DNA of 64,000 bases from a bacterium. Lineage in GTDB: Bacteria; Myxococcota_A; Bradymonadia; UBA7976; UBA1532. Where the stretch lies: positions 1 to 64,000 of the forward strand of contig JAUHYW010000040.1 of the NCBI GenBank assembly GCA_030426085.1, written 5' to 3'. The notes under the pieces were generated by a model that had not been told where the DNA came from, searched no databases, and was given only the letters and a program-made list of their open reading frames with translations. Below are positions 1-64,000 of the stretch, piece after piece. How positions within the stretch are numbered: position 1 is the stretch's first letter; each line of letters opens with the position of its first letter. The translations under genes and the position numbers were made by a program.

Positions 1-11150
<11,150 letters not shown>

Positions 11151-11198
11151 ACCCGGCCGCCGGGCACGGCGGGGGTGTCGCCGCGGGTGGGCATCGCG

Positions 11199-11204
11199 TA
11201 TGCT
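11199..11204 (+). promoter_or_regulatory. Possible -10 element for the YbjN-like gene
   Basis: TATGCT lies 49 bases before the ATG at 11254, in the only intergenic space upstream. GTGTCG at 11175-11180 could be a -35 element at 18-bp spacing. The same TATGCTGCC word occurs at 38769 upstream of the anti-sigma gene. The match is weak. Confidence 0.3.
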
Positions 11205-11253
11205 GCCCGGCGTTCGATGACGCCTCCGCGAGGCCCGAACCCGAGAGGACCGG

Positions 11254-11724
11254 ATGAGCGAGACGGAAGAGAGAAGCCTGTTCGAGATCGTGGTCCAGTT
11301 CTTCCAGGACGACGACTGGCCCATCGAGCTGATCGAGGGTGAGCAGGCGGTGCGCAGCAAGTTCCGCAGCGAGGCGGGGGAGTGGGCCTGCTACGGCCGG
11401 GTCCGGGCCGAGCACCACCAGTTCTGCTTCTACTCGGTGTGCCCGATGCGGGTGCCCGAGTCCCAGCTGCCCGGCGTGGGCGAGTACCTGCACCGGGCCA
11501 ACTACGGCATGACCATCGGCAACTTCGAACTGGACTTCTCCGACGGCGAGGTGCGCTACAAGACCAGCATCGACGTCGAGGGCGACCGGCTGACCGAGGC
11601 CCTGGTGCGGCAGATGGTCCTGGCCAACGTCATGCTGATGGATCGCTACCTGCCCGGCCTGATGGCGGTGATGTACGGCGGGGTGACCCCGGCGGCGGCG
11701 ATCGCCGAGATCGAGAAGCACTGA
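11254..11724 (+). CDS. YbjN-domain protein
   Basis: This 156-residue soluble protein has no signal peptide. It shows the YbjN / type III secretion chaperone-like pattern: an N-terminal amphipathic stretch (LFEIVVQFFQDDDW), a central beta-sheet that includes YSVCPMRVPES, then YLHRANYGMTIGNFELD and a C-terminal helix pair. YbjN-like proteins are small sensor or chaperone-like proteins of poorly defined role. A GAGAGG ribosome-binding site sits just upstream of the ATG. It stands between the giant OmpA-tailed gene and the TRAP operon with its own spacing on both sides, so its neighbours do not reveal its job. The family assignment is fairly secure and the role is unknown. Confidence 0.75.
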   Translation: MSETEERSLFEIVVQFFQDDDWPIELIEGEQAVRSKFRSEAGEWACYGRVRAEHHQFCFYSVCPMRVPESQLPGVGEYLHRANYGMTIGNFELDFSDGEVRYKTSIDVEGDRLTEALVRQMVLANVMLMDRYLPGLMAVMYGGVTPAAAIAEIEKH

Positions 11725-11765
11725 TACCCGTCCCCCGGCGCAGCGCGCCCGGACGCGCGTGGGTG

Positions 11766-11794
11766 TTGTCGGTCCGATGTCAGTGGTCTATCGT
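11766..11794 (+). promoter_or_regulatory. Candidate sigma-70-type promoter for the TRAP operon
   Basis: TTGTCG (11766-11771), a 17-bp spacer and TATCGT (11789-11794) lie 30 bases before the ATG at 11825. A GAGGAG ribosome-binding site lies between the promoter and that ATG. The position supports choosing 11825 over the upstream GTG at 11759. Confidence 0.5.
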
Positions 11795-11824
11795 TGTCCT
11801 TCGCACGGTGAGGAGTCGGGCTCG

Positions 11825-12946
11825 ATGACGAAGTCCAACAGTCGCGCGCGCGCCCGGCGGCTCGCTGGCGTGCGGCTCTGCGTCGGCCTGATCGTCGGCC
11901 TGAGCGCGGGGTGCTCGGGCTTCATCCAATCGACCACCGGCGATGTGATGTCGGACTACTCGACCGAGCACCTCATCCCGTGGGTGCTGGCGAACGGCGA
12001 CACCGGCGTCGCCTGCGAGACGGGCGTGTCGCTGGTCGGCTTCCTGGTGTCGTTCGAGCGGGTGACCGACCCGCCCTACGGAGCGGCGGTGCCCACCCTG
12101 CTGTCGGCGGCGGTCTGCGCTCAGAAGGACGCCTTCGAGGCCGATCTGGCCTCCCGCCGGGCCATCCGCCGGGCGGACGTGCCCGCGGCCAAGGACGCCC
12201 GCATCGTCGAGAAGCGGCTCAACGTGGTCGCCGCGCAGCGGTTCCTGGCGGCGTGGCAGGCCACGGTCGCGAAGTTCGGCGAGCCGGGGGGCGCCTGCCC
12301 CGAGTTCGAATCGCGCTACGACGAGCTGGTCTACACCCTGGGGCTGGTCTCGGTGGTGCAGGCGCTGCAGCACGACATGGCGGCCGAGAGCCGGGCCGGG
12401 GTGCCGCTCGACGCGCCGGCCAAGGCCGCCCGGGCGACCGCGTGCCTGAATAACGCCCGCTGGTGGGGCGTTCCGCAGGCGCTCCGGGCGGTCATCTGGA
12501 TCAGCATCCCCGGCACGGTGCCCGACGGCGCCGACCCGTGGGGCGAGCTGGCCGAGGCGGCTGTCATCGGGGAGAAGGCCGGCGTGAGGCTGGCCCACGC
12601 CATCCAGGCCCAGGCCGCGGTCGGGGCCGGTAAGGACGACGTCTTGAGGCAGGTCATCCGCACCCACGCCGCCGCGCTCGCCGCTACGCCCTCCGCCGAG
12701 GCGTACAAGACGGTCGATCGCATCGGCACCCTCCAGGTGATGAACCTCTCCGACCGCCTCTGGACCGACGCCGAGGGGCACCGCACGCCCTTCGGTGGCC
12801 TGGGCACCTTCCCGACTTCACCCGACGACGAGGACGACGGCGATCTGCTCGAGGGGCTGACCGACGAGGTCGAGCCCGAGCCGCCGCCCGCCGAGGGGGC
12901 GCCCGCCCCGCCCGCCGGAGCATCACCCCCAGCCGAGGAGAACTGA
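11825..12946 (+). CDS. TRAP transporter TatT-like lipoprotein
   Basis: The 373-residue protein begins with an Arg-rich n-region and a hydrophobic core ending LSAGCSGF, a lipobox with the lipid-bearing Cys near residue 27. The body is all-helical and carries no enzyme motifs. It ends in an acidic and Pro-rich tail (EPEPPPAEGAPAPP). Position suggests the TatT (T-component, TRAP-associated lipoprotein) family, because the next two genes encode a solute-binding protein and a TRAP large permease. TatT forms ligand-channelling oligomers in the periplasm of other bacteria. Similarity at sequence level is remote, so the call rests largely on context. The ATG at 11825 is preceded by GAGGAG. The next gene starts 2 bases after this stop. 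Confidence 0.6.
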   Translation: MTKSNSRARARRLAGVRLCVGLIVGLSAGCSGFIQSTTGDVMSDYSTEHLIPWVLANGDTGVACETGVSLVGFLVSFERVTDPPYGAAVPTLLSAAVCAQKDAFEADLASRRAIRRADVPAAKDARIVEKRLNVVAAQRFLAAWQATVAKFGEPGGACPEFESRYDELVYTLGLVSVVQALQHDMAAESRAGVPLDAPAKAARATACLNNARWWGVPQALRAVIWISIPGTVPDGADPWGELAEAAVIGEKAGVRLAHAIQAQAAVGAGKDDVLRQVIRTHAAALAATPSAEAYKTVDRIGTLQVMNLSDRLWTDAEGHRTPFGGLGTFPTSPDDEDDGDLLEGLTDEVEPEPPPAEGAPAPPAGASPPAEEN

Positions 12947-12947
12947 G

Positions 12948-13979
12948 ATGCTCACCCGGATTCCGGCCGCGCTGGCCGTGTGCGCGATGGCGCTCGCCCT
13001 GGGCCCGCTGGCCCCGACCCAGGCCCGGGCCGCGGGGGTTTCGAAGACCCTGTGCGTCTTCGACCCCAGCGGGTCGAACGGGCAGGTCTTCCAGCTCATG
13101 AAGGACTACAAGCTCGAGGCGGTGGCCTGGGGCGTGGACTTCGACCTCAAGCCCTACACCGACGAGAAGCTGGCCGCCGACGACTTCAAGGCCGGCAAGT
13201 GCGACGCGTCGCTCATCACCGCCACCCGGCTGCGCCCGTTCCACAAGTTCGCCGGCACGCTCGAGGCGATGGGGGCGCTGCCCGACTACGCCATCACCGA
13301 GCGGGTCATCAAGAGCCTGTCCAAGCCGGGCGCGAGCAAGCTGATGACCAACGGGGACTACGAGATCGCGGCGGTCTTCCCCGGCGGCGCGATCTACCTC
13401 TTCGTCAACGACCGCTCGGTGAACACCGTCGACGCGCTGGCCGGCAAGAAGATCGCCACGCTGGCCTACGACGAGGCCTCGAAGACGATGGTCAAGAAGG
13501 TCGGGGCGTCGATGACCGCGGCCGACGTGGGCACCTTCTCGGGGCTGTTCAACAACGGCAACGTCGACGCGTGCTACGCCCCGGCGTTCGCCTACGACGC
13601 GCTCGAGCTGTACAAGGGCATCGGCGAGAAGGGGGCGGTGGTGCGCTACCCGCTGGCCCAGATGACGCTTCAGCTCCTCATCCGCAGCAAGGACTTCCCC
13701 GATGGCTTCGGCCAGAAGTCGCGGGCGCTGGCGGCGCAGAACTTCGACAAGGGGCTGAAGGTGGCCCGGGAGGCCGAGAAGCGCATCCCGGCGAAGCACT
13801 GGCTCGACATCCCCGCCGCCGACAAGCTCCGCTACGACGAGATGCTGCGCGAGGTGCGCATCGCGCTGCGTGACGATCCCGACGTCGCGCTGTACCATCC
13901 GATCGCGCTGAAGCTGTTCCGCAAGGCGCGGTGCAAGAAGGACCCCACCCGCGCCGAGTGCGCCGAAAAGGTCGAATAG
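12948..13979 (+). CDS. Periplasmic solute-binding protein (AdeT1/2-like, TRAP-associated)
   Basis: The 343-residue protein has a clear Sec signal peptide (LAVCAMALALGPLAPTQARAAG). The mature part has the two-lobe binding-protein pattern: KTLCVFDPSGSNGQ at the start, SLITATRLRPF in the first lobe, and GKKIATLAYDEASK as the hinge region. It resembles the putative solute-binding family that includes AdeT1/AdeT2 of Acinetobacter. It lies between a TatT-like lipoprotein and a TRAP permease with near-zero spacing, so it is probably the ligand receptor of this importer. The substrate cannot be read from the sequence. Three Cys near the C-terminus and mature N-terminus could form disulfides. Confidence 0.7.
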   Translation: MLTRIPAALAVCAMALALGPLAPTQARAAGVSKTLCVFDPSGSNGQVFQLMKDYKLEAVAWGVDFDLKPYTDEKLAADDFKAGKCDASLITATRLRPFHKFAGTLEAMGALPDYAITERVIKSLSKPGASKLMTNGDYEIAAVFPGGAIYLFVNDRSVNTVDALAGKKIATLAYDEASKTMVKKVGASMTAADVGTFSGLFNNGNVDACYAPAFAYDALELYKGIGEKGAVVRYPLAQMTLQLLIRSKDFPDGFGQKSRALAAQNFDKGLKVAREAEKRIPAKHWLDIPAADKLRYDEMLREVRIALRDDPDVALYHPIALKLFRKARCKKDPTRAECAEKVE

Positions 13980-13985
13980 CCCTTG

Positions 13986-16370
13986 ATGGAAGCCAAGGAG
14001 CCGGCATTCCTCCGAATCCGGTTCTACACCACGCTCCCCGCCGTGCTGCTGCTGCTCGGCGTGCTGGTCTACGGGACCGGGGGGCTCATCCACGCTCGCC
14101 TGCTTCAGCTCGGTGAGCATGTCTGGCCCGGCTACCACGCCCTGCGGTCGGACCCCGTCCCCCCCGATTGTGACCCTGACGCGCTGCGTCGTGAGCGCGA
14201 CGCCGTGCTGAGCGGGGCGCCGGCCGCGCCCGCGCCCGGCTCGGATCCGAGCGGGTCCGACCTCGACCGGCTGCTGGACGACGACTCGGGCGAGGTGGAC
14301 CTCGACGACCTGCTGGACGACGATCCGCCGGCCGGCGCGCCGGGTGAGGTGGATCTCGACGCGCTGCTCGACGACGAGCCCGCGCCGCCCCCGAAGGCCG
14401 ACCCGCCGCCCGACGAACCCGACCTGGACGCGCTGCTCGAAGACGACGCGCCGGCCCGCGCGCCGCCGGGCGAGGTGGATCTGGACGCGCTGCTGGCCGA
14501 TGACGAGGCGGGCGATGGCGAGAAGCCCGTCGCAGCGGATGATCCCCACGCCGACAAACCTGATCAGTGGAAGGCCTACGACGCCGCGCTGACCGCGTGC
14601 GCGCGCAAATTCGCCGACTACGAGCGCGACCTGTCCCGGGTCACCCCCAACGTGCGCCGCTTCCGGGCGGTCGAGGGCGCGGTGCAGCGGGTGGTCGAGT
14701 TCGGCGTCGACTCGCTGAGCCACCTGCTGGCGCTGCTCATCCTCATCTGCTCGGTCGCCACGACGGCCTTCAAACACCACATCGCCCTGCGCCCGCCGCG
14801 GTCCCGCCTCGATCACGTCGTCTCCGAGGTGGCCCAGCTCGTCGCGTTCGGCCTGCTGATGTACTCCTCGTGGTCGTTCAAGCAGGTCGACGTCGACGCC
14901 TTCGGCGAACCGCAGCACGCGACGCTGCACATGATCTGGGTCGTGGGCTTCGGCGTGCTGTGCGGCACGAACCTCTACAACCTGCTCACGCTGCCCAAGG
15001 GCGGGCCGGCGAGCCAGGGCATCCTGCGGGCGCTGCTCAGCGTGCCGCTCTTCGCGACGATGGCCCTCATCTCGGGGGGCTATTTCCTCGTCGCCGAGGA
15101 CCACGGCGCGGGGCTGGCGATCTACGTGGCCAAGCTCACCGAGCACGCGCTGCTCTACCTCAACGTCGGCCTCTATGTGTGGGTCGGCATGCTGCTCAAG
15201 CGCACCCGGCTGGCCAACCTGTGCTTCGACGTCCTGCGCCCGTGGAAGCTCGCCCCCGAGATCCTGGCCTTCGTGGCGGTGGTCGGCGCGGCCCTGCCCA
15301 CGGCGTACAGCGGGGCGTCGGGCATCTTCGTCATCGCCGCCGGCGCGGTCATCTACCGCGAGCTGCGCAAGGCCGGGGCCCGGCGGCAGCTCGCGCTGGC
15401 GGCCACGGCGATGTCGGGCAGCATGGGCGTCGTGCTCAGCCCGTGTCTGCTGGTGGTCATCGTGGCCTCGCTCAACTCCGAGGTCGTCACCGATCAGCTC
15501 TATGGCTGGGGCCTCAAGGTCTTCCTGCTGACGGCGGTCCTGTTCCTGGTGGCGTCGCTGCTCAACCGCCAGGGCCCGCTGACCATCGCCCGGCCCCGGG
15601 AGGCGCTGCCCGGCTCGATCGCGGCGCTGGTCAAGCTGCTGCCGTACGTGGTGCTGTTCGCGGTCTTGCTGCTGGCCTACTCGATCACGGTCGAGGCCGG
15701 CTTGGACGAGCACTCGGCGCCGGTCATCCTGCCGGTGCTGATGATCGGCGTCCTGCTGTGGGACCGCTTCACGCAGAGGCAGGTCACCACCCGCACCGGG
15801 CGGGTCGTGCGCTTCGGCTTCCGTCGGGCGCTGAGCGCGGCGACGAGCGAGACGACCGGGCACATCGGCGCGCTGCTCATGCTCATGGGCATGTCGATCT
15901 GCCTCGGCGGCATCATCGAGCGGGCCGAGCTGATGTCGCTGGTGCCGGCCAGCTTCGGCTCGACCTGGGCCACCATGGGCGTGCTGGTGGTCGTGCTGGT
16001 GGTCGTCGGCATGTGCATGGATCCCTACGGCGCGGTGGTGCTCGTCTCGGCGACCATCGCCGGCGTCGCCTACCGCAACGGCATCGATCCGGTGCACTTC
16101 TGGATGGTGGTGCTGGTGGCCTTCGAGTTGGGCTACCTGACCCCGCCGGTGGCGTTGAACCACCTGCTCACCCGACAAGTGGTGGGCGATCCCAAAGTCG
16201 AGCGGGCCGAGTCCGAGGGCGACAGCTTCTGGAGCCGCCACGAGCGCCTGCTGCTGCCGATCACGGTGATGGGGCTGGCCCTGCTCGCGGTCGCCTTCGG
16301 GCCGCTGCTCTTCGACGGCTACGGCGCCGCCGACGCGGCCCCGCCAGCGGGGATCGGCGCCGATCCCTGA
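13986..16370 (+). CDS. TRAP transporter large permease (DctM-like), with fused N-terminal membrane region
   Basis: This 794-residue polytopic membrane protein has a C-terminal half with DctM-type features: the segment PTAYSGASGIFVIAAGA, repeated TM hairpins, GMCMDPYGAVVL and GYLTPPVALN. No separate DctQ gene is present. The N-terminal ~380 residues hold extra TM segments, so a DctQ-DctM fusion is likely. Between the first TM (residues ~15-38) and the second lies a ~200-residue acidic loop with five DLDxLL motifs, which is not typical of the family. I chose the ATG at 13986 over the TTG immediately before it. The gene follows the solute-binding protein by 6 bases and ends 15 bases from the convergent mepA-like gene. 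Confidence 0.8.
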   Translation: MEAKEPAFLRIRFYTTLPAVLLLLGVLVYGTGGLIHARLLQLGEHVWPGYHALRSDPVPPDCDPDALRRERDAVLSGAPAAPAPGSDPSGSDLDRLLDDDSGEVDLDDLLDDDPPAGAPGEVDLDALLDDEPAPPPKADPPPDEPDLDALLEDDAPARAPPGEVDLDALLADDEAGDGEKPVAADDPHADKPDQWKAYDAALTACARKFADYERDLSRVTPNVRRFRAVEGAVQRVVEFGVDSLSHLLALLILICSVATTAFKHHIALRPPRSRLDHVVSEVAQLVAFGLLMYSSWSFKQVDVDAFGEPQHATLHMIWVVGFGVLCGTNLYNLLTLPKGGPASQGILRALLSVPLFATMALISGGYFLVAEDHGAGLAIYVAKLTEHALLYLNVGLYVWVGMLLKRTRLANLCFDVLRPWKLAPEILAFVAVVGAALPTAYSGASGIFVIAAGAVIYRELRKAGARRQLALAATAMSGSMGVVLSPCLLVVIVASLNSEVVTDQLYGWGLKVFLLTAVLFLVASLLNRQGPLTIARPREALPGSIAALVKLLPYVVLFAVLLLAYSITVEAGLDEHSAPVILPVLMIGVLLWDRFTQRQVTTRTGRVVRFGFRRALSAATSETTGHIGALLMLMGMSICLGGIIERAELMSLVPASFGSTWATMGVLVVVLVVVGMCMDPYGAVVLVSATIAGVAYRNGIDPVHFWMVVLVAFELGYLTPPVALNHLLTRQVVGDPKVERAESEGDSFWSRHERLLLPITVMGLALLAVAFGPLLFDGYGAADAAPPAGIGADP
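14260..14510 (+). repeat. Five-copy acidic DLDxLL repeat in the TRAP permease loop
   Basis: The stretch encodes SDLDRLLDDD, EVDLDDLLDDD, EVDLDALLDDE, EPDLDALLEDD and EVDLDALLADD, separated by Pro/Ala-rich linkers. Spacing is irregular. The copies are coding and in the permease frame. Confidence 0.85.
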
Positions 16371-16385
16371 CGAGCGGCTCGGGGC

Positions 16386-17354
16386 TCAGTTGGTGCGCAT
16401 GACCTTGAGCACCCGCCCCGGGCGCAGGATCAGCCGCCGGGGCAGCCGGTTCCACGCCCGCAGATCGGCCACGCTGACCGCGTTGCGGGCGGCGATACCG
16501 CTGAGCGTATCGCCCCGGCGCACGACATAGTCGAACTGCCCCTTGATCTGCAAGTCGATGTCGCGCTGCATGGCCAGCGCCTCGCCCACGGTCCACAGGC
16601 GGCCGAGCGTCTGGGCGACGGGCGCGTCGAAGCGGACGTGCAGGTGATTGTGATGCCCCCGCACATGGCGGACGAGGGCGTCCTTGCGATAGCGGCCCCG
16701 GGGGTAGGACAAGATGGGCGCCAGCTCTTCGGCGGTCTTCTTCAGCTCTTTGCGGGCGTAGCGATACAGCCGCCGCTGGTGGCGATAGTCGACGAAGACC
16801 CGGTCGACCTGACCGCTGGCGTAGAAGTGCTCGATCAGGGTCCACACCCGGGCGGTGTCGAAGTTGTGCCGGGTCACCATGCGGTACTTGTAGTCCGCCG
16901 GCTGCTCCCCGAGCAGGAAGTAGCGCATGTCGACGTCGAGCCCGTGCTGGTGGCTGCGGTGGGGCCAGAAGCGGCCGCCGTTGCGCCGGGAGATGTCGCC
17001 GATGACCATGTCCGGCCCGTCCGGGTGGGCCGCCTCGACCGCCGCGTGGGCTGCCTGGAGCGCGATGACCACCTCGGGCACCGTCCACGACTCGTGCGGG
17101 TTGCGGACGTGGATGCCGGGGGTGATCGGCATCTGCACCCCGAACAGCAGCCGCCCCTTGCCGGCCCGGCCCACCGAGACGGCGGGGTGCCAGCTCGCCA
17201 GCGAGAGGGGCTCGATCCGGGTCCGCAGATCCTTGAGCGTGTCGATCGCCCAGGCGGCGAGGGGGTGGCGGTCGTCGGCCGCGTCGTCGGCGTCGGCCGC
17301 GGCGGCGGGGCACGCGAGGGCGAGGATCGCCCCGATCACGAGGAAGAAGCGCAT
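16386..17354 (-). CDS. mepA: Penicillin-insensitive murein endopeptidase (M74) with C-terminal LysM
   Basis: The 322-residue protein has a signal peptide (MRFFLVIGAILALACPAAA). Its peptidase M74 core carries the zinc motif HQHGLDVDMRY and a second histidine cluster, RGHHNHLHVRF. MepA-type enzymes cleave the D-alanyl-meso-diaminopimelyl cross-links of peptidoglycan in the periplasm. Residues ~275-322 form a LysM module (YVVRRGDTLSGIAARN), which would hold it on glycan. The reading frame extends upstream, but only the ATG at 17354 gives a signal peptide. It is convergent with the TRAP operon and divergent from the M16 pair. The LysM fusion is not in classical MepA but is common among Myxococcota wall enzymes. 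Confidence 0.85.
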   Translation of the reverse strand: MRFFLVIGAILALACPAAAADADDAADDRHPLAAWAIDTLKDLRTRIEPLSLASWHPAVSVGRAGKGRLLFGVQMPITPGIHVRNPHESWTVPEVVIALQAAHAAVEAAHPDGPDMVIGDISRRNGGRFWPHRSHQHGLDVDMRYFLLGEQPADYKYRMVTRHNFDTARVWTLIEHFYASGQVDRVFVDYRHQRRLYRYARKELKKTAEELAPILSYPRGRYRKDALVRHVRGHHNHLHVRFDAPVAQTLGRLWTVGEALAMQRDIDLQIKGQFDYVVRRGDTLSGIAARNAVSVADLRAWNRLPRRLILRPGRVLKVMRTN

Positions 17355-17505
17355 CGCGGTCGGCTCCGGTGGGGTCGGCGCGGTCGGGCGTCGCGCGCGC
17401 GGCGCCCGGCGCAGGGATCGTGCCGAAAAACGAAGTCGAACGCCAATCGGGCCGCGCCGCAGCGCGCCGCTTGCGCCCGCCGGGCCGCTGGCGCAGGCTG
17501 AGCCC

Positions 17506-18855
17506 ATGGCCCCCACGACCCTCGCCCTGACCCTGACCGCGCTGCTGCCCGGCGCGCTGCTGCCCGCTCCGCCGGCCGCGCCCCCGCTGGCGATCGAGCA
17601 CTCGACCTTCACCCTCGACAACGGCCTGGCGGTCATCGTGCACCCCGATCCCCGCCTGCCGCTGGTCACCGTCAGCCTCGACTACCGCGTCGGATCGGCC
17701 GACGAGCCGGCGGGGCGCACCGGATTCGCCCACCTGTTCGAGCACCTGATGTTCATGGGCACCGCCGCCGTGCCCCGGGGGCGCTTCGACGCGCTGATGG
17801 AGGCCGAGGGCGCCTGGAACAACGCCTGGACGAGCAGCGACCGCACCCACTACTTCGAGGTCGGCCCGAGCCATACGCTGCCGCTGCTCTTGTGGCTCGA
17901 GGCGGATCGCATGCTGGGGCTGGGCCCGGCCATCGATCAGGAGAAGCTGGACCTCCAGCGGGACGTCGTGCGCAACGAGCGGCGGCAGAACATCGAGAAT
18001 ACGCCCTACGGCCGGGTCTGGCTCGACCTGCCGGCCATGCTCTACCCGCCGGGCGACCCCTATCACCACTCTCCGATCGGATCCCACGCCGACTTGCAAG
18101 CGGCCACGGTCGACGACGTGAAGCGGTTCTTCGCGACGTGGTACGCCCCGGACAACGCCTCGCTGGTGGTCGCCGGCGACGTCGATCCGAAGCGGGTCGA
18201 GGCGCTGGTGCGGCGGTACTTCGGCGCGATCCCCCGAGGGCCGGCGCGGCCGGCGCGGCCCGATGCGCGGGCGCCCGGGCCCCCAGCGGCGCGCGAGCGG
18301 ACCGTCACCGACCGCGTCGACCAGGCGCGGGTGATCTTCGCGTGGCAGAGCCCGGCGCAGTACGCCGAGGGCGACGCCGCGCTGGACGTCCTGGCCACCG
18401 CGCTGGCCGGGGGCAAGTCGAGCCGGCTGCACGAGGCGCTGGTCTACGGCGACGCGGTCGCCCGCGACGTCTACGCCGCGCAGTGGTCGGGCCGCATCGG
18501 ATCGCAGTTCGTCGTCTGGGCCACCGCCCGCGACGGGATCAGCGCCGAGGCGCTGCAAGCCCGGCTCGAAGAGGCCCTGACCGCCGCCATCGCCGCGGTC
18601 GACGAGGACGACGTCCGCCGGGCGCGGGCACGGATCACCCGGGCCTTCGTCGAGGGCATCGAGTCGGTGCGCGACCGGGCGACGACGCTCAACGGCTACT
18701 GGTCGGCGTTGGGTCGGGCGGACTACGCCGACGCCGATCTGGCCCGCTACCTGGCGATCGACGGGGCCGCCGCGAAGGCCGCCGCCGCGCGCATCCTGCG
18801 CCCCGGGCATCGGGCGGTCCTCCGGGTCGTGCCGGCGGGGGAGGGGGATCGATGA
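17506..18855 (+). CDS. M16 zinc metallopeptidase, catalytic subunit
   Basis: The 449-residue protein starts with a hydrophobic secretion signal of about 25 residues. It then shows the M16 pattern: FTLDNGLAVIVH, the inverted zinc motif HLFEH (H76, E79, H80), and a downstream Glu in VRNERRQN (E158) as the third ligand. The second M16 domain follows, with DQARVIFAWQ and GGKSSRLHEAL. M16B enzymes of this length work as two-subunit clam-shell proteases on short peptides in the periplasm. The stop overlaps the next ATG (ATGA), and that gene encodes a paralogue without zinc ligands, as in PqqL/processing-peptidase-like pairs. I chose the ATG at 17506 for the signal peptide. Confidence 0.9.
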   Translation: MAPTTLALTLTALLPGALLPAPPAAPPLAIEHSTFTLDNGLAVIVHPDPRLPLVTVSLDYRVGSADEPAGRTGFAHLFEHLMFMGTAAVPRGRFDALMEAEGAWNNAWTSSDRTHYFEVGPSHTLPLLLWLEADRMLGLGPAIDQEKLDLQRDVVRNERRQNIENTPYGRVWLDLPAMLYPPGDPYHHSPIGSHADLQAATVDDVKRFFATWYAPDNASLVVAGDVDPKRVEALVRRYFGAIPRGPARPARPDARAPGPPAARERTVTDRVDQARVIFAWQSPAQYAEGDAALDVLATALAGGKSSRLHEALVYGDAVARDVYAAQWSGRIGSQFVVWATARDGISAEALQARLEEALTAAIAAVDEDDVRRARARITRAFVEGIESVRDRATTLNGYWSALGRADYADADLARYLAIDGAAAKAAAARILRPGHRAVLRVVPAGEGDR

Positions 18856-20330
18856 GCATCCGCCGCCCTGGCCCGCGGCCGCGCTGGCTGCCGCTCGCCG
18901 CGGCGCTCCTGACGGCCTGCGGCGCGGCCCCGCGCGCCGACGGGCCCCGCCTCGACGCGCCCCGCCCGCCCCTCGAGACGCCCCGCCCGTTCACCCCGCC
19001 GACCCCGACCGTGATCGACATCCCCCGGGCGCCGCCGGTGTGGCTCATCGCGCGTCACGACGTGCCGCTGGTCGCGGTGCACGTCGTCGTGCCCTACGGC
19101 GCCGCGGCCGATCCCGCGGGTCAGGGCGGCCTGGCGGCGCTCACCGCCGAGATGATGGAGCAGGGGGCCGGCCGCCGGGGGGCCGCCGAGCTCGGCCGGG
19201 CCGCGGAGCGCCTGGGCGCCGATCTGAGCGTCGCCGCCGATCGGGACGCGAGCAGCGCCCGGCTGGTTGTGCTGTCGGACAACCTCGAGCCCGCCGTGCG
19301 CCTGCTGGCGGACGTCGTCGGGCGCCCCCGCTTCGAGCCCGCCGAGTGGGCCCGGACCCACCCGCTGTGGAAGGCGGGGCTGGCCGGGCGGGCGTTCGAC
19401 CCCGAGCAGGTGGCGGCCGTGGTGACCGACGCTGCGCTCTTCGGCCCCGATCACCCATATGGCCACCCGGTAAACGGCACGGTCGCCAGCGTAGAAGCCA
19501 TCGGGCTGGACGATGTGCGCGCGTTCCACGCCCGCCACTGGCGGCCCGACCGGGCGACGATCGTCGTGGTCGGCGACGTGACCCGCGAGGCGCTGATCCG
19601 GCTGCTGCCCCGGGCCCTGATCGAGTGGGGCGCCGCCGGTGAGCCCCCGCCGTTGCCCCAGCCGCCCGCGCCGCCGCCGGGCGCCGCCCGCTGCGTGATC
19701 GTCGAGCGCCCCGAGAGCCCCCAGACCGTGCTCGTGCTGGCCGAGCGGGGCCCGGCGGCGGCCGATCCCCAGCAGGTGGCCGCCGGCCTGAGCGACATCG
19801 TGCTCGGCGGCAGCTTCACCTCGCGGCTCAACCTCAACCTGCGCGAAGCGAAGGGCTACACCTACGGCGCCCGGTCGAGCGTGCCGTTCCTGCGCGGGGC
19901 GGGCCTCAGCCGGGCCGGGGCGGCGGTGCAGAGCGCGGTGACCGGCCCGGCGCTGGCCGAGCTGCGCCGGGAGCTGGGCCGCATGGCGGCCGACGGCATC
20001 ACGCCCGACGAGCTGCGCAAGGCCCGGGCCACCGCCCGCAGCGCCGACGTGGCGACCTACGAGACGGGCGCCGCCGCCGCCGACCGGCTGGCTCAGCTCG
20101 CCGGCCTCGGGCTGCCGCCCGGCTTCGACGCGACCGCCGCTCAGCGCCTGGACACGATGGACGCGGCCGCGATCCGCCGAGCCCTGCCCGCGCTGCCCTC
20201 GGCGGCGGCGAGCGTCATCGCGGTGGGTGATCCGGCCGTCATCCGCGAGGCGCTGAAGGGCGCGGATCTGCCACCGCCGGCCCGCTACGACGCCGACGGG
20301 CGCCCGATCCCCGCGCCATCGGCCAAGTGA
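18852..20330 (+). CDS. M16-family inactive partner subunit (lipoprotein)
   Basis: The 492-residue protein has a lipoprotein-type signal (LPLAAALLTACGAA). It carries both M16 domains, for example GGLAALTAEMMEQGA where the zinc motif should be. HxxEH is replaced, so it cannot bind zinc there. The C-terminal half retains the substrate-side features GGSFTSRLNLNLREAKGYTYGARS. It is translationally coupled to the catalytic M16 gene. By analogy with mitochondrial-type and bacterial two-gene M16 systems, it should form the non-catalytic half of a heterodimer. The lipobox predicts anchoring to a membrane. Confidence 0.88.
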   Translation: MSIRRPGPRPRWLPLAAALLTACGAAPRADGPRLDAPRPPLETPRPFTPPTPTVIDIPRAPPVWLIARHDVPLVAVHVVVPYGAAADPAGQGGLAALTAEMMEQGAGRRGAAELGRAAERLGADLSVAADRDASSARLVVLSDNLEPAVRLLADVVGRPRFEPAEWARTHPLWKAGLAGRAFDPEQVAAVVTDAALFGPDHPYGHPVNGTVASVEAIGLDDVRAFHARHWRPDRATIVVVGDVTREALIRLLPRALIEWGAAGEPPPLPQPPAPPPGAARCVIVERPESPQTVLVLAERGPAAADPQQVAAGLSDIVLGGSFTSRLNLNLREAKGYTYGARSSVPFLRGAGLSRAGAAVQSAVTGPALAELRRELGRMAADGITPDELRKARATARSADVATYETGAAAADRLAQLAGLGLPPGFDATAAQRLDTMDAAAIRRALPALPSAAASVIAVGDPAVIREALKGADLPPPARYDADGRPIPAPSAK

Positions 20331-20388
20331 CGCCCGGGCGCCCGGCGCCGCGCTTGACCGCATCCGGGTGCCCGTCCACGATGTCCGC

Positions 20389-21090
20389 ATGCGCTTCTTC
20401 CCGGCCCGCAGCATGCCCAAGCTCTACATCAACCTCGACCGGCGGGCCGATCGGCGGGCGCGGATGGAGGCCAGCCGGCAGACCCACCCGGTGCTGGCGA
20501 ACCTCGAGCGCGTGCCCGGGTGCGATGGCCGCGACATCGAAGACTTCGCCCGGCTGCCGGGCGGGGTGCGCATCAGCCGGCGCCAGCAGCGGCACATCGC
20601 CGTCGGCGGGCCGAGCCGGGGCGGCATGCACACCCCGGGCAGCGTGGGGCTCGGCATCAGCTACAAAGCCGCGCTCGATCGCGTCCTCGCCGAGGGATGG
20701 GATCACACTCTCGTCCTGGAGGACGACGCCACCTTCGTCGATGACTTCGGCCCCCGGCTGGAGGGGCTGCCCATCCCCGATGGCTACGATGCCATCTGCC
20801 TGGGGTACACCAGCGCCCCCCGGGCCGAAGCGATCGATCCGTGGTACATGCGGGCCTACCGGGTCTATGGGACCTTCGCGATCATCTGGTCGCTGGCCGG
20901 GGCGCGCAAGGTCGTCGACGAGCTGAAGCTGTTCGATCCCTTCAAGTATGCGCTCGACACCCGGTTCTACTTCGGCCTCGACCGGGGCGCGCTGGCCAAG
21001 TATTGCGTGATCGATCGCATGGTGCGCCACCCGCCGCAGCACACGACGGACGATCCGTCCGACATCCTCATCCGATCGGATCCCGGTTGA
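20389..21090 (+). CDS. Glycosyltransferase family 25 protein
   Basis: This protein of 233 residues has the GT25 pattern: LYINLDRRADRRARM at the N-terminus, GSVGLGISYKAAL for the acceptor region, and HTLVLEDDATF with the metal-binding DD. GT25 enzymes add sugars (often beta-galactose) to lipooligosaccharide or protein. Possible starts are a GTG at 20368 and ATGs at 20389 and 20413. None has a strong ribosome-binding site, and I chose 20389. The gene stands alone after the M16 pair and is convergent with the giant PKD gene 19 bases away, with no other glycan genes nearby. Confidence 0.8.
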   Translation: MRFFPARSMPKLYINLDRRADRRARMEASRQTHPVLANLERVPGCDGRDIEDFARLPGGVRISRRQQRHIAVGGPSRGGMHTPGSVGLGISYKAALDRVLAEGWDHTLVLEDDATFVDDFGPRLEGLPIPDGYDAICLGYTSAPRAEAIDPWYMRAYRVYGTFAIIWSLAGARKVVDELKLFDPFKYALDTRFYFGLDRGALAKYCVIDRMVRHPPQHTTDDPSDILIRSDPG

Positions 21091-21109
21091 CGCCGCCCGC
21101 CGGGGCCAC

Positions 21110-24100
21110 TCAGCGGCGGCGGCGCAGGCCGATCAAGCCCACGATCGCCAGCAGCCCCCACAGCAGGCCGGCCGGCGAGTCATCGCCTGCGTCGCAGGCG
21201 CACCCGCTGCCGGTGAAGTCGTCCAGCGTCGGCCCCACGTCGGCCTCGGGCGGGCCGTAGTCCGGGCTGTAGACCGGGTCGATGTCCCCGCTGATGCGGA
21301 TGACATAGCGCTGGGTCGTCTGGCCCCCGTCGGGCACCCACGCCTCGTCGATCTTGTGGCCATCGGTGGCCCGCAACTCGACGATGACATCCCCGGTGGC
21401 GTCGGGCGGCACGTCCCAGTCGAGGGTGAACCGGCCGTCGTCGTACTCGGTGAGCAGCATGCCTTCGGGCGCGTCCATCAGCTCGAGGCGGATGATGTCG
21501 GTCTCACCGGCGTCGATGACTTCGATGGCATAGGTGTACGGCCGGCCGGCGGTGGCCAGCTCGGGGGGCTCGGTGACGAAGCTCGGCGGGCTGTTGGCGA
21601 TCGAGACGGCCACCTTGGCCCCCAGCGGCGCCTCGGGCGGGCCGCCCCACACCCGGGCGAGGTACGAGCCGTCGTCGGCGTAGCGGTGGCTCACGTCGCG
21701 CCCGGTGGCCTGGGTCCCGTCGCCGAAGTCCCAGGTCCACAGGTCCTGCTCGGGCGGCTCGGCCCCGGCGCAGCCCTGATCGTCGGGCCCGATGACCAGG
21801 CTCTCCTCGCCGACCGCGAAGCCGACGCACTGACCCTCGATGCCCTGAACCGACGCATCGGCGATGCCCGGGCGGTCGACCCACTGCTCGATCTCGAAGT
21901 CGTGCTCGAACGGGGTCACGGTGCCCGACCACGGGTCGCGCACGTCGATGGTCATCGTGTGCCCGCCGCCGACGTCGTAGACGTGCTGGGCGATGCCTTC
22001 CGCGAGCCACCCGGTATCATGGGTGCCATCGCCGTCGAAGTCGAAGGCATACATCAGCTCGGCGCTGTCGGGGTCGCGGGCCGTGGCCCGGGCGAGCACG
22101 TCCCCCGCGCCGCCGTCCTGCACCGCCATCTCGAGCATCGTGGTCGGCAGGTCGACGATGGGCGCGGTGAACGGCATCTCGGCGGTCAGGCCGCTGTCGT
22201 CGGTGACCTGCACCACGCCGGCGTAGGGCACCTCGTCGGGGTCGTAGGCGTAGCGGTGCTCGCCGACCAGGTTCGGCAGCGGGCTCCAGGCCGGCTCTTC
22301 GCCCTCGGCGACCTCTTCGTCGCCCCACCGGATGCGCCCCGAGAGCGGGCCGCCCTCGGGGTCGACCGCGTCCACGGCGACCGAGGTCTGCCCCCCGGGG
22401 CCGATCTCGACGAAGACCTCTTCGATGCGCGGCGGCAGCCGGAAGGGGTTGTCCCCGTCCTGGCCCACGGTGATCTCGTCCTCGATGCGGGCCCCCGACC
22501 AGGGATCGGTGACCGCGACCCGGGCGGTGTACTGGCCCGGCGGCTCGTAGATCCACACGCTCTCGCTGTTCTCGGCGTCGAGCACCTCCCAGGCGCCGTC
22601 GCTCTGGAAGTCGTAGGCGTAGGTCAGGGTGTCCGGGCTGTCGGGGTCGTCGGCGACGATGTCGAAGAACCACGTCCCGGCCCGCAGCTCGCGGGCGGTG
22701 ATCTCGCGGATGACCGTCGGGCTGTCGACCACCGCCGCCGCGAAGTCGGCCTGCGCTTCGAGGCCCTCGTCGTCGGCGACGGTCACCCGGCCGGCGTAGG
22801 GCTCCTCGGCGAACGGGTAGACATGGCTGCCCCGGCCGCCGGGCAGCCGCAGCAGCTCGCCGCCGGCGTCGCCCCAGTCGACGAAGTGGGTCAGCGGGCC
22901 GCCCTCGGGATCGACCGCCTCGATGACCAGCTCGGCCCGGCCGCGGGGGCCCATCTCGAGGGTCACCCCCCGGATGACCGGGGGCCGGTTCTCCGCGGGC
23001 GCCACGTACTCGACGCTGGCCTGGGCCTCGGCGGTGCCGCCCCGCCCGTCGTCGACGGTCACGGCCACGGTGTAGCGCTGGTAGACGTCGGCCGGGTAGC
23101 GGTGGGCCGCCAGCCCGCTGCGGTTGACGGTGTCGGCGGCGGCGTCGCCCCAGTCGAAGGTGTAGGTCAGCCCGTCGCCGTCGGGGTCGACCGCGCCGAC
23201 GACCGCCAGCACCTCGAAGCCCTCCTGGCGCACCAGGCGCAGCTCCTCGATGACCGGCGGGCGGTTCTGGTCGGGCGCGACGAACTCGACGACGAGCTCC
23301 TCGGTGGCCGCGCCGCCCCGGCCGTCCTCGACGGTGACCGCGACGGTGTAGGCCGCGAACATGCCATCGGGGAAGGCGTGGGGCGCGATGCCTCCGGCGT
23401 TGCGGGTCACCGGGCTGCCGTCGCCCCAGTCGAAGGTGTAGGTCAAGGGGTCGCCGTCGGGGTCGACCGCGCTGGCGGCGAGGGTGGCCTCGAAGCCATC
23501 GCGCGACAGCTCGCGGACCAGTTCGAAGGCCGGCGGGCGGTTCTGGTCGGGCGCGACGAACGTCACCTCGACCTCGGCGCTGGCCTCGCCGCCCCGGCCG
23601 TCGCGGGCGCTGACGGTGACCGGCCAGGTGCGGTACTCGCCCTCGGGGAAGCGGTGCGCGGCGAGCCCGGCCCGGTTCTCGGTGGGCGGGCTGTCGTCGG
23701 CCCAGTCGAAGGTGTAGGTGATGGGATCCCCGTCGGGGTCGACCGCGCTGGCGGTCAGCGTGGCTTCGAAGCCGTCGACCGAGAGCACCCGGGCGACCTC
23801 GATGACCGGCGGGCGGTTCTGGTCGGGCGGCGGGAAGTCGATCTCGACGTCGGTCGCGACCGCGCCGCCGCGGCCGTCGTCGGCGGTGACGGTGACGGTG
23901 TAGGCCCGGTAGTCGCCGGGCGGGTAGGCGTGCTCGGCGAGCCCGGCCCGGTTGGTGGTCGGCGGGCTGCCGTCGCCCCAGTCGAAGGTGTAGGTGACCG
24001 GGTCGCCGTTGGGGTCGACCGCGGTGGCGGTGACCACGACCCCGAAGCCGTCCCGGGACAGCTCGCGGGCGACCTCGAAGAACGGCGGCACGTTCTCGGC

Positions 24101-27100
24101 CGGCGGCGGGAAGTCGACGGTGACCTCGGCGGTGTCCGATCCGCCCTGGCCGTCGTCGGCGGTGATCACGACGGTGTACGGCCGGAAGACGTTGGCCGGG
24201 TAGACGTGGGCCGCCACCCCGCCGGCGTTGGTGGTCGACGGGCCGTCGTCCCCCCACTCGAAGGTGTAGGTCAGGTCGTCGCCGTCGGGATCGGCGGCGG
24301 TGGCGGTCAGCACCGCTTCGAAGCCGTCGACGCCCAGCACCCGGGCGACCTCGATGACCGGCGGGCGGTTGGCGGCGGGGGCCGGGAAGTCGACGTCGAT
24401 CTGCGCCTCGGCGGTGCCGCCCCGGCCGTCGTCGGCGGTGACGGTGACGGTGTAGGTCTCGAAGGCGCCCCGGGGGAAGCCGTGCACCGCGAGGCCGCCG
24501 ACGCTGACCCCCGGCGCGTCGCCGTCGCCCCACTCGAAGGTGTAGACCAGCGCGCCGCCGTCGGGGTCGACGGCGGTGGCCGAGACGACGACCTCGAAGC
24601 CGTCGCGCCCGATCTCGCGCAGGCTCTCGATGACCGGCGGGCGGTTGGCGGCGGGGGCCGGGAAGTCGACGTCGATCTCGGCGGTGTCCTGCCCGCCGCG
24701 GCCGTCGTCCACGGTCACCGTGATGGTGTAGGCCCGGAACTGGCCGGCCGGGTAGACGTGATCGGCCAGGCCGCCCGCGTTCTGGCTCGGCGGGCTGTCG
24801 TCGCCCCAGTCGAAGGTGTAGGTCAGCAGGTCGCCGTCGGGGTCGACGGCGGTGGCCGACGCGACGAGTTCGAAGCCGCTGCGCCCGATCTCGCGGGCGA
24901 CCTCGATGCGCGGCGGGCGGTTGGCGGCGGGGGCCGGGAAGTCGACCTCGACGTCGGCCTGCGCGGTGCCGCCCCGGCCGTCGTCGGCGGTGACGGTGAC
25001 GGTGTAGGCCCGGAACTGCCCCGCGGGGTAGAGGTGCACGCCCACGCCGCCGGCGTTGGTCATCGCCGGGGCGCCGTCGCCCCAGGTGAAGGTGTAGGTC
25101 AGCGGGTCGCCGTCGGGATCGGTGGCGCTGGCCGAGATGACGACCTCGAAGCCGGTGCGCCCGATCTCCCGGGCGAAGTCGATGGCCGGCGGCCGGTTCT
25201 GGGCCGGGGCGGGGAAGTCGACCCGGAGGGTGCGCTGGGCGCTGCCCCCGCGGCCGTCGGTCACCGTGACCGTGACGTCGTAGGCCCGGAAGTCGCCCGC
25301 GGGGAAGTCGTGCACCCCGACGCCGCCCGGCGAGCCGGCCGGCTGGGAGCCGTCGCCCCAGTCGATGGTGTAGGTCAGCGGGTCGCCGTCGGGGTCGACC
25401 GCGCTGGCGGCGATGGCCACCCGGAAGCCGTCCCGGCTGATCTCGTCGAGCCGGGCGATGACCGGATCCTCGTTGGCCGCGGGCCGGGGGAAGTCGATCT
25501 CCAGCGTGCGCCGGGCCTCGCCGCCGCGGCCGTCGCGGGCGATGGCGGTGACCTCGTAGCTCTGGAACTGCCCCTCGGGGTAGGCGTGGGTCGCCACCCC
25601 GCCGGCGTTGGCCGACTGGCTGCCGTCGCCCCACTCGAAGGTGTAGGTCAGCGAGTCGCCGTCGGGGTCGATTCCGCTGGCCGACACGACGACCTCGAAG
25701 CCGTCGCGGCCGATCTGCACGAGCTGGTCGATGACCGGCGGGCGGTTCTCGGCGGGGGCCTCGAACTCGACCCGCAGCGCCTCCTGGGCGGCGCCGCCCC
25801 GGCCGTCGTCGGCGGTGACGGCGACGTCGTAGCCCCGGAACGCGCCGTCGGCGAAGCGGTGCACCGCGACCCCGCCCGCGTTGCGGGTGGCCGGCGAGCC
25901 GTCGCCCCAGTCGAAGGTGTAGGCCACCGGATCGCCGTCGGGATCGGCCGCGCTGGCGGCGACGGTCACCGCGAAGCCGTCGCGGCTGATCTCCACGAAC
26001 TGGTCGACGACCGGCGGGCGGTTCTCGGGCGGGGCCTCGAAGCCGACGTCGAAGGTGTCGCTGGCGCTGCCGCCCCGATCGTCGGTGACCGTGACGGTGA
26101 CCGCGTACGCCCGGAACTGCCCGTCGGGGAACCGGTGGGCCGCGATGCCGCCCCGGTTGACGGTGTCCGGGCTGCCGTCGGCCCAGGCGAAGCGGTAGGT
26201 CAGCGGGTCGCCGTCGGGGTCGCTCGCCTCGGCGGCCAGGGTCACGTTGAAGTCGACGCGGCTGATCTCGAGGATGGCGTCGATGCTCGGCGGGCGGTTC
26301 TCGGCGGGGGCTTCGAACTCGACCTGCACGACCCGCTGATCGCGGCCGCCGCGGCCGTCGTCGGCGGTGATGGTGACGTCGTAGACCCCGAACGCGCCCT
26401 CGGGGAAGACGTGCGCCGCCACGCCGCCCTGGTTGGTGGTCGGCGGGCTGCCGTCGGCCCAGTCGAAGGTGTAGGTGAGCACGTCGCCGTCGGGATCGGC
26501 GGCGCTGGCGGCGATGACGACCTCGAAGCCGTCCTGATCGAGCACCCGGGTGAACTCGAAGCGCGGCGCCTGGTTCTCCGGCGGCTCGGGGAAGTCGACC
26601 GCGAGCTGGCGCTGCGCGGTGCCGCCCCGGCCGTCGTCGGCGGTGATCGTGACGGTGTAGGCCCGGTAGACGCCGTCGGGGTAGGCGTGCTGGCTGATGC
26701 CGCCCTGGGTCACGGTCGGCGGGCTGCCGTCGCCCCAGTCGACGGTGTAGGTCAGGCCGTCGCCGTCGGGATCGACCGCGCTGGCGCTGACGACCACGTC
26801 GAAGTCGTTCTGCCCGACGACGCTGGCCTGCTCGAAGACGGGCGGGCGGTTGTCGAGCTGCACGACCTGGTCGAACAGCGCCGGATCGCCGCCCGACCCC
26901 CGGACCATGCCCGCGATGCGCACCGCGTCGGTGCCCGGCGGCACCTGGAACTCGACCTGGTTCGCCCCGCCGCCGGCCACCTCGTAGCGGCCGTCGGCAC
27001 CCACGTCGAAGAAGTAGCGCAGGGTCGGATCGGCGAACGGCGCCCGCAGATCGCGGGCGGCCGAGACCGTGTCGTCGCCGTCGCTGAGGCGCACCGTCGC

Positions 27101-30013
27101 CCGGTGCTCGGCGTTGGCCGCGACGACCTGGGGGCCGACGGTGCCCCGGTTGCCGGGCACCGGGGCGGTGAAGCCGCCGTCGCCGTTGATGTCGGCCGCG
27201 CCGGTCACCGGCTCGCCGTGCGGGTCGTGCCCCTGGTACTCGAGCCACGCGTCGTAGCGGGTGTCGGGCACCGCGTCGATCGAGGCCCGGTAGCGGCCGT
27301 TGCCCAGGTTGACCACCGAGACGCCGCCCTGGATGGTCGGGCCCCGGCCGGTGTACTGCACCGCCCAGAAGTCGATGATCGGGGGCACGTTGGCCACCGC
27401 GATCTCGATGTCGGCCTCCGAGCGCAGGTCGCCGTAGTCGGTCACCGTGGCCCGGATGACATCGGTCCGGGCGCCGTCCGGATCGGGGGTGTAGATCGGC
27501 CGCGGGCCCCAGTCGCCGTTGCCGCCGGGGTAGCCGGGGGTCGGCAGCAGGGTGCCGTCGCCCTCGATCAGCTCATAGCGATAGGTCATGCCCAGCACGC
27601 CCTCGGGATCGCGGGTGCCGGTGAGATCGAGCGGGGTCTCTTCGCCGGGCTGCGCGCTGTAGGGCCCGCCGGGGTCGATGGCCGGCGGTTCGAGGTTCTC
27701 GACGACGATGACCGAGGCGGTGCCGAAGGCGCACTCCGAGCAGTCGGCCCGGGTGACCCCGTCGTAGCACTCGCCGTTCCACTGCCCGTCGTCGCAGGCC
27801 CGGATGGGGACCGCGATGCGGTCGCCGGCGGCCTGCCCCGGGCGGGGCACGAAGGTCACCGGGCCCAGGGCGCCGTCTTCGCCGGCGTCGTCGAAGTCGC
27901 CGTCGAGGTTGAGGTCGAAGTGCAGCGAGGTGATGCGATCGGGCACGCCCTCGGGGCGGTTGGCGTCGCCGGGGAAGACCGCGTGCTCGGTGTCGACGTC
28001 GTAGGTCGACCGGCCGTCGAGCAGGATCGGGGTGCCCAGGTAGCCGCCGTAGACCGCGTCGCCGCCGTCGGGGTGCCCCACGATGACCGGGACGTGGTTG
28101 CGCAGCGACAGCTCGATCTCGACGTTGGCGTCGTCGGTGACGGTGCGCCCCTCGCTGTCGGTGACCTCGAGCACGACGTTGCGGGTGACGACCTCGCCCC
28201 AGTCGAGGTCGTCGTCGTACTGGAAGACGAGCGGGTCGTTCAGGTCGTCGGTCTCGTGCTCCCAGACGATCTCGTCGTGATCGACGCGCCCGTCGCCGTT
28301 CACGTCGTCTTCGGGGCGATCGATGACATTCCACCGATAGCGCACGATGTGCACGCTGGGATCGAGCACATGGCTCCAGGCGTGGTCGAAGGTGATGTCG
28401 ATGCCCGGCCCGGCGGCCAGCGGGGTGGCCCGGGCCCAGGCCTGGGTCTCGAGCCAGGTCTGGATGATCTGCACCGTCAGGGCGGTGCGCGAGTCCTGGT
28501 TGATGTTGCCCGCCCAGTCCCAGTGGCCGACCCAGTTCCACGAGCCGTTCGCCTGCTGGTGCGGCAGCAGGAACTGGTTGTTCATCGCCGACCAGTCGGT
28601 GCCGTTGGGCAGGTAGGTGATCTCGGGCACGAACGAGCGCAGGCCCTTGGTCATGGCATAGATGTAATACAACCCCCAGAAGCCCTGCCCGGGGCGGATG
28701 CTCTCCAGCGCGCGGACGTGCGCCAGGTGGTTGCCCGCGCCGGAGTAGACCTGGTCGTCGACCCAGCCATAACCCACCAAGGCGTTGCCCGAGAGCTTGT
28801 AGCCCCCGTGGTGGTAGGAACAGTCCCCGTTGGGGCAGTGATTGCCGAGCCACACCCGCTGCTGGTTCTTGGCGTCCTGATAGGTCTCGAGGCCCATCTT
28901 GCGCTCGAGCAGGCGCAGCGACTCGGGGGCCCAGCCGTTGGTCGACGCGTCGGTGGTCGTCCAGTTGCCATTGTCACAGCCATAGTGCCACCCGCCATCA
29001 CTTCGCGAACACTGGATGAGACCGTCGGCCAGATCCTGGCCCAGGCTGCGCAAGGTGCGCCCGCGGATGGCGGCCTGACCGACGGGGGAGACATAGTCCG
29101 GCTCGCCGAAGCTGGCCAATGGCTCGACCCACGCCGTGGAGGCATAGGACGGGAAGTAGCTCTGCCCGCCCAGCACGCCGTTGGTGTAGGTGATGTAGCG
29201 GTCGTGCACGCCTTCCTCGGCGGTGTCGTCGAACCGAGGCGCGCCGCCCGACATGGCATAGGTCGAGATGAGCGCGTGCAGGCCGCATTGGGTGACATGG
29301 CGATAGTAGACGTCGCTGTCCCGCCCCGGCCCGTGGCCATGGCCCCGCCGCAGGAAGGCGTTGATGGCGTGCCCGTGCCCGTACATGTTCGGCGTGCCGG
29401 GGTAGGTGCAGACGTGCACGTTGTTGCCGTGGCTGTCGTCGCCCCGGTGCGAGAAGCGGGTGAACATGTACCACAGCCCGCGATCGACGGCCCGGTTGGC
29501 GTGCACCGTGCGGGTCACCCCCAGGCTCTGGTCACCGGCGCAGTTCTCGTCGTTGGGGTAGTTGGGGCACAGCCGGTCGACGGTCACCTTGACCGGCATC
29601 GTCGCCGAGACCGTCTCGGCCCCGCAGCGGACCTCGACCTTGGGGAAGAACAGCCGGTCGCCCTGGGCATCGGGGAGCTGCACGTCGAGCCCGAGCGCGG
29701 CGAACCAGCCGTTCGAGTTGGCGTTGCGGAGCTGCTCGTTGGCGTCGTCGTAGTCCTGGTCGCCGTTGATGTCCCACCGATACTGGTAGGCCCCGCCGCA
29801 GTCGCCGCCCTCGGCGATCGCTTGCAGCATCGTCGGCCGGCCGTTGAGCGCCGGGTGGGGGATCTCGGATCGGCCCTGGACCCAGTCGACCACGCTGACC
29901 CGGAGCTGGGCTGCGGCGATCCCCGGGATCAGGACGCCGCCGATCAGCGCGAGGGCGGCCAGGAGGTGGGTCGGGAGGCCGGGCGCAGGCCGTGTGTCGC
30001 TTCGTACATCCAT
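21110..30013 (-). CDS. Giant secreted PKD-repeat protein with toroid domain and MYXO-CTERM-like tail
   Basis: The protein is 2967 residues. A signal peptide lies at residues ~15-36 (AALALIGGVLIPGIAAAQ). Residues ~140-535 are Trp/Gly/His-rich helical hairpins (DGGWHYGC, QANGSWNWVGHWDW) resembling prenyltransferase/squalene-cyclase alpha-toroid proteins. Ig/PKD-like modules follow, including IDPGGPYSAQPG at ~780. About 14 close tandem repeats then cover residues ~1055-2345 (consensus DGFEVVVSASAVDPDGDPLTYTFDWGDGSPP, split here as SASAVDPDGDPLTYTFDW and GDGS). More diverged modules end in CACDAGDDSP, a hydrophobic helix and RRRR, the pattern of MYXO-CTERM tails processed for surface display. A GGAGG-type ribosome-binding site precedes the ATG. 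It is probably an outer-surface or extracellular protein; its enzymatic role is unknown. Confidence 0.88.
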   Translation of the reverse strand: MDVRSDTRPAPGLPTHLLAALALIGGVLIPGIAAAQLRVSVVDWVQGRSEIPHPALNGRPTMLQAIAEGGDCGGAYQYRWDINGDQDYDDANEQLRNANSNGWFAALGLDVQLPDAQGDRLFFPKVEVRCGAETVSATMPVKVTVDRLCPNYPNDENCAGDQSLGVTRTVHANRAVDRGLWYMFTRFSHRGDDSHGNNVHVCTYPGTPNMYGHGHAINAFLRRGHGHGPGRDSDVYYRHVTQCGLHALISTYAMSGGAPRFDDTAEEGVHDRYITYTNGVLGGQSYFPSYASTAWVEPLASFGEPDYVSPVGQAAIRGRTLRSLGQDLADGLIQCSRSDGGWHYGCDNGNWTTTDASTNGWAPESLRLLERKMGLETYQDAKNQQRVWLGNHCPNGDCSYHHGGYKLSGNALVGYGWVDDQVYSGAGNHLAHVRALESIRPGQGFWGLYYIYAMTKGLRSFVPEITYLPNGTDWSAMNNQFLLPHQQANGSWNWVGHWDWAGNINQDSRTALTVQIIQTWLETQAWARATPLAAGPGIDITFDHAWSHVLDPSVHIVRYRWNVIDRPEDDVNGDGRVDHDEIVWEHETDDLNDPLVFQYDDDLDWGEVVTRNVVLEVTDSEGRTVTDDANVEIELSLRNHVPVIVGHPDGGDAVYGGYLGTPILLDGRSTYDVDTEHAVFPGDANRPEGVPDRITSLHFDLNLDGDFDDAGEDGALGPVTFVPRPGQAAGDRIAVPIRACDDGQWNGECYDGVTRADCSECAFGTASVIVVENLEPPAIDPGGPYSAQPGEETPLDLTGTRDPEGVLGMTYRYELIEGDGTLLPTPGYPGGNGDWGPRPIYTPDPDGARTDVIRATVTDYGDLRSEADIEIAVANVPPIIDFWAVQYTGRGPTIQGGVSVVNLGNGRYRASIDAVPDTRYDAWLEYQGHDPHGEPVTGAADINGDGGFTAPVPGNRGTVGPQVVAANAEHRATVRLSDGDDTVSAARDLRAPFADPTLRYFFDVGADGRYEVAGGGANQVEFQVPPGTDAVRIAGMVRGSGGDPALFDQVVQLDNRPPVFEQASVVGQNDFDVVVSASAVDPDGDGLTYTVDWGDGSPPTVTQGGISQHAYPDGVYRAYTVTITADDGRGGTAQRQLAVDFPEPPENQAPRFEFTRVLDQDGFEVVIAASAADPDGDVLTYTFDWADGSPPTTNQGGVAAHVFPEGAFGVYDVTITADDGRGGRDQRVVQVEFEAPAENRPPSIDAILEISRVDFNVTLAAEASDPDGDPLTYRFAWADGSPDTVNRGGIAAHRFPDGQFRAYAVTVTVTDDRGGSASDTFDVGFEAPPENRPPVVDQFVEISRDGFAVTVAASAADPDGDPVAYTFDWGDGSPATRNAGGVAVHRFADGAFRGYDVAVTADDGRGGAAQEALRVEFEAPAENRPPVIDQLVQIGRDGFEVVVSASGIDPDGDSLTYTFEWGDGSQSANAGGVATHAYPEGQFQSYEVTAIARDGRGGEARRTLEIDFPRPAANEDPVIARLDEISRDGFRVAIAASAVDPDGDPLTYTIDWGDGSQPAGSPGGVGVHDFPAGDFRAYDVTVTVTDGRGGSAQRTLRVDFPAPAQNRPPAIDFAREIGRTGFEVVISASATDPDGDPLTYTFTWGDGAPAMTNAGGVGVHLYPAGQFRAYTVTVTADDGRGGTAQADVEVDFPAPAANRPPRIEVAREIGRSGFELVASATAVDPDGDLLTYTFDWGDDSPPSQNAGGLADHVYPAGQFRAYTITVTVDDGRGGQDTAEIDVDFPAPAANRPPVIESLREIGRDGFEVVVSATAVDPDGGALVYTFEWGDGDAPGVSVGGLAVHGFPRGAFETYTVTVTADDGRGGTAEAQIDVDFPAPAANRPPVIEVARVLGVDGFEAVLTATAADPDGDDLTYTFEWGDDGPSTTNAGGVAAHVYPANVFRPYTVVITADDGQGGSDTAEVTVDFPPPAENVPPFFEVARELSRDGFGVVVTATAVDPNGDPVTYTFDWGDGSPPTTNRAGLAEHAYPPGDYRAYTVTVTADDGRGGAVATDVEIDFPPPDQNRPPVIEVARVLSVDGFEATLTASAVDPDGDPITYTFDWADDSPPTENRAGLAAHRFPEGEYRTWPVTVSARDGRGGEASAEVEVTFVAPDQNRPPAFELVRELSRDGFEATLAASAVDPDGDPLTYTFDWGDGSPVTRNAGGIAPHAFPDGMFAAYTVAVTVEDGRGGAATEELVVEFVAPDQNRPPVIEELRLVRQEGFEVLAVVGAVDPDGDGLTYTFDWGDAAADTVNRSGLAAHRYPADVYQRYTVAVTVDDGRGGTAEAQASVEYVAPAENRPPVIRGVTLEMGPRGRAELVIEAVDPEGGPLTHFVDWGDAGGELLRLPGGRGSHVYPFAEEPYAGRVTVADDEGLEAQADFAAAVVDSPTVIREITARELRAGTWFFDIVADDPDSPDTLTYAYDFQSDGAWEVLDAENSESVWIYEPPGQYTARVAVTDPWSGARIEDEITVGQDGDNPFRLPPRIEEVFVEIGPGGQTSVAVDAVDPEGGPLSGRIRWGDEEVAEGEEPAWSPLPNLVGEHRYAYDPDEVPYAGVVQVTDDSGLTAEMPFTAPIVDLPTTMLEMAVQDGGAGDVLARATARDPDSAELMYAFDFDGDGTHDTGWLAEGIAQHVYDVGGGHTMTIDVRDPWSGTVTPFEHDFEIEQWVDRPGIADASVQGIEGQCVGFAVGEESLVIGPDDQGCAGAEPPEQDLWTWDFGDGTQATGRDVSHRYADDGSYLARVWGGPPEAPLGAKVAVSIANSPPSFVTEPPELATAGRPYTYAIEVIDAGETDIIRLELMDAPEGMLLTEYDDGRFTLDWDVPPDATGDVIVELRATDGHKIDEAWVPDGGQTTQRYVIRISGDIDPVYSPDYGPPEADVGPTLDDFTGSGCACDAGDDSPAGLLWGLLAIVGLIGLRRRR
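22980..26850 (-). repeat. About 14 tandem PKD-like coding repeats, ~275 bp each
   Basis: A recurrent DNA word (gaccggcgggcggttc and close variants) appears about every 275 bases between ~22980 and ~26850, giving units of about 92 residues. Each unit begins NRPPVIE-like, contains DPDGDPLTYTFDWGDGSP, a G-G-V-A-x-H turn and V-T-V-T-A-D-D-G-R-G-G, and ends VDFPAPAE-like. The units are similar enough to indicate recent duplication or gene conversion. Confidence 0.85.
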
Positions 30014-30051
30014 GGGGGGCCCTCCGCGGGAGGTGGGGATGTTGTGGGCGT

Positions 30052-30080
30052 ATTATTGTAATTTTGCCCATTGACTGCAA
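30052..30080 (-). promoter_or_regulatory. Candidate promoter of the giant PKD gene
   Basis: Read on the minus strand, TTGCAG (30080-30075), a 17-bp spacer and AATAAT (30057-30052) lie in a conspicuously AT-rich patch (30041-30085), unusual in this GC-rich window. The -10 element is 39 bases upstream of the ATG at 30013. Transcription would therefore not depend on the caspase gene upstream. Confidence 0.55.
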
Positions 30081-30134
30081 TTGGATGTGCCCCGTACGGC
30101 GAGGGTCGGCGGGGCGGGGTGTCCCGGCAGCCCC

Positions 30135-33100
30135 TCAGTGATCGGCGGCTGGGATGACCGGCAGAGTGATCCGGGCGGCGCGGTTCTCCCGGTCGATGGT
30201 GGGGTGCTGGCGATCGCCCGTGCGACGGCTCACCTCGGCGGTGACGAACGCCCGCAGCGCGTCGATCGTGATGTCTCCATCGCTGGCCGGGTCGGCCCCC
30301 CCGGCGAACCCGTCGAGCAGGGCCTCGGTGAACGCCCCGTTCTCCAAGGCATCCAGCTCCCACGAGGCCTCCGCGCCCCGCGACGACGAGAAGACGACCG
30401 CCCCCCGGCCCCGGCGCAGGTCGCGGTCGACGAAGCGGTCCCGCCGGTCGCCGACTTCCGCCGCCGCCGCCACCGGGCGGATCAGCCGCGCGCCGCCCGG
30501 CAGCACCCGGGCCCGCATCTGCCCTCGGGCCTCCGGCGCGGGCGCGACGACCGCCTCGTCGGGGTACAGCTCGCCCGACTGGCAGGTGTCGAGCAGCAGC
30601 AGGCGCCGCCGGGCGGGGGTGGCGTCGAGCAGGGCCTCGATGCGTTCGAAGGGCGGCGCCTGCTCGACGGCGGCCAGGCGGGTGTCGTGGGTCAGGTAGC
30701 GATAGACGCCGTCCCGATCGTAGAGCCCGTGGCCGCTGACGAAGATGATCACCGTGTCGCCCGGCGCGGCGTCGGCCAGCAGCCCGTCGGCCTCGGCGAA
30801 GGCGGCGGCGCCGACCGCCTCGTCGACCCAGGCCCGGGCGATGACCTCGGCGAACGCGTCGGCCGGGGTCCGGCGCAGGCGGGCGACCAGATCGAGGGCG
30901 TCCTGATGGGCGAAGCGCAGATCGCGGATGGCCGGGTCGGCGTAGCGCGAGACCCCGAAGGCCACCACGAACAGCCGGGGCGGGCGCGGGTCGTGATGCA
31001 CAGCGTAGGCGACGGCTCGGGGCGACCAGCGCCCGGCGGCGTCGGCCACGTCGACCTCGATCCGGTTGCGCCCGTCGGTCAGCGGCGCCCGGGCGTCGAA
31101 GCGATCCACCGCGCCGCCCAGCGGGCCGTCAGCCACCGGTGTGCCGTCCACCCGCAGGCGCCAGCGACTCAGCCCGGCGGCGGCGCGGGCCGTGCCCCGG
31201 ATCGCGGCGACGCCCCCCGTCACCGTCGGCGGGGCGAGGTCGACCCGAGGCAGCGCCATCAGCGGCGGCGCGGGGCGCGCGCCGTGGCGTTGTCGGCGGC
31301 GCGCGACCCGCCGCTCGAGGTCGACCCGCAGCACCTCGTCCCCCAGGCCGAAGCGGCGGGCGATGCGATCGGGGCGGTTGCGCAGCAGCGCGACGCGGTC
31401 GAGCCCCAGCCGCCGAGGACCGACGACCGCCGCCGCCAGCCGGTCGCCCCGGGTCGACGCGGCGAAGTCGCCGGTGTCGTCGGCGATCAGCCACTCGCCG
31501 TCGGCGTCGTCGAGCAGCATCAGGTGGCCCGCGTCCCGCTCGACCCGGATGTGGTCGGTGCACAGCGCGACCCGCCCCCGCCCGATCCACAGCGCCGTCG
31601 CCGGGCAGCCCTCGTGTACCGCCGCCAGCGCCAGGCCGTCGGGGCCCACGGCGTAGACCCGCCGGTGGCCGTCCCAGGCGCCGATGTGCAGTCGGTGACG
31701 GCCGCCTTCGGGATCGGGCGCGAACCGCGCGGCGGCGACCGACCGGCGGGGGCCCTCGGCGCGATCGAGCAGCGCCCCGGTCGCGGCGTCGAACAGCAGC
31801 AGCGAGGCCGTGGCGTCGACGGCCGCCCGCCGGGTGGCGGCCACGACCAGCCGATCACCGTCGGGGGTGAAGAGCAGCCGCTGAGGCACGAGGTCGGGGG
31901 GCATCGCGGCGGCGTGGGGCGCCCCGTCGCGCCAGATGGTGAGCTGCATCCCGCCGGCTCCGGCGCGGACGGCGGCGACCGAGCGGGCCACGGCGGCGAC
32001 CCGGAAGTAGGGGGCGCCGGCCATGTCGCCCGCGGCGGGTGTCAGGTGATCCACCGCGCCGGTGCGGGCGTCGACCCGGATGAGCCCTTGCATCGTCGAC
32101 ACCACGACCCGGCCGTTCTCGTCGAGCGCCGGCGGGGTGAACTGGAGGCTGGGCGACGGCAGCCGGTGGGTGGCCACCGGCTGCCCGGCCCGCCAGCGGC
32201 GCACGGTCTGCCGGCCGGTGCTGACCCAGGTCCCGTCGGGCAGTTCGAAGAGGCCGTCGACCCCGCCGGTGGGCAGGTCGGCGCCGCCCGTGCGGAAGCG
32301 GGCTCCGGCGGCGTGGGCTTCGACTCGCGTCTTGCGGCGGCCGCCGGGCTGCCAGCGGGTGATCGCGCCATCGGCGTGCCCGGTGACCGGGCCCTCGGCG
32401 GTCCACAGCACCGCGGTCGCCGGGCTCTCGATCCGGAAGCCGTCCAGCCGCCGCAGGCGGTGCAGATCCCAGCCGACCAGCTCGCCCCCGGCCTGGGCCA
32501 CGAGGAGGCGCAGCCCGGTGGCGTCGACCGCGAGCCTCTGCCATGGGGCGGAGGTCGACGGCAGCGGCGGGGGGGCTGGCCCGAGGGTCGGGACGAGCGT
32601 GGTGCGCCACTCGCCCAGCCGCTCGACCGCGACCGCCGCCCCGTCGGGCGTGGGGCGCAGGCTGCGCACGGGCCAGGGGTGCGCGCCGCCGCCGCCGGGG
32701 TCTTCGATCGTGCCCATCGGGCGCCCGTCGGTGGCCGCGTACCGCCGCACCCGGCCGTCGGCGGCGCCGGTCAGCAGCACCCTGGCGGTCGAGACCACGG
32801 CGGTCGCCGCGACGGGGTGGGGCAGGCGCCGGGGTGAGCCGCCGTCGTGATCGAGCAGGCGCACCCCGGCGCCGTGGGCCGCGGCCACCCGGCGGTCATC
32901 GACCGTCAGAGCCACGATGGCCCGGGGGTCCGACGGCGGGCGCCAGATCGGCTGGCCGATGGTGGCCCAGCCCGGCCAGAGCTGCCACGGGCTCTCGGCG
33001 TGCGCGCGGCCGAAGAAGGCGGGCAGGCCCGACGGGGTGTCATCCGCGGGATGGCTCGGAGGTGACACAACGGCGTGGGCCCCACCCCGGTCGTAGCGCC

Positions 33101-34310
33101 AGATGGCGCCATCGGTCGTGCCCGTATACAAGGCGGGGTCGGTGGGGTGCCATGCCAGCGCGGTCGCCGGAGGCAGCGGCAGGGATGCCAGCGATGGCAC
33201 ACCCGATGGCTCCACCGGAGGACGGGAGATGTGCGGCGGGTGCGCGTCGAGGGCCAGCGCCAGGGTGACGCCATCCGGGCTCCAGGCGGTCGCGTGGGGC
33301 GGGCCGGGCAGCGGGATGGTTCGGGGCTCGGCAGCGGGCGCGTAGAACGGGATCCACGACAGGCGGGCGGGCGGCGCCAGACCACTCCAGGCCGCCAGCC
33401 AGCGGCCGTCGGGGCTGAACGACAGGCCCACGACGGGGTGGGGGAGCTCGATCCGCTGCTCGACCCGACGGGTGGCCGCGCGCCAGACGCGGGCCGTCGG
33501 GCCGCCGTCCGCGGCCGCGATGAAGCGGCCGGTGGGATCGATGCCGACGGCGGTGAGCGGCGCGGCCGAGGCCCCGAGCCGGCCCGAGGGCTGCCCCGTC
33601 GCCCGGTCGAACAGCATCAGCGCGCCCGACAAGCAGCCCGCGAGCCACCGTCCGTCGGGCGCGATCTGGGGGCAGCCCATGCGCGCGCCGCCCCGAGCGC
33701 GGCGCAGCGCGAGCTCGATGGCCGGCGGCATCGGCGGCGGGCGGCGCCCCTCGGCGGTGAGGTGGTGGTCCAGCAGGCGATCGGGCGTCAGCGCGTCGGG
33801 CCACGCGGCCAGCTCGGCGATCGGACCGGCGGCCGGGCCGATCCCCAGCGCGCCGCCGGGTGGGATCACGAACGGCGCGCGGTGCCGGGCGTCCCGCAGG
33901 CGCCCGTCGACGTAGAGCTCGAGGCGGCCTCGGGCGCCGTCGAGCACCGCGGCGATGGCGGATCCGGGGCCGGATGCGGAGAGGCGGTCGGGGCCCGCGA
34001 TGAGCCGGATCCCGCCGTCGCCCCCGCGATCGAGGGTCAGCCACGGGTCGTCGGCGGGCCAGCTCACGAGGCGGCCTGTCGCGCCGGTCCGCACCGACAC
34101 GGTGAAGCGGGGGCTGTCGAGCGTGAGCGGCATCGAGGTCGCCGGCCAGACGTCGACGAGCCCGGCGCGATAGAGCGTGGGCCCGTCGGCGGCGATGGCG
34201 GGCCGGGGCGCGCGGGCGCCGGCCGGGACTGCGCAGAGGCAGGTCAGCAGCGCCGCCGACGCGGCGAGGCATGATCGCTTCGTCCACCGCGAAGCCCCGT
34301 CGCCGGGCAT
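30135..34310 (-). CDS. LamG-like / WD40 / caspase-family (C14) protein
   Basis: The 1391-residue protein begins with a signal-peptide-like segment (SCLAASAALLTCLCAVPAGARA). A LamG/concanavalin-like domain follows at ~40-200, including RLELYVDGRLRDARH. A long WD40-type beta-propeller region (~210-1000) has repeated PDGRWLA and TPDGDRLV motifs. A short Ig-like domain then precedes a C-terminal caspase p20-like domain (~1115-1391). The His/Cys dyad is intact: VSGHGLYDRDG (His ~1192) and LLLDTCQSGE (Cys ~1242). Caspase-WD40 proteins are common in Myxococcota; their substrates are mostly unknown. The frame is open upstream, but the ATG at 34310 gives the signal peptide. The kinase-AAA-TPR gene lies 192 bases upstream on the same strand. 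Confidence 0.85.
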   Translation of the reverse strand: MPGDGASRWTKRSCLAASAALLTCLCAVPAGARAPRPAIAADGPTLYRAGLVDVWPATSMPLTLDSPRFTVSVRTGATGRLVSWPADDPWLTLDRGGDGGIRLIAGPDRLSASGPGSAIAAVLDGARGRLELYVDGRLRDARHRAPFVIPPGGALGIGPAAGPIAELAAWPDALTPDRLLDHHLTAEGRRPPPMPPAIELALRRARGGARMGCPQIAPDGRWLAGCLSGALMLFDRATGQPSGRLGASAAPLTAVGIDPTGRFIAAADGGPTARVWRAATRRVEQRIELPHPVVGLSFSPDGRWLAAWSGLAPPARLSWIPFYAPAAEPRTIPLPGPPHATAWSPDGVTLALALDAHPPHISRPPVEPSGVPSLASLPLPPATALAWHPTDPALYTGTTDGAIWRYDRGGAHAVVSPPSHPADDTPSGLPAFFGRAHAESPWQLWPGWATIGQPIWRPPSDPRAIVALTVDDRRVAAAHGAGVRLLDHDGGSPRRLPHPVAATAVVSTARVLLTGAADGRVRRYAATDGRPMGTIEDPGGGGAHPWPVRSLRPTPDGAAVAVERLGEWRTTLVPTLGPAPPPLPSTSAPWQRLAVDATGLRLLVAQAGGELVGWDLHRLRRLDGFRIESPATAVLWTAEGPVTGHADGAITRWQPGGRRKTRVEAHAAGARFRTGGADLPTGGVDGLFELPDGTWVSTGRQTVRRWRAGQPVATHRLPSPSLQFTPPALDENGRVVVSTMQGLIRVDARTGAVDHLTPAAGDMAGAPYFRVAAVARSVAAVRAGAGGMQLTIWRDGAPHAAAMPPDLVPQRLLFTPDGDRLVVAATRRAAVDATASLLLFDAATGALLDRAEGPRRSVAAARFAPDPEGGRHRLHIGAWDGHRRVYAVGPDGLALAAVHEGCPATALWIGRGRVALCTDHIRVERDAGHLMLLDDADGEWLIADDTGDFAASTRGDRLAAAVVGPRRLGLDRVALLRNRPDRIARRFGLGDEVLRVDLERRVARRRQRHGARPAPPLMALPRVDLAPPTVTGGVAAIRGTARAAAGLSRWRLRVDGTPVADGPLGGAVDRFDARAPLTDGRNRIEVDVADAAGRWSPRAVAYAVHHDPRPPRLFVVAFGVSRYADPAIRDLRFAHQDALDLVARLRRTPADAFAEVIARAWVDEAVGAAAFAEADGLLADAAPGDTVIIFVSGHGLYDRDGVYRYLTHDTRLAAVEQAPPFERIEALLDATPARRRLLLLDTCQSGELYPDEAVVAPAPEARGQMRARVLPGGARLIRPVAAAAEVGDRRDRFVDRDLRRGRGAVVFSSSRGAEASWELDALENGAFTEALLDGFAGGADPASDGDITIDALRAFVTAEVSRRTGDRQHPTIDRENRAARITLPVIPAADH

Positions 34311-34502
34311 GGCGTCACTCCAGGCGGCCGAGCACGAAGCCGAGCGCAGAGACCCCGGCGCCCGCGTGACCCAGGGCCGGCGCGACCAGCAGGTGATCCA
34401 TCGCGCCCACGTCGGCCGCGCGGTCCTCGGCGGCCAGGCCGTGCAGCGCAGCAGATCGCAGGCCGCGGTCCGGTGTCCCATCACGCCGCCCCGCCCCTTC
34501 CG

Positions 34503-37500
34503 TCAGAGGCCCACCTCGTAGCGCAGCGCGAGCGCGTCGTCGGTGCGCCCGAGCGCTTCGAATTGATGCACCGCCAGCTCGATCGCCTGTCGGGCCCGGT
34601 CGGTCTGACCGGCGTGGTGGGCCAGGCGACCGCCCAGCCGCAGCGCGTGGGCCAGCTCGGGATCGACGACCTCCCCCGCGCTCAGCGCCGCGAGGGGGGC
34701 GGCCCGGGCGTCCCACTCGGCCCAGTCGCGGGCGGCGGCGGCGCAGCTCAGCAGGTAGGCGTGGGCCATGGCCGGCAGCGCCCGACTCCGGGCGTCGGGT
34801 CCCGCCGCCTCCTCGGCCACCGCCTCCAGCATCGGCCGGGCGTCGTGGTACTGGCCGAGGTCGAGCAGGACCAGCGCCAGATCGAGATCGGCCACCGGGG
34901 CCTCGGCCGAGGCGGTGGCCCGCAGCAGGCGGCGGGCGGTGCGGTAGTGCTCGGCGGCCTCGTCGGGGCGGCCGTCGTGGCGCAGGCTGTCCCCGATCAG
35001 CAGCTCGACCTGGCCTTGCTGCCGCCGGGCGCCGAGCTTGCGGTACAGCTCGAGCGCCGTCCGGGCGTGGGCCCGGGTCTCGCGGGGGTTCCCGGCCCGG
35101 CGGGCCATGTCGGCGAGGTGGTGCAGCGCGTCGCCCTTCAGCCGGGGGGCGTGCAGGCCGCCGAGGCAGTGCAGGGCGGCGGTGAGCGCCTGACGGGCCT
35201 GCTCGAGCCGGCCCAGCTCGTTGAGGCTGCGGCCCGCGGCGTTGCGCACCCGGGCCGAGAGGCGGCGGTCGCCGGACTGGTCGGCGGCCCGGGTCGCGTC
35301 CTGGAGAGCCCGCAGCGCCGCCTCCGGTCGGCCGGCGGCGTCGAGCGCGCGGGCGTGGGCCAGCAGCACCCGCCCCCGCAGGTGGGGGTTGCCGCTCTGG
35401 CGGGTGGCCTCCAGGCAGCGCTCCGCCCGGCGCAGCGCCCGCCGGATCTGCCCCCGGGCGACGCAGGCGTGGCTCCAGCGCAGGCTGATCTCGACCCACG
35501 GGCGGCTGCCGAGCGGCTGGCGGATGCGGCGCAGCATGCCCGCCGCCTCGAGCAGCGTGCCCTCGGCGTCGACGTGCCCCCCCCGGTCGAGCTGGCGGTC
35601 GGCGAGGTCGAGCGCCGGGGGCAGCGCCTCTTTGTGACGCCCGGCCTCGGCGAGGTGGTGCAGCAGCCGGCCCGGATCGACCGCCGCGTCCCGGGCGAGC
35701 ACGTCGGCGCAGGCGCCGTGCCACCGGGTCCAGCGGCCGCCGTCGCGGGCCCGCTGCAAGAAGACCTCCCGCAGCATCGCGTTGCCGAAGGTCCACCGGC
35801 CGTCGGACTGGGGCCGCACGAGGCGCTCGTCGACCATGCGCCGGAACCCCTCCCGGGGGCGCTGGGTGCCGACGGCGGCGCAGGCCAGGGCCCACTCGCC
35901 GTGGGCCACGACCGGCCCGAGCACCGCGGCGAGTTCGAATGCGTGGGCCGCCTCTGGCTCGGCCCGGCGCAGGACGTGGCTCACCCGGGCGGTCCACACC
36001 GCGTGCTGGCTGCGGGGCAGGGCGTCGATCAGCTCCCGCCGGGCGAGGCGGAAGCCGTCGGGCCCGGGCACCAGGGCGCCCTGGCCGATCCAGTGGCGCA
36101 TCAGCTCGACGGCGAAAAGCGGGTTGCCGTGGGTCCGCTGCACGAGCGCCGCGGTCAGCCGGGGCTCGACGGGCAACAGGGAGGTCACCAGGCCGGTGAG
36201 CTCGTCGGCGTCCAGCGGGCCGAGGGCGATGCGGTGGGTGCGCGCGTGCGCGGTCAGCCGGGCGACCATGTCCCGCTCGAGCGACCCCGGGCGCAGGGCG
36301 TCGTCGCGCACCGTGGCCACGATGAGCAGCGGCGCTGCGGGGTGGTGGTCGAGCAGGTGCAGCGCGAAGCGGATCGAGGTCCAGCCCCACTGCACGTCGT
36401 CGAGGTGCAGCACGATCGGGCGGCGGCGACTCAGCGCGATCAGGCCGCCGGCCCGGGCGGCGTCCAGCTCGGCTTCGGACTGGATGACCAGCGCGTTGGT
36501 CACCCCGTGCACCTCGCGCTCGCGCACCAGGGAGGCGGCGAACGCCCGGCTGGCCTCGGGATCGAGCTCCTCGCCGGTCAGGGCCCGGATGCGGTCGAGG
36601 CGCTCCCGGTGGTCGAGCTCCTGCAACCGCAGGTGCTGCACCAGCGCCGGGGCCACGCCGCTGGTCTCGTCGGCCGAGGCGGCGTGGTGCACCGTGATCT
36701 GGTCGGCGACGCCCAGCTCGTGCGCTCGGCGGCAGATCCACTTGGCGAGGTGGGTCTTGCCCTGGCCGGCGGGGCCCTCGACGAGCACCAGGCGGGTCTC
36801 GCCCGCCGCGGCCCGGGTCAGCTCGGCCCAGAGCTGGTCCCGCTCGGCCTCGCGCCCCACCGGGGCCGGGGTGCGCAGGCGCACGAGGGCCTCGCCGGCG
36901 TCGAGCAGCGGCGGAGGCGGGATGGGCGCCTGCCGGGCCCAGGTGCTCGGGATCGGCGGTCGCCCGGCCGCCGTCGGCCCGGCGGACCACGACGTGTCCT
37001 CGATGGGCAGGAAGACCGGCCCCATGACCAGCGTGCGGTTGGCGGCGCCGTAGCCCGACGGGCGGGCCAGCAGGGGTTCGGGTCTCAGCGGGCTCGGCGG
37101 GGCGGACGTCAGCGCCTTCATCTCGCCGGTCTCGACCAGCGCCATCGAGGGATCGGTCCGGGTCCACTCGGAGCGCAGGTCGGCGAGGTCGAGGCGGCCC
37201 ATCTCGGCGGTCTCGAGCAGCCCGACCGTCTCCCGCAGGGCCGGATCGGCGTCGGATCCCAGGGCGGCGAGCAGCTCCCGGGCGTCGGCGGTCTCTTCGA
37301 CGGCGAGGCGGGTATCGGCCGAGTCGGTGATCTCGGCGGGCGGGTCCACCTCGGCGGTCATGTCGGCCGCTCCCAGCGGCGGCTGGGGCGCCGGCTGCTC
37401 GGTCGAGCCGCCCGCGTCGAGGGTCGGTTCGAAGGGCAGGTCGTCGCTGAAGAGGGCCTCGGGGGGCTCGACGAAGGTGTCGATGGCGGCGAAGGCGGCC

Positions 37501-38564
37501 GAGGGCGTGGGGGCCGGGTCGAACGCCAGCGGCGGAGGCATCGACGAGTACGGGGTCCGGCGCAGCGAGTGGCCGTCGAAGGCGTCGGGCTCGCCGTCCA
37601 CCGTCTCGGCGAACTGCGGATCGCGGTTGAGGCTGGTGTCGCCCGAGATCCACTCCACCGAGCCCATCGCCTCGGCGATGCTCTCGAAGCTGTCGGTGGC
37701 GTCAGGCGAGACGGCGGTCGGGTCGCCGGGCAGGGCGAGCAGGGCCACCGCGGCGTCGGCGGCGAAGCGGAAGCGCTCGGCGGGATCCCGGGCCAGCAGC
37801 CGGGTCAGCCACGGGTGGAAGCCGGCCGGCAGCGCCATGCGGGCGTCCGGCGGCGGCAGCGGCTCGGTGACGTGGGCCATCATCAGCGGCAGCGGCCCCG
37901 GATCGCCGGCGCCGTGGGGTACGTGCCCGCAGACCAGCTCGTAGGCCAGGCAGCCGAGGGCGTAGAGGTCGGTCCACGGCCCGAAGTCACGCCACTGGCT
38001 GTGGATCTGCTCCGGCGCCATGTAGCCCGGGGTGCCGAAGACCTGATGGTCGCGGAAGGACTGCCGGGTGGCGCTGCTGAACGCGAGGCCGAAGTCGGTG
38101 AGCACCGGGCCCCGCTCGGCGAGCAGCACGTTGTCCGGCTTGAGGTCGAGGTGGATGACCGCGTGGGCGTGGGCGTGGGCCAGCGCGTCGAGCAGGGTCA
38201 GCAGCGTCGCCCGCAGCACCGGCCACTCGTAGACCGTCGCCACGTCGAGCGAACCCCCGCCGAGCCACTCCATCGCCAGCCACGAGGCCCGGACCGGCAG
38301 CCGCCCCTGGCTGGCCCGGGACAGCGCCGGGTCGACCTCGCCGTAATCGAAGATGCGGGCCACCGCCGGGTGGCGGAGCTGGGCCATGGACTGCACTTCG
38401 CGGGCGAAGCGGGCCCGGAAGGCGCGCTCGTCGACCAGATCGATGGTCACGACCTTGACCGCCACCGGCATGCCCTGGGTGCGGTGGATCGCCTGCCAGA
38501 CCTCGGCGGTGCCGCCGCGGGCCACCGGCGCGTGCAGATCGAATGGGCCGAGGGCGAGGGGCAT
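34503..38564 (-). CDS. Ser/Thr protein kinase with AAA ATPase and TPR region
   Basis: The 1353-residue cytoplasmic protein has an N-terminal Hanks-type kinase at ~1-275: glycine loop VARGGTAEVW, VAVKVV Lys, HLDLKPDNVLL catalytic loop (~141), DFG, and GYMAPEQ. A low-complexity Ala/Pro/acidic linker (~280-560) carries no TM helix. An AAA_16-type ATPase follows (GREAERDQL, Walker A EGPAGQGKTH at ~597, and LHLDDVQWGW as Walker B). The C-terminal ~450 residues are TPR-like helices. This kinase/ATPase/TPR architecture is typical of large Myxococcota and actinobacterial signalling proteins. I chose the ATG at 38564, which starts immediately before the kinase fold (MPLALGPFDL). It is divergent from the anti-sigma/sigma pair and tandem with the caspase gene. 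Confidence 0.9.
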   Translation of the reverse strand: MPLALGPFDLHAPVARGGTAEVWQAIHRTQGMPVAVKVVTIDLVDERAFRARFAREVQSMAQLRHPAVARIFDYGEVDPALSRASQGRLPVRASWLAMEWLGGGSLDVATVYEWPVLRATLLTLLDALAHAHAHAVIHLDLKPDNVLLAERGPVLTDFGLAFSSATRQSFRDHQVFGTPGYMAPEQIHSQWRDFGPWTDLYALGCLAYELVCGHVPHGAGDPGPLPLMMAHVTEPLPPPDARMALPAGFHPWLTRLLARDPAERFRFAADAAVALLALPGDPTAVSPDATDSFESIAEAMGSVEWISGDTSLNRDPQFAETVDGEPDAFDGHSLRRTPYSSMPPPLAFDPAPTPSAAFAAIDTFVEPPEALFSDDLPFEPTLDAGGSTEQPAPQPPLGAADMTAEVDPPAEITDSADTRLAVEETADARELLAALGSDADPALRETVGLLETAEMGRLDLADLRSEWTRTDPSMALVETGEMKALTSAPPSPLRPEPLLARPSGYGAANRTLVMGPVFLPIEDTSWSAGPTAAGRPPIPSTWARQAPIPPPPLLDAGEALVRLRTPAPVGREAERDQLWAELTRAAAGETRLVLVEGPAGQGKTHLAKWICRRAHELGVADQITVHHAASADETSGVAPALVQHLRLQELDHRERLDRIRALTGEELDPEASRAFAASLVREREVHGVTNALVIQSEAELDAARAGGLIALSRRRPIVLHLDDVQWGWTSIRFALHLLDHHPAAPLLIVATVRDDALRPGSLERDMVARLTAHARTHRIALGPLDADELTGLVTSLLPVEPRLTAALVQRTHGNPLFAVELMRHWIGQGALVPGPDGFRLARRELIDALPRSQHAVWTARVSHVLRRAEPEAAHAFELAAVLGPVVAHGEWALACAAVGTQRPREGFRRMVDERLVRPQSDGRWTFGNAMLREVFLQRARDGGRWTRWHGACADVLARDAAVDPGRLLHHLAEAGRHKEALPPALDLADRQLDRGGHVDAEGTLLEAAGMLRRIRQPLGSRPWVEISLRWSHACVARGQIRRALRRAERCLEATRQSGNPHLRGRVLLAHARALDAAGRPEAALRALQDATRAADQSGDRRLSARVRNAAGRSLNELGRLEQARQALTAALHCLGGLHAPRLKGDALHHLADMARRAGNPRETRAHARTALELYRKLGARRQQGQVELLIGDSLRHDGRPDEAAEHYRTARRLLRATASAEAPVADLDLALVLLDLGQYHDARPMLEAVAEEAAGPDARSRALPAMAHAYLLSCAAAARDWAEWDARAAPLAALSAGEVVDPELAHALRLGGRLAHHAGQTDRARQAIELAVHQFEALGRTDDALALRYEVGL

Positions 38565-38690
38565 GGGCGGTCGGGGATCTTCCAGCGGCAACGGGGCGCG
38601 GGCCGCGCCGGTCACGCGTGCCCGGCGCGCTCCGAGCGGTCGAGGGGCATATTCTACAACGGTCGGGGCCGCATAGAACCCATCCGCTCG

Positions 38691-38711
38691 AAAAGGGCGC
38701 CGCCGGCGCCC
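38691..38711 (-). terminator. Hairpin followed by T4 on the minus strand
   Basis: On the minus strand, GGGCGCC-GGC-GGCGCCC is followed at once by TTTT (7-bp perfect stem, 3-base loop). It lies in the divergent gap, 130-150 bases upstream of the kinase start. Either it stops antisense transcription coming from the sigma operon side or it is a leader attenuator. A TAGAAT -10-like element (38656-38651, minus) downstream of it would let the kinase be transcribed independently. Confidence 0.45.
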
Positions 38712-38808
38712 GGTCGACCCCTCGCGAGCGGACCCGCGGACCCGGATGAGCCGCCGTCGGTGATGGGCTATGCTGCCGCGCCGCCCGCCGCCTCGATGGG
38801 AGACGACC

Positions 38809-39636
38809 ATGAGCCAGCCCACCGACCCGGGCCCCGAAGGGCCCGACGACGCTCGCATCGACGCCATCGCGCGCGGCGCCTTCGCCCGGCGGGTCGATCC
38901 GGGCGGGGCCGGGCCACCCGACGGGGCGCCGTCCATCGATCCCGCCCGGCTGCTCGCGTGGCGCGCGGGTGCGCTCCCGCCCGAAGAGGCCGAGCGGATC
39001 GAGGCCGCGCTGGCCGACGATCCCGAGGCCCGGGCGCTGCTGCGCGAGCTGGCCGAGCCGACGCCGGCCTTCCTGCAGCAGTGGGCGATCCGCGAGTCCC
39101 GGCGGGCGATGGGGCGCACCGCGACCCGGTGGGTGGCCCCGATCGCCGGGCTGGCGCTGGCCGCGGCGGTGGTCGTCTTCGCCCTTCTGCCCGGCCGTAT
39201 CGAGCCGCCGGCCTATCGCATCGATGCCGTGCGCGGGGTGCACGCCCCCATCCGCGGGGCCGAGGGCCCGGCGCCGGACCGGGCGGTGGTCGATCCCGAG
39301 AGCGTGCTGGTGCTGGCGCTGGCCCCCGACGCGCCCCGTGCGACCGCGCCACCGGCGCTGGCCTTCGCCCAGAGCCCCGATGGCCGCCTGCGGGCCGTCG
39401 ACGCCTCGGCGCTGAGCGCGGGGGAGGGGGGCGCCCTGCGCTTCGAGGCCCCGGTGGTCGACCTGTTCGGCCGGTCGTTCGGCGCTCGGACCCTGTGGAT
39501 CGCGCTCGGCGGCGAGGGGGTGACGGTCGACGCGCTGCGGGCGCTGGACGGCGCGCCGCTTCACGACGCCCGAGAGGCCGTCGGCGGGGTCCGCTGGCTG
39601 GCGGTCGAGCTGATGTATCGCGAGGGCGTGCGATGA
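38809..39636 (+). CDS. Probable anti-sigma factor (single-pass membrane protein)
   Basis: The 275-residue protein has an N-terminal cytoplasmic part of ~110 residues with the zf-HC2-like topology (DPARLLAWRAGALPPEEAERIEAAL) but without the usual His/Cys zinc ligands. One TM helix follows (VAPIAGLALAAAVVVFALLP, ~105-125), then a C-terminal extracytoplasmic domain with beta-rich character. The stop overlaps the ATG of the sigma factor (ATGA). The function is assigned from topology and coupling, because sequence similarity to known anti-sigma factors is weak. The ATG at 38809 has GGGAGA upstream. The gene order, anti-sigma before sigma, is the reverse of most ECF operons. Confidence 0.6.
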   Translation: MSQPTDPGPEGPDDARIDAIARGAFARRVDPGGAGPPDGAPSIDPARLLAWRAGALPPEEAERIEAALADDPEARALLRELAEPTPAFLQQWAIRESRRAMGRTATRWVAPIAGLALAAAVVVFALLPGRIEPPAYRIDAVRGVHAPIRGAEGPAPDRAVVDPESVLVLALAPDAPRATAPPALAFAQSPDGRLRAVDASALSAGEGGALRFEAPVVDLFGRSFGARTLWIALGGEGVTVDALRALDGAPLHDAREAVGGVRWLAVELMYREGVR

Positions 39637-40265
39637 ACTTCGCGCGCGTGATCCTGGTGGCGCTCGCCAGCGGCGCCCGGCTGCTCGACGCGGCGCTGAG
39701 CGGTGATCGGCGGGCCATCGACGGGCTCGTCGAGCGGCTGATGCCCGTCGTGCGGGCGATCTGCCGGCGGGTCATCGAGCGGCGCAGCGGCCGTCGGGCG
39801 GGGCCATACGACGGCGACGATCTGGTGCAGGAGGTGTGGCTCATCCTCATGCGGGACGACGCCGAGCGGCTGCGGCAGTGGGATCCCGAGCGGGGCGCGT
39901 CGCTGGAGAGCTACGTGGCGATGGTGGCCCGCAGCGAGGCGGGCAAGGTGCTGCGGCTGGAGCAGGCCGCCAGGCGGGGCGGCGGCGCCGAGATCCGGGC
40001 GCTGGACGACGCCCGGGGGGTCGCTGGGGGGCACGACCCCGAGGCGGTGGCGCTCGGGCGGTCGCTGCAAGCCGATCTCGACGCGCATCTGGCCGACAAC
40101 CTCGCCCCGAAGGGCCGCCTCATCCTGCGCCTGCTGTACAGCGACGGCCTCTCGCCGGCCGAAGCCGCCCGCAGCGTCGGCTGCACGACCCAGGTGATCT
40201 ACAACTGGCAGCACAAGATCCGGCGCCTCATCAAGGCTCGTCTGGCCGAGACCCACCCCGCCTGA
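39633..40265 (+). CDS. RNA polymerase sigma-70 family (ECF-like) factor
   Basis: The 210-residue protein shows region 2 with DDLVQEVWLILMRD and WDPERGASLESYVAMVARS, and region 4 with LLYSDGLSPAEAARSVGC-TTQVIYNWQHKIRR as the helix-turn-helix. It lacks regions 1 and 3, as in ECF factors. It is translationally coupled to the membrane protein before it, so it is probably released by an envelope signal. Its last 35 bases overlap the 3' end of the convergent TetR gene. Region 4 spacing is slightly unusual (the HTH uses VGCTTQVIYNW), so the exact ECF group is unclear. Confidence 0.85.
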   Translation: MNFARVILVALASGARLLDAALSGDRRAIDGLVERLMPVVRAICRRVIERRSGRRAGPYDGDDLVQEVWLILMRDDAERLRQWDPERGASLESYVAMVARSEAGKVLRLEQAARRGGGAEIRALDDARGVAGGHDPEAVALGRSLQADLDAHLADNLAPKGRLILRLLYSDGLSPAEAARSVGCTTQVIYNWQHKIRRLIKARLAETHPA

Positions 40266-40941
40266 ACGGCAGGAACTCGGTGATCGGCGCGTCCACCGCC
40301 GTCCGCTCGGCCGGCGGCCGGCCGACGAGCCCGTACAGGATCTGGTCGGCGATGACCTCGGCGTAGCGGGCGTAGAACCGGTCGTCGTCGGGCAGCTCGC
40401 CGAAGACCCGCTCCATCATCGGCCGGGCCATGAAGTGGGACATGATCATGCTGCCCAGCCCCGGCCCGAGGAAGTGGATGTCGCTCACCCGCTCCAGCGG
40501 GCCGATGACGTGGGCCGCCATCAACGCGGCGATCTCGGCGATGCGCCCCGCCTTCGACTCCAGCACGCCGGGCGCCTCGTTGGGCAGCTCGACGAACGCC
40601 ACCCGCAGCGCGGGGCCGATGCGCCGGGCGAGGGCGACCGCGGCCCGCACGTAGGCCCGCACCTTGCCCTCGATGGTGCCCTCGCTCTCGAGCGCGGCGC
40701 GCACGGTCTCGATGTAGCGGTCGTGCTGCCGCTCGAGCAGCTCGTCGAGCAGGCCCTTCTTGCTGCCGAAGTAGTAGTTGATCATGGACAGCGAGACCCC
40801 CGCCTCGCGGGCGATCTCGCGCATGCTCGCCCCGCCGAAGCCCTTGGAGGCGAAGAGCGCCGCCCCGGCCTCGAGCACCCGCTCGCGCTGCTCGGCCCGG
40901 TTGCGGCGCCGCTGGATCTCCCGCTCGGTCTCCTCGCTCAC
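40231..40941 (-). CDS. TetR-family repressor of the RND efflux operon
   Basis: The 236-residue protein has an N-terminal HTH typical of TetR/AcrR (GFGGASMREIAREAGVSLSM, then INYYFGSKKGLLDELL). A helical ligand-binding domain follows, with a DUF-type AcrR C-terminus. The start is the GTG at 40941, which overlaps the TGA of the RND gene (GTGA), so it is the last gene of the efflux operon it most likely represses. Two GAACGTTC-centred operator-like sites lie in the operon promoter 6 kb upstream, which supports autoregulation. The 3' end overlaps the sigma-factor gene by 35 bases. Confidence 0.9.
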   Translation of the reverse strand: MSEETEREIQRRRNRAEQRERVLEAGAALFASKGFGGASMREIAREAGVSLSMINYYFGSKKGLLDELLERQHDRYIETVRAALESEGTIEGKVRAYVRAAVALARRIGPALRVAFVELPNEAPGVLESKAGRIAEIAALMAAHVIGPLERVSDIHFLGPGLGSMIMSHFMARPMMERVFGELPDDDRFYARYAEVIADQILYGLVGRPPAERTAVDAPITEFLPFRRGGSRPDEP

Positions 40942-43900
40942 GCCGCCTCCGCTTCGAGCGGCTCGGCCCGCCCCACGGTCGGCTCGTGGTCCATCGAGCC
41001 GGGGTAGAGCCAGCGCCAGAACCGCACGACGTCCTCGAGGATGAGGTAATACGCCGGCACGACCACCAGCACGATCACCGTCGCCGACAGCACCCCGAAG
41101 CCCAGGCTGATGGCCATCGGGATGAGGAAGCGGGCCTGCACCGACGTTTCGAAGATCATCGGCATCAGCCCGAAGAACGTCGTCAGCGAGGTGAGCAGGA
41201 TCGGTCTGAACCGGCGGGCGCCGCCCAACACCACCGCCTCCTCGGGGGTCGCTCCGTCCCGTCGGAAGCTGTTCGTCGCCACGATCATGATGAGCGAGTC
41301 GTTCACCACCACCCCCGACAGGGCGACGATGCCCAGCACGCTGATGACGCTGAGGTCGTAGCCCATCACCAGGTGGCCCAGCAGCGCGCCCACGATGCCG
41401 AACGGGATGACCGACATGACCAGGAACGGCTGGAGGTAGCTGCGGAAGGGGATCGCCAGCAGGCCGTAGACCACCAGGATGGCCAGCCCGAAGTTGAAGC
41501 CGAGAGCGCCCAGGCTCTCCCGCTGCTCCCGCTGCTCGCCCTCCAGGCTGTAGCTCAGGCCGGGGGTCGCCGCGAGCAGGCCCGGCAGGACCTCTTTCTC
41601 GATGCGGGCGAGGACCTCGTTGGCGTTGGCCTGCCCCTCGTGGATATCGGCGGTCACGTTGAGCACCCGCCGCCCGTCGACCCGCCGGATCGCCGTCTCG
41701 GCCCGCCCGGGCGACAGCACCGCCGCCTGGGACAGCGGGATCTCGCCCCCGCCCGGGGTGCGCAGCACGAGCGACTCCAGGCTCTCGACCGCCCGGCGGT
41801 CGGCGAGGGGCAGGCGCACCATGACCTTGACCTCGTCCCGCCCCCGCTGCTGGCGCAGCGCCTCGGCGCCGAAGAACGCCGAGCGGAGCTGCCGGGCCAG
41901 CTCCAGCTCGGTGAGCCCCACCGCCCGGCCGACAGGGGTCAGGGTGGCGTCGAACTGGTCCTTGCCGTTGCTGAAGCCGGGGTCGATGTCGCGCAGCCCC
42001 TGGAAGTCGGCCACGGACTCGCCCAGTCGCAGGGCGGCCGCCTCGAGCACCGGCGTCTCGGGGTGGCTGAGCTGGATGTCGATCGGCGAGCCGGCGCTCG
42101 GCCCGAGGCTGAAGCGGAAGTTCTGGGTCTCGACGCCCACCAGCGTGCCGACCTCGCGCCGCCACTGCTCGACGAAGACCCGGGCGGTGATGTCCCGCTG
42201 GTCCATCGGCACGAGCTGCACCTGCACGTCGACGATGTGGCTGCCGGTGCTGGCCGCCGCCCCGGGGCGGAAGCCGCCCAGGGACTGCCCGATCTGGGCG
42301 TAGAGGCCGCGCTTGATGCCCTCGCCGCCGTTGCGCTGCACCACCCGATCGGCGGCGGCGATCAGGCGCTCGCCGATGGCCCGGGTCTCTTCGACCGGCG
42401 CCCCGATGGGCAGCCGGATGCTGGCGCTGGCGATGTCGCCCTCGATCTTGGGGAAGAAGCCGAACTTGATGAAGCCCCCGGCGGCGAGCCCGGCGGTGGC
42501 CGCCAGCGTCGCCAGGGCGCCGGCCGCCACGAGGTAGCGGCTGCGGGCGATCCAGTGGGCTGCGGGCACGTACAGCCGCTCGATGAAGCGGTCGAGCCCG
42601 TCGGAGAACTTGCGCTGCTGGCGGTTCAACCAGCCGAGCACCCCGCCGGCCTCGCGCGACCCGTGGGCCAGGTGGGCCGGCAGGATCAGCAGCGACTCGA
42701 CCAGCGACAGCATCAGCACCGCGATCACGATGATCGGGATGACGCCGAAGATCTTGCCGGTGAAGCCGGGCACGAACAGCAGGGGGCCGAACGTCGCGAC
42801 GGTGGTCGCCACCGCGAAGCAGATCGGGGCGGCCACCTCGTGCACGCCGTCGATGGCCGCCCGCAGGAACGGCTTGCCCTGCCGCCGCTGCTCGAAGATG
42901 TTCTCGCCGACCACGATGGCGTCGTCGACGACGATGCCGAGCACCAGCAGAAACGCGAACATCGAGATCATGTTGATGGACGCCCCGAAGACCGGCATCA
43001 GCAGGAAGGCGCCCAGGAACGAGATCGGGATGCCGAGCATGACCCAGAACGCCAGCCGGATCTCGAGGAAGAGGCCCAGCACGATCATCACCAGGACCAG
43101 CCCCATGCCGGCGTTGCGCACCAGCAGCGAGATGCGGTCGGCGTAGATCTCGGACTGGTCGTCCCAGGTCGCCAGCTCGACGCCTTCGGGCAGCGCCAGA
43201 CCGGCGACGTAGTCCTCGACGGCCTCGGCGATCTGGACCGGCGTCTGGTCGCCCACTCGATAGACGTTGAGCCGCACGGCGGGGCGCCCGTCGAAGATGG
43301 CCTCTTGATCGGTCTCGCCGAAGCCGTCCCGGACGGTCGCGATCTCGCCGAGCCGGACCCGGGTCCCGTCGGCCCGCGAGATCACGGTGATGTCGGCGAA
43401 CTCGGCGCCCAGATCGCGCCGCTCGGTCGTGCGCACCAGCACCTCGCCGCCCACCGCGCGCACGGCGCCGCCGGGCAGCTCGACCGACGCGGCGTCGATG
43501 GCCCGGGCGATCTGATCCAGCGTCAGCCCGTAGCCTCGCAGCGTCGCCTGATCGACCTCGACGGCGATCTCCCGGGTCGGCACGTTGGCCAGCTCGGTGC
43601 GGGTCACCGGCGTCTCGGCCAGCAGCCCCGCGCGGACCCGCTCCGCCGTCTGCCGCAGCACCTCATGGCTCTGCTCACCGTGCACGATGACCGCGATCAC
43701 GTTGCGCACGCTGGGCGCCGCCGACACCACCGGGCGCTCGGCCTCTTCGGGGAAGCTCTGGATGCGGTCGACGGCCACCTTCACGTCGTTCTGGACCGCG
43801 TCCAGATCGGCCCCGGTCAGGATCTCGACCTGGATCGTGGCGCTGCCCTCGCCGGCGGTGCTGGTGACCCGCTTGACCCCGTCGATGCCCCGGACGGCCT

Positions 43901-44156
43901 CCTCGACCGCCAGCACGATGCCCTGCTCGACCTCCTCCGGGCTCGCGCCGGGGTAGATGACGCTGACGGTGACGTAATCCGGGTCGAACTCGGGGAAGAC
44001 CTCCTGCTTGACCTGGCTGCTCATCGCGAGGCCGCCGACGATGAGCAGCCCCATCAGCAGGTTGGCGGCGACGGCGTTCTGCGCCATCCACGCCAGCGCG
44101 CCGTGGCGGGCGCGCGGCCGGGCCGGGTCGCCCGGCTTCTCCAGATCGACGCTCAT
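40938..44156 (-). CDS. RND-family efflux permease
   Basis: The 1072-residue inner-membrane protein has the full RND architecture, with two blocks of TM segments flanking large periplasmic loops. The start is typical ([20 protein letters not shown]), with [22 protein letters not shown] in the porter domain. The TM4 motif [17 protein letters not shown] carries the proton-relay Asp pair at ~410. TM10-type [17 protein letters not shown] is also present. Together with the MFP and NodT-like genes it would form a tripartite pump. Substrate is not readable. All three structural genes overlap by 4 bases (ATGA). Confidence 0.93.
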
Positions 44157-45433
44157 CGGTCACCCTCCGAGCCGACCTCGGCCGCCGGGGCCTCGCCGGG
44201 TGCCGCCTTGTGGGCCACCTTGGTCGGGGCCGGGCCCGACGTCTCCGCCGCCCGCTGCGCGGCGTCGGCCGCGTCCGCCCCGGGCAGCGCGAGCTGCATG
44301 CCGGCGATGGGGGCCGAGATGCGGCTGCGTACGACCCGCGCGTCCGCCGACAGCCCCCGGACCAGGACCCGATCCCGCTCGCGGCGGGCGATGTCCAGGG
44401 GGGCGATGACCAGCCGCTCGTCGGGCCCGACCAGCCACGCCGTATCGTCGGCGCGCAGCGCCTCGCGGGGCAGGGCCACCACGCCCTCGATGTGACGCCC
44501 GCGCAGCGCCACGTCCACCGTCGCCCCGAGCAGCAGCGGCTCGAGCGTCTCGTCGGCCAGCCCCAACGGATCGTCGACCTGCACGATGATCCGGGCCATC
44601 AACCCGCTCGGATCCACGTCGGGGAGCTGCCGCAGCACCGCGCCCTGCCGCTCGACCACCCGCCCATCGCCCAGGGCCTGGGTGATGTGGGCGACGCCCC
44701 CGGGCACCTCGAGCCAGCGCAGCTCGGCGGCGGGCAGCGACACCTGGATCCACCACGCGTCGCTGCCGATGAGCGTGCCCAGCGGAGAGCCGGGCCGGGC
44801 GATCTGGCCGATGTCGACGCTCTCGGCGCGCACCACGGCGTTGAACGGGGCCTCGATCGTCGTCCGCTGATAGGCCAGACGCGCTTGATCCAGCGCGCTG
44901 CGGGCCCCGGTCAGCTCGGCCCGGGCGCCGTCGATCTGCGGCTCGCGCAGCGCCAGCGCCCGGCCCCGGGCCGACGCCTGCCCCTGCTCGCCGATGAGCT
45001 TCCACTCCCGCTCGGCGACGGCCTTGCGGCTCTCCTCCTGGCGCAGCGCCACCTCGGCCCGCTTGACGCTGGCCTGGGCCTGCTTGATCTGCAGCCAGTA
45101 GTCCCGCCGATCGAGCTGCACCAGCAGATCGCCCTCCGAGACCCGCCCGCCGGGCACGAAGCCCTCGCCGACCGCCTCGATACGCCCGGTGACCTCGGCC
45201 TGGAGCGCGACCTCCCGGGCCGGTACCACCGTGCCCAGCGCCCGGACCTGCGCCGGGCCGTCGGCGCCCGCCGGGCGGATGAACTCGACCGGTTGGGCCA
45301 CCTCGCTCGGGGGCTTCTTCGGGGGCGCGCTGCGCATCTTCGACAGGACGCGGAACGCCCCGAAGCCCAGCCCCAGAACCAGCAGCGGCAGCGCGATCTT
45401 CAGCGTCAGGCGGGCGGCTTCGTTGGTGGTCAT
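44153..45433 (-). CDS. RND efflux periplasmic adaptor (membrane fusion protein)
   Basis: The 426-residue protein is anchored by an N-terminal hydrophobic segment ([17 protein letters not shown]). It has the HlyD/AcrA order: a lipoyl half ([20 protein letters not shown]), an alpha-hairpin ([24 protein letters not shown]), the second lipoyl half ([20 protein letters not shown]), then a beta-barrel and membrane-proximal domain (GLSADARVV). The C-terminus carries an Ala/Pro-rich extension ([15 protein letters not shown]), longer than usual. I chose the ATG at 45433 because it overlaps the previous stop and begins directly before the anchor. Confidence 0.9.
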
Positions 45434-46899
45434 CGGCTCTCTCCTCGGGCGTCGCGGCGGGCCACCGGCGTCAGGTCGGCGGGCCACGCGCCGCCCAGCG
45501 CGCGGTGCAGTTGAATGCGATGGGACAGGCGCTGCCGGCGGGCGGCCAGCAGGCTCAGCTCGGCGCGCTGCACGCCCTGGAGCGCGGAGAGCACCGGCAG
45601 GTAGTCGGTCAGGCCCTCGATATAGCGGGCCCGGGCCTGCTCGTAGAGCTGCCGGCCGACCGCCAGCTCGGCGTCGAGGCGCTCGATGGTCTCGGCCTGG
45701 CGCAGCTCGAGGACCAGCGCGTCCTCGACCTCGGCGAAGGCGCGCAGCGTGGTCTGGGTGAAGCCGGCCAGGGCGCCCTCGACCGCGGCCCGGGTGCGGT
45801 CGACCTCGGCCGCGCGGCGCCCGCCGTCGAAGATGGGCGCGAGCAGGTTGCCGGCCAGGCTCCACACCCAGCGATCGAGCAGATCGCCGAAGCTCTGCGC
45901 CTCGAGGCCGATGCTGGCGCTGAGGGTGACGCCGGGCAGCCGACCGGCGATCGCCGCGCCCACCCGCTCGTCGGCCGCGGCCACTCGGACCTGGGCCGCC
46001 CGGATGTCGGGCCGCCGGGTGAGCAGATCGGCCGGCAACCCCGCGGTGGGCAGGGCAGGGGGGTCGGGCAGCGTCGCCTGCGCCCCGCCGAGCGCGGCCC
46101 CCTCGGCCGGCGGTCGCCCGAGCAGCAGCGCGAGCTGATGTTCCAGCGTCGCCCGGCGCCCGAGCACACCCGGGAGCTGCCGCCGGGTGGAGAGCACGAG
46201 CTGCTCTTGCTGCAGCACGTCGGCCGCCGCGGCCAGCCCCTCCCCGAAGCGGAATCGGGCCAGCTCGAGCAGGGTCTCGTTGGTCTCGAGCTGACTGCGC
46301 AGCAGCGCCTCGGTCGCCCGCTGCTCGACCAGCGCGAACCACAGATCGGCCGCCTGGGCGGTGAGGCTGACCGCCAGCGTCTCGACGTCGAGCCGCGAGC
46401 CGGCGACGTCCAGCTCGGCGGCCCGGGTGAGCGCCCCGTAGCGATCCCACAGGTCGACCTCGTACCGGGCGGCCGCCGACAGGCTGTAGCTCTCGAAGGT
46501 GTCGGCCTCGGTCGTCGTGATGATCGGGTTGGCCGGATCGGGGCCGGGCCGGGGCGTCGTGACGTAGCGCCGCGACGCGCTCGCGCCGGCGGTGACATCG
46601 AGCGAGGGCAGGCGGGCTGCGCCCTGCTGTGCGGCCACGGCCCGGGACTGGGCCAGCCGGCTCCACGCCTGGATCAGATCGAGGTTGTCGGCCAGGAGGC
46701 GGTCGATCATGGCGGTCAACGCCGGATCGTCGAAGCCGGCCCACCAGCGGTCGGGGGCCGAGGCCTCCCCGACCGGCTGCTGCCAGGCCTCGGGCTGCCG
46801 ATCGCCATCGAGCCGCACGTCGTCGGCCCGACGGGCGGTGTGAAAGGGGTTGCAGGCCGCCAGGGACGCGGCCAGGAGGGCGGTCGGCAGGGCGCGCAT
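45430..46899 (-). CDS. Outer-membrane efflux lipoprotein (NodT/OprM-like)
   Basis: This 489-residue protein has a lipoprotein signal (ALLAASLAACNPF). The two-fold TolC repeat follows (DRWWAGFDDPALTAMIDRLLA at the N-terminus, AALLRRRPDIRAAQ-like sequence, here LLTRRPDIRAAQVRVAAADER, split from the first repeat by ~200 residues). It forms the outer-membrane exit duct of a tripartite pump. It is the first gene of the operon nodT-like, MFP, RND, tetR. Longer readings in this frame exist (from 47256), but only the ATG at 46899 gives a lipobox start, and the promoter lies between. Confidence 0.9.
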   Translation of the reverse strand: MRALPTALLAASLAACNPFHTARRADDVRLDGDRQPEAWQQPVGEASAPDRWWAGFDDPALTAMIDRLLADNLDLIQAWSRLAQSRAVAAQQGAARLPSLDVTAGASASRRYVTTPRPGPDPANPIITTTEADTFESYSLSAAARYEVDLWDRYGALTRAAELDVAGSRLDVETLAVSLTAQAADLWFALVEQRATEALLRSQLETNETLLELARFRFGEGLAAAADVLQQEQLVLSTRRQLPGVLGRRATLEHQLALLLGRPPAEGAALGGAQATLPDPPALPTAGLPADLLTRRPDIRAAQVRVAAADERVGAAIAGRLPGVTLSASIGLEAQSFGDLLDRWVWSLAGNLLAPIFDGGRRAAEVDRTRAAVEGALAGFTQTTLRAFAEVEDALVLELRQAETIERLDAELAVGRQLYEQARARYIEGLTDYLPVLSALQGVQRAELSLLAARRQRLSHRIQLHRALGGAWPADLTPVARRDARGESR

Positions 46900-46928
46900 G
46901 GGGACCTCGATCCGTCGCGGGCGACATG

Positions 46929-46946
46929 TCGAACGAACGTTCGATT
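46929..46946. promoter_or_regulatory. TetR operator-like site, promoter-distal copy
   Basis: TCGAACGAACGTTCGATT contains the palindrome CGAACGTTCG at 46934-46943. It lies just downstream of the -10 element, around or after the expected transcription start. Its centre is 31 bases from the second copy. Confidence 0.6.
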
Positions 46947-46953
46947 CCCCTCG

Positions 46954-46982
46954 GTGATACGGTTCGAACGTTCGTTCGTCAA
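46954..46982 (-). promoter_or_regulatory. Promoter of the RND efflux operon
   Basis: On the minus strand, TTGACG (46982-46977), a 17-bp spacer and TATCAC (46959-46954) lie 55 bases upstream of the first ATG. The spacer is filled by an operator-like palindrome. Confidence 0.65.
46961..46980. promoter_or_regulatory. TetR operator-like site between -35 and -10
   Basis: GGTTCGAACGTTCGTTCGTC contains CGAACGTTCG at 46965-46974. It is the inverted counterpart of the first copy and fills the promoter spacer, which is where steric repression would be strongest. Confidence 0.6.
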
Positions 46983-47221
46983 GTCGGGCTGTGCCCGGTT
47001 CACACAACTTGACGAACGCCGCCTGCGCGCCCGGCGCGGGCGAAAGAAAGCTTAGGGTTGTAACGTTATCGAGGCTGATGGTATCTACATGGGCGACGGC
47101 GTCGAGGACGGCGACCGTCAGTACCCAGAACTCGCGAGCGTCCCGACTCCGCTTCGGACCGGGCGCTCGACACCGGCGAGGAATCAGCCCCCTCGTCTGG
47201 TTCGGATGGTTGGCTGTGCGA
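46983..47221. other. Non-coding remainder of the divergent gap
   Basis: This is about 240 bases between the efflux promoter and the small CxxC gene. I see TTGACGAACG again at 47009-47018 on the plus strand, a half-site-like echo of the operator, and an AT-richer patch at 47044-47070. No convincing promoter for the 47222 gene and no gene stand out. Confidence 0.4.
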
Positions 47222-47506
47222 ATGTATCGGTGCGAAATCTGCGGTGAATCCTCCAAGCCTGGCGATCAGGCGTATCACATCATCGTCGAGACCCGTGATG
47301 TCTCCTACCCCCGTCGGGCCCACAGTCAGGCCCCGATGAAGCGCAAGGATCGGACGAAGCGCAAGCGCTGGCGCCCCGATCCCGGCGGGAGCGGCATGGA
47401 GATCGTCGACGAAGCCCTGGCCTGCGTCGAGTGTGCCGCGAAGTACAGCCGCAAGGTCCACGGCGCAGGGCCCGGCGGCCAGGAACAACTCGCCGCGCAC
47501 GGCTGA
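47222..47506 (+). CDS. Small protein with two CxxC motifs (possible zinc ribbon)
   Basis: The 94-residue protein starts MYRCEICGESS and ends its core with CVECAAKY, so two CxxC pairs about 70 residues apart could hold one zinc. The middle is strongly basic (PMKRKDRTKRKRWRPDPGG), which suggests nucleic-acid contact. I chose the ATG at 47222 because the first CxxC follows at once; a GTG two codons earlier is possible. The role is unknown. Similar short MYxCExCG-type proteins occur as hypotheticals in other bacteria as far as I recall, without a defined function. Confidence 0.6.
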   Translation: MYRCEICGESSKPGDQAYHIIVETRDVSYPRRAHSQAPMKRKDRTKRKRWRPDPGGSGMEIVDEALACVECAAKYSRKVHGAGPGGQEQLAAHG

Positions 47507-47614
47507 ACCCGCCGCGGCGGGCCGCTCGGTCCGCCGCGGATCCCAACCCCATTCCTCCCCGCGCACACGCATCCTGCTCGACATTCGAGCGTCGGCGATG
47601 CTATCCCCCCCGCC

Positions 47615-49078
47615 ATGACTTCAGAGATCGATCTGCTCACCCTCTCGCCCGGCGAGGCGATCCGTCGCATCGCCCGCGGCTTCCTCGATGACGCCCGGCG
47701 GGCCGCGGTCCGGCTCGATGATCCGGACGACGCCGAGTCCCTGCACGACTTCCGGGTCGCCATCCGCCGGACCCGGGCCAGCTTCCGCGCCTGGCGTGAC
47801 GCCCTCGCGCCCGAGATCGCCCGCCGCGACGAGAAACAGCTCAAGCGGGTGATGGGCTCGACCGGGGTCGGGCGCGACGCCGAGGTGATGCTCGAGTGGG
47901 CGTCGGCTCAGCACGGGCGACTCGACGAGGCCGCCCGCCCGGGTCACCGCTGGCTGTGCGAGCGCCTCGCCCGCCGCAAGGCGTCGGCCTACGCCGCCGC
48001 CCGGGGCGAGGTGCGGGCAGCCTTCGCCGAGCTGGGCGACGATCTGTACGACCGGCTGTCGGTCATGACCCGCCGCCTGCGGCTCGACGCGCCGGGGGAG
48101 GGGGGCACCTACGCCGGGGCCCTCGCCGACGCCATCGAGGCCGCGTTCGCGGTGCTCGACCGCCGGCTGCGCGGCGCCGAGACCATGGACGACGCCGAGA
48201 TGCTGCACCGGGCCCGCATCGACACCAAGCGGCTGCGCTACCTCGTCGAGCCGATCAAGGGGCGCCTGCCGGGGGCCTCGGCGCTGGTCGCGCAGTGCAA
48301 GCGGCTGCAGGACGTGCTCGGCGAGTTCCAGGACGCATCGGTGGTCGAAGACGAGCTGGCCGTGGCGGTGCCTGCGGCCGCCAAGGCCCGCGCCGCCCGG
48401 CTGGCCGCGGCGTGCGGGGCCGACGACCCGGCCGAACTCGAAGAGGCGGCCGTCGACGAAGTGCCGGGGCTGCTCGCGCTCATGGGCCTCAACCTGGCCC
48501 GCGCCGAGCGCCTCTTCGGCGAGGTGCGCACCCACTGGGTCGGCGGCGGGCTGGCCGGGCTCGGCGAGGCGGTCTCGGCGTTCGCCGATCGCCTGCGCGG
48601 CCACGGCGGCGAGTCGCTGCCGGTCGAGATCGAGCGCAAGTACCTGCTCTCGGCGCTGCCCGAGCACGCCGAAGCCCACGGTGAGCGGGCCGAGATGGAC
48701 CAGGGCTACCTGCCCGGCGAGCGGCTCATCGAGCGCATCCGGCGGGTCCGGACCGCGCACGGCGAGCGCTACGTGCGCACGGTCAAGGCGGGCAAGGGCG
48801 TGCGGCGCATCGAGCTCGAGGAAGCCTGCGACGCCTCGACGTTCGAGATCCTGTGGCGCCTGACCGAAGGCTGCCGGGTGCAGAAGATCCGCTACGCCGT
48901 GCCCGACGGCGAGCGGATGTGGGAGATCGACGCCTTCACCGACCGCGAGCTGTTCCTCGCCGAGGTCGAGCTGCCCACCGAAGACGCCGAGGTGGTCTTC
49001 CCCGAGTGGCTCGCGCCGCTCGTCGTGCGCGAGGTCACCGACGAGGGCGACTTCACCAACCGCCGCCTGGCCCGCTGA
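47615..49078 (+). CDS. CHAD domain - CYTH domain protein
   Basis: The 487-residue protein has an N-terminal CHAD domain at ~10-300 (LHDFRVAIRRTRASFRAW, and the second repeat HRARIDTKRLRYLVEP, both with conserved His and basic residues that bind polyphosphate). A C-terminal CYTH/triphosphate tunnel metalloenzyme domain follows at ~335-487 (VEIERKYLL with the ExExK motif, and RYVRTVKAGKG). The usual fusion is CYTH first and CHAD second, and here the order is reversed. CYTH domains hydrolyse triphosphates or polyphosphate, and CHAD domains bind polyphosphate granules. A polyphosphate-related enzyme is therefore likely. The start ATG at 47615 is in a GC-rich context without a strong ribosome-binding site. 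Confidence 0.88.
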   Translation: MTSEIDLLTLSPGEAIRRIARGFLDDARRAAVRLDDPDDAESLHDFRVAIRRTRASFRAWRDALAPEIARRDEKQLKRVMGSTGVGRDAEVMLEWASAQHGRLDEAARPGHRWLCERLARRKASAYAAARGEVRAAFAELGDDLYDRLSVMTRRLRLDAPGEGGTYAGALADAIEAAFAVLDRRLRGAETMDDAEMLHRARIDTKRLRYLVEPIKGRLPGASALVAQCKRLQDVLGEFQDASVVEDELAVAVPAAAKARAARLAAACGADDPAELEEAAVDEVPGLLALMGLNLARAERLFGEVRTHWVGGGLAGLGEAVSAFADRLRGHGGESLPVEIERKYLLSALPEHAEAHGERAEMDQGYLPGERLIERIRRVRTAHGERYVRTVKAGKGVRRIELEEACDASTFEILWRLTEGCRVQKIRYAVPDGERMWEIDAFTDRELFLAEVELPTEDAEVVFPEWLAPLVVREVTDEGDFTNRRLAR

Positions 49079-49090
49079 GCTGCGGGCCTC

Positions 49091-50953
49091 TCAGGGCGTC
49101 CGCACGATGCGGGCCCGGTCGAGGGTGAAGCGGGTCCGCCCGTAGGCGCTGAGCTGCTGTCCGCTGCAGTCGACGTCGATGTCGCCCACCGGCAGCGCGG
49201 TCAACTCCAGGATGGCCCCGTCGATCACCTCGGTCACCGGCCATCCGTCCACCTGCACGAAGTCGGCCTCGCAGCGCCCGGTCCGGAAGCGGCTCACCAG
49301 CCGGGGGCCGACGAAGCTCTCCACCGCTGCGTCCAGATCGCGCAGCTCGCCTTGGAAGGCCATATCGGCCACCACCTGCCCGAAGCGCCATCGGGCCGGG
49401 TCGTAGCCGAAGTCTTCGACCGACCACGACGCCCGCATGGGCCCGTTGCGCACGGCGGCGGCGCGCTCGACGACCTCGCCGATGACCCGCCGGCCGCCGC
49501 CGACCATGTCGCACACGACCGGGGACGCGTCCACCGGATCAGCGCCGGTGGCGTCGATGACATAGGCCCCGTCGCCCCCCGCCAGCCCGGCGTCGTGGAT
49601 GGCCGCGCACGAGCGCCCGGCGTGCGCCGCGTCGCTGCCATCGGGGATCACACAGTCATCGCGGCAGCGATCGGGGTCGCCCGCCGGCTCACACTCTTCG
49701 TCCACATCGAGGATGCCATCGCCACACACCCGGCGGGTGCAGTCGTTGCGGCAGCCATCGTCCTCGATGTCATTGCCATCGTCACATGACTCGACGCCGA
49801 CCTGGACGACCCCGTCCCCGCACCGGGCGAGGGTGCAGTCGGCCCGGCAGGCGTCGGTGTCGACCCGGTTTCCGTCGTCGCACGCTTCGCCCGGCCCCTG
49901 CACACCATCGCCGCACTCGAGCTGGCAGTCGGCGCTGCACCCGTCTCCGGCGATCAGGCCGCCGTCGTCGCAGGACTCGCCCCGATCGACGCGCCCGTCG
50001 CCGCAGGCGAAGACGGCCAGCCGGATGGGCGGCCCGTCCCCACACTGCGCCACGACGGCGCCCTCGATGACGCGGCCCTGCACGACCAGCGGGGTCAGGC
50101 CGCAGTCGTCGCCGGCCGGCCCCGCGTCACCCTGGGGGCCCGGCTCCCCCTGAGGGCCCGGCTCCCCCTGGAGACCCGGCTCCCCCTGGGGGCCTTGCTC
50201 GCCTCGGGGCCCTTCGAGCCCCTGGGGCCCGGGATCGCCGGTCGCGCCGGGCGGCCCTTCGGGTCCCACCGGGCCCCGCAAGACATCCGGCCGCCCGTCC
50301 TCGTCGGCGTCCGCCGGCCGATCGGCCTCGTCGACCGGATCGCTGCCCACGATCACCTCGAGCCAGTCGACCCAGCCGTCCCCGTCGCGATCCGCCTGCA
50401 CGTCGAAGTCGGCCCCCGGCGGCCCGATCAACCCCGTCGGATCACCCACCCAGCGCCCCTCGGCGTCGATCACCACCCGCTCGCCGATCGCCACCGAGCC
50501 GGGGTGGATCGCCTCCCCGGCCACGTCGACCGCGTGCTCGGCCACCGCCGCCCGCTCCGCCTCGCCCGCGTACCGGGCCCACTGCGCCCGCAGCGCCCCT
50601 CCGACCCGCATGCGCGGGGCGAACTCGGCGTCCTCGCCGACCCTCACCCCCAGCCACAGCGGCGCGCCGGGCTCATCCGGCGGGGGCAGCGGCGTGCGGA
50701 CCCCGAGCAGCGCGGAGAAGCTGCCCCCGACGACGTCCACCGCGTGGGTCTCGGACCAGATCGCCTCGCCGCCCTCGGCCGCGGCGTACAGCGCGAACCG
50801 CACCGTGCGCTCGCCCTCCACCGGTCGCCCGGCCAGATCGTCGAGCTGCCCCTGCCAGGCCAGCGTCACTCCGTCCGGCACCTGGGCCGGGGCGACCCCG
50901 AACAGGGCCCCCACCAGGAACAGCGCCAGCGCTACCGAAAAGCGGCCATCCAT
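49091..50953 (-). CDS. Secreted collagen-like protein with Myxococcus cysteine-rich repeats
   Basis: The 620-residue protein has a signal peptide ([18 protein letters not shown]). Residues ~30-200 are beta-rich ([20 protein letters not shown], as in bacterial tail/adhesin proteins). A single TSP3-like unit follows ([10 protein letters not shown]), then a collagen-like G-X-Y segment. Four cysteine-rich repeats of the Myxo_disulf type come next ([18 protein letters not shown] and relatives, ~315-430). The C-terminal ~190 residues start [20 protein letters not shown], which looks like the opening of fibrinogen C-terminal-like or related domains, and lack a sorting tail. It is a cell-surface or extracellular protein of unknown binding target. 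The gene is divergent from the acyl-CoA synthetase gene. Confidence 0.85.
50108..50283 (-). repeat. Collagen-like G-X-Y coding repeat
   Basis: About 18 consecutive G-X-Y triplets ([19 protein letters not shown] and onward, ending GDAGPAGDD). The DNA word ggctccccctggg recurs several times, consistent with slippage-driven growth. Confidence 0.85.
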
Positions 50954-51057
50954 GGGGCCATCCTATGGATTCCGGCCGTCCGTGTGGAGAAACGCAGCGG
51001 CTGCGTCCGTCGCCCGGGCGGGTTATGGTGCCACTCGCACCACCCCGGAGGACCTCC

Positions 51058-52980
51058 ATGGCGCTCGACACCGGACCTGCCCAGCCCGTGCGCATGGTCG
51101 CCGACGAGGCCACCAGCCTCGGCGACATGTTCCTGCGTCGGGTCGCGCTCGACGCCCACCGCCCGGCGTACTTCCACAAGCGGGGCGGCGCGTGGCAGCC
51201 CACGACCTGGGGCGGCTTCGCCGACGGCGCCGCTCGGGTCGCCGCCGGGCTGATCGAGCTGGGCCTCGAGCCCGGTGATCGGGTCGCCATCCTCGGCCCG
51301 ACCCGCCCCGAGTGGGTGGTGCACGACATCGGCGCCCAGCTCGCCGGCTGCGTCAGCCTGGGCATCTACCCCAAGCAGTCGTCGGATCAGGTGCGCTACA
51401 TCCTCGAACACAGCGGGGCCCGGGTGTTGACCGTCGGCGACCGGAACGAGCTGGCGGTGGCCCTCGAAGCGGCGACCGGCCTCGACAGCCTCGAAGCCAT
51501 CGTGCCGTGGGACGCGGCCTGGCTCGAAGACGGGGACGACCCCCGCCTGACCGATCCGGCGGCGCTCGCGGGCGAGCCGCTCGACGCCGAGATCATCCGC
51601 GCGCGCCTGGATGCCCGCGAGGCCGACGACGCGGCCATCTTCGTCTACACCTCGGGGACCACCGGCCCGCCCAAGTGCGCGATGATCACCCACGGCAACA
51701 TCCTGTGGATGATGCGCCAGGCGCCCGAATTCCAGGAGTTCCGCAGCGACGATCTGAGCCTCAGCTTCCTGCCGATGGCTCACGTCGCCGAGCGCATCCT
51801 CGCCTCGTACAGCCGGATCAACATCGGCTTCGCCACCGCGTTCGCCTCGAGCATCGGCGCGGTGCTCGAAGAACTCGGCGAGGTGCAGCCGACCATCTTC
51901 GGCTCGGTGCCCCGCATCTTCGAGAAGGCGTACGCCCGGGTGCGCGGCGAGCTGGAGAAGAAGCCGCCGGCGGTGCGCGCGCTGGTGGCGTGGGCCGAGA
52001 AGGCGGGCGAGGCCCGCGGAGAACGCCTGCGCACGGGCCGCCCGATCCCGCTCGGGCTGCGCATCAAGTACGCCATCGCCGACCGGCTCATCTTCGGCAA
52101 AGTGAAGGCCGCGTTCGGGGGCCGGGTGCGGTTCTCGATCGTCGGCGCGGCTCCCACGCCCGAGGCGGTCATGCGCTTTTTCTGGGCTGCCGGCCTGCCG
52201 CTGTACGAGGTCTACGGCCAGACCGAGGCCACCGTCGTGACCCACGTCAACCGCCCGGGGCAGGCCCGCATCGGCACCGTCGGCCAGCTCGTGCCCGGCC
52301 TCGAGCAGACCATCGCGGACGACGGCGAGCTGCTCATCCGGGGGCCGGCGGTCTTCGGGGGCTACTTCCGCGACCCCGACGCCACGGCCCGGGCCGTCGT
52401 CGACGGCTGGCTGCACACCGGCGACATCGCGGAGATCGATCGCGACGGCTTCGTGCGCATCACCGATCGCAAGAAGCACATCATCATCACCGCCGGCGGA
52501 AAGAACCTGACCCCGGCCAACATCGAGAACGCCATCAAGTCGGCCGACGCGCTCATCGGCCACGTGCACGCCCACGCCGACGGGCGCAAGTTCGTCAGCG
52601 CGCTCGTCGTGCCCGGGCCGCTCGAGACGCTCGGCTACGGCTTGCAGCGGGGGTGGGTCGACAAGGCGACCGTCGAGCGCCTGAGCGCCGAGCTGATCGC
52701 CAACCCCGCCGAGCGCAGCGACGCGCTGAGCGCGGCGATGGCGCCGATCGTCGAGCGCACCGAGTACCGTGATCGCATCCGCGAATCGGTGCGTCGGGGC
52801 AACCAGAAGCTGTCCCAGGTCGAGCGGGTGAAGCGGTTCGCGCTGCTGAGCCACGACTTCAGCCAGGTGGGCGGCGAGCTGACCCCGACGATGAAGATCC
52901 GGCGCAAAGCAGTCGAGCAGAAGTACGCCGATGTGCTCGACCGCCTCTACACCGACGATGGCTTCGGCATCGAGCCCTGA
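51058..52980 (+). CDS. Long-chain acyl-CoA synthetase (AMP-forming)
   Basis: The 640-residue protein belongs to the ANL adenylating superfamily. P-loop motif A3 is YTSGTTGPPKCAMITH at ~195-212. Other motifs are A5-like YEVYGQTEAT, LHTGDIAEIDRDGF (A7), and ITDRKKHIIITAGGKNL with the catalytic lysine region (A8). The overall length and DGFVRITDRKK match long-chain fatty acyl-CoA synthetases rather than short-chain or NRPS domains. The reaction is fatty acid + ATP + CoA to acyl-CoA + AMP + PPi. A GGAGG ribosome-binding site at 51046-51050 sets the ATG at 51058. The next gene begins 4 bases after the stop. Confidence 0.9.
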   Translation: MALDTGPAQPVRMVADEATSLGDMFLRRVALDAHRPAYFHKRGGAWQPTTWGGFADGAARVAAGLIELGLEPGDRVAILGPTRPEWVVHDIGAQLAGCVSLGIYPKQSSDQVRYILEHSGARVLTVGDRNELAVALEAATGLDSLEAIVPWDAAWLEDGDDPRLTDPAALAGEPLDAEIIRARLDAREADDAAIFVYTSGTTGPPKCAMITHGNILWMMRQAPEFQEFRSDDLSLSFLPMAHVAERILASYSRINIGFATAFASSIGAVLEELGEVQPTIFGSVPRIFEKAYARVRGELEKKPPAVRALVAWAEKAGEARGERLRTGRPIPLGLRIKYAIADRLIFGKVKAAFGGRVRFSIVGAAPTPEAVMRFFWAAGLPLYEVYGQTEATVVTHVNRPGQARIGTVGQLVPGLEQTIADDGELLIRGPAVFGGYFRDPDATARAVVDGWLHTGDIAEIDRDGFVRITDRKKHIIITAGGKNLTPANIENAIKSADALIGHVHAHADGRKFVSALVVPGPLETLGYGLQRGWVDKATVERLSAELIANPAERSDALSAAMAPIVERTEYRDRIRESVRRGNQKLSQVERVKRFALLSHDFSQVGGELTPTMKIRRKAVEQKYADVLDRLYTDDGFGIEP

Positions 52981-52983
52981 CCG

Positions 52984-53898
52984 ATGCCGAAGCCCTGGCG
53001 CCCCGAGTTCCCCGTCGACGCCGCGCTGGCCGCCCGGCTCGCCGCGAAGCTGGTCCCCGAGGTCGCCGGCGTGGCCCCCGAGCGGGTCGGGGAGGGCTGG
53101 GACAACGACGTCTGGCGCTTCGGGGCATGGACCTTCCGCTTCCCTCGTCGGACGCTGGGGGCCGAGCTGATCCGCTTCGAGGCCCGGGTCCTGCCCGCGC
53201 TCGCGCCTCACCTGCCGATCGCGGTGCCGGCCGCCGAGCGCGTCGCCGAGCCCGGGCCCGACCACCCCGCGCCCTACATCGCGCACCGCTACGTGCCCGG
53301 CACCACGCTGGATCGGGCCCGGCTCGATGACGCCGGGCGCCGCCGCCTCGCGCCTCAGATCGCGGCGTTCGTGAAGGCCTTGCACGCCATCCCCCGGAGC
53401 ATCGCCCTCGACGCCGGCGCCCCGCGCGATTCCGCCAAGCGGGACGTCGAGAAGCGGCGGGCGATGATCCGCGAGCGCCTGCCGCGCCTCGCAGGCACCC
53501 GCTACGCCCATCACATGGCACCCATCGCGGCGCTGTGCGATGCCATCCCGCCCGCCGACGATGCCATCCCGGGCCCGGCGCGCAGCGTATGCCATGGTGA
53601 CCTCTACCCCCGACACCTGCTCGTCAACCCGGCCGGTGACCTGTGCGGTGCCATCGACTGGGGCGATGTCATGATCAGCCACCCCGGCATCGACCTCTCC
53701 ATCGCCTACACTCTGCTGCCTGCGGCCACGCGCCCCGCGTTCTGGGCGGTCTACGGCACCGTCGATGACGGCACCCGGGCCCTGGCCCGCGTCACGGCGG
53801 CCCATTACGGCGTCGCGCTCGCGCTCTACGCGCTCGACATCGGCGACGCCCCGCTGGCCGACGAGGCCGAGCACAACCTGCGCAACGCGGTGGCCTGA
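52984..53898 (+). CDS. APH/choline-kinase-like phosphotransferase
   Basis: This 304-residue protein shows the aminoglycoside-phosphotransferase fold: GEGWDNDVWRFGAWTFRFPR at the N-lobe, VCHGDLYPRHLLV as the catalytic loop, and AIDWGDV with the metal-binding Asp. In the catalytic loop the usual Mg-ligand Asn five residues after the Asp is His (HGDLxxxH), a variant also found in some members. The substrate may be a small-molecule alcohol or antibiotic and cannot be read from the sequence. It is adjacent to the acyl-CoA synthetase gene (4-base gap), so the two may be co-transcribed. Its end is 6 bases from the convergent peptide-modification operon. Confidence 0.8.
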   Translation: MPKPWRPEFPVDAALAARLAAKLVPEVAGVAPERVGEGWDNDVWRFGAWTFRFPRRTLGAELIRFEARVLPALAPHLPIAVPAAERVAEPGPDHPAPYIAHRYVPGTTLDRARLDDAGRRRLAPQIAAFVKALHAIPRSIALDAGAPRDSAKRDVEKRRAMIRERLPRLAGTRYAHHMAPIAALCDAIPPADDAIPGPARSVCHGDLYPRHLLVNPAGDLCGAIDWGDVMISHPGIDLSIAYTLLPAATRPAFWAVYGTVDDGTRALARVTAAHYGVALALYALDIGDAPLADEAEHNLRNAVA

Positions 53899-53904
53899 GC
53901 GTCG

Positions 53905-55527
53905 TCAGCCGCCCGGTGCAGGGGGCACCGGCACCGCCTCGACCCGGCCGTCGGTGAGCCGGATGATCCGATCGGCGAGGTGGAAGTAACGCGCGTCGTG
54001 GCTGACCGCGATGACCGCCTTGCCCTGGGCCCGCAGCTCCGCGAGCAGCACCTCGTAGTAGTCCCGTCGCAGCTCGGGATCCTGGTGGGCGGCCCACTCG
54101 TCGAGCACGAAGACCGGGCGATCCTCGAGCATCGCGACGATCATCGCCAGCCGCCGGGCCTGCCCGCTCGACAGCTCGAGGTGGGTGAACGCGTCCCCGT
54201 CGAGATCGGTGACGCCGTGCAGGGCGAACCGCTCGAGGAGCCCATCGACCCGCGCCTGATCCGAGACGTCGAGCCCGTAGGCCCGCTCGAAGAGCACATG
54301 CCGGGCGAAGACGACGGTGAACAGGCTGCGATAGCGATCCAGCCCCACCGCCTGGACCGGCACGCCGTCCAGGCGGACGAGCCCCGCGTCCGGCGGATAC
54401 AGGCCGCAGAGCAGCTTGACCAGGGTCGTTTTGCCGCTGCCGTTTCCGCCCACCACGAACACCAGCTCGCCGGGTCGCAGCGTCAGGTCGACCGGCCCCA
54501 CCCGGAAGTCGGCCTCGGTGTCATAGCCGAACTCGACCCGCTGCAGCTCGATGGATTCGAACGTCCGCAGGGGTTCGCGCGAGCTCTCGGCGTCGGGCTC
54601 GGGCGCCAGCCGATCCCGCCACCCCACGAGGTTGCGCCACGCCGACTCGGCCCCGATGACCCGCTGACCGGCGTTGACCAGATCGACCAGCGGCCCTTCG
54701 GCGAAGAGCACGATCGCCGCCAGGGACAGGATGAGATCGAGCGTGAAGTCCCCTTGGCTGGCGAGGGTGAAGACGACCGCGCCCAGCGCGGCCTGCATGA
54801 CGAAGGTGATCTTGACGTCGGCGTCGCGGTGGGCGTCGTCCCGCCGCTGGCGCTCGACCATCATCCGCTCGGTGAGGGCGTCGAAGTCGGCCGCGAGGTC
54901 GTCGCCGACCGCCCGGTCGAGCTTGAGCTGCGCCGCGCCGGCCAGCATGCGATCGGTCAGCAGGCTCACCTCGGCGAAGACCTCGTCGAAGTCCCCGGCG
55001 GCCTCGAACGACTCGGCGATCTCGTCGCGCAGGATCCAGCCGGCGAAGGCGCAGATACCGACCCAGCAGACGAAGGCCGTCAGCGAGGTGTAGAGCAGGT
55101 ACAGGCTCAGCCCGGCGATCACCGCGCCGTTGAAGACGAGCCCGCCGATCATGCGGGGCAGGTTGGCCAGCGTCTCGACGTCCCGGGTGAACGCCTCGGC
55201 GATCTCGTCGTAGCGCTCGACCGATCGCAGCGAGGTGCCCCGCAGGCGGGTGAGCAGCGCGTTCTGGAACTCGATCAACCGCTCTTCGAGCATCACCACC
55301 GCCCGGGTGCTCGCGGTGCGGCGCAGCGCGAGGCCGCCGACGAGGGCCAGCCCGAAGACGACGACCACCGCCCAGTAGGCCGCCGTCGTGGCCGGCAGCC
55401 GGGCGCCCCAGGTCACCAGCGGGACCAGCACCGCCTCGAGGCCACCGGCCAGCGCCGAGAGCAGCAACACCGGGATCACCCGCCGCCGCGCCTCGCGGTC
55501 GAAGAGATCGAAGACGGACAGCCTCAT
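53905..55527 (-). CDS. ABC half-transporter, cyclic-peptide exporter type (second of pair)
   Basis: The 540-residue protein has six TM segments in an N-terminal exporter domain (VIPVLLLSALAGGLEAVLVPL and onward) without a C39 peptidase. The nucleotide-binding domain at ~340-540 carries Walker A GGNGSGKTTL (~362), signature LSSGQARRLAM and Walker B VFVLDEWAAHQDP, plus VSHDARYFHLADR. The DEWAA(H/D)QDP word is characteristic of the SyrD/PvdE/YojI family (cyclic-peptide transporters). It overlaps the previous half-transporter gene by 4 bases (ATGA). The two are probably a heterodimer that exports the product of the upstream JmjC genes. It is the last gene of the operon. Confidence 0.87.
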   Translation of the reverse strand: MRLSVFDLFDREARRRVIPVLLLSALAGGLEAVLVPLVTWGARLPATTAAYWAVVVVFGLALVGGLALRRTASTRAVVMLEERLIEFQNALLTRLRGTSLRSVERYDEIAEAFTRDVETLANLPRMIGGLVFNGAVIAGLSLYLLYTSLTAFVCWVGICAFAGWILRDEIAESFEAAGDFDEVFAEVSLLTDRMLAGAAQLKLDRAVGDDLAADFDALTERMMVERQRRDDAHRDADVKITFVMQAALGAVVFTLASQGDFTLDLILSLAAIVLFAEGPLVDLVNAGQRVIGAESAWRNLVGWRDRLAPEPDAESSREPLRTFESIELQRVEFGYDTEADFRVGPVDLTLRPGELVFVVGGNGSGKTTLVKLLCGLYPPDAGLVRLDGVPVQAVGLDRYRSLFTVVFARHVLFERAYGLDVSDQARVDGLLERFALHGVTDLDGDAFTHLELSSGQARRLAMIVAMLEDRPVFVLDEWAAHQDPELRRDYYEVLLAELRAQGKAVIAVSHDARYFHLADRIIRLTDGRVEAVPVPPAPGG

Positions 55528-57170
55528 GTGATCCGCCCGTCGGCGAGGTGCAGCCGGCGGTCGGCGGCGTCGAAGTACGCGTCGTCGTGGGTGACGGCGA
55601 TGATCGCCTTGCCCCGGGCGGCCAGCGCCGGCAGCAGCCGGCGATAGAAGCGCTCGCGAAAGCGGGGGTCCTGGTCGGCGGCCCACTCGTCGAAGACCAG
55701 GATCGGCCGGTCGCGCAGCAGGGTGACGACCATCGCCAGCCGCTTGCGCTGGCCCGTCGACAGCTCCACGGTGCTGAACGCGCCGTCGGCGTATCCCACG
55801 ACGTGGTCCAGCTCCATCTCGGCGAGCAGCGCCCGGACCCGGGCCGGCTCGACCCCGCCCAGGCCGTAGCCCCTCTCGAAGAGCGTGAAGTCGGCGAAGA
55901 TCGCGCCGAACAGATCACGCGCCGTCGCCGGAGGCAACGCCGGCATCGGGCGCCCGTTGATCCGCAGCTCGCCGTCGGTGCGGGCGTACAGGCCGGTCAG
56001 GACCTCGAGCAGCGTGGACTTGCCGCTGCCATTGCTGCCCGTGACGAACACCACCTCGCCCGGCCGCAGCGTCAGATCGATGGGCCCGATCGCGAAGCCG
56101 GGGCGCCCTGGCGTATCCGGATAGGCGAAGCGGACCCCGCGCAGCTCGAGCTGCTCGAATCGACCGAAGCCCTCGCCCGACGCATCGGGGGGCTCGCCCG
56201 GCGCGTCCGCCAGCGTCGCGATGAGGCGGTCCATCCGGGCCAGCGCGGCGCCCCCACGAGCCGCCTCGAGCTGGTCGATGATGACGTGGGCCACCGGATC
56301 GAAGACGAACAGGGCGGCGAGCACGAGCCGATCCGCCTCGGCGCTCGCCTCCGGGACGATGTGGGTGTAGCCCAGCGCGAGCGCGCCGATCAGGCAGAAG
56401 AGCAGCCCCTGGGTGACCGCCTCGGTGGTGTTGAACGCGCGATACATCAACTCGCCGCGCCCGAGGTGGGCGGCGGTGTCCGCGGCGTAGGCCGCGCCGA
56501 GCGCCTCGCTGCGCGGCCGGTGCACCTTGACCTGGGCGAACCCGTCGATGACCGACTCGACGACCCCGAACAGCGTCTCCCGGTTGTCTTCGAAGTCCCG
56601 CGCCAGCGCCTCGGCCTGGCTGCCCAGCACGCTGATCGGGATCGCCGACAGCGCCGCGAGCAGCACGAAGAGCGTGACCGATCGGGTGTCGCCGAACAGC
56701 CCGTAGGCGATGGTCAGCGCCGTGACGAGCGTCTCGGAGAGCAGCAGGACGATGATGGGCCCCGCCTCGACCACCCGGGCGGCGTCGCTGGTCAGGCGGG
56801 CCCGGACCGTGGACTGGCCGATCGCTTCGAGCTGACTCAGGCTCGTGCGGCGCAGCTCGGCGACGATGTGGCGCTGCCGGGACGCGACCGCCCGGGTGAA
56901 GGCCCGCGACGCCTTGGTGCGGGCCCAGGTCTCGGCGCCGAGGGTGCACAGCATGCCCAGGGCGAAGAGCGCCGCGAAGCGGGCGGCCGACTCCCCGGCG
57001 CGATAGGCCTCCATCGCGCCGCTGATCGCGATCAGGACCGACACCTGCCCGCAGGCGAGCAGCACGACGTCGGCGATGACCGGCCAGCGCCCGATCCGGG
57101 GATCGGAGAGCAGGACCCCGACCAGACCCCGGAAGTGGGCGAAGGTCTGCCTGTCCGGCAGCCGGTTCAC
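55524..57170 (-). CDS. ABC half-transporter, cyclic-peptide exporter type (first of pair)
   Basis: The 548-residue protein starts at a GTG at 57170. It has an N-terminal TM domain (ADVVLLACGQVSVLIAISG, six helices) and a C-terminal nucleotide-binding domain with Walker A GSNGSGKSTL (~380), signature LSTGQRKRLAM and Walker B ILVFDEWAADQDP, then TVTHDDAYFDAADR-like sequence (VTHDDAYFDAADRR). No leader peptidase domain is present. It is a close structural relative of the next gene and of SyrD/PvdE/YojI exporters. It follows the fifth JmjC gene by 21 bases, in the same operon. Confidence 0.87.
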   Translation of the reverse strand: MNRLPDRQTFAHFRGLVGVLLSDPRIGRWPVIADVVLLACGQVSVLIAISGAMEAYRAGESAARFAALFALGMLCTLGAETWARTKASRAFTRAVASRQRHIVAELRRTSLSQLEAIGQSTVRARLTSDAARVVEAGPIIVLLLSETLVTALTIAYGLFGDTRSVTLFVLLAALSAIPISVLGSQAEALARDFEDNRETLFGVVESVIDGFAQVKVHRPRSEALGAAYAADTAAHLGRGELMYRAFNTTEAVTQGLLFCLIGALALGYTHIVPEASAEADRLVLAALFVFDPVAHVIIDQLEAARGGAALARMDRLIATLADAPGEPPDASGEGFGRFEQLELRGVRFAYPDTPGRPGFAIGPIDLTLRPGEVVFVTGSNGSGKSTLLEVLTGLYARTDGELRINGRPMPALPPATARDLFGAIFADFTLFERGYGLGGVEPARVRALLAEMELDHVVGYADGAFSTVELSTGQRKRLAMVVTLLRDRPILVFDEWAADQDPRFRERFYRRLLPALAARGKAIIAVTHDDAYFDAADRRLHLADGRIT

Positions 57171-57191
57171 CGGGTGGGTTCCGGCCGGTGA

Positions 57192-58211
57192 TCAGTAAGC
57201 GGCATGGCCCCGCAGGATGTCGACGAGGCTCTCCTCGACCAGCCGCTCGAAGATGACGTGGGGGTAATACGAGCGCCCGTGCTCGGCGACATAGTCCCGG
57301 TGGAACGCCTTGAGCCGGCGGTTGCGGCGCCCGGGGCGCTCGTCGGCGCGCACGATCTCGAGCAGCGCGTCCCGGGTGGCGTCATCGACGGGCAGAGCGC
57401 CGGCCTCGACCAGCCGACCGGTGACCCGCACCCGCTGGGCCATCGTCTCGTTGATGATGTGCGAGACGGCGATGTTCCGGCCGTACGAGGTGACATGATG
57501 CCACCAATAACACGGCACATAGAGCATGTCGCCCGCTTCGATGCGCGCCACGTAGGGGGTCGCGTCGGCGAGGCGGGGGAACGCATCCGGATCGGGGCGG
57601 GCGAGGTCGACGTCCGAGCGGAAGTCGCCCGGTCGGGCGTACATCGCCGGCAGATCGCAGACGTCGAACAGCAGGAAGGTCTTGCTGCCCGCGATCTGGC
57701 ACATCAGGTTCTCGTTGTCGTCGTAGTGCAGCGTCGAGACCTGCCCGTCCTGCCCCCACCACAGCGTATGCCGCCGCAGCACGGGGAAGACCGCCGACAG
57801 GCCGTGATCGCCGATGTCGGGGTACAGCGGCGGGGGCAGGTTGAGGTCGTGCACGTAGTGATGGGCGTCGGGGGTGTCGGCGAAGCGCTCGACGAGCTCG
57901 GCGGCGGTCATCGAGATCTGCTCGGTCGCGTCGAGCAGCAGCCGCCCCTCGGCGTCGTGGGGCACCACGTCCACCCGCAGCGGCATCGCGCCCAGCGTCT
58001 CGCGCAGGCGGGCGTCGGTCCACTGCATCGCGGGCCATTCGGCGGCGGCGCCCCGGACGATCAGCGGGCGGTGACGCTCGACGTACTCGGCCCGGAAGCG
58101 GTCCGGGTCGATGCGCTCCACCTCGTCGACCGGCAGGGGAGGGGGCAGCGGGAACCGCGCTGCATCCGGTGTCGACTCAGTCGATGAAGGCATGGCGCAC
58201 CGCTCTGGCAT
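57192..58211 (-). CDS. JmjC/cupin_8-type Fe(II)/2-oxoglutarate oxygenase (E)
   Basis: The 339-residue protein has a single JmjC-like cupin. The facial triad is present as LHYDDNEN (His ~161, Asp ~163) and YWWHHV (His ~237). The Lys that contacts 2-oxoglutarate is likely the one in AGSKTFLLF. The N-terminal RFRAEYVERHRPLIVRGAAAEWPA is the standard opening of cupin_8 proteins such as FIH- and ycfD-like hydroxylases. The family hydroxylates (less often demethylates) protein or peptide side chains. The ATG at 58211 overlaps the previous stop as TGATG; the ATG at 58193 is an alternative. Pairwise similarity with the gene before it is high, so the two look like duplicates. Confidence 0.88.
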   Translation of the reverse strand: MPERCAMPSSTESTPDAARFPLPPPLPVDEVERIDPDRFRAEYVERHRPLIVRGAAAEWPAMQWTDARLRETLGAMPLRVDVVPHDAEGRLLLDATEQISMTAAELVERFADTPDAHHYVHDLNLPPPLYPDIGDHGLSAVFPVLRRHTLWWGQDGQVSTLHYDDNENLMCQIAGSKTFLLFDVCDLPAMYARPGDFRSDVDLARPDPDAFPRLADATPYVARIEAGDMLYVPCYWWHHVTSYGRNIAVSHIINETMAQRVRVTGRLVEAGALPVDDATRDALLEIVRADERPGRRNRRLKAFHRDYVAEHGRSYYPHVIFERLVEESLVDILRGHAAY

Positions 58212-59179
58212 CAGTGATACGCCGTGCGGCGGATGATGTGACTCTGGGGCGTGTCGATCAATCGCTCGGCGATGGCATGTCGGTAATATGAGCGACCCTG
58301 CGCCCGGCGGTACTGCGCGTGATGGCGCCGCAGCCGCTTGAGCTGGATGAGCGGGGGCGCATCGGCGCACAGGATCGCGCGCAGCGCCTCGATCTCTCCG
58401 GCGGCGTCGGGGGTCGTGAGCGCGCCGGCGTCGAGCAGGCGCCGGGCGACCCGGATCCGCTGGGCCCGGCTCTCGGTGATCAGGCACGACACCGCGAGGT
58501 TGCGGCCGTATGACCAGACCTGATGCCACCAGTAGCACGGCACGTAGAGCACGTCCCCCGGCCCGATACGGGCCAGGTAGGGGGTCGCCCGGCTCAGCAG
58601 GCCGTGACGGTCGGCGTCGAGGCGATCGAGATCGGCCGTCGACGTGTCTCCCGGCTCATCGGGCTGGGGATAGACGTGCTCGATGTCGGTGATGTCGAAC
58701 AGCACGAACTCTTTGTACCCGGCGCACTGGTACATCAGGTTCTCGTTGTCGTCGAGGTGCAGGCTCGACCGCTGGCCGTCCCGCCCCCACCACAGCGTCA
58801 TCTCGCCCGGGGGCAGGCACGCGCTCCAGCCCGGCGTCGGCAGATCGGGGCGCAGCCGGGCCGGCAGGGGCTGGTTGAGGATGTAGGGGTAGCGCCCGGC
58901 GTCGTCGAGGGCTTCGATGAAGCGATCGACGTCCATCTCGACGCTGCGCGCCCGATGCAGATCGGGCCGGCCGTCCGCGCCCGGCGGCATGACATCGACG
59001 GTGAACCGCAGCCCGCGCAGGCGCTCGGCGAGCGCGGCGTCGCTCCATGCCATCGCCGGGGTGCCTCTCATCGCGCCCCGCACGATCACGGGCCGATGGG
59101 CCTCGACGTAGTCCGCGCGGAAGGCATCGGCGCTGATCGCCTCGACTTCGTCCACCGGCTCGGGGGGTGGCAGGATCAC
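58211..59179 (-). CDS. JmjC/cupin_8-type Fe(II)/2-oxoglutarate oxygenase (D)
   Basis: The 322-residue protein has the complete triad as LHLDDNEN (~138-140) and YWWHQV (~217), plus CAGYKEFVLF for the cosubstrate Lys. The C-terminus ends YYRHAIAERLIDTPQSHI, matching YYPHVIFERLVEESLVDI in the next gene, so these two genes share the C-terminal domain as well. The start overlaps the double-domain oxygenase gene by 4 bases (ATGA). The sequence gives no indication of substrate. Conservation of the full metal and cosubstrate set suggests an active enzyme. Confidence 0.88.
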   Translation of the reverse strand: MILPPPEPVDEVEAISADAFRADYVEAHRPVIVRGAMRGTPAMAWSDAALAERLRGLRFTVDVMPPGADGRPDLHRARSVEMDVDRFIEALDDAGRYPYILNQPLPARLRPDLPTPGWSACLPPGEMTLWWGRDGQRSSLHLDDNENLMYQCAGYKEFVLFDITDIEHVYPQPDEPGDTSTADLDRLDADRHGLLSRATPYLARIGPGDVLYVPCYWWHQVWSYGRNLAVSCLITESRAQRIRVARRLLDAGALTTPDAAGEIEALRAILCADAPPLIQLKRLRRHHAQYRRAQGRSYYRHAIAERLIDTPQSHIIRRTAYH

Positions 59180-60882
59180 GGGCGACCCTCGGCCATACGG
59201 GCCCGCCAGCCGGCGACGATCGGCGCCATCGCCTCGCTCTCGAGGTGTTCTCTGCCCTTGCGGGCTTCGAGCCGGCCGATGAACTGCTCGGCGTTCGAGA
59301 TGTTGAAGAAGTCGTGCGACACCGAGACCGAGTCATCGATCGCGCGGGTCTGGTGCCACCAGCCATCGGGCAGCACCAGCACGTCCCCCGGCTCGAGCAC
59401 GCAGGTGCGCACCGGCGAGGCGTTGGCGTACAGCGGGAAGCGGCGCAGGTCGGGCGCGGCCAGATCGACGGCGCCGTCGTAGAGCCAGGGGGCGTCGCTC
59501 GCCGGGTGCAGCCACCACCGCTTGCGGCCGACCACCTGGGCCGAGGCGACGTGCTGGCCCAGGCGATCGCTGTGCAGGCCGATGCCCGAGCCGGCGCGGC
59601 CGAGGAAGATCCAGGTCAGGGCGTTGCGATCCCGCGCGGGCAGATCAGCGGTCCAGTCGCGTTCGGGCCCGTCGAGGAAGGGCAGGGGCGTGATGTCGTC
59701 TTCGAAGAGGACGACGCAGTCATCGAGACACCACATGGCATACCGTGGTGGATCCGATGAGCCATCGAGGAAGCGGGCCAGCCGCTCCTTGCGGCTCTGG
59801 TCGTCCCGCTTCTCGAACGACTGCACGAACAAGCGCCCGAAGCGTTCGCGGAGGTGCTCGATGCTCCACGACGAGCGCGCGGGCCAGTGGTCGATCTGGC
59901 CTTCGAGGACGACCGGGCGCCGAGGCTCGAGGTACTGGCTCAGGAGCTGGTCGAAGTCGATGGGCCCCGCGATGCGCTCGACCGGCTCGGTGGCGCGCGC
60001 CGGCAACGCCGCCTGCCAGCGGGGGTGCAGGTCGGCGCTCGCCGCGCGGAACTCGGCGACCTTGGGATCGCCCTCGCTCTGGTGTTCGAGCGCGTAGGCG
60101 TAGGCCGCGTAGTTGGTCTCGTTGACGATGTCATGAGTGATCGAGATCGAGTCTTCGACGATCTCGGTCTCGTGCCACCAACCGACGGGCAGGAACAGGA
60201 CCTCGCCCGGCTCGAGCACGAAGTCGAGGCACGCCGCATCGGCGAAGGCCGGGAAGTGCTCGACATCCGCATCGCGTCGACGCCAGCTCGCCTGCCCGTC
60301 GGCCAGGAACGGCGACATCTCGGGCGGGCTGACCCACCACCGCTTGCGGCCGCAGATCTGGGCCGACCACAGGTGGGTGCCCATGCTGTCCTGGTGGTTG
60401 GCGATGCCCGTGCCCCGGTTGCCCACGAACACCACGTTGGTCTGCCCGTGCAGCCTCTGCGGGAGCTGAAGCAGCCAGTTGAAGTCGGCGTCGCCGAGCA
60501 CCGTGCCGTCGAGCGTGTAGTCCCGGCGGAGCAGCGGCAGCGCCTCGGCCGGGTAGAAGCTCGAGTAGATCGCCTCGCCGCCCCGCATGCGCTCGACGAG
60601 CCGCCGGAAGCGGATCGGCTGGGCGCCGCCCTCGTCGCCGGTGGCGAAGGCGTTGGTGAACAGCCGCCCGAAGCGCTCGGCGAAGTCGTCCAGGGTCCAC
60701 TTCGAGCGGGCGGGCCAGTCATCGATGAGACCCTGCACGATCACCGGCCGCCGGGCTCTCAGCGACTCGACGCGCAGGCGCGCGGCGGTCGCCTCGGACG
60801 CCGGCCAACGCTCGATGGCGGCGCCGTCGTACTGCGCTTCGAGGATCTGTGCGCCCTTGCTCGGCGTGGTGTTCATGCTCAC
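59176..60882 (-). CDS. Tandem double JmjC/cupin_8 oxygenase (C)
   Basis: The 568-residue protein contains two complete JmjC-like domains in one chain. Domain 1 (~1-290) has NHQDSMGTH (His ~162) and GWWHETE (~235), and domain 2 (~300-568) has LHSDRLGQH (~437) and GWWHQTR (~510). Each has the GRKRWW block. Both domains keep the HxD...H ligands, so both may be active. The N-terminal partner is about 40% longer between motifs than most single-domain relatives. The start is probably the GTG at 60882, which overlaps the previous TGA (GTGA); an ATG lies two codons later (60876). Intact tandem JmjC domains in one bacterial polypeptide are unusual. Confidence 0.87.
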   Translation of the reverse strand: MSMNTTPSKGAQILEAQYDGAAIERWPASEATAARLRVESLRARRPVIVQGLIDDWPARSKWTLDDFAERFGRLFTNAFATGDEGGAQPIRFRRLVERMRGGEAIYSSFYPAEALPLLRRDYTLDGTVLGDADFNWLLQLPQRLHGQTNVVFVGNRGTGIANHQDSMGTHLWSAQICGRKRWWVSPPEMSPFLADGQASWRRRDADVEHFPAFADAACLDFVLEPGEVLFLPVGWWHETEIVEDSISITHDIVNETNYAAYAYALEHQSEGDPKVAEFRAASADLHPRWQAALPARATEPVERIAGPIDFDQLLSQYLEPRRPVVLEGQIDHWPARSSWSIEHLRERFGRLFVQSFEKRDDQSRKERLARFLDGSSDPPRYAMWCLDDCVVLFEDDITPLPFLDGPERDWTADLPARDRNALTWIFLGRAGSGIGLHSDRLGQHVASAQVVGRKRWWLHPASDAPWLYDGAVDLAAPDLRRFPLYANASPVRTCVLEPGDVLVLPDGWWHQTRAIDDSVSVSHDFFNISNAEQFIGRLEARKGREHLESEAMAPIVAGWRARMAEGRP

Positions 60883-61844
60883 TCCCGACCGAAGATCATC
60901 TGCCGTGGCCGGGTGAACCGGATCAGGTCGTACAGCGCGTGCGCCCGCGCGTAGCGACCCACGCGGGGGATGACACCCCGGCCGCCGGCGTCCAGCAGCC
61001 GGGTCACTTCGGCGACGTGGTGTGGCTCGATGCGATGGTGGCCCGCTTCGAAGAGCCGGCGGATGACATCACGCAGCGTCTCGTCCCGCTCGTTGAACGC
61101 CCACGAGATCATGATGTTGCGCTCGAAGCTCGCGACCGTGTGCCACCAGTGCGTCGGCACGTAGAGCAGGTCGCCCGGCGCCAGCCGCGCCTCGTAGAAG
61201 GTGACCCGATCGAGCTCGGGGAAGCGCTCGCGGTCGGGTCGGCGCTGATCGAGGGCCGAGTAGTTGACGCTCGTGGGATCCAGCGGGCGGAGGCAGGGCG
61301 ACTCCTCGGGCGCGCACAGGACGAGGTGCTTGCGCCCGGTGATCTGGGCGATCACGTTCTCGTACCAGTCGCTGTGCCAGGCGATGCGGTTGCCGCCCCG
61401 GGTCATGATCAGCCGCCGCCGATAGAACGGCCCGAACGCCTCGAACAGCGGGTGTGGGGCGATGTCGGGCAGCAGCTCGGGGCGCAGCCAGGGATCGACG
61501 TAGTAGTCGTATCGCCCCTCGGGCTCATCGAGGCGATCGAGGAAGGCGCCGAAGGTCATCGGGACCGGCAGAGCGTCGTCGAAGACCCGCCCTTCGAACT
61601 GGTCGGGCGACGTCTCGACATCGATCCGGCAGTGCCCGAGCCGCGCTCTCAGATAGTCGTTGGTCCACCGGGTGATGGCCGGCCAGTCGGCCACGGCGCC
61701 CCGCACGAGCAGCGGCCGGTTGGCCCTGACGTGGCGAGCGGCGAAGTCCTCCACCGTGATGGACTCGACGGCCTCGATCGGGTGGTGGATCAGCGGCCGG
61801 CTCGGGTCGAGGTGCGCAGCGCGCGAAGGTTCGGTGGACTGCAC
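60879..61844 (-). CDS. JmjC/cupin_8-type Fe(II)/2-oxoglutarate oxygenase (B)
   Basis: This protein of 321 residues has WHSDWYEN (His ~156) and HWWHTVASF (~234), with TGRKHLVL for the cosubstrate Lys. The N-terminal VRANRPLLVRGAVADWPAI is the cupin_8 opening. Its HxD context (WHSDWYENVIAQ) resembles the sister proteins with NEN motifs. It starts 12 bases after the end of the previous gene in the operon. The C-terminal ~90 residues are helical and differ from the other members, so it may select another residue or position on the substrate. Confidence 0.88.
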   Translation of the reverse strand: MQSTEPSRAAHLDPSRPLIHHPIEAVESITVEDFAARHVRANRPLLVRGAVADWPAITRWTNDYLRARLGHCRIDVETSPDQFEGRVFDDALPVPMTFGAFLDRLDEPEGRYDYYVDPWLRPELLPDIAPHPLFEAFGPFYRRRLIMTRGGNRIAWHSDWYENVIAQITGRKHLVLCAPEESPCLRPLDPTSVNYSALDQRRPDRERFPELDRVTFYEARLAPGDLLYVPTHWWHTVASFERNIMISWAFNERDETLRDVIRRLFEAGHHRIEPHHVAEVTRLLDAGGRGVIPRVGRYARAHALYDLIRFTRPRQMIFGRE

Positions 61845-61856
61845 CCGGTCGCTCCG

Positions 61857-63002
61857 TCAGGTGTCGCCCGCGGCGCTGTGATCTCGGAAGATACCCAGCT
61901 TCGCGCGGAAGAAGTTCTGCATGAGGTACAGCACGGGGCGGCTGAGCCGATCCGCGTCGGCGAGCAGCGCAGCCCGGGCCCGCGGCTTGACCCGATCCAG
62001 CGCGTCGGCCGCAGCGGCGAGGTCGCCCCCACCGTCCAGGGCCACGGTGTACAACGTGACGAGGCGGGCGTACGTCTCGAATGCGTCGACCCACCAGATC
62101 CCGCCCCGGGCGAGCGCGCTGCTCGTGTCGGCGGCGGTCTCCCGGGGGGCTGACACGAGCCCGTCGATATGGGCCTGCCGCGCGGCGTCGAGCGGGAAGA
62201 CACCCGCCCGCAGCAGCTTGGCGAACGCCATCTGCTGGGCCCGTCGATCGAGGCGCACGTACGACAGCGCGATCGAGCGCCCCGCGGAGCGCACGCTGTG
62301 CCACCAGTAGCCGGGCACGTAGAGCATGTCGCCGGGCTCGAGCTCGACGTCGTAGCGGGTGACGTCGGCGAACCGCGGATGGCGCTCGAGGTCGACCCGA
62401 TCGGGGTCGGCGATCTCGGAGAAGTCGGGTTTGTAGACGTCGTCGTGGGGGTAGAGCCCGCCGAAGTCGGCGATGTCGAAGAGGGTGAAGATCTTCTTGC
62501 CCGCGACGAGCACGTAGACGTTGTCCTCGTCGTCGTAGTGCAGGGGAGCGAATTGATCGCCGCCGCCCATGAACATGCCGACCCGCCGCTCGACGTCTTC
62601 GAGCAGGGCGAAGCCATCGAGCAGCGGTGAGGCCCCCAGGTCGGAGACGAGGACCCCGGGCATGCGGGCGTCGTTGATGTAGCGCCGCTGGTCGTCGGCG
62701 TAGTGATCGAGGAAGGCTGCCAGCCGGGTCGGGCCGATGGGGGACTGGTGGTCGAACCCGATGTCGTCCCGGGTCGAGGTCGTCTCGGCGATCGGGCGGT
62801 AGCCGGCCCGCTGACGCAGGTAGTCATCGCTGCGCCACCGCTCGACGGCCGGCCAGTGCCCCGCTCCACCTCGCAGGACGCACGGGCGGTTGCCCGAGAA
62901 GTACGCTCGGAAGAAGACCGGCGGGTCGATTCGATGCAGTTCGACGACCGAGCGCCGCCGCGTCACCTCGGACGCCACGGCGCTCGCGCTGGCAGGCTCC
63001 AT
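61857..63002 (-). CDS. JmjC/cupin_8-type Fe(II)/2-oxoglutarate oxygenase (A)
   Basis: The 381-residue protein is the first enzyme gene of the operon. Its triad is LHYDDEDNV (His ~154) and GYWWHSV (~234), with AGKKIFTLF for the cosubstrate Lys. The C-terminal ~120 residues form a helical extension (LYTVALDGGGDLAAAADALDR), longer than in the other members. It begins 25 bases after the end of the small leaderless protein gene. As in the others, the family chemistry is 2-oxoglutarate-dependent hydroxylation; the target is inferred to be the product of the first gene. Confidence 0.88.
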   Translation of the reverse strand: MEPASASAVASEVTRRRSVVELHRIDPPVFFRAYFSGNRPCVLRGGAGHWPAVERWRSDDYLRQRAGYRPIAETTSTRDDIGFDHQSPIGPTRLAAFLDHYADDQRRYINDARMPGVLVSDLGASPLLDGFALLEDVERRVGMFMGGGDQFAPLHYDDEDNVYVLVAGKKIFTLFDIADFGGLYPHDDVYKPDFSEIADPDRVDLERHPRFADVTRYDVELEPGDMLYVPGYWWHSVRSAGRSIALSYVRLDRRAQQMAFAKLLRAGVFPLDAARQAHIDGLVSAPRETAADTSSALARGGIWWVDAFETYARLVTLYTVALDGGGDLAAAADALDRVKPRARAALLADADRLSRPVLYLMQNFFRAKLGIFRDHSAAGDT

Positions 63003-63027
63003 GGGCGAAGACTCTCGGCGCTCGGGT

Positions 63028-63393
63028 TCAGCTACGGCGGCGGCGGCGGGTGTACGCGGCAGCGCCCATGCCCTCGAGATCGGCTTCGGGCACGAAGGTG
63101 GGCAGCTCGATCTCCTGCTTGTGCCCGTACTTGAGCTCGACGTAGTTGGGGTTGCTCTTGAGCATGGGCACGGCGACGTAGGTCACGCCGTTGATGGACA
63201 GCTCGCTGCGGTAGATGCTGTCGCCCGCCGGGCCCTCTTCGGGGCCGGCGACCTCCGCCTCGGCGCTCGAGACCGCGTCGCTGTCGAGCTCGTTGTCGAG
63301 GTACTCGGGGTACTGCAAGAGGAAGTCGACCGAGACGTAGAGGACGCCGTCGATCTCGATCTCACTGCCGAAAGGCTTCGCGTTCGGGCTCAT
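63028..63393 (-). CDS. Small acidic protein with internal duplication, candidate substrate (precursor) of the operon
   Basis: The 121-residue protein has no signal peptide and no Cys. Two similar segments are visible: SEIEIDGVLYVSVDFLLQYP (from residue ~10) and SELSINGVTYVAVPMLKSNP (~64), joined by an Asp/Glu/Ala-rich linker. Each repeat also ends P-x-Y. The C-terminus ends YTRRRRRS after EGMGAAA. I recognise no known family. An AGGAG ribosome-binding site at 63402-63406 sets the ATG at 63393. It is the first gene of the JmjC/ABC operon, 25 bases before oxygenase A, which makes it the prime candidate for the modified and exported peptide. It could instead be a small accessory or scaffold protein. 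Confidence 0.7.
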   Translation of the reverse strand: MSPNAKPFGSEIEIDGVLYVSVDFLLQYPEYLDNELDSDAVSSAEAEVAGPEEGPAGDSIYRSELSINGVTYVAVPMLKSNPNYVELKYGHKQEIELPTFVPEADLEGMGAAAYTRRRRRS

Positions 63394-63454
63394 CGTCGCT
63401 GCTCCTGGACCGTTTTGCGCGTCGCGCCGCGCCGTCGCCGAACACCGTGCTCGG

Positions 63455-63513
63455 CACATTCGAATGCGTAGCAGATCGCCCCACACCCGGCAACGGGCAA
63501 TTGTCACATTCGA
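63455..63513. promoter_or_regulatory. Paired CACATTCGA boxes upstream of the peptide operon
   Basis: CACATTCGA occurs at 63455-63463 and again at 63505-63513 (centres 50 bases apart), both in the gap between the divergent transcription units. On the minus strand these read TCGAATGTG. They could bind a shared regulator. I see no clear -35/-10 pair, only a weak TTGCCG-17-TACGCA on the minus strand. Confidence 0.35.
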
Positions 63514-63574
63514 GAAACGCGTGGGCGCGGGTCGTGTGGCATGATGCCAGCCCGACCCGGCCCCCGGAGTCGAG

Positions 63575-64000
63575 ATGCGCCCGATGCCCCCGCTGTCCCC
63601 CATGCCCGAAGCGATGCCCGAGCTGTACGCCCGGCTCGTCGACGCGCGCGCCGAGTGTGCTCCGACCGCCTTCGCACGCAGCGTGCTCGCGGTCCTGAAC
63701 GCTGTGATCGCCCACGACTTCGCCGTGCCCGAGGCGTTCTTCGGCGCCCGCCTCGCCCGGCCGACGGCGTCCGGAGACACCCTGTACGACGTGCTCGCCG
63801 GCTGGGGATACCCCGACTTCACCCGCTGGGTCGAGGCGTCCCGCCGCACGACGCTGGCCCACATCGGCCCCCCGGATGCCCCCCGGATCTGGCGCCTGCC
63901 GGTGTATGTGCACTTCGTCCGCGAGGCCGCCGGGCAGTGCTTCGTCGGGCCGAAGGCCGATGACGACCTGCTCGACGACCTCGACCGCTTCGACGCCGGG
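63575..64000 (+). CDS. Hypothetical protein, 3' partial
   Basis: The frame from the ATG at 63575 is open to the right edge (142 codons). GGAG at 63566-63569 is a suitable ribosome-binding site. The sequence reads MRPMPPLSPMPEAMPELYAR, then AFARSVLAVLNAVIAHDFAV, LYDVLAGWGYPDFTRWVEAS, and VYVHFVREAAGQCFVGPKAD before leaving the window. No signal peptide or familiar motif is visible. It is divergent from the JmjC/ABC operon, so it might be a regulatory or accessory partner, but nothing in the sequence supports a specific function. Confidence 0.6.
   Translation, partial: MRPMPPLSPMPEAMPELYARLVDARAECAPTAFARSVLAVLNAVIAHDFAVPEAFFGARLARPTASGDTLYDVLAGWGYPDFTRWVEASRRTTLAHIGPPDAPRIWRLPVYVHFVREAAGQCFVGPKADDDLLDDLDRFDAG

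Follow-up and report, generated by a model that had tools for sequence, protein, structure and literature searches.

A candidate RiPP-type pathway that joins a bank of JmjC oxygenases to a precursor with an oligo-arginine tail in a bradymonadial bacterium and in Moorena

What might be made by an operon that places one small gene ahead of a bank of JmjC-type oxygenases and a pair of ABC exporters? Such a locus lies close to the end of the 64,000-nucleotide stretch of DNA that we analysed (the window; GCA_030426085.1, contig JAUHYW010000040.1, class Bradymonadia). Eight co-directional open reading frames, all on the minus strand, occupy positions 53905-63393, and their coordinates reproduce exactly the spacings given in an earlier note on this DNA, which are, in order, 25, 12, -4, -4, -1, 21 and -4 bases. 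The same note closed the unit at 63393, and this boundary is refuted by a divergent metalloprotease gene on the plus strand that starts at about 63575 and runs past the window to contig position 64939. We propose a model in which the locus probably encodes a RiPP-type pathway, with JmjC oxygenases acting on the oligo-arginine tail of a small precursor, a protease cutting off the leader and ABC proteins exporting the product.

The first requirement of such a model is that the small gene belongs with the oxygenases, and the earlier note had named the lack of first-gene homologues next to JmjC genes elsewhere as one finding that would undo a precursor role. An alignment of three JmjC proteins from the cluster, searched against 84,980 species genomes, found two loci, and both belong to the cyanobacterial genus Moorena. 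In these loci a homologue of the first gene is followed by orthologues of G2, G6, G3 and the double-domain G4 (named by their position in the operon), after which come a protease gene and, in convergent orientation, an ABC gene; four of the five JmjC genes of the window are thus represented. In two of the genomes, L021 and L022, the first-gene homologues share 57-58% identity with the window protein, and the gene is doubled in tandem in L021. A third Moorena genome (L028) carries the same gene set, including the precursor homologue. In all three Moorena genomes, then, homologues of the first gene immediately precede JmjC genes, and in this respect the proposal of a precursor with an oxygenase bank and export held up; the claim that a leader peptidase is absent probably does not.

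The precursor gene (63028..63393, minus strand; 121 aa) is preceded by an AGGAG Shine-Dalgarno-like sequence, and its product matches no Pfam or NCBIfam family. The N-terminal part is acidic, and in it the motif ExxI[DN]GVxYV[SA]VxxLxxxPxY[LV] occurs twice, at residues 8-33 and about 61-86, an internal repeat with a local score of 58 against a maximum of 44 among 2000 shuffles; an AlphaFold model of low confidence (pLDDT 50) contains only two hairpin-like repeats. The window protein ends in AAAYTRRRRRS, and the Moorena tails in FRVRRRRSL and GRRRRSL (the two L021 copies), SRRRRRL (L022) and TRRRRTI (L028). Among these five precursors RRRR is the only invariant of the tail, a conservation that counts as two independent lineages only, and a comparison of the window with Moorena shows that the stretch ahead of the tail has diverged while RRRR is unchanged though spelled with different arginine codons. 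The final 16 residues carry a net charge of +4 or +5 and everything ahead of them one of -15 to -21, and for the four Moorena precursors the rate of nonsynonymous differences (pN) rises from 0.017 in the leader to 0.12 over the final ~30 columns. By these comparisons the precursor divides into a leader and a tail, which corrects the earlier description of the gene as leaderless, since a conserved leader-like region in the RiPP sense is present. The predicted core region, placed by the raised tail pN and the retained RRRR, is the AAYTRRRRRS end with the stop codon (63028..63060, minus strand).

RRRR so close to a C-terminus is rare, falling within the last nine residues of 2 of 67 ORFs in the sequence examined from the window's own genome and of 4 of 45 in the Moorena loci, the latter four being the precursors only. 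The second such terminus in the window's genome (window 21110-30013, ending GLIGLRRRR) looks like a MYXO-CTERM-type tail, and on that likeness the arginine tail could be a MYXO-CTERM/GlyGly-CTERM-like sorting tail of a surface protein processed by a rhombosortase-type enzyme. We find this hardly credible, as none of the five precursors has a hydrophobic helix before RRRR, no signal peptide is visible, and the other hosts are cyanobacteria.

The oxygenases themselves are encoded, all on the minus strand, by G2 (61857..63002; 381 aa; Cupin_8 E 9e-39), G3 (60879..61844; 321 aa), the double-domain G4 with two active sites (59176..60882; 568 aa), G5 (58211..59179; 322 aa) and G6 (57192..58211; 339 aa). 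All five match Cupin_8 (E 1e-34 to 5e-50) and JmjC_2. The earlier count of six intact HxD...H sites in five genes is borne out, the triad being found in every domain, and the 2-oxoglutarate-binding lysine is likewise kept in 6/6 when aligned to H321, D323, K336 and H400 of JMJD5. In a tree of the domains G2, G3 and G6 each join the window and Moorena copies with strong support (99/100 for the G2 clade), and G4N likewise unites the window and Moorena copies, with the three G4C copies adjoining it in a single G4 clade whose internal order is not settled. G5 is a duplicate of G6 (52% identical; sister, support 99/98) found only in the window lineage. Pairwise identities choose the same window-Moorena partners as the tree, at 41-53%, including 53% and 50% for the N and C domains of G4 and 50% for G6. 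As the lineages of G2, G3, G6 and both G4 domains group across hosts and not as paralogues within a genome, the set was assembled before the window and Moorena copies split, with G4C being weakly placed.

Relatives of these enzymes also serve other pathways. The nearest plasmid-borne Cupin_8 relatives sit in NRPS/PKS or siderophore clusters (Nostoc, Aulosira, Eleftheria and Gloeothece), where they are related oxygenases that probably hydroxylate, and JmjC and PvdE-type ABC genes could travel with NRPS genes, the operon then tailoring a non-ribosomal siderophore or lipopeptide and the small ORF being incidental. In those clusters, however, a single Cupin_8 gene stands beside the NRPS without a ribosomal precursor, whereas there is no NRPS in our operon or next to the Moorena clusters, and no partner is better conserved than the small gene (57-58%), of which L021 has a tandem pair. 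We therefore reject this explanation on its neighbourhood; it is largely refuted by the Moorena synteny and very improbable.

If the small protein is the substrate, which residues would be oxidised? Arginyl C-3 hydroxylation is the activity of JMJD5 and YcfD (PMC5862942), and work published in 2025 has established that the JmjC enzymes BipG/PbsQ hydroxylate an arginine-derived ornithine in biphenomycin-type RiPPs (PMC12707348, PMC12257519); because of this family precedent and the conservation of RRRR, we infer that the arginines of the tail are the targets. Our operon shares with JMJD5 and YcfD the fold family, HxD..H and the 2-oxoglutarate lysine, together with the arginine-binding acid in G3, G5 and G6 (PMC5862942), but those enzymes act on single sites in host proteins, while the present cluster pairs five to six domains with a single small substrate of their own. 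The acid, E238 in JMJD5, is a glutamate in G3 and an aspartate in G5 and G6 and is missing from G2 and both G4 domains, and Y243 is kept in 0/6 domains, so arginine need not be the substrate of every domain. JMJD5 also emerged as the nearest solved structure, a result that we discount as a sign of arginine specificity, because a higher score against it was reached by a Cupin_8 protein taken as a control from a different contig of this genome. Each position of the arginine run may have a JmjC lineage of its own; arginines (4-5) and JmjC domains (5-6) do not strictly match in number.

The missing acid, in three of the six domains, could be read as pointing away from the tail. FIH-type JmjC enzymes hydroxylate Asn/Asp (PMC5862942), and the repeats, with their stretches YPEYLDNEL and SNPNYVEL, are both the best conserved part of the precursor and Asp/Asn-rich, so the enzymes might hydroxylate Asp, Asn, Tyr or His within them, the repeat part being, or belonging to, the product and the arginine tail serving as a docking or targeting handle. 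We judge this unlikely, since leader and core usually differ in just this way, the C-terminal core changing faster than a strongly conserved leader, and a protease-like gene is always co-encoded. Our preferred model keeps the tail as substrate, which leaves the nature of the oxidation to be considered. Six oxygenase domains for one short tail exceed the apparent need of simple hydroxylation, and 2-oxoglutarate oxygenases have a varied chemistry that might here extend to desaturation, capreomycidine- or enduracididine-like ring closure, cross-linking or backbone cleavage. Such products also seem rather improbable to us, as the characterised JmjC/Cupin_8 relatives hydroxylate (JMJD5, FIH, BipG/PbsQ; PMC5862942, PMC12707348).

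A pathway of this kind would call for release of the leader, and the earlier note had found no leader peptidase. This was probably wrong. The divergent gene, about 180 bases from the operon (63575..64000 on the plus strand and on to contig position 64939; 454 aa), encodes a protein that is 30% identical over its full length to the one encoded after G4 in Moorena. It carries HELGHLFQLHH, and the window and L021 proteins share HELGHxFQLxHLG with NxM...FTxxQAxRAR downstream; we take the HExxHxxxxxH signature to be a metzincin zinc motif, and the protein resembles M43 peptidases. Its Pfam M43 score of 13.6 bits is below the cut-off of 23, the search for solved-structure relatives gave none that convinced us, and the AlphaFold model (pLDDT 30) is unusable. 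L022 reads HDLGH, so this copy may be inactive or contain a sequencing variant; the third Moorena copy has HELGH. A gene of this family is present in every cluster copy and in no other sampled genome (765), and we predict that it is the leader peptidase.

The two exporter halves close the operon on the minus strand (55524..57170, SyrD/PvdE/YojI-like, 548 aa; 53905..55527, YojI/PvdE-like, 540 aa). Both have nucleotide-binding domain matches, and the noted DEWAA(D/H)QDP Walker B is present in each, as DEWAADQDP and DEWAAHQDP. The assignment of the pair to the SyrD/PvdE/YojI type stands in so far as TIGR01194 and PRK10522 (YojI) are the two best NCBIfam matches of both proteins, but these remain below their curated cut-offs, with 261 and 253 bits against a cut-off of 286.2 for the TIGR01194 cyclic peptide exporter and 262 bits to PRK10522 for the second half. 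Nor is the type constant, as the counterpart position in Moorena holds an MsbA/bacteriocin-type ABC protein.

How widely the gene set occurs bears on whether it behaves as a unit. A precursor profile matched 1/379 sampled genomes of the window's own phylum, this being the window's genome alone, 1/386 sampled cyanobacteria and 3/5 genomes of the genus Moorena, with no match in the Moorena family outside the genus; a protease profile picked out the same single genome in each of the two phylum samples. With the precursor sequence as the sole query, 58 close relatives gave chance-level matches only, and a precursor search of plasmids, phages and viral contigs gave nothing. Precursor, oxygenases and protease are therefore co-inherited. 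The precursor, five JmjC domains and the protease had thus already been assembled in a common source and are now found in two phyla, which implies transfer. A genome of the same genus as the window's is syntenic with it through AMP-ligase and APH genes, and the homology breaks at 53899, beside the stop codon of the last ABC gene, which fits a mobile or variable segment. The opposite flank of the operon has no clear orthologue in that genome, and this empty-site comparison therefore does not prove that the operon was inserted by itself.

Taken through its steps, our model would begin with the acidic two-repeat leader, which would recruit the enzymes and neutralise the cationic end of the precursor. 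The five to six JmjC (Cupin_8) 2-oxoglutarate/Fe(II) oxygenases would then place several oxidations on the C-terminal oligo-arginine tail, most likely side-chain hydroxylations of the C-3 type on its arginines. The HExxHxxxxxH protease would take off the leader, and the ABC proteins, the PvdE/YojI-like pair here and the MsbA-like protein in Moorena, would secrete a short hydroxylated cationic peptide that is probably an antimicrobial or signalling molecule.

Parts of this model have precedents. In graspetide and microviridin clusters a SyrD/PvdE/YojI-type ABC exporter likewise lies beside a small precursor without a signal peptide, but the operon described here has another precursor and is without an ATP-grasp ligase. 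The biphenomycin bip/pbs systems also combine a ribosomal precursor, a JmjC/cupin-like enzyme acting on an arginine-derived residue and release by a metalloprotease (PMC12707348, PMC12257519). There, however, the JmjC enzyme acts late, in a single tailoring step beside MNIO, B12-radical SAM and arginase, which are all missing from the operon and from the Moorena cluster genes. In our clusters no modifying enzymes other than the JmjC proteins can be recognised, the precursor is not related to theirs, and we do not recognise the protease as a TldD-type enzyme. Bacterial proteins homologous to RRE-fused JmjC proteins occur in RiPP-like contexts (PMC12710340), and we identified no RRE-like protein. 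While RiPPs and single JmjC tailoring enzymes within them are already known, the combination is new and belongs to none of the classes against which we could test it: in a literature search that covered subscription journals thinly, we found no pathway that has a JmjC bank as its only recognisable modifiers together with this leader family and an oligo-arginine tail.

The cluster is thus plausibly a new RiPP class. In its fullest form, a separate class that has JmjC oxygenases as sole modifying enzymes, yields short oligo-(hydroxy)arginine peptides from precursors with an acidic two-repeat leader and has moved as a unit between distant phyla, the proposal is in our view evenly poised. If true, it would describe RiPPs made without classic cyclase, radical SAM or lanthionine chemistry, in which JmjC oxygenases are the main biosynthetic machinery and not single tailoring or protein-modifying enzymes, and the hydroxylated oligo-arginine peptides would provide a new scaffold that is cationic and might penetrate cells. 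More members can readily be sought with the conserved leader YPEYLDNEL...KSNPNYVELKY as a probe, and the several JmjC paralogues that share one substrate make it possible to study how arginyl hydroxylases select their sites.

Synteny with the same-genus genome, which takes in FadD-like and APH genes, runs up to window position 53899 and ends there abruptly, at the edge of the operon. The window also holds a very long minus-strand ORF (21110-30013) whose C-terminal end, GLIGLRRRR, resembles a MYXO-CTERM-like sorting tail as judged from its sequence, and which serves as a contrast to the tail of the precursor.

A further JmjC-rich locus of the same genome, L013 (contig C110, 5000-14477), carries three cupin-like genes in tandem (L013 4342-7977, minus strand) close to an adenylation/carrier/reductase-type protein, with no precursor relative at this locus. 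Two adjoining Cupin_8 domains at L012 (contig C153, also of this genome; about 5300-6850, minus strand) form, together with the C31 protein, a clade of their own in the tree of JmjC/Cupin_8 proteins. The zinc site of the candidate leader peptidase reads HDLGH in the Moorena cluster L022 (L022:9075-10445) and HELGH in the two remaining Moorena clusters. Lone related Cupin_8 genes at L039, L041 and L042 are plasmid-borne (Nostoc, Eleftheria and Gloeothece), each lying within an NRPS/PKS or siderophore cluster.

Follow-up and report, generated by a model that had tools for sequence, protein, structure and literature searches.

A candidate RiPP precursor with a duplicated leader module and an oligo-arginine tail, encoded beside five JmjC genes

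The window, a stretch of 64,000 nucleotides of bacterial DNA, carries near its end an operon whose first gene encodes a small protein of 121 residues. We propose, with a probability of about 0.6, that this protein serves as a RiPP precursor, in which a leader made of a duplicated module precedes an oligo-arginine core that would be hydroxylated by JmjC enzymes, released by a protease and exported. Two copies of a beta-hairpin/helix module in the acidic leader would dock the JmjC enzymes. Six JmjC domains would then hydroxylate the C-terminal core YTRRRRRS, most likely at arginine. A pappalysin-like metalloprotease would cut in front of the basic run and free a short cationic peptide, which the ABC exporters of the operon would carry out. 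We infer the tail as the product, arginine as the oxidised residue, the cleavage point, the export and the biological role from the comparisons described below. A broader proposal is more tentative, and we give it somewhat less than even odds: the genes would represent a new class of RiPP found in two phyla or more, with a team of JmjC enzymes that docks on a doubled leader and oxidises consecutive arginines, perhaps one residue per domain, and a pappalysin that cuts before Arg and frees a hydroxy-oligoarginine.

The translated ORF reads MSPNAKPFGSEIEIDGVLYVSVDFLLQYPEYLDNELDSDAVSSAEAEVAGPEEGPAGDSIYRSELSINGVTYVAVPMLKSNPNYVELKYGHKQEIELPTFVPEADLEGMGAAAYTRRRRRS. It is taken as a real gene because of its GC content by codon position (0.64/0.40/0.94), because an AGGAG lies 8 bases before the ATG and because a gene 57-58% identical to it is found in another phylum. 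The first ca 113 residues are acidic (net charge -16) and the proposed core is basic. Five of the six arginines of the protein lie in a single terminal run; RRRRR within the last 10 residues was obtained in 0 of 200,000 shuffles. The tail named in the original prediction is thus present, preceded by GMGAAA, the Gly/Ala turn that it had described. Pfam and NCBIfam gave no family for the protein and no curated leader family matched. No known folded domain was found in Pfam, NCBIfam, PDB, PHROGs (matches only at E>0.1) or PADLOC (nothing). The structure prediction is weak (mean pLDDT 49.8).

Table 1 Features of the precursor operon and of the divergent gene (window positions)
Feature	Position	Strand	Basis
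Pappalysin-like (metzincin) protease, gene start	63575..64000	+	full gene L031:3575-4939; HELGHLFQLHH, Met-turn; ulilysin profile match 6e-5
Shine-Dalgarno-like AGGAG	63402..63406	-	upstream sequence; 8 bases 5' of the precursor ATG
Candidate precursor, 121 aa + stop, first gene of the operon	63028..63393	-	ORF; codon-position GC; homologues in 3 cyanobacterial loci
Putative leader module 1, FGSEIEIDGVLYVSVDFLLQYPEYLDNELD	63283..63372	-	26/30 identical to L033; hairpin + helix in low-confidence model
Putative leader module 2, RSELSINGVTYVAVPMLKSNPNYVELKYG	63124..63210	-	22/29 identical to L033; significance of the internal repeat
Proposed core YTRRRRRS	63031..63054	-	Arg run in 5/5 precursors; neighbouring residues vary
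JmjC/Cupin_8 A, 381 aa	61857..63002	-	PF13621 9e-39; best match Moorena gene 1, 46%; nearest solved JMJD5, 1e-24
JmjC/Cupin_8 B, 321 aa	60879..61844	-	Pfam Cupin_8; best match Moorena gene 3, 41%; nearest solved JMJD5
JmjC/Cupin_8 C, two JmjC domains, 568 aa	59176..60882	-	Pfam Cupin_8; best match Moorena gene 4, 52%; nearest solved JMJD5
JmjC/Cupin_8 D, 322 aa, paralogue of E	58211..59179	-	Pfam Cupin_8; best match Moorena gene 2, 42%; nearest solved FIH
JmjC/Cupin_8 E, ATG at 58193	57192..58193	-	Pfam Cupin_8; best match Moorena gene 2, 51%; nearest solved JMJD5
ABC exporter 1, cyclic-peptide exporter (PvdE/SyrD) type	55524..57170	-	TIGR01194 1.6e-77, 261 bits, under cut-off 286
ABC exporter 2, YojI (PRK10522)/cyclic-peptide type	53905..55527	-	NF007813 1e-77, under cut-off; 4-base overlap with exporter 1

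The protein contains an internal repeat. As predicted, the pattern SE[IL]xI[DN]GVxYV[SA]Vxx[LM] matches two segments, each followed by a P-x-Y. Local BLOSUM62 alignment of the two halves of the protein gives a score of 58 over 26 aligned residues, which none of 5000 shuffles of the halves reaches (mean 21.4, sd 4.1, max 46). In the low-confidence structure prediction, both modules are modelled as beta-hairpins with IDG and ING turns.

An alignment-based search with three of the JmjC proteins identified two Moorena contigs with a matching gene set (L032 and L033). L032 has two copies of the precursor gene and L033 has one; JmjC genes 1-4 and a homologue of the divergent gene follow. A precursor profile search retrieved one further genome of the same family (G775, locus L041), giving 3 loci and 4 precursor copies in Moorena-type cyanobacteria. 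The cyanobacterial sets comprise one or two precursors, then orthologues of JmjC A, D/E, B and the double C, plus the protease. Orthology between window and Moorena was assigned by best match, with the identities given in Table 1. The JmjC set accompanies the precursor in 4/4 loci. Two phyla are involved, since the genomes drawn for the second phylum, that of genome G377, exclude the sample of the window's own phylum. The family is seen in four genomes only and the cyanobacterial carriers are close relatives, so that the comparison is effectively one of two lineages. In L032, the tandem precursor copies (2765-3157 and 3425-3814) are preceded by almost the same upstream sequence and end in different tails. 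A possible attenuator behind the Moorena precursor was considered: the sequence following the stop folds strongly for the L032 copies (z -3.7 and -2.8) and less so for L033 (-0.75), and no plus-strand terminator was found in the intergenic stretches.

Among the sampled genomes of the window's own phylum, no close relative of the precursor was found. A single-sequence search matched 23 of 95 relatives at E<=1, one of them being the genome itself; the others (E 0.009 or worse, 27-56% partial identity) were taken as chance. With the family profile, 2 of 377 own-phylum genomes matched at E<=0.01, namely the genome itself and G188, whose match (0.003, inside a 763-aa frame) was judged to be chance. 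The same profile matched 3 of 386 genomes in the phylum of G377: G377 and two at 0.002-0.009 that cover at most 44 positions, both judged to be chance. It also matched 2 of 20 genomes in the family of G377 and 2 of 378 in the order to which G377 belongs; the two order matches had been found before. A contig scan with the window precursor covered 171 stretches and gave no relative; it is not exhaustive, as the patterns used do not match the Moorena copies. Searches of plasmid, phage, viral and PDB sequences with the precursor were empty. Clusters of at least three Cupin_8 genes were found nowhere else in the 377 own-phylum genomes, considering the best six matches per genome, nor in 292 genomes of the other phylum.

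Comparison of the window protein with L033 reveals an uneven conservation. Identity reaches 87% in module 1 and 76% in module 2, as against 6/24 (25%) in the linker, 8/23 (35%) in the stretch before the tail and 5/8 in the tail. Invariant in all five precursors are the IDG and ING turns (including D15 and N68), YPEYLDNELD, LKSNPNYVELKY and an Arg run. The tails are YTRRRRRS in the window and TKFRVRRRRSL, AAFGRRRRSL, AASRRRRRL and AATRRRRTI in cyanobacteria. Thus, the C-terminal residues vary except for at least four consecutive arginines. For the fourth arginine of the run, two Moorena copies use the codon CGA, L041 uses CGC and L032a CGT; because the codon differs between copies, the run is kept as amino acid and not merely as a DNA repeat. 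Compared with one another, the Moorena leaders show 2-9 differences in 118 residues. In the single equal-length pair tested, L033 and L041, 4/122 leader residues differ versus 3/7 tail residues (Fisher p 0.003). A constant leader with a changing tail fits the behaviour of a RiPP leader and core; it also fits a tail in which the arginines are needed and their neighbours are free.

The alignment of homologues bears directly on the original prediction, which had seen the small protein as a JmjC substrate with both the repeat Asn/Asp and the Arg tail as possible targets. That the protein is a substrate is probably correct. The outcomes named as refuting did not occur: repeat and tail are both conserved, and the database searches gave no known folded domain. 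The Arg tail as target gains support from its conservation in 5/5 precursors from two phyla. The idea that the repeat is a duplicated modification site has to be revised. The modules are the most conserved part of the protein and, on sequence comparison, fit a role in docking, as recognition elements of a leader, better than one as modification targets. What is retained of that idea is that Asp and Asn of the repeat are possible targets, D15 and N68 being invariant.

Downstream of the precursor gene and on the same strand lie the five JmjC/Cupin_8 genes A-E and then the two ABC exporters, with gaps of at most 25 bases and several 4-base overlaps. Since C has two JmjC domains, the five genes encode six. 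We compared 16 JmjC domains, 6 from the window and 10 from L032 and L041. The HxD...H iron triad and the 2-oxoglutarate-binding Lys are kept in all of them. In a tree of these domains, A, the N- and C-terminal domains of C and the D/E group each cluster with the corresponding cyanobacterial domains; B forms no clade with its best match. JMJD5, which is deposited as an arginyl-hydroxylase, is the closest solved relative for four of the five proteins (A, B, C and E). This likeness is a lead to Arg hydroxylation and not a test of the substrate. The number of JmjC domains does not match the tail arginines cleanly, with 6 domains for 5 Arg in the window and 5 for 4-5 in cyanobacteria. No PqqD-like RRE domain was matched by Pfam, in a sequence-level scan, in the eight operon proteins, and no MNIO, B12-radical SAM or arginase was found by Pfam among these or in the protease gene.

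Other Cupin_8 genes of the same genome adjoin P-type-ATPase-like genes in L027 (C153) and L029 (C31), as confirmed by Pfam for L029:3943-6084 and by eye for L027. A further P-type-ATPase-like ORF, L031:11147-13225 (minus strand; E1-E2_ATPase 2e-8), has no DKTGT motif by eye and is possibly degenerate. L028:9557-12406 (C110, minus strand) contains three consecutive Cupin_8-matching domains.

FIH, the nearest solved relative of JmjC D, is an Asn/Asp-type enzyme. One could imagine that the JmjC enzymes act like FIH and hydroxylate the invariant Asp of the IDG turn and Asn of the ING turn, or leader residues elsewhere; the protein would then be a small folded one whose Arg tail serves only localisation, export or protease recognition. 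We regard this as unlikely, even though D15 and N68 are invariant and sit in the part of the protein that is most conserved. A tight hairpin turn needs DG or NG as well (the model itself being weak), further module residues are equally invariant, and the Arg run is conserved among variable neighbours.

The strong conservation of the modules would also be expected if the protein were a scaffold or carrier, not itself a substrate, that binds JmjC enzymes acting on another molecule, with an Arg tail for binding nucleic acid, membrane or the enzymes. This too has a low probability in our estimate. The conserved set has no other candidate substrate gene, and the gene copies of L032, with their strongly different tails, fit a precursor better. 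The loci display features expected of a RiPP system, namely an encoded precursor with a conserved leader and a distinct core, as judged by comparison only, conserved adjacent modifying enzymes, and a protease and an exporter in the cluster. ABC exporters occur in all loci; their types differ between the phyla, with about 21-25% identity. YojI, one of the families that the exporters resemble below the curated cut-offs, exports microcin J25.

The protease gene diverges from the precursor operon on its upstream side. It has no Pfam or NCBIfam match, Pfam M43 not being passed. The match with the ulilysin profile spans the zinc motif and the Met-turn. The protein has HELGHLFQLHH and a NIM turn, so the three His are kept, with Gln at the Gly position of HExxHxxGxxH. 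The pappalysin S1' Asp is not at its aligned position, which by eye is occupied by Gln in the window protein and Glu in Moorena; acidic residues are nearby. A metzincin-like gene is present in 4/4 loci and lies beside the JmjC genes in 3/3 cyanobacterial loci, the window protein being 29% identical to its best Moorena match. One copy, L033:9075-10445, reads HDLGH where the other three read HELGH, which may reflect a strain difference, decay or a sequence error. The structure prediction of the protease is useless (mean pLDDT 27.9). According to excerpts of PMC6949598, pappalysins hold basic residues in S1' via a conserved Asp and cut before Lys/Arg. Excerpts of PMC9445424 describe ulilysin and mirolysin as likewise cutting before basic residues, and leptolysin, another pappalysin, as preferring Arg at P1.

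A pappalysin-type cut before Arg would, by inference, also remove the tail if the N-terminal part of a RiPP-like precursor were the product and the Arg tail a C-terminal follower. This is improbable: the N-terminal part of the Moorena proteins is near-constant and the tail changes, the opposite of usual core and recognition behaviour. We reject, as the least probable reading, a tail that acts as a sorting signal like those at the C-terminus of PEP/MYXO-CTERM proteins: the genome does have Arg-ending sorting-like tails, as at the end, GLLAIVGLIGLRRRR, of the 2967-aa ORF at window positions 21110-30013 (minus strand), but the translated small protein has no hydrophobic stretch before its Arg run and no signal-like N-terminus.

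Several observations weigh against the RiPP precursor that we favour. These are the nearness of JmjC D to FIH, the invariance of D15 and N68, the S1' Asp missing at its usual place, the protease's lack of a Pfam M43 match, the HDLGH of the L033 copy, the Arg-at-P1 preference described for leptolysin in the excerpts cited above, the unlike exporters of the two phyla, the RRE not seen in the operon and a comparison that amounts to two lineages.

Most work on JmjC enzymes has taken them singly, with cellular proteins as substrates. Several JmjC genes beside one dedicated small substrate candidate would give a direct test of how such enzymes divide neighbouring residues. A hydroxylated oligo-Arg peptide would, if true, be chemically novel and might bind membranes, nucleic acids or metals, and genome mining could use the doubled leader as a new docking element.

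In the open-licence literature, neither an all-JmjC cluster nor an oligo-Arg core was found among the matches listed, including papers with both JmjC and RiPP; where these papers describe a JmjC enzyme at work on a RiPP, it is a single one, as for biphenomycin. A passage of PMC12710340 notes JmjC homologues in RiPP-like contexts, with reference to JmjC (PF08007) proteins fused to an RRE. Unlike these RRE-associated proteins, the window operon has no RRE that we could find. Two systems offer a precedent for the proposed chemistry. According to PMC12707348 and PMC12257519, the JmjC enzyme BipG/BpmG hydroxylates Orn in the biphenomycin RiPP core. The window resembles such clusters (bip/bpm/pbs; BipG/BpmG/PbsQ) in combining a JmjC/cupin enzyme, a basic core residue and a ribosomal precursor, here predicted from genes. 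Biphenomycin-type clusters have MNIO, arginase, B12-radical SAM and one JmjC, whereas the window operon has five JmjC genes and an unrelated double-module leader, and those partners are absent from the seven enzyme and transport proteins scanned. The other precedent is PflC, which is reported in excerpts of PMC12636437 to hydroxylate a Gln run near the C-terminus. The pfl/pos RiPP clusters (PflC/PosC) thus share with our proposal 2-oxoglutarate enzymes and a run of consecutive identical residues, hydroxylation being proposed here; in the same excerpts they use HEXXH-type enzymes, a Gln run and an MNIO-nitroreductase, in contrast to JmjC and an Arg run in the window.

The protease is like the pappalysins (M43: ulilysin/lysargiNase, mirolysin) in its HExxHxxxxxH, its Met-turn and the FT..QA.R that follows. 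It differs from them by a Gln in place of the Asn of ulilysin and the Gly of the textbook motif, by the lack of a position-matched S1' Asp and by not passing Pfam M43. Among solved structures, JMJD5 and FIH come nearest to the five JmjC proteins and share HxD...H and Lys with them. JMJD5/FIH-type hydroxylases are known to act singly on cellular proteins; in the window, several JmjC genes adjoin one dedicated small substrate candidate.
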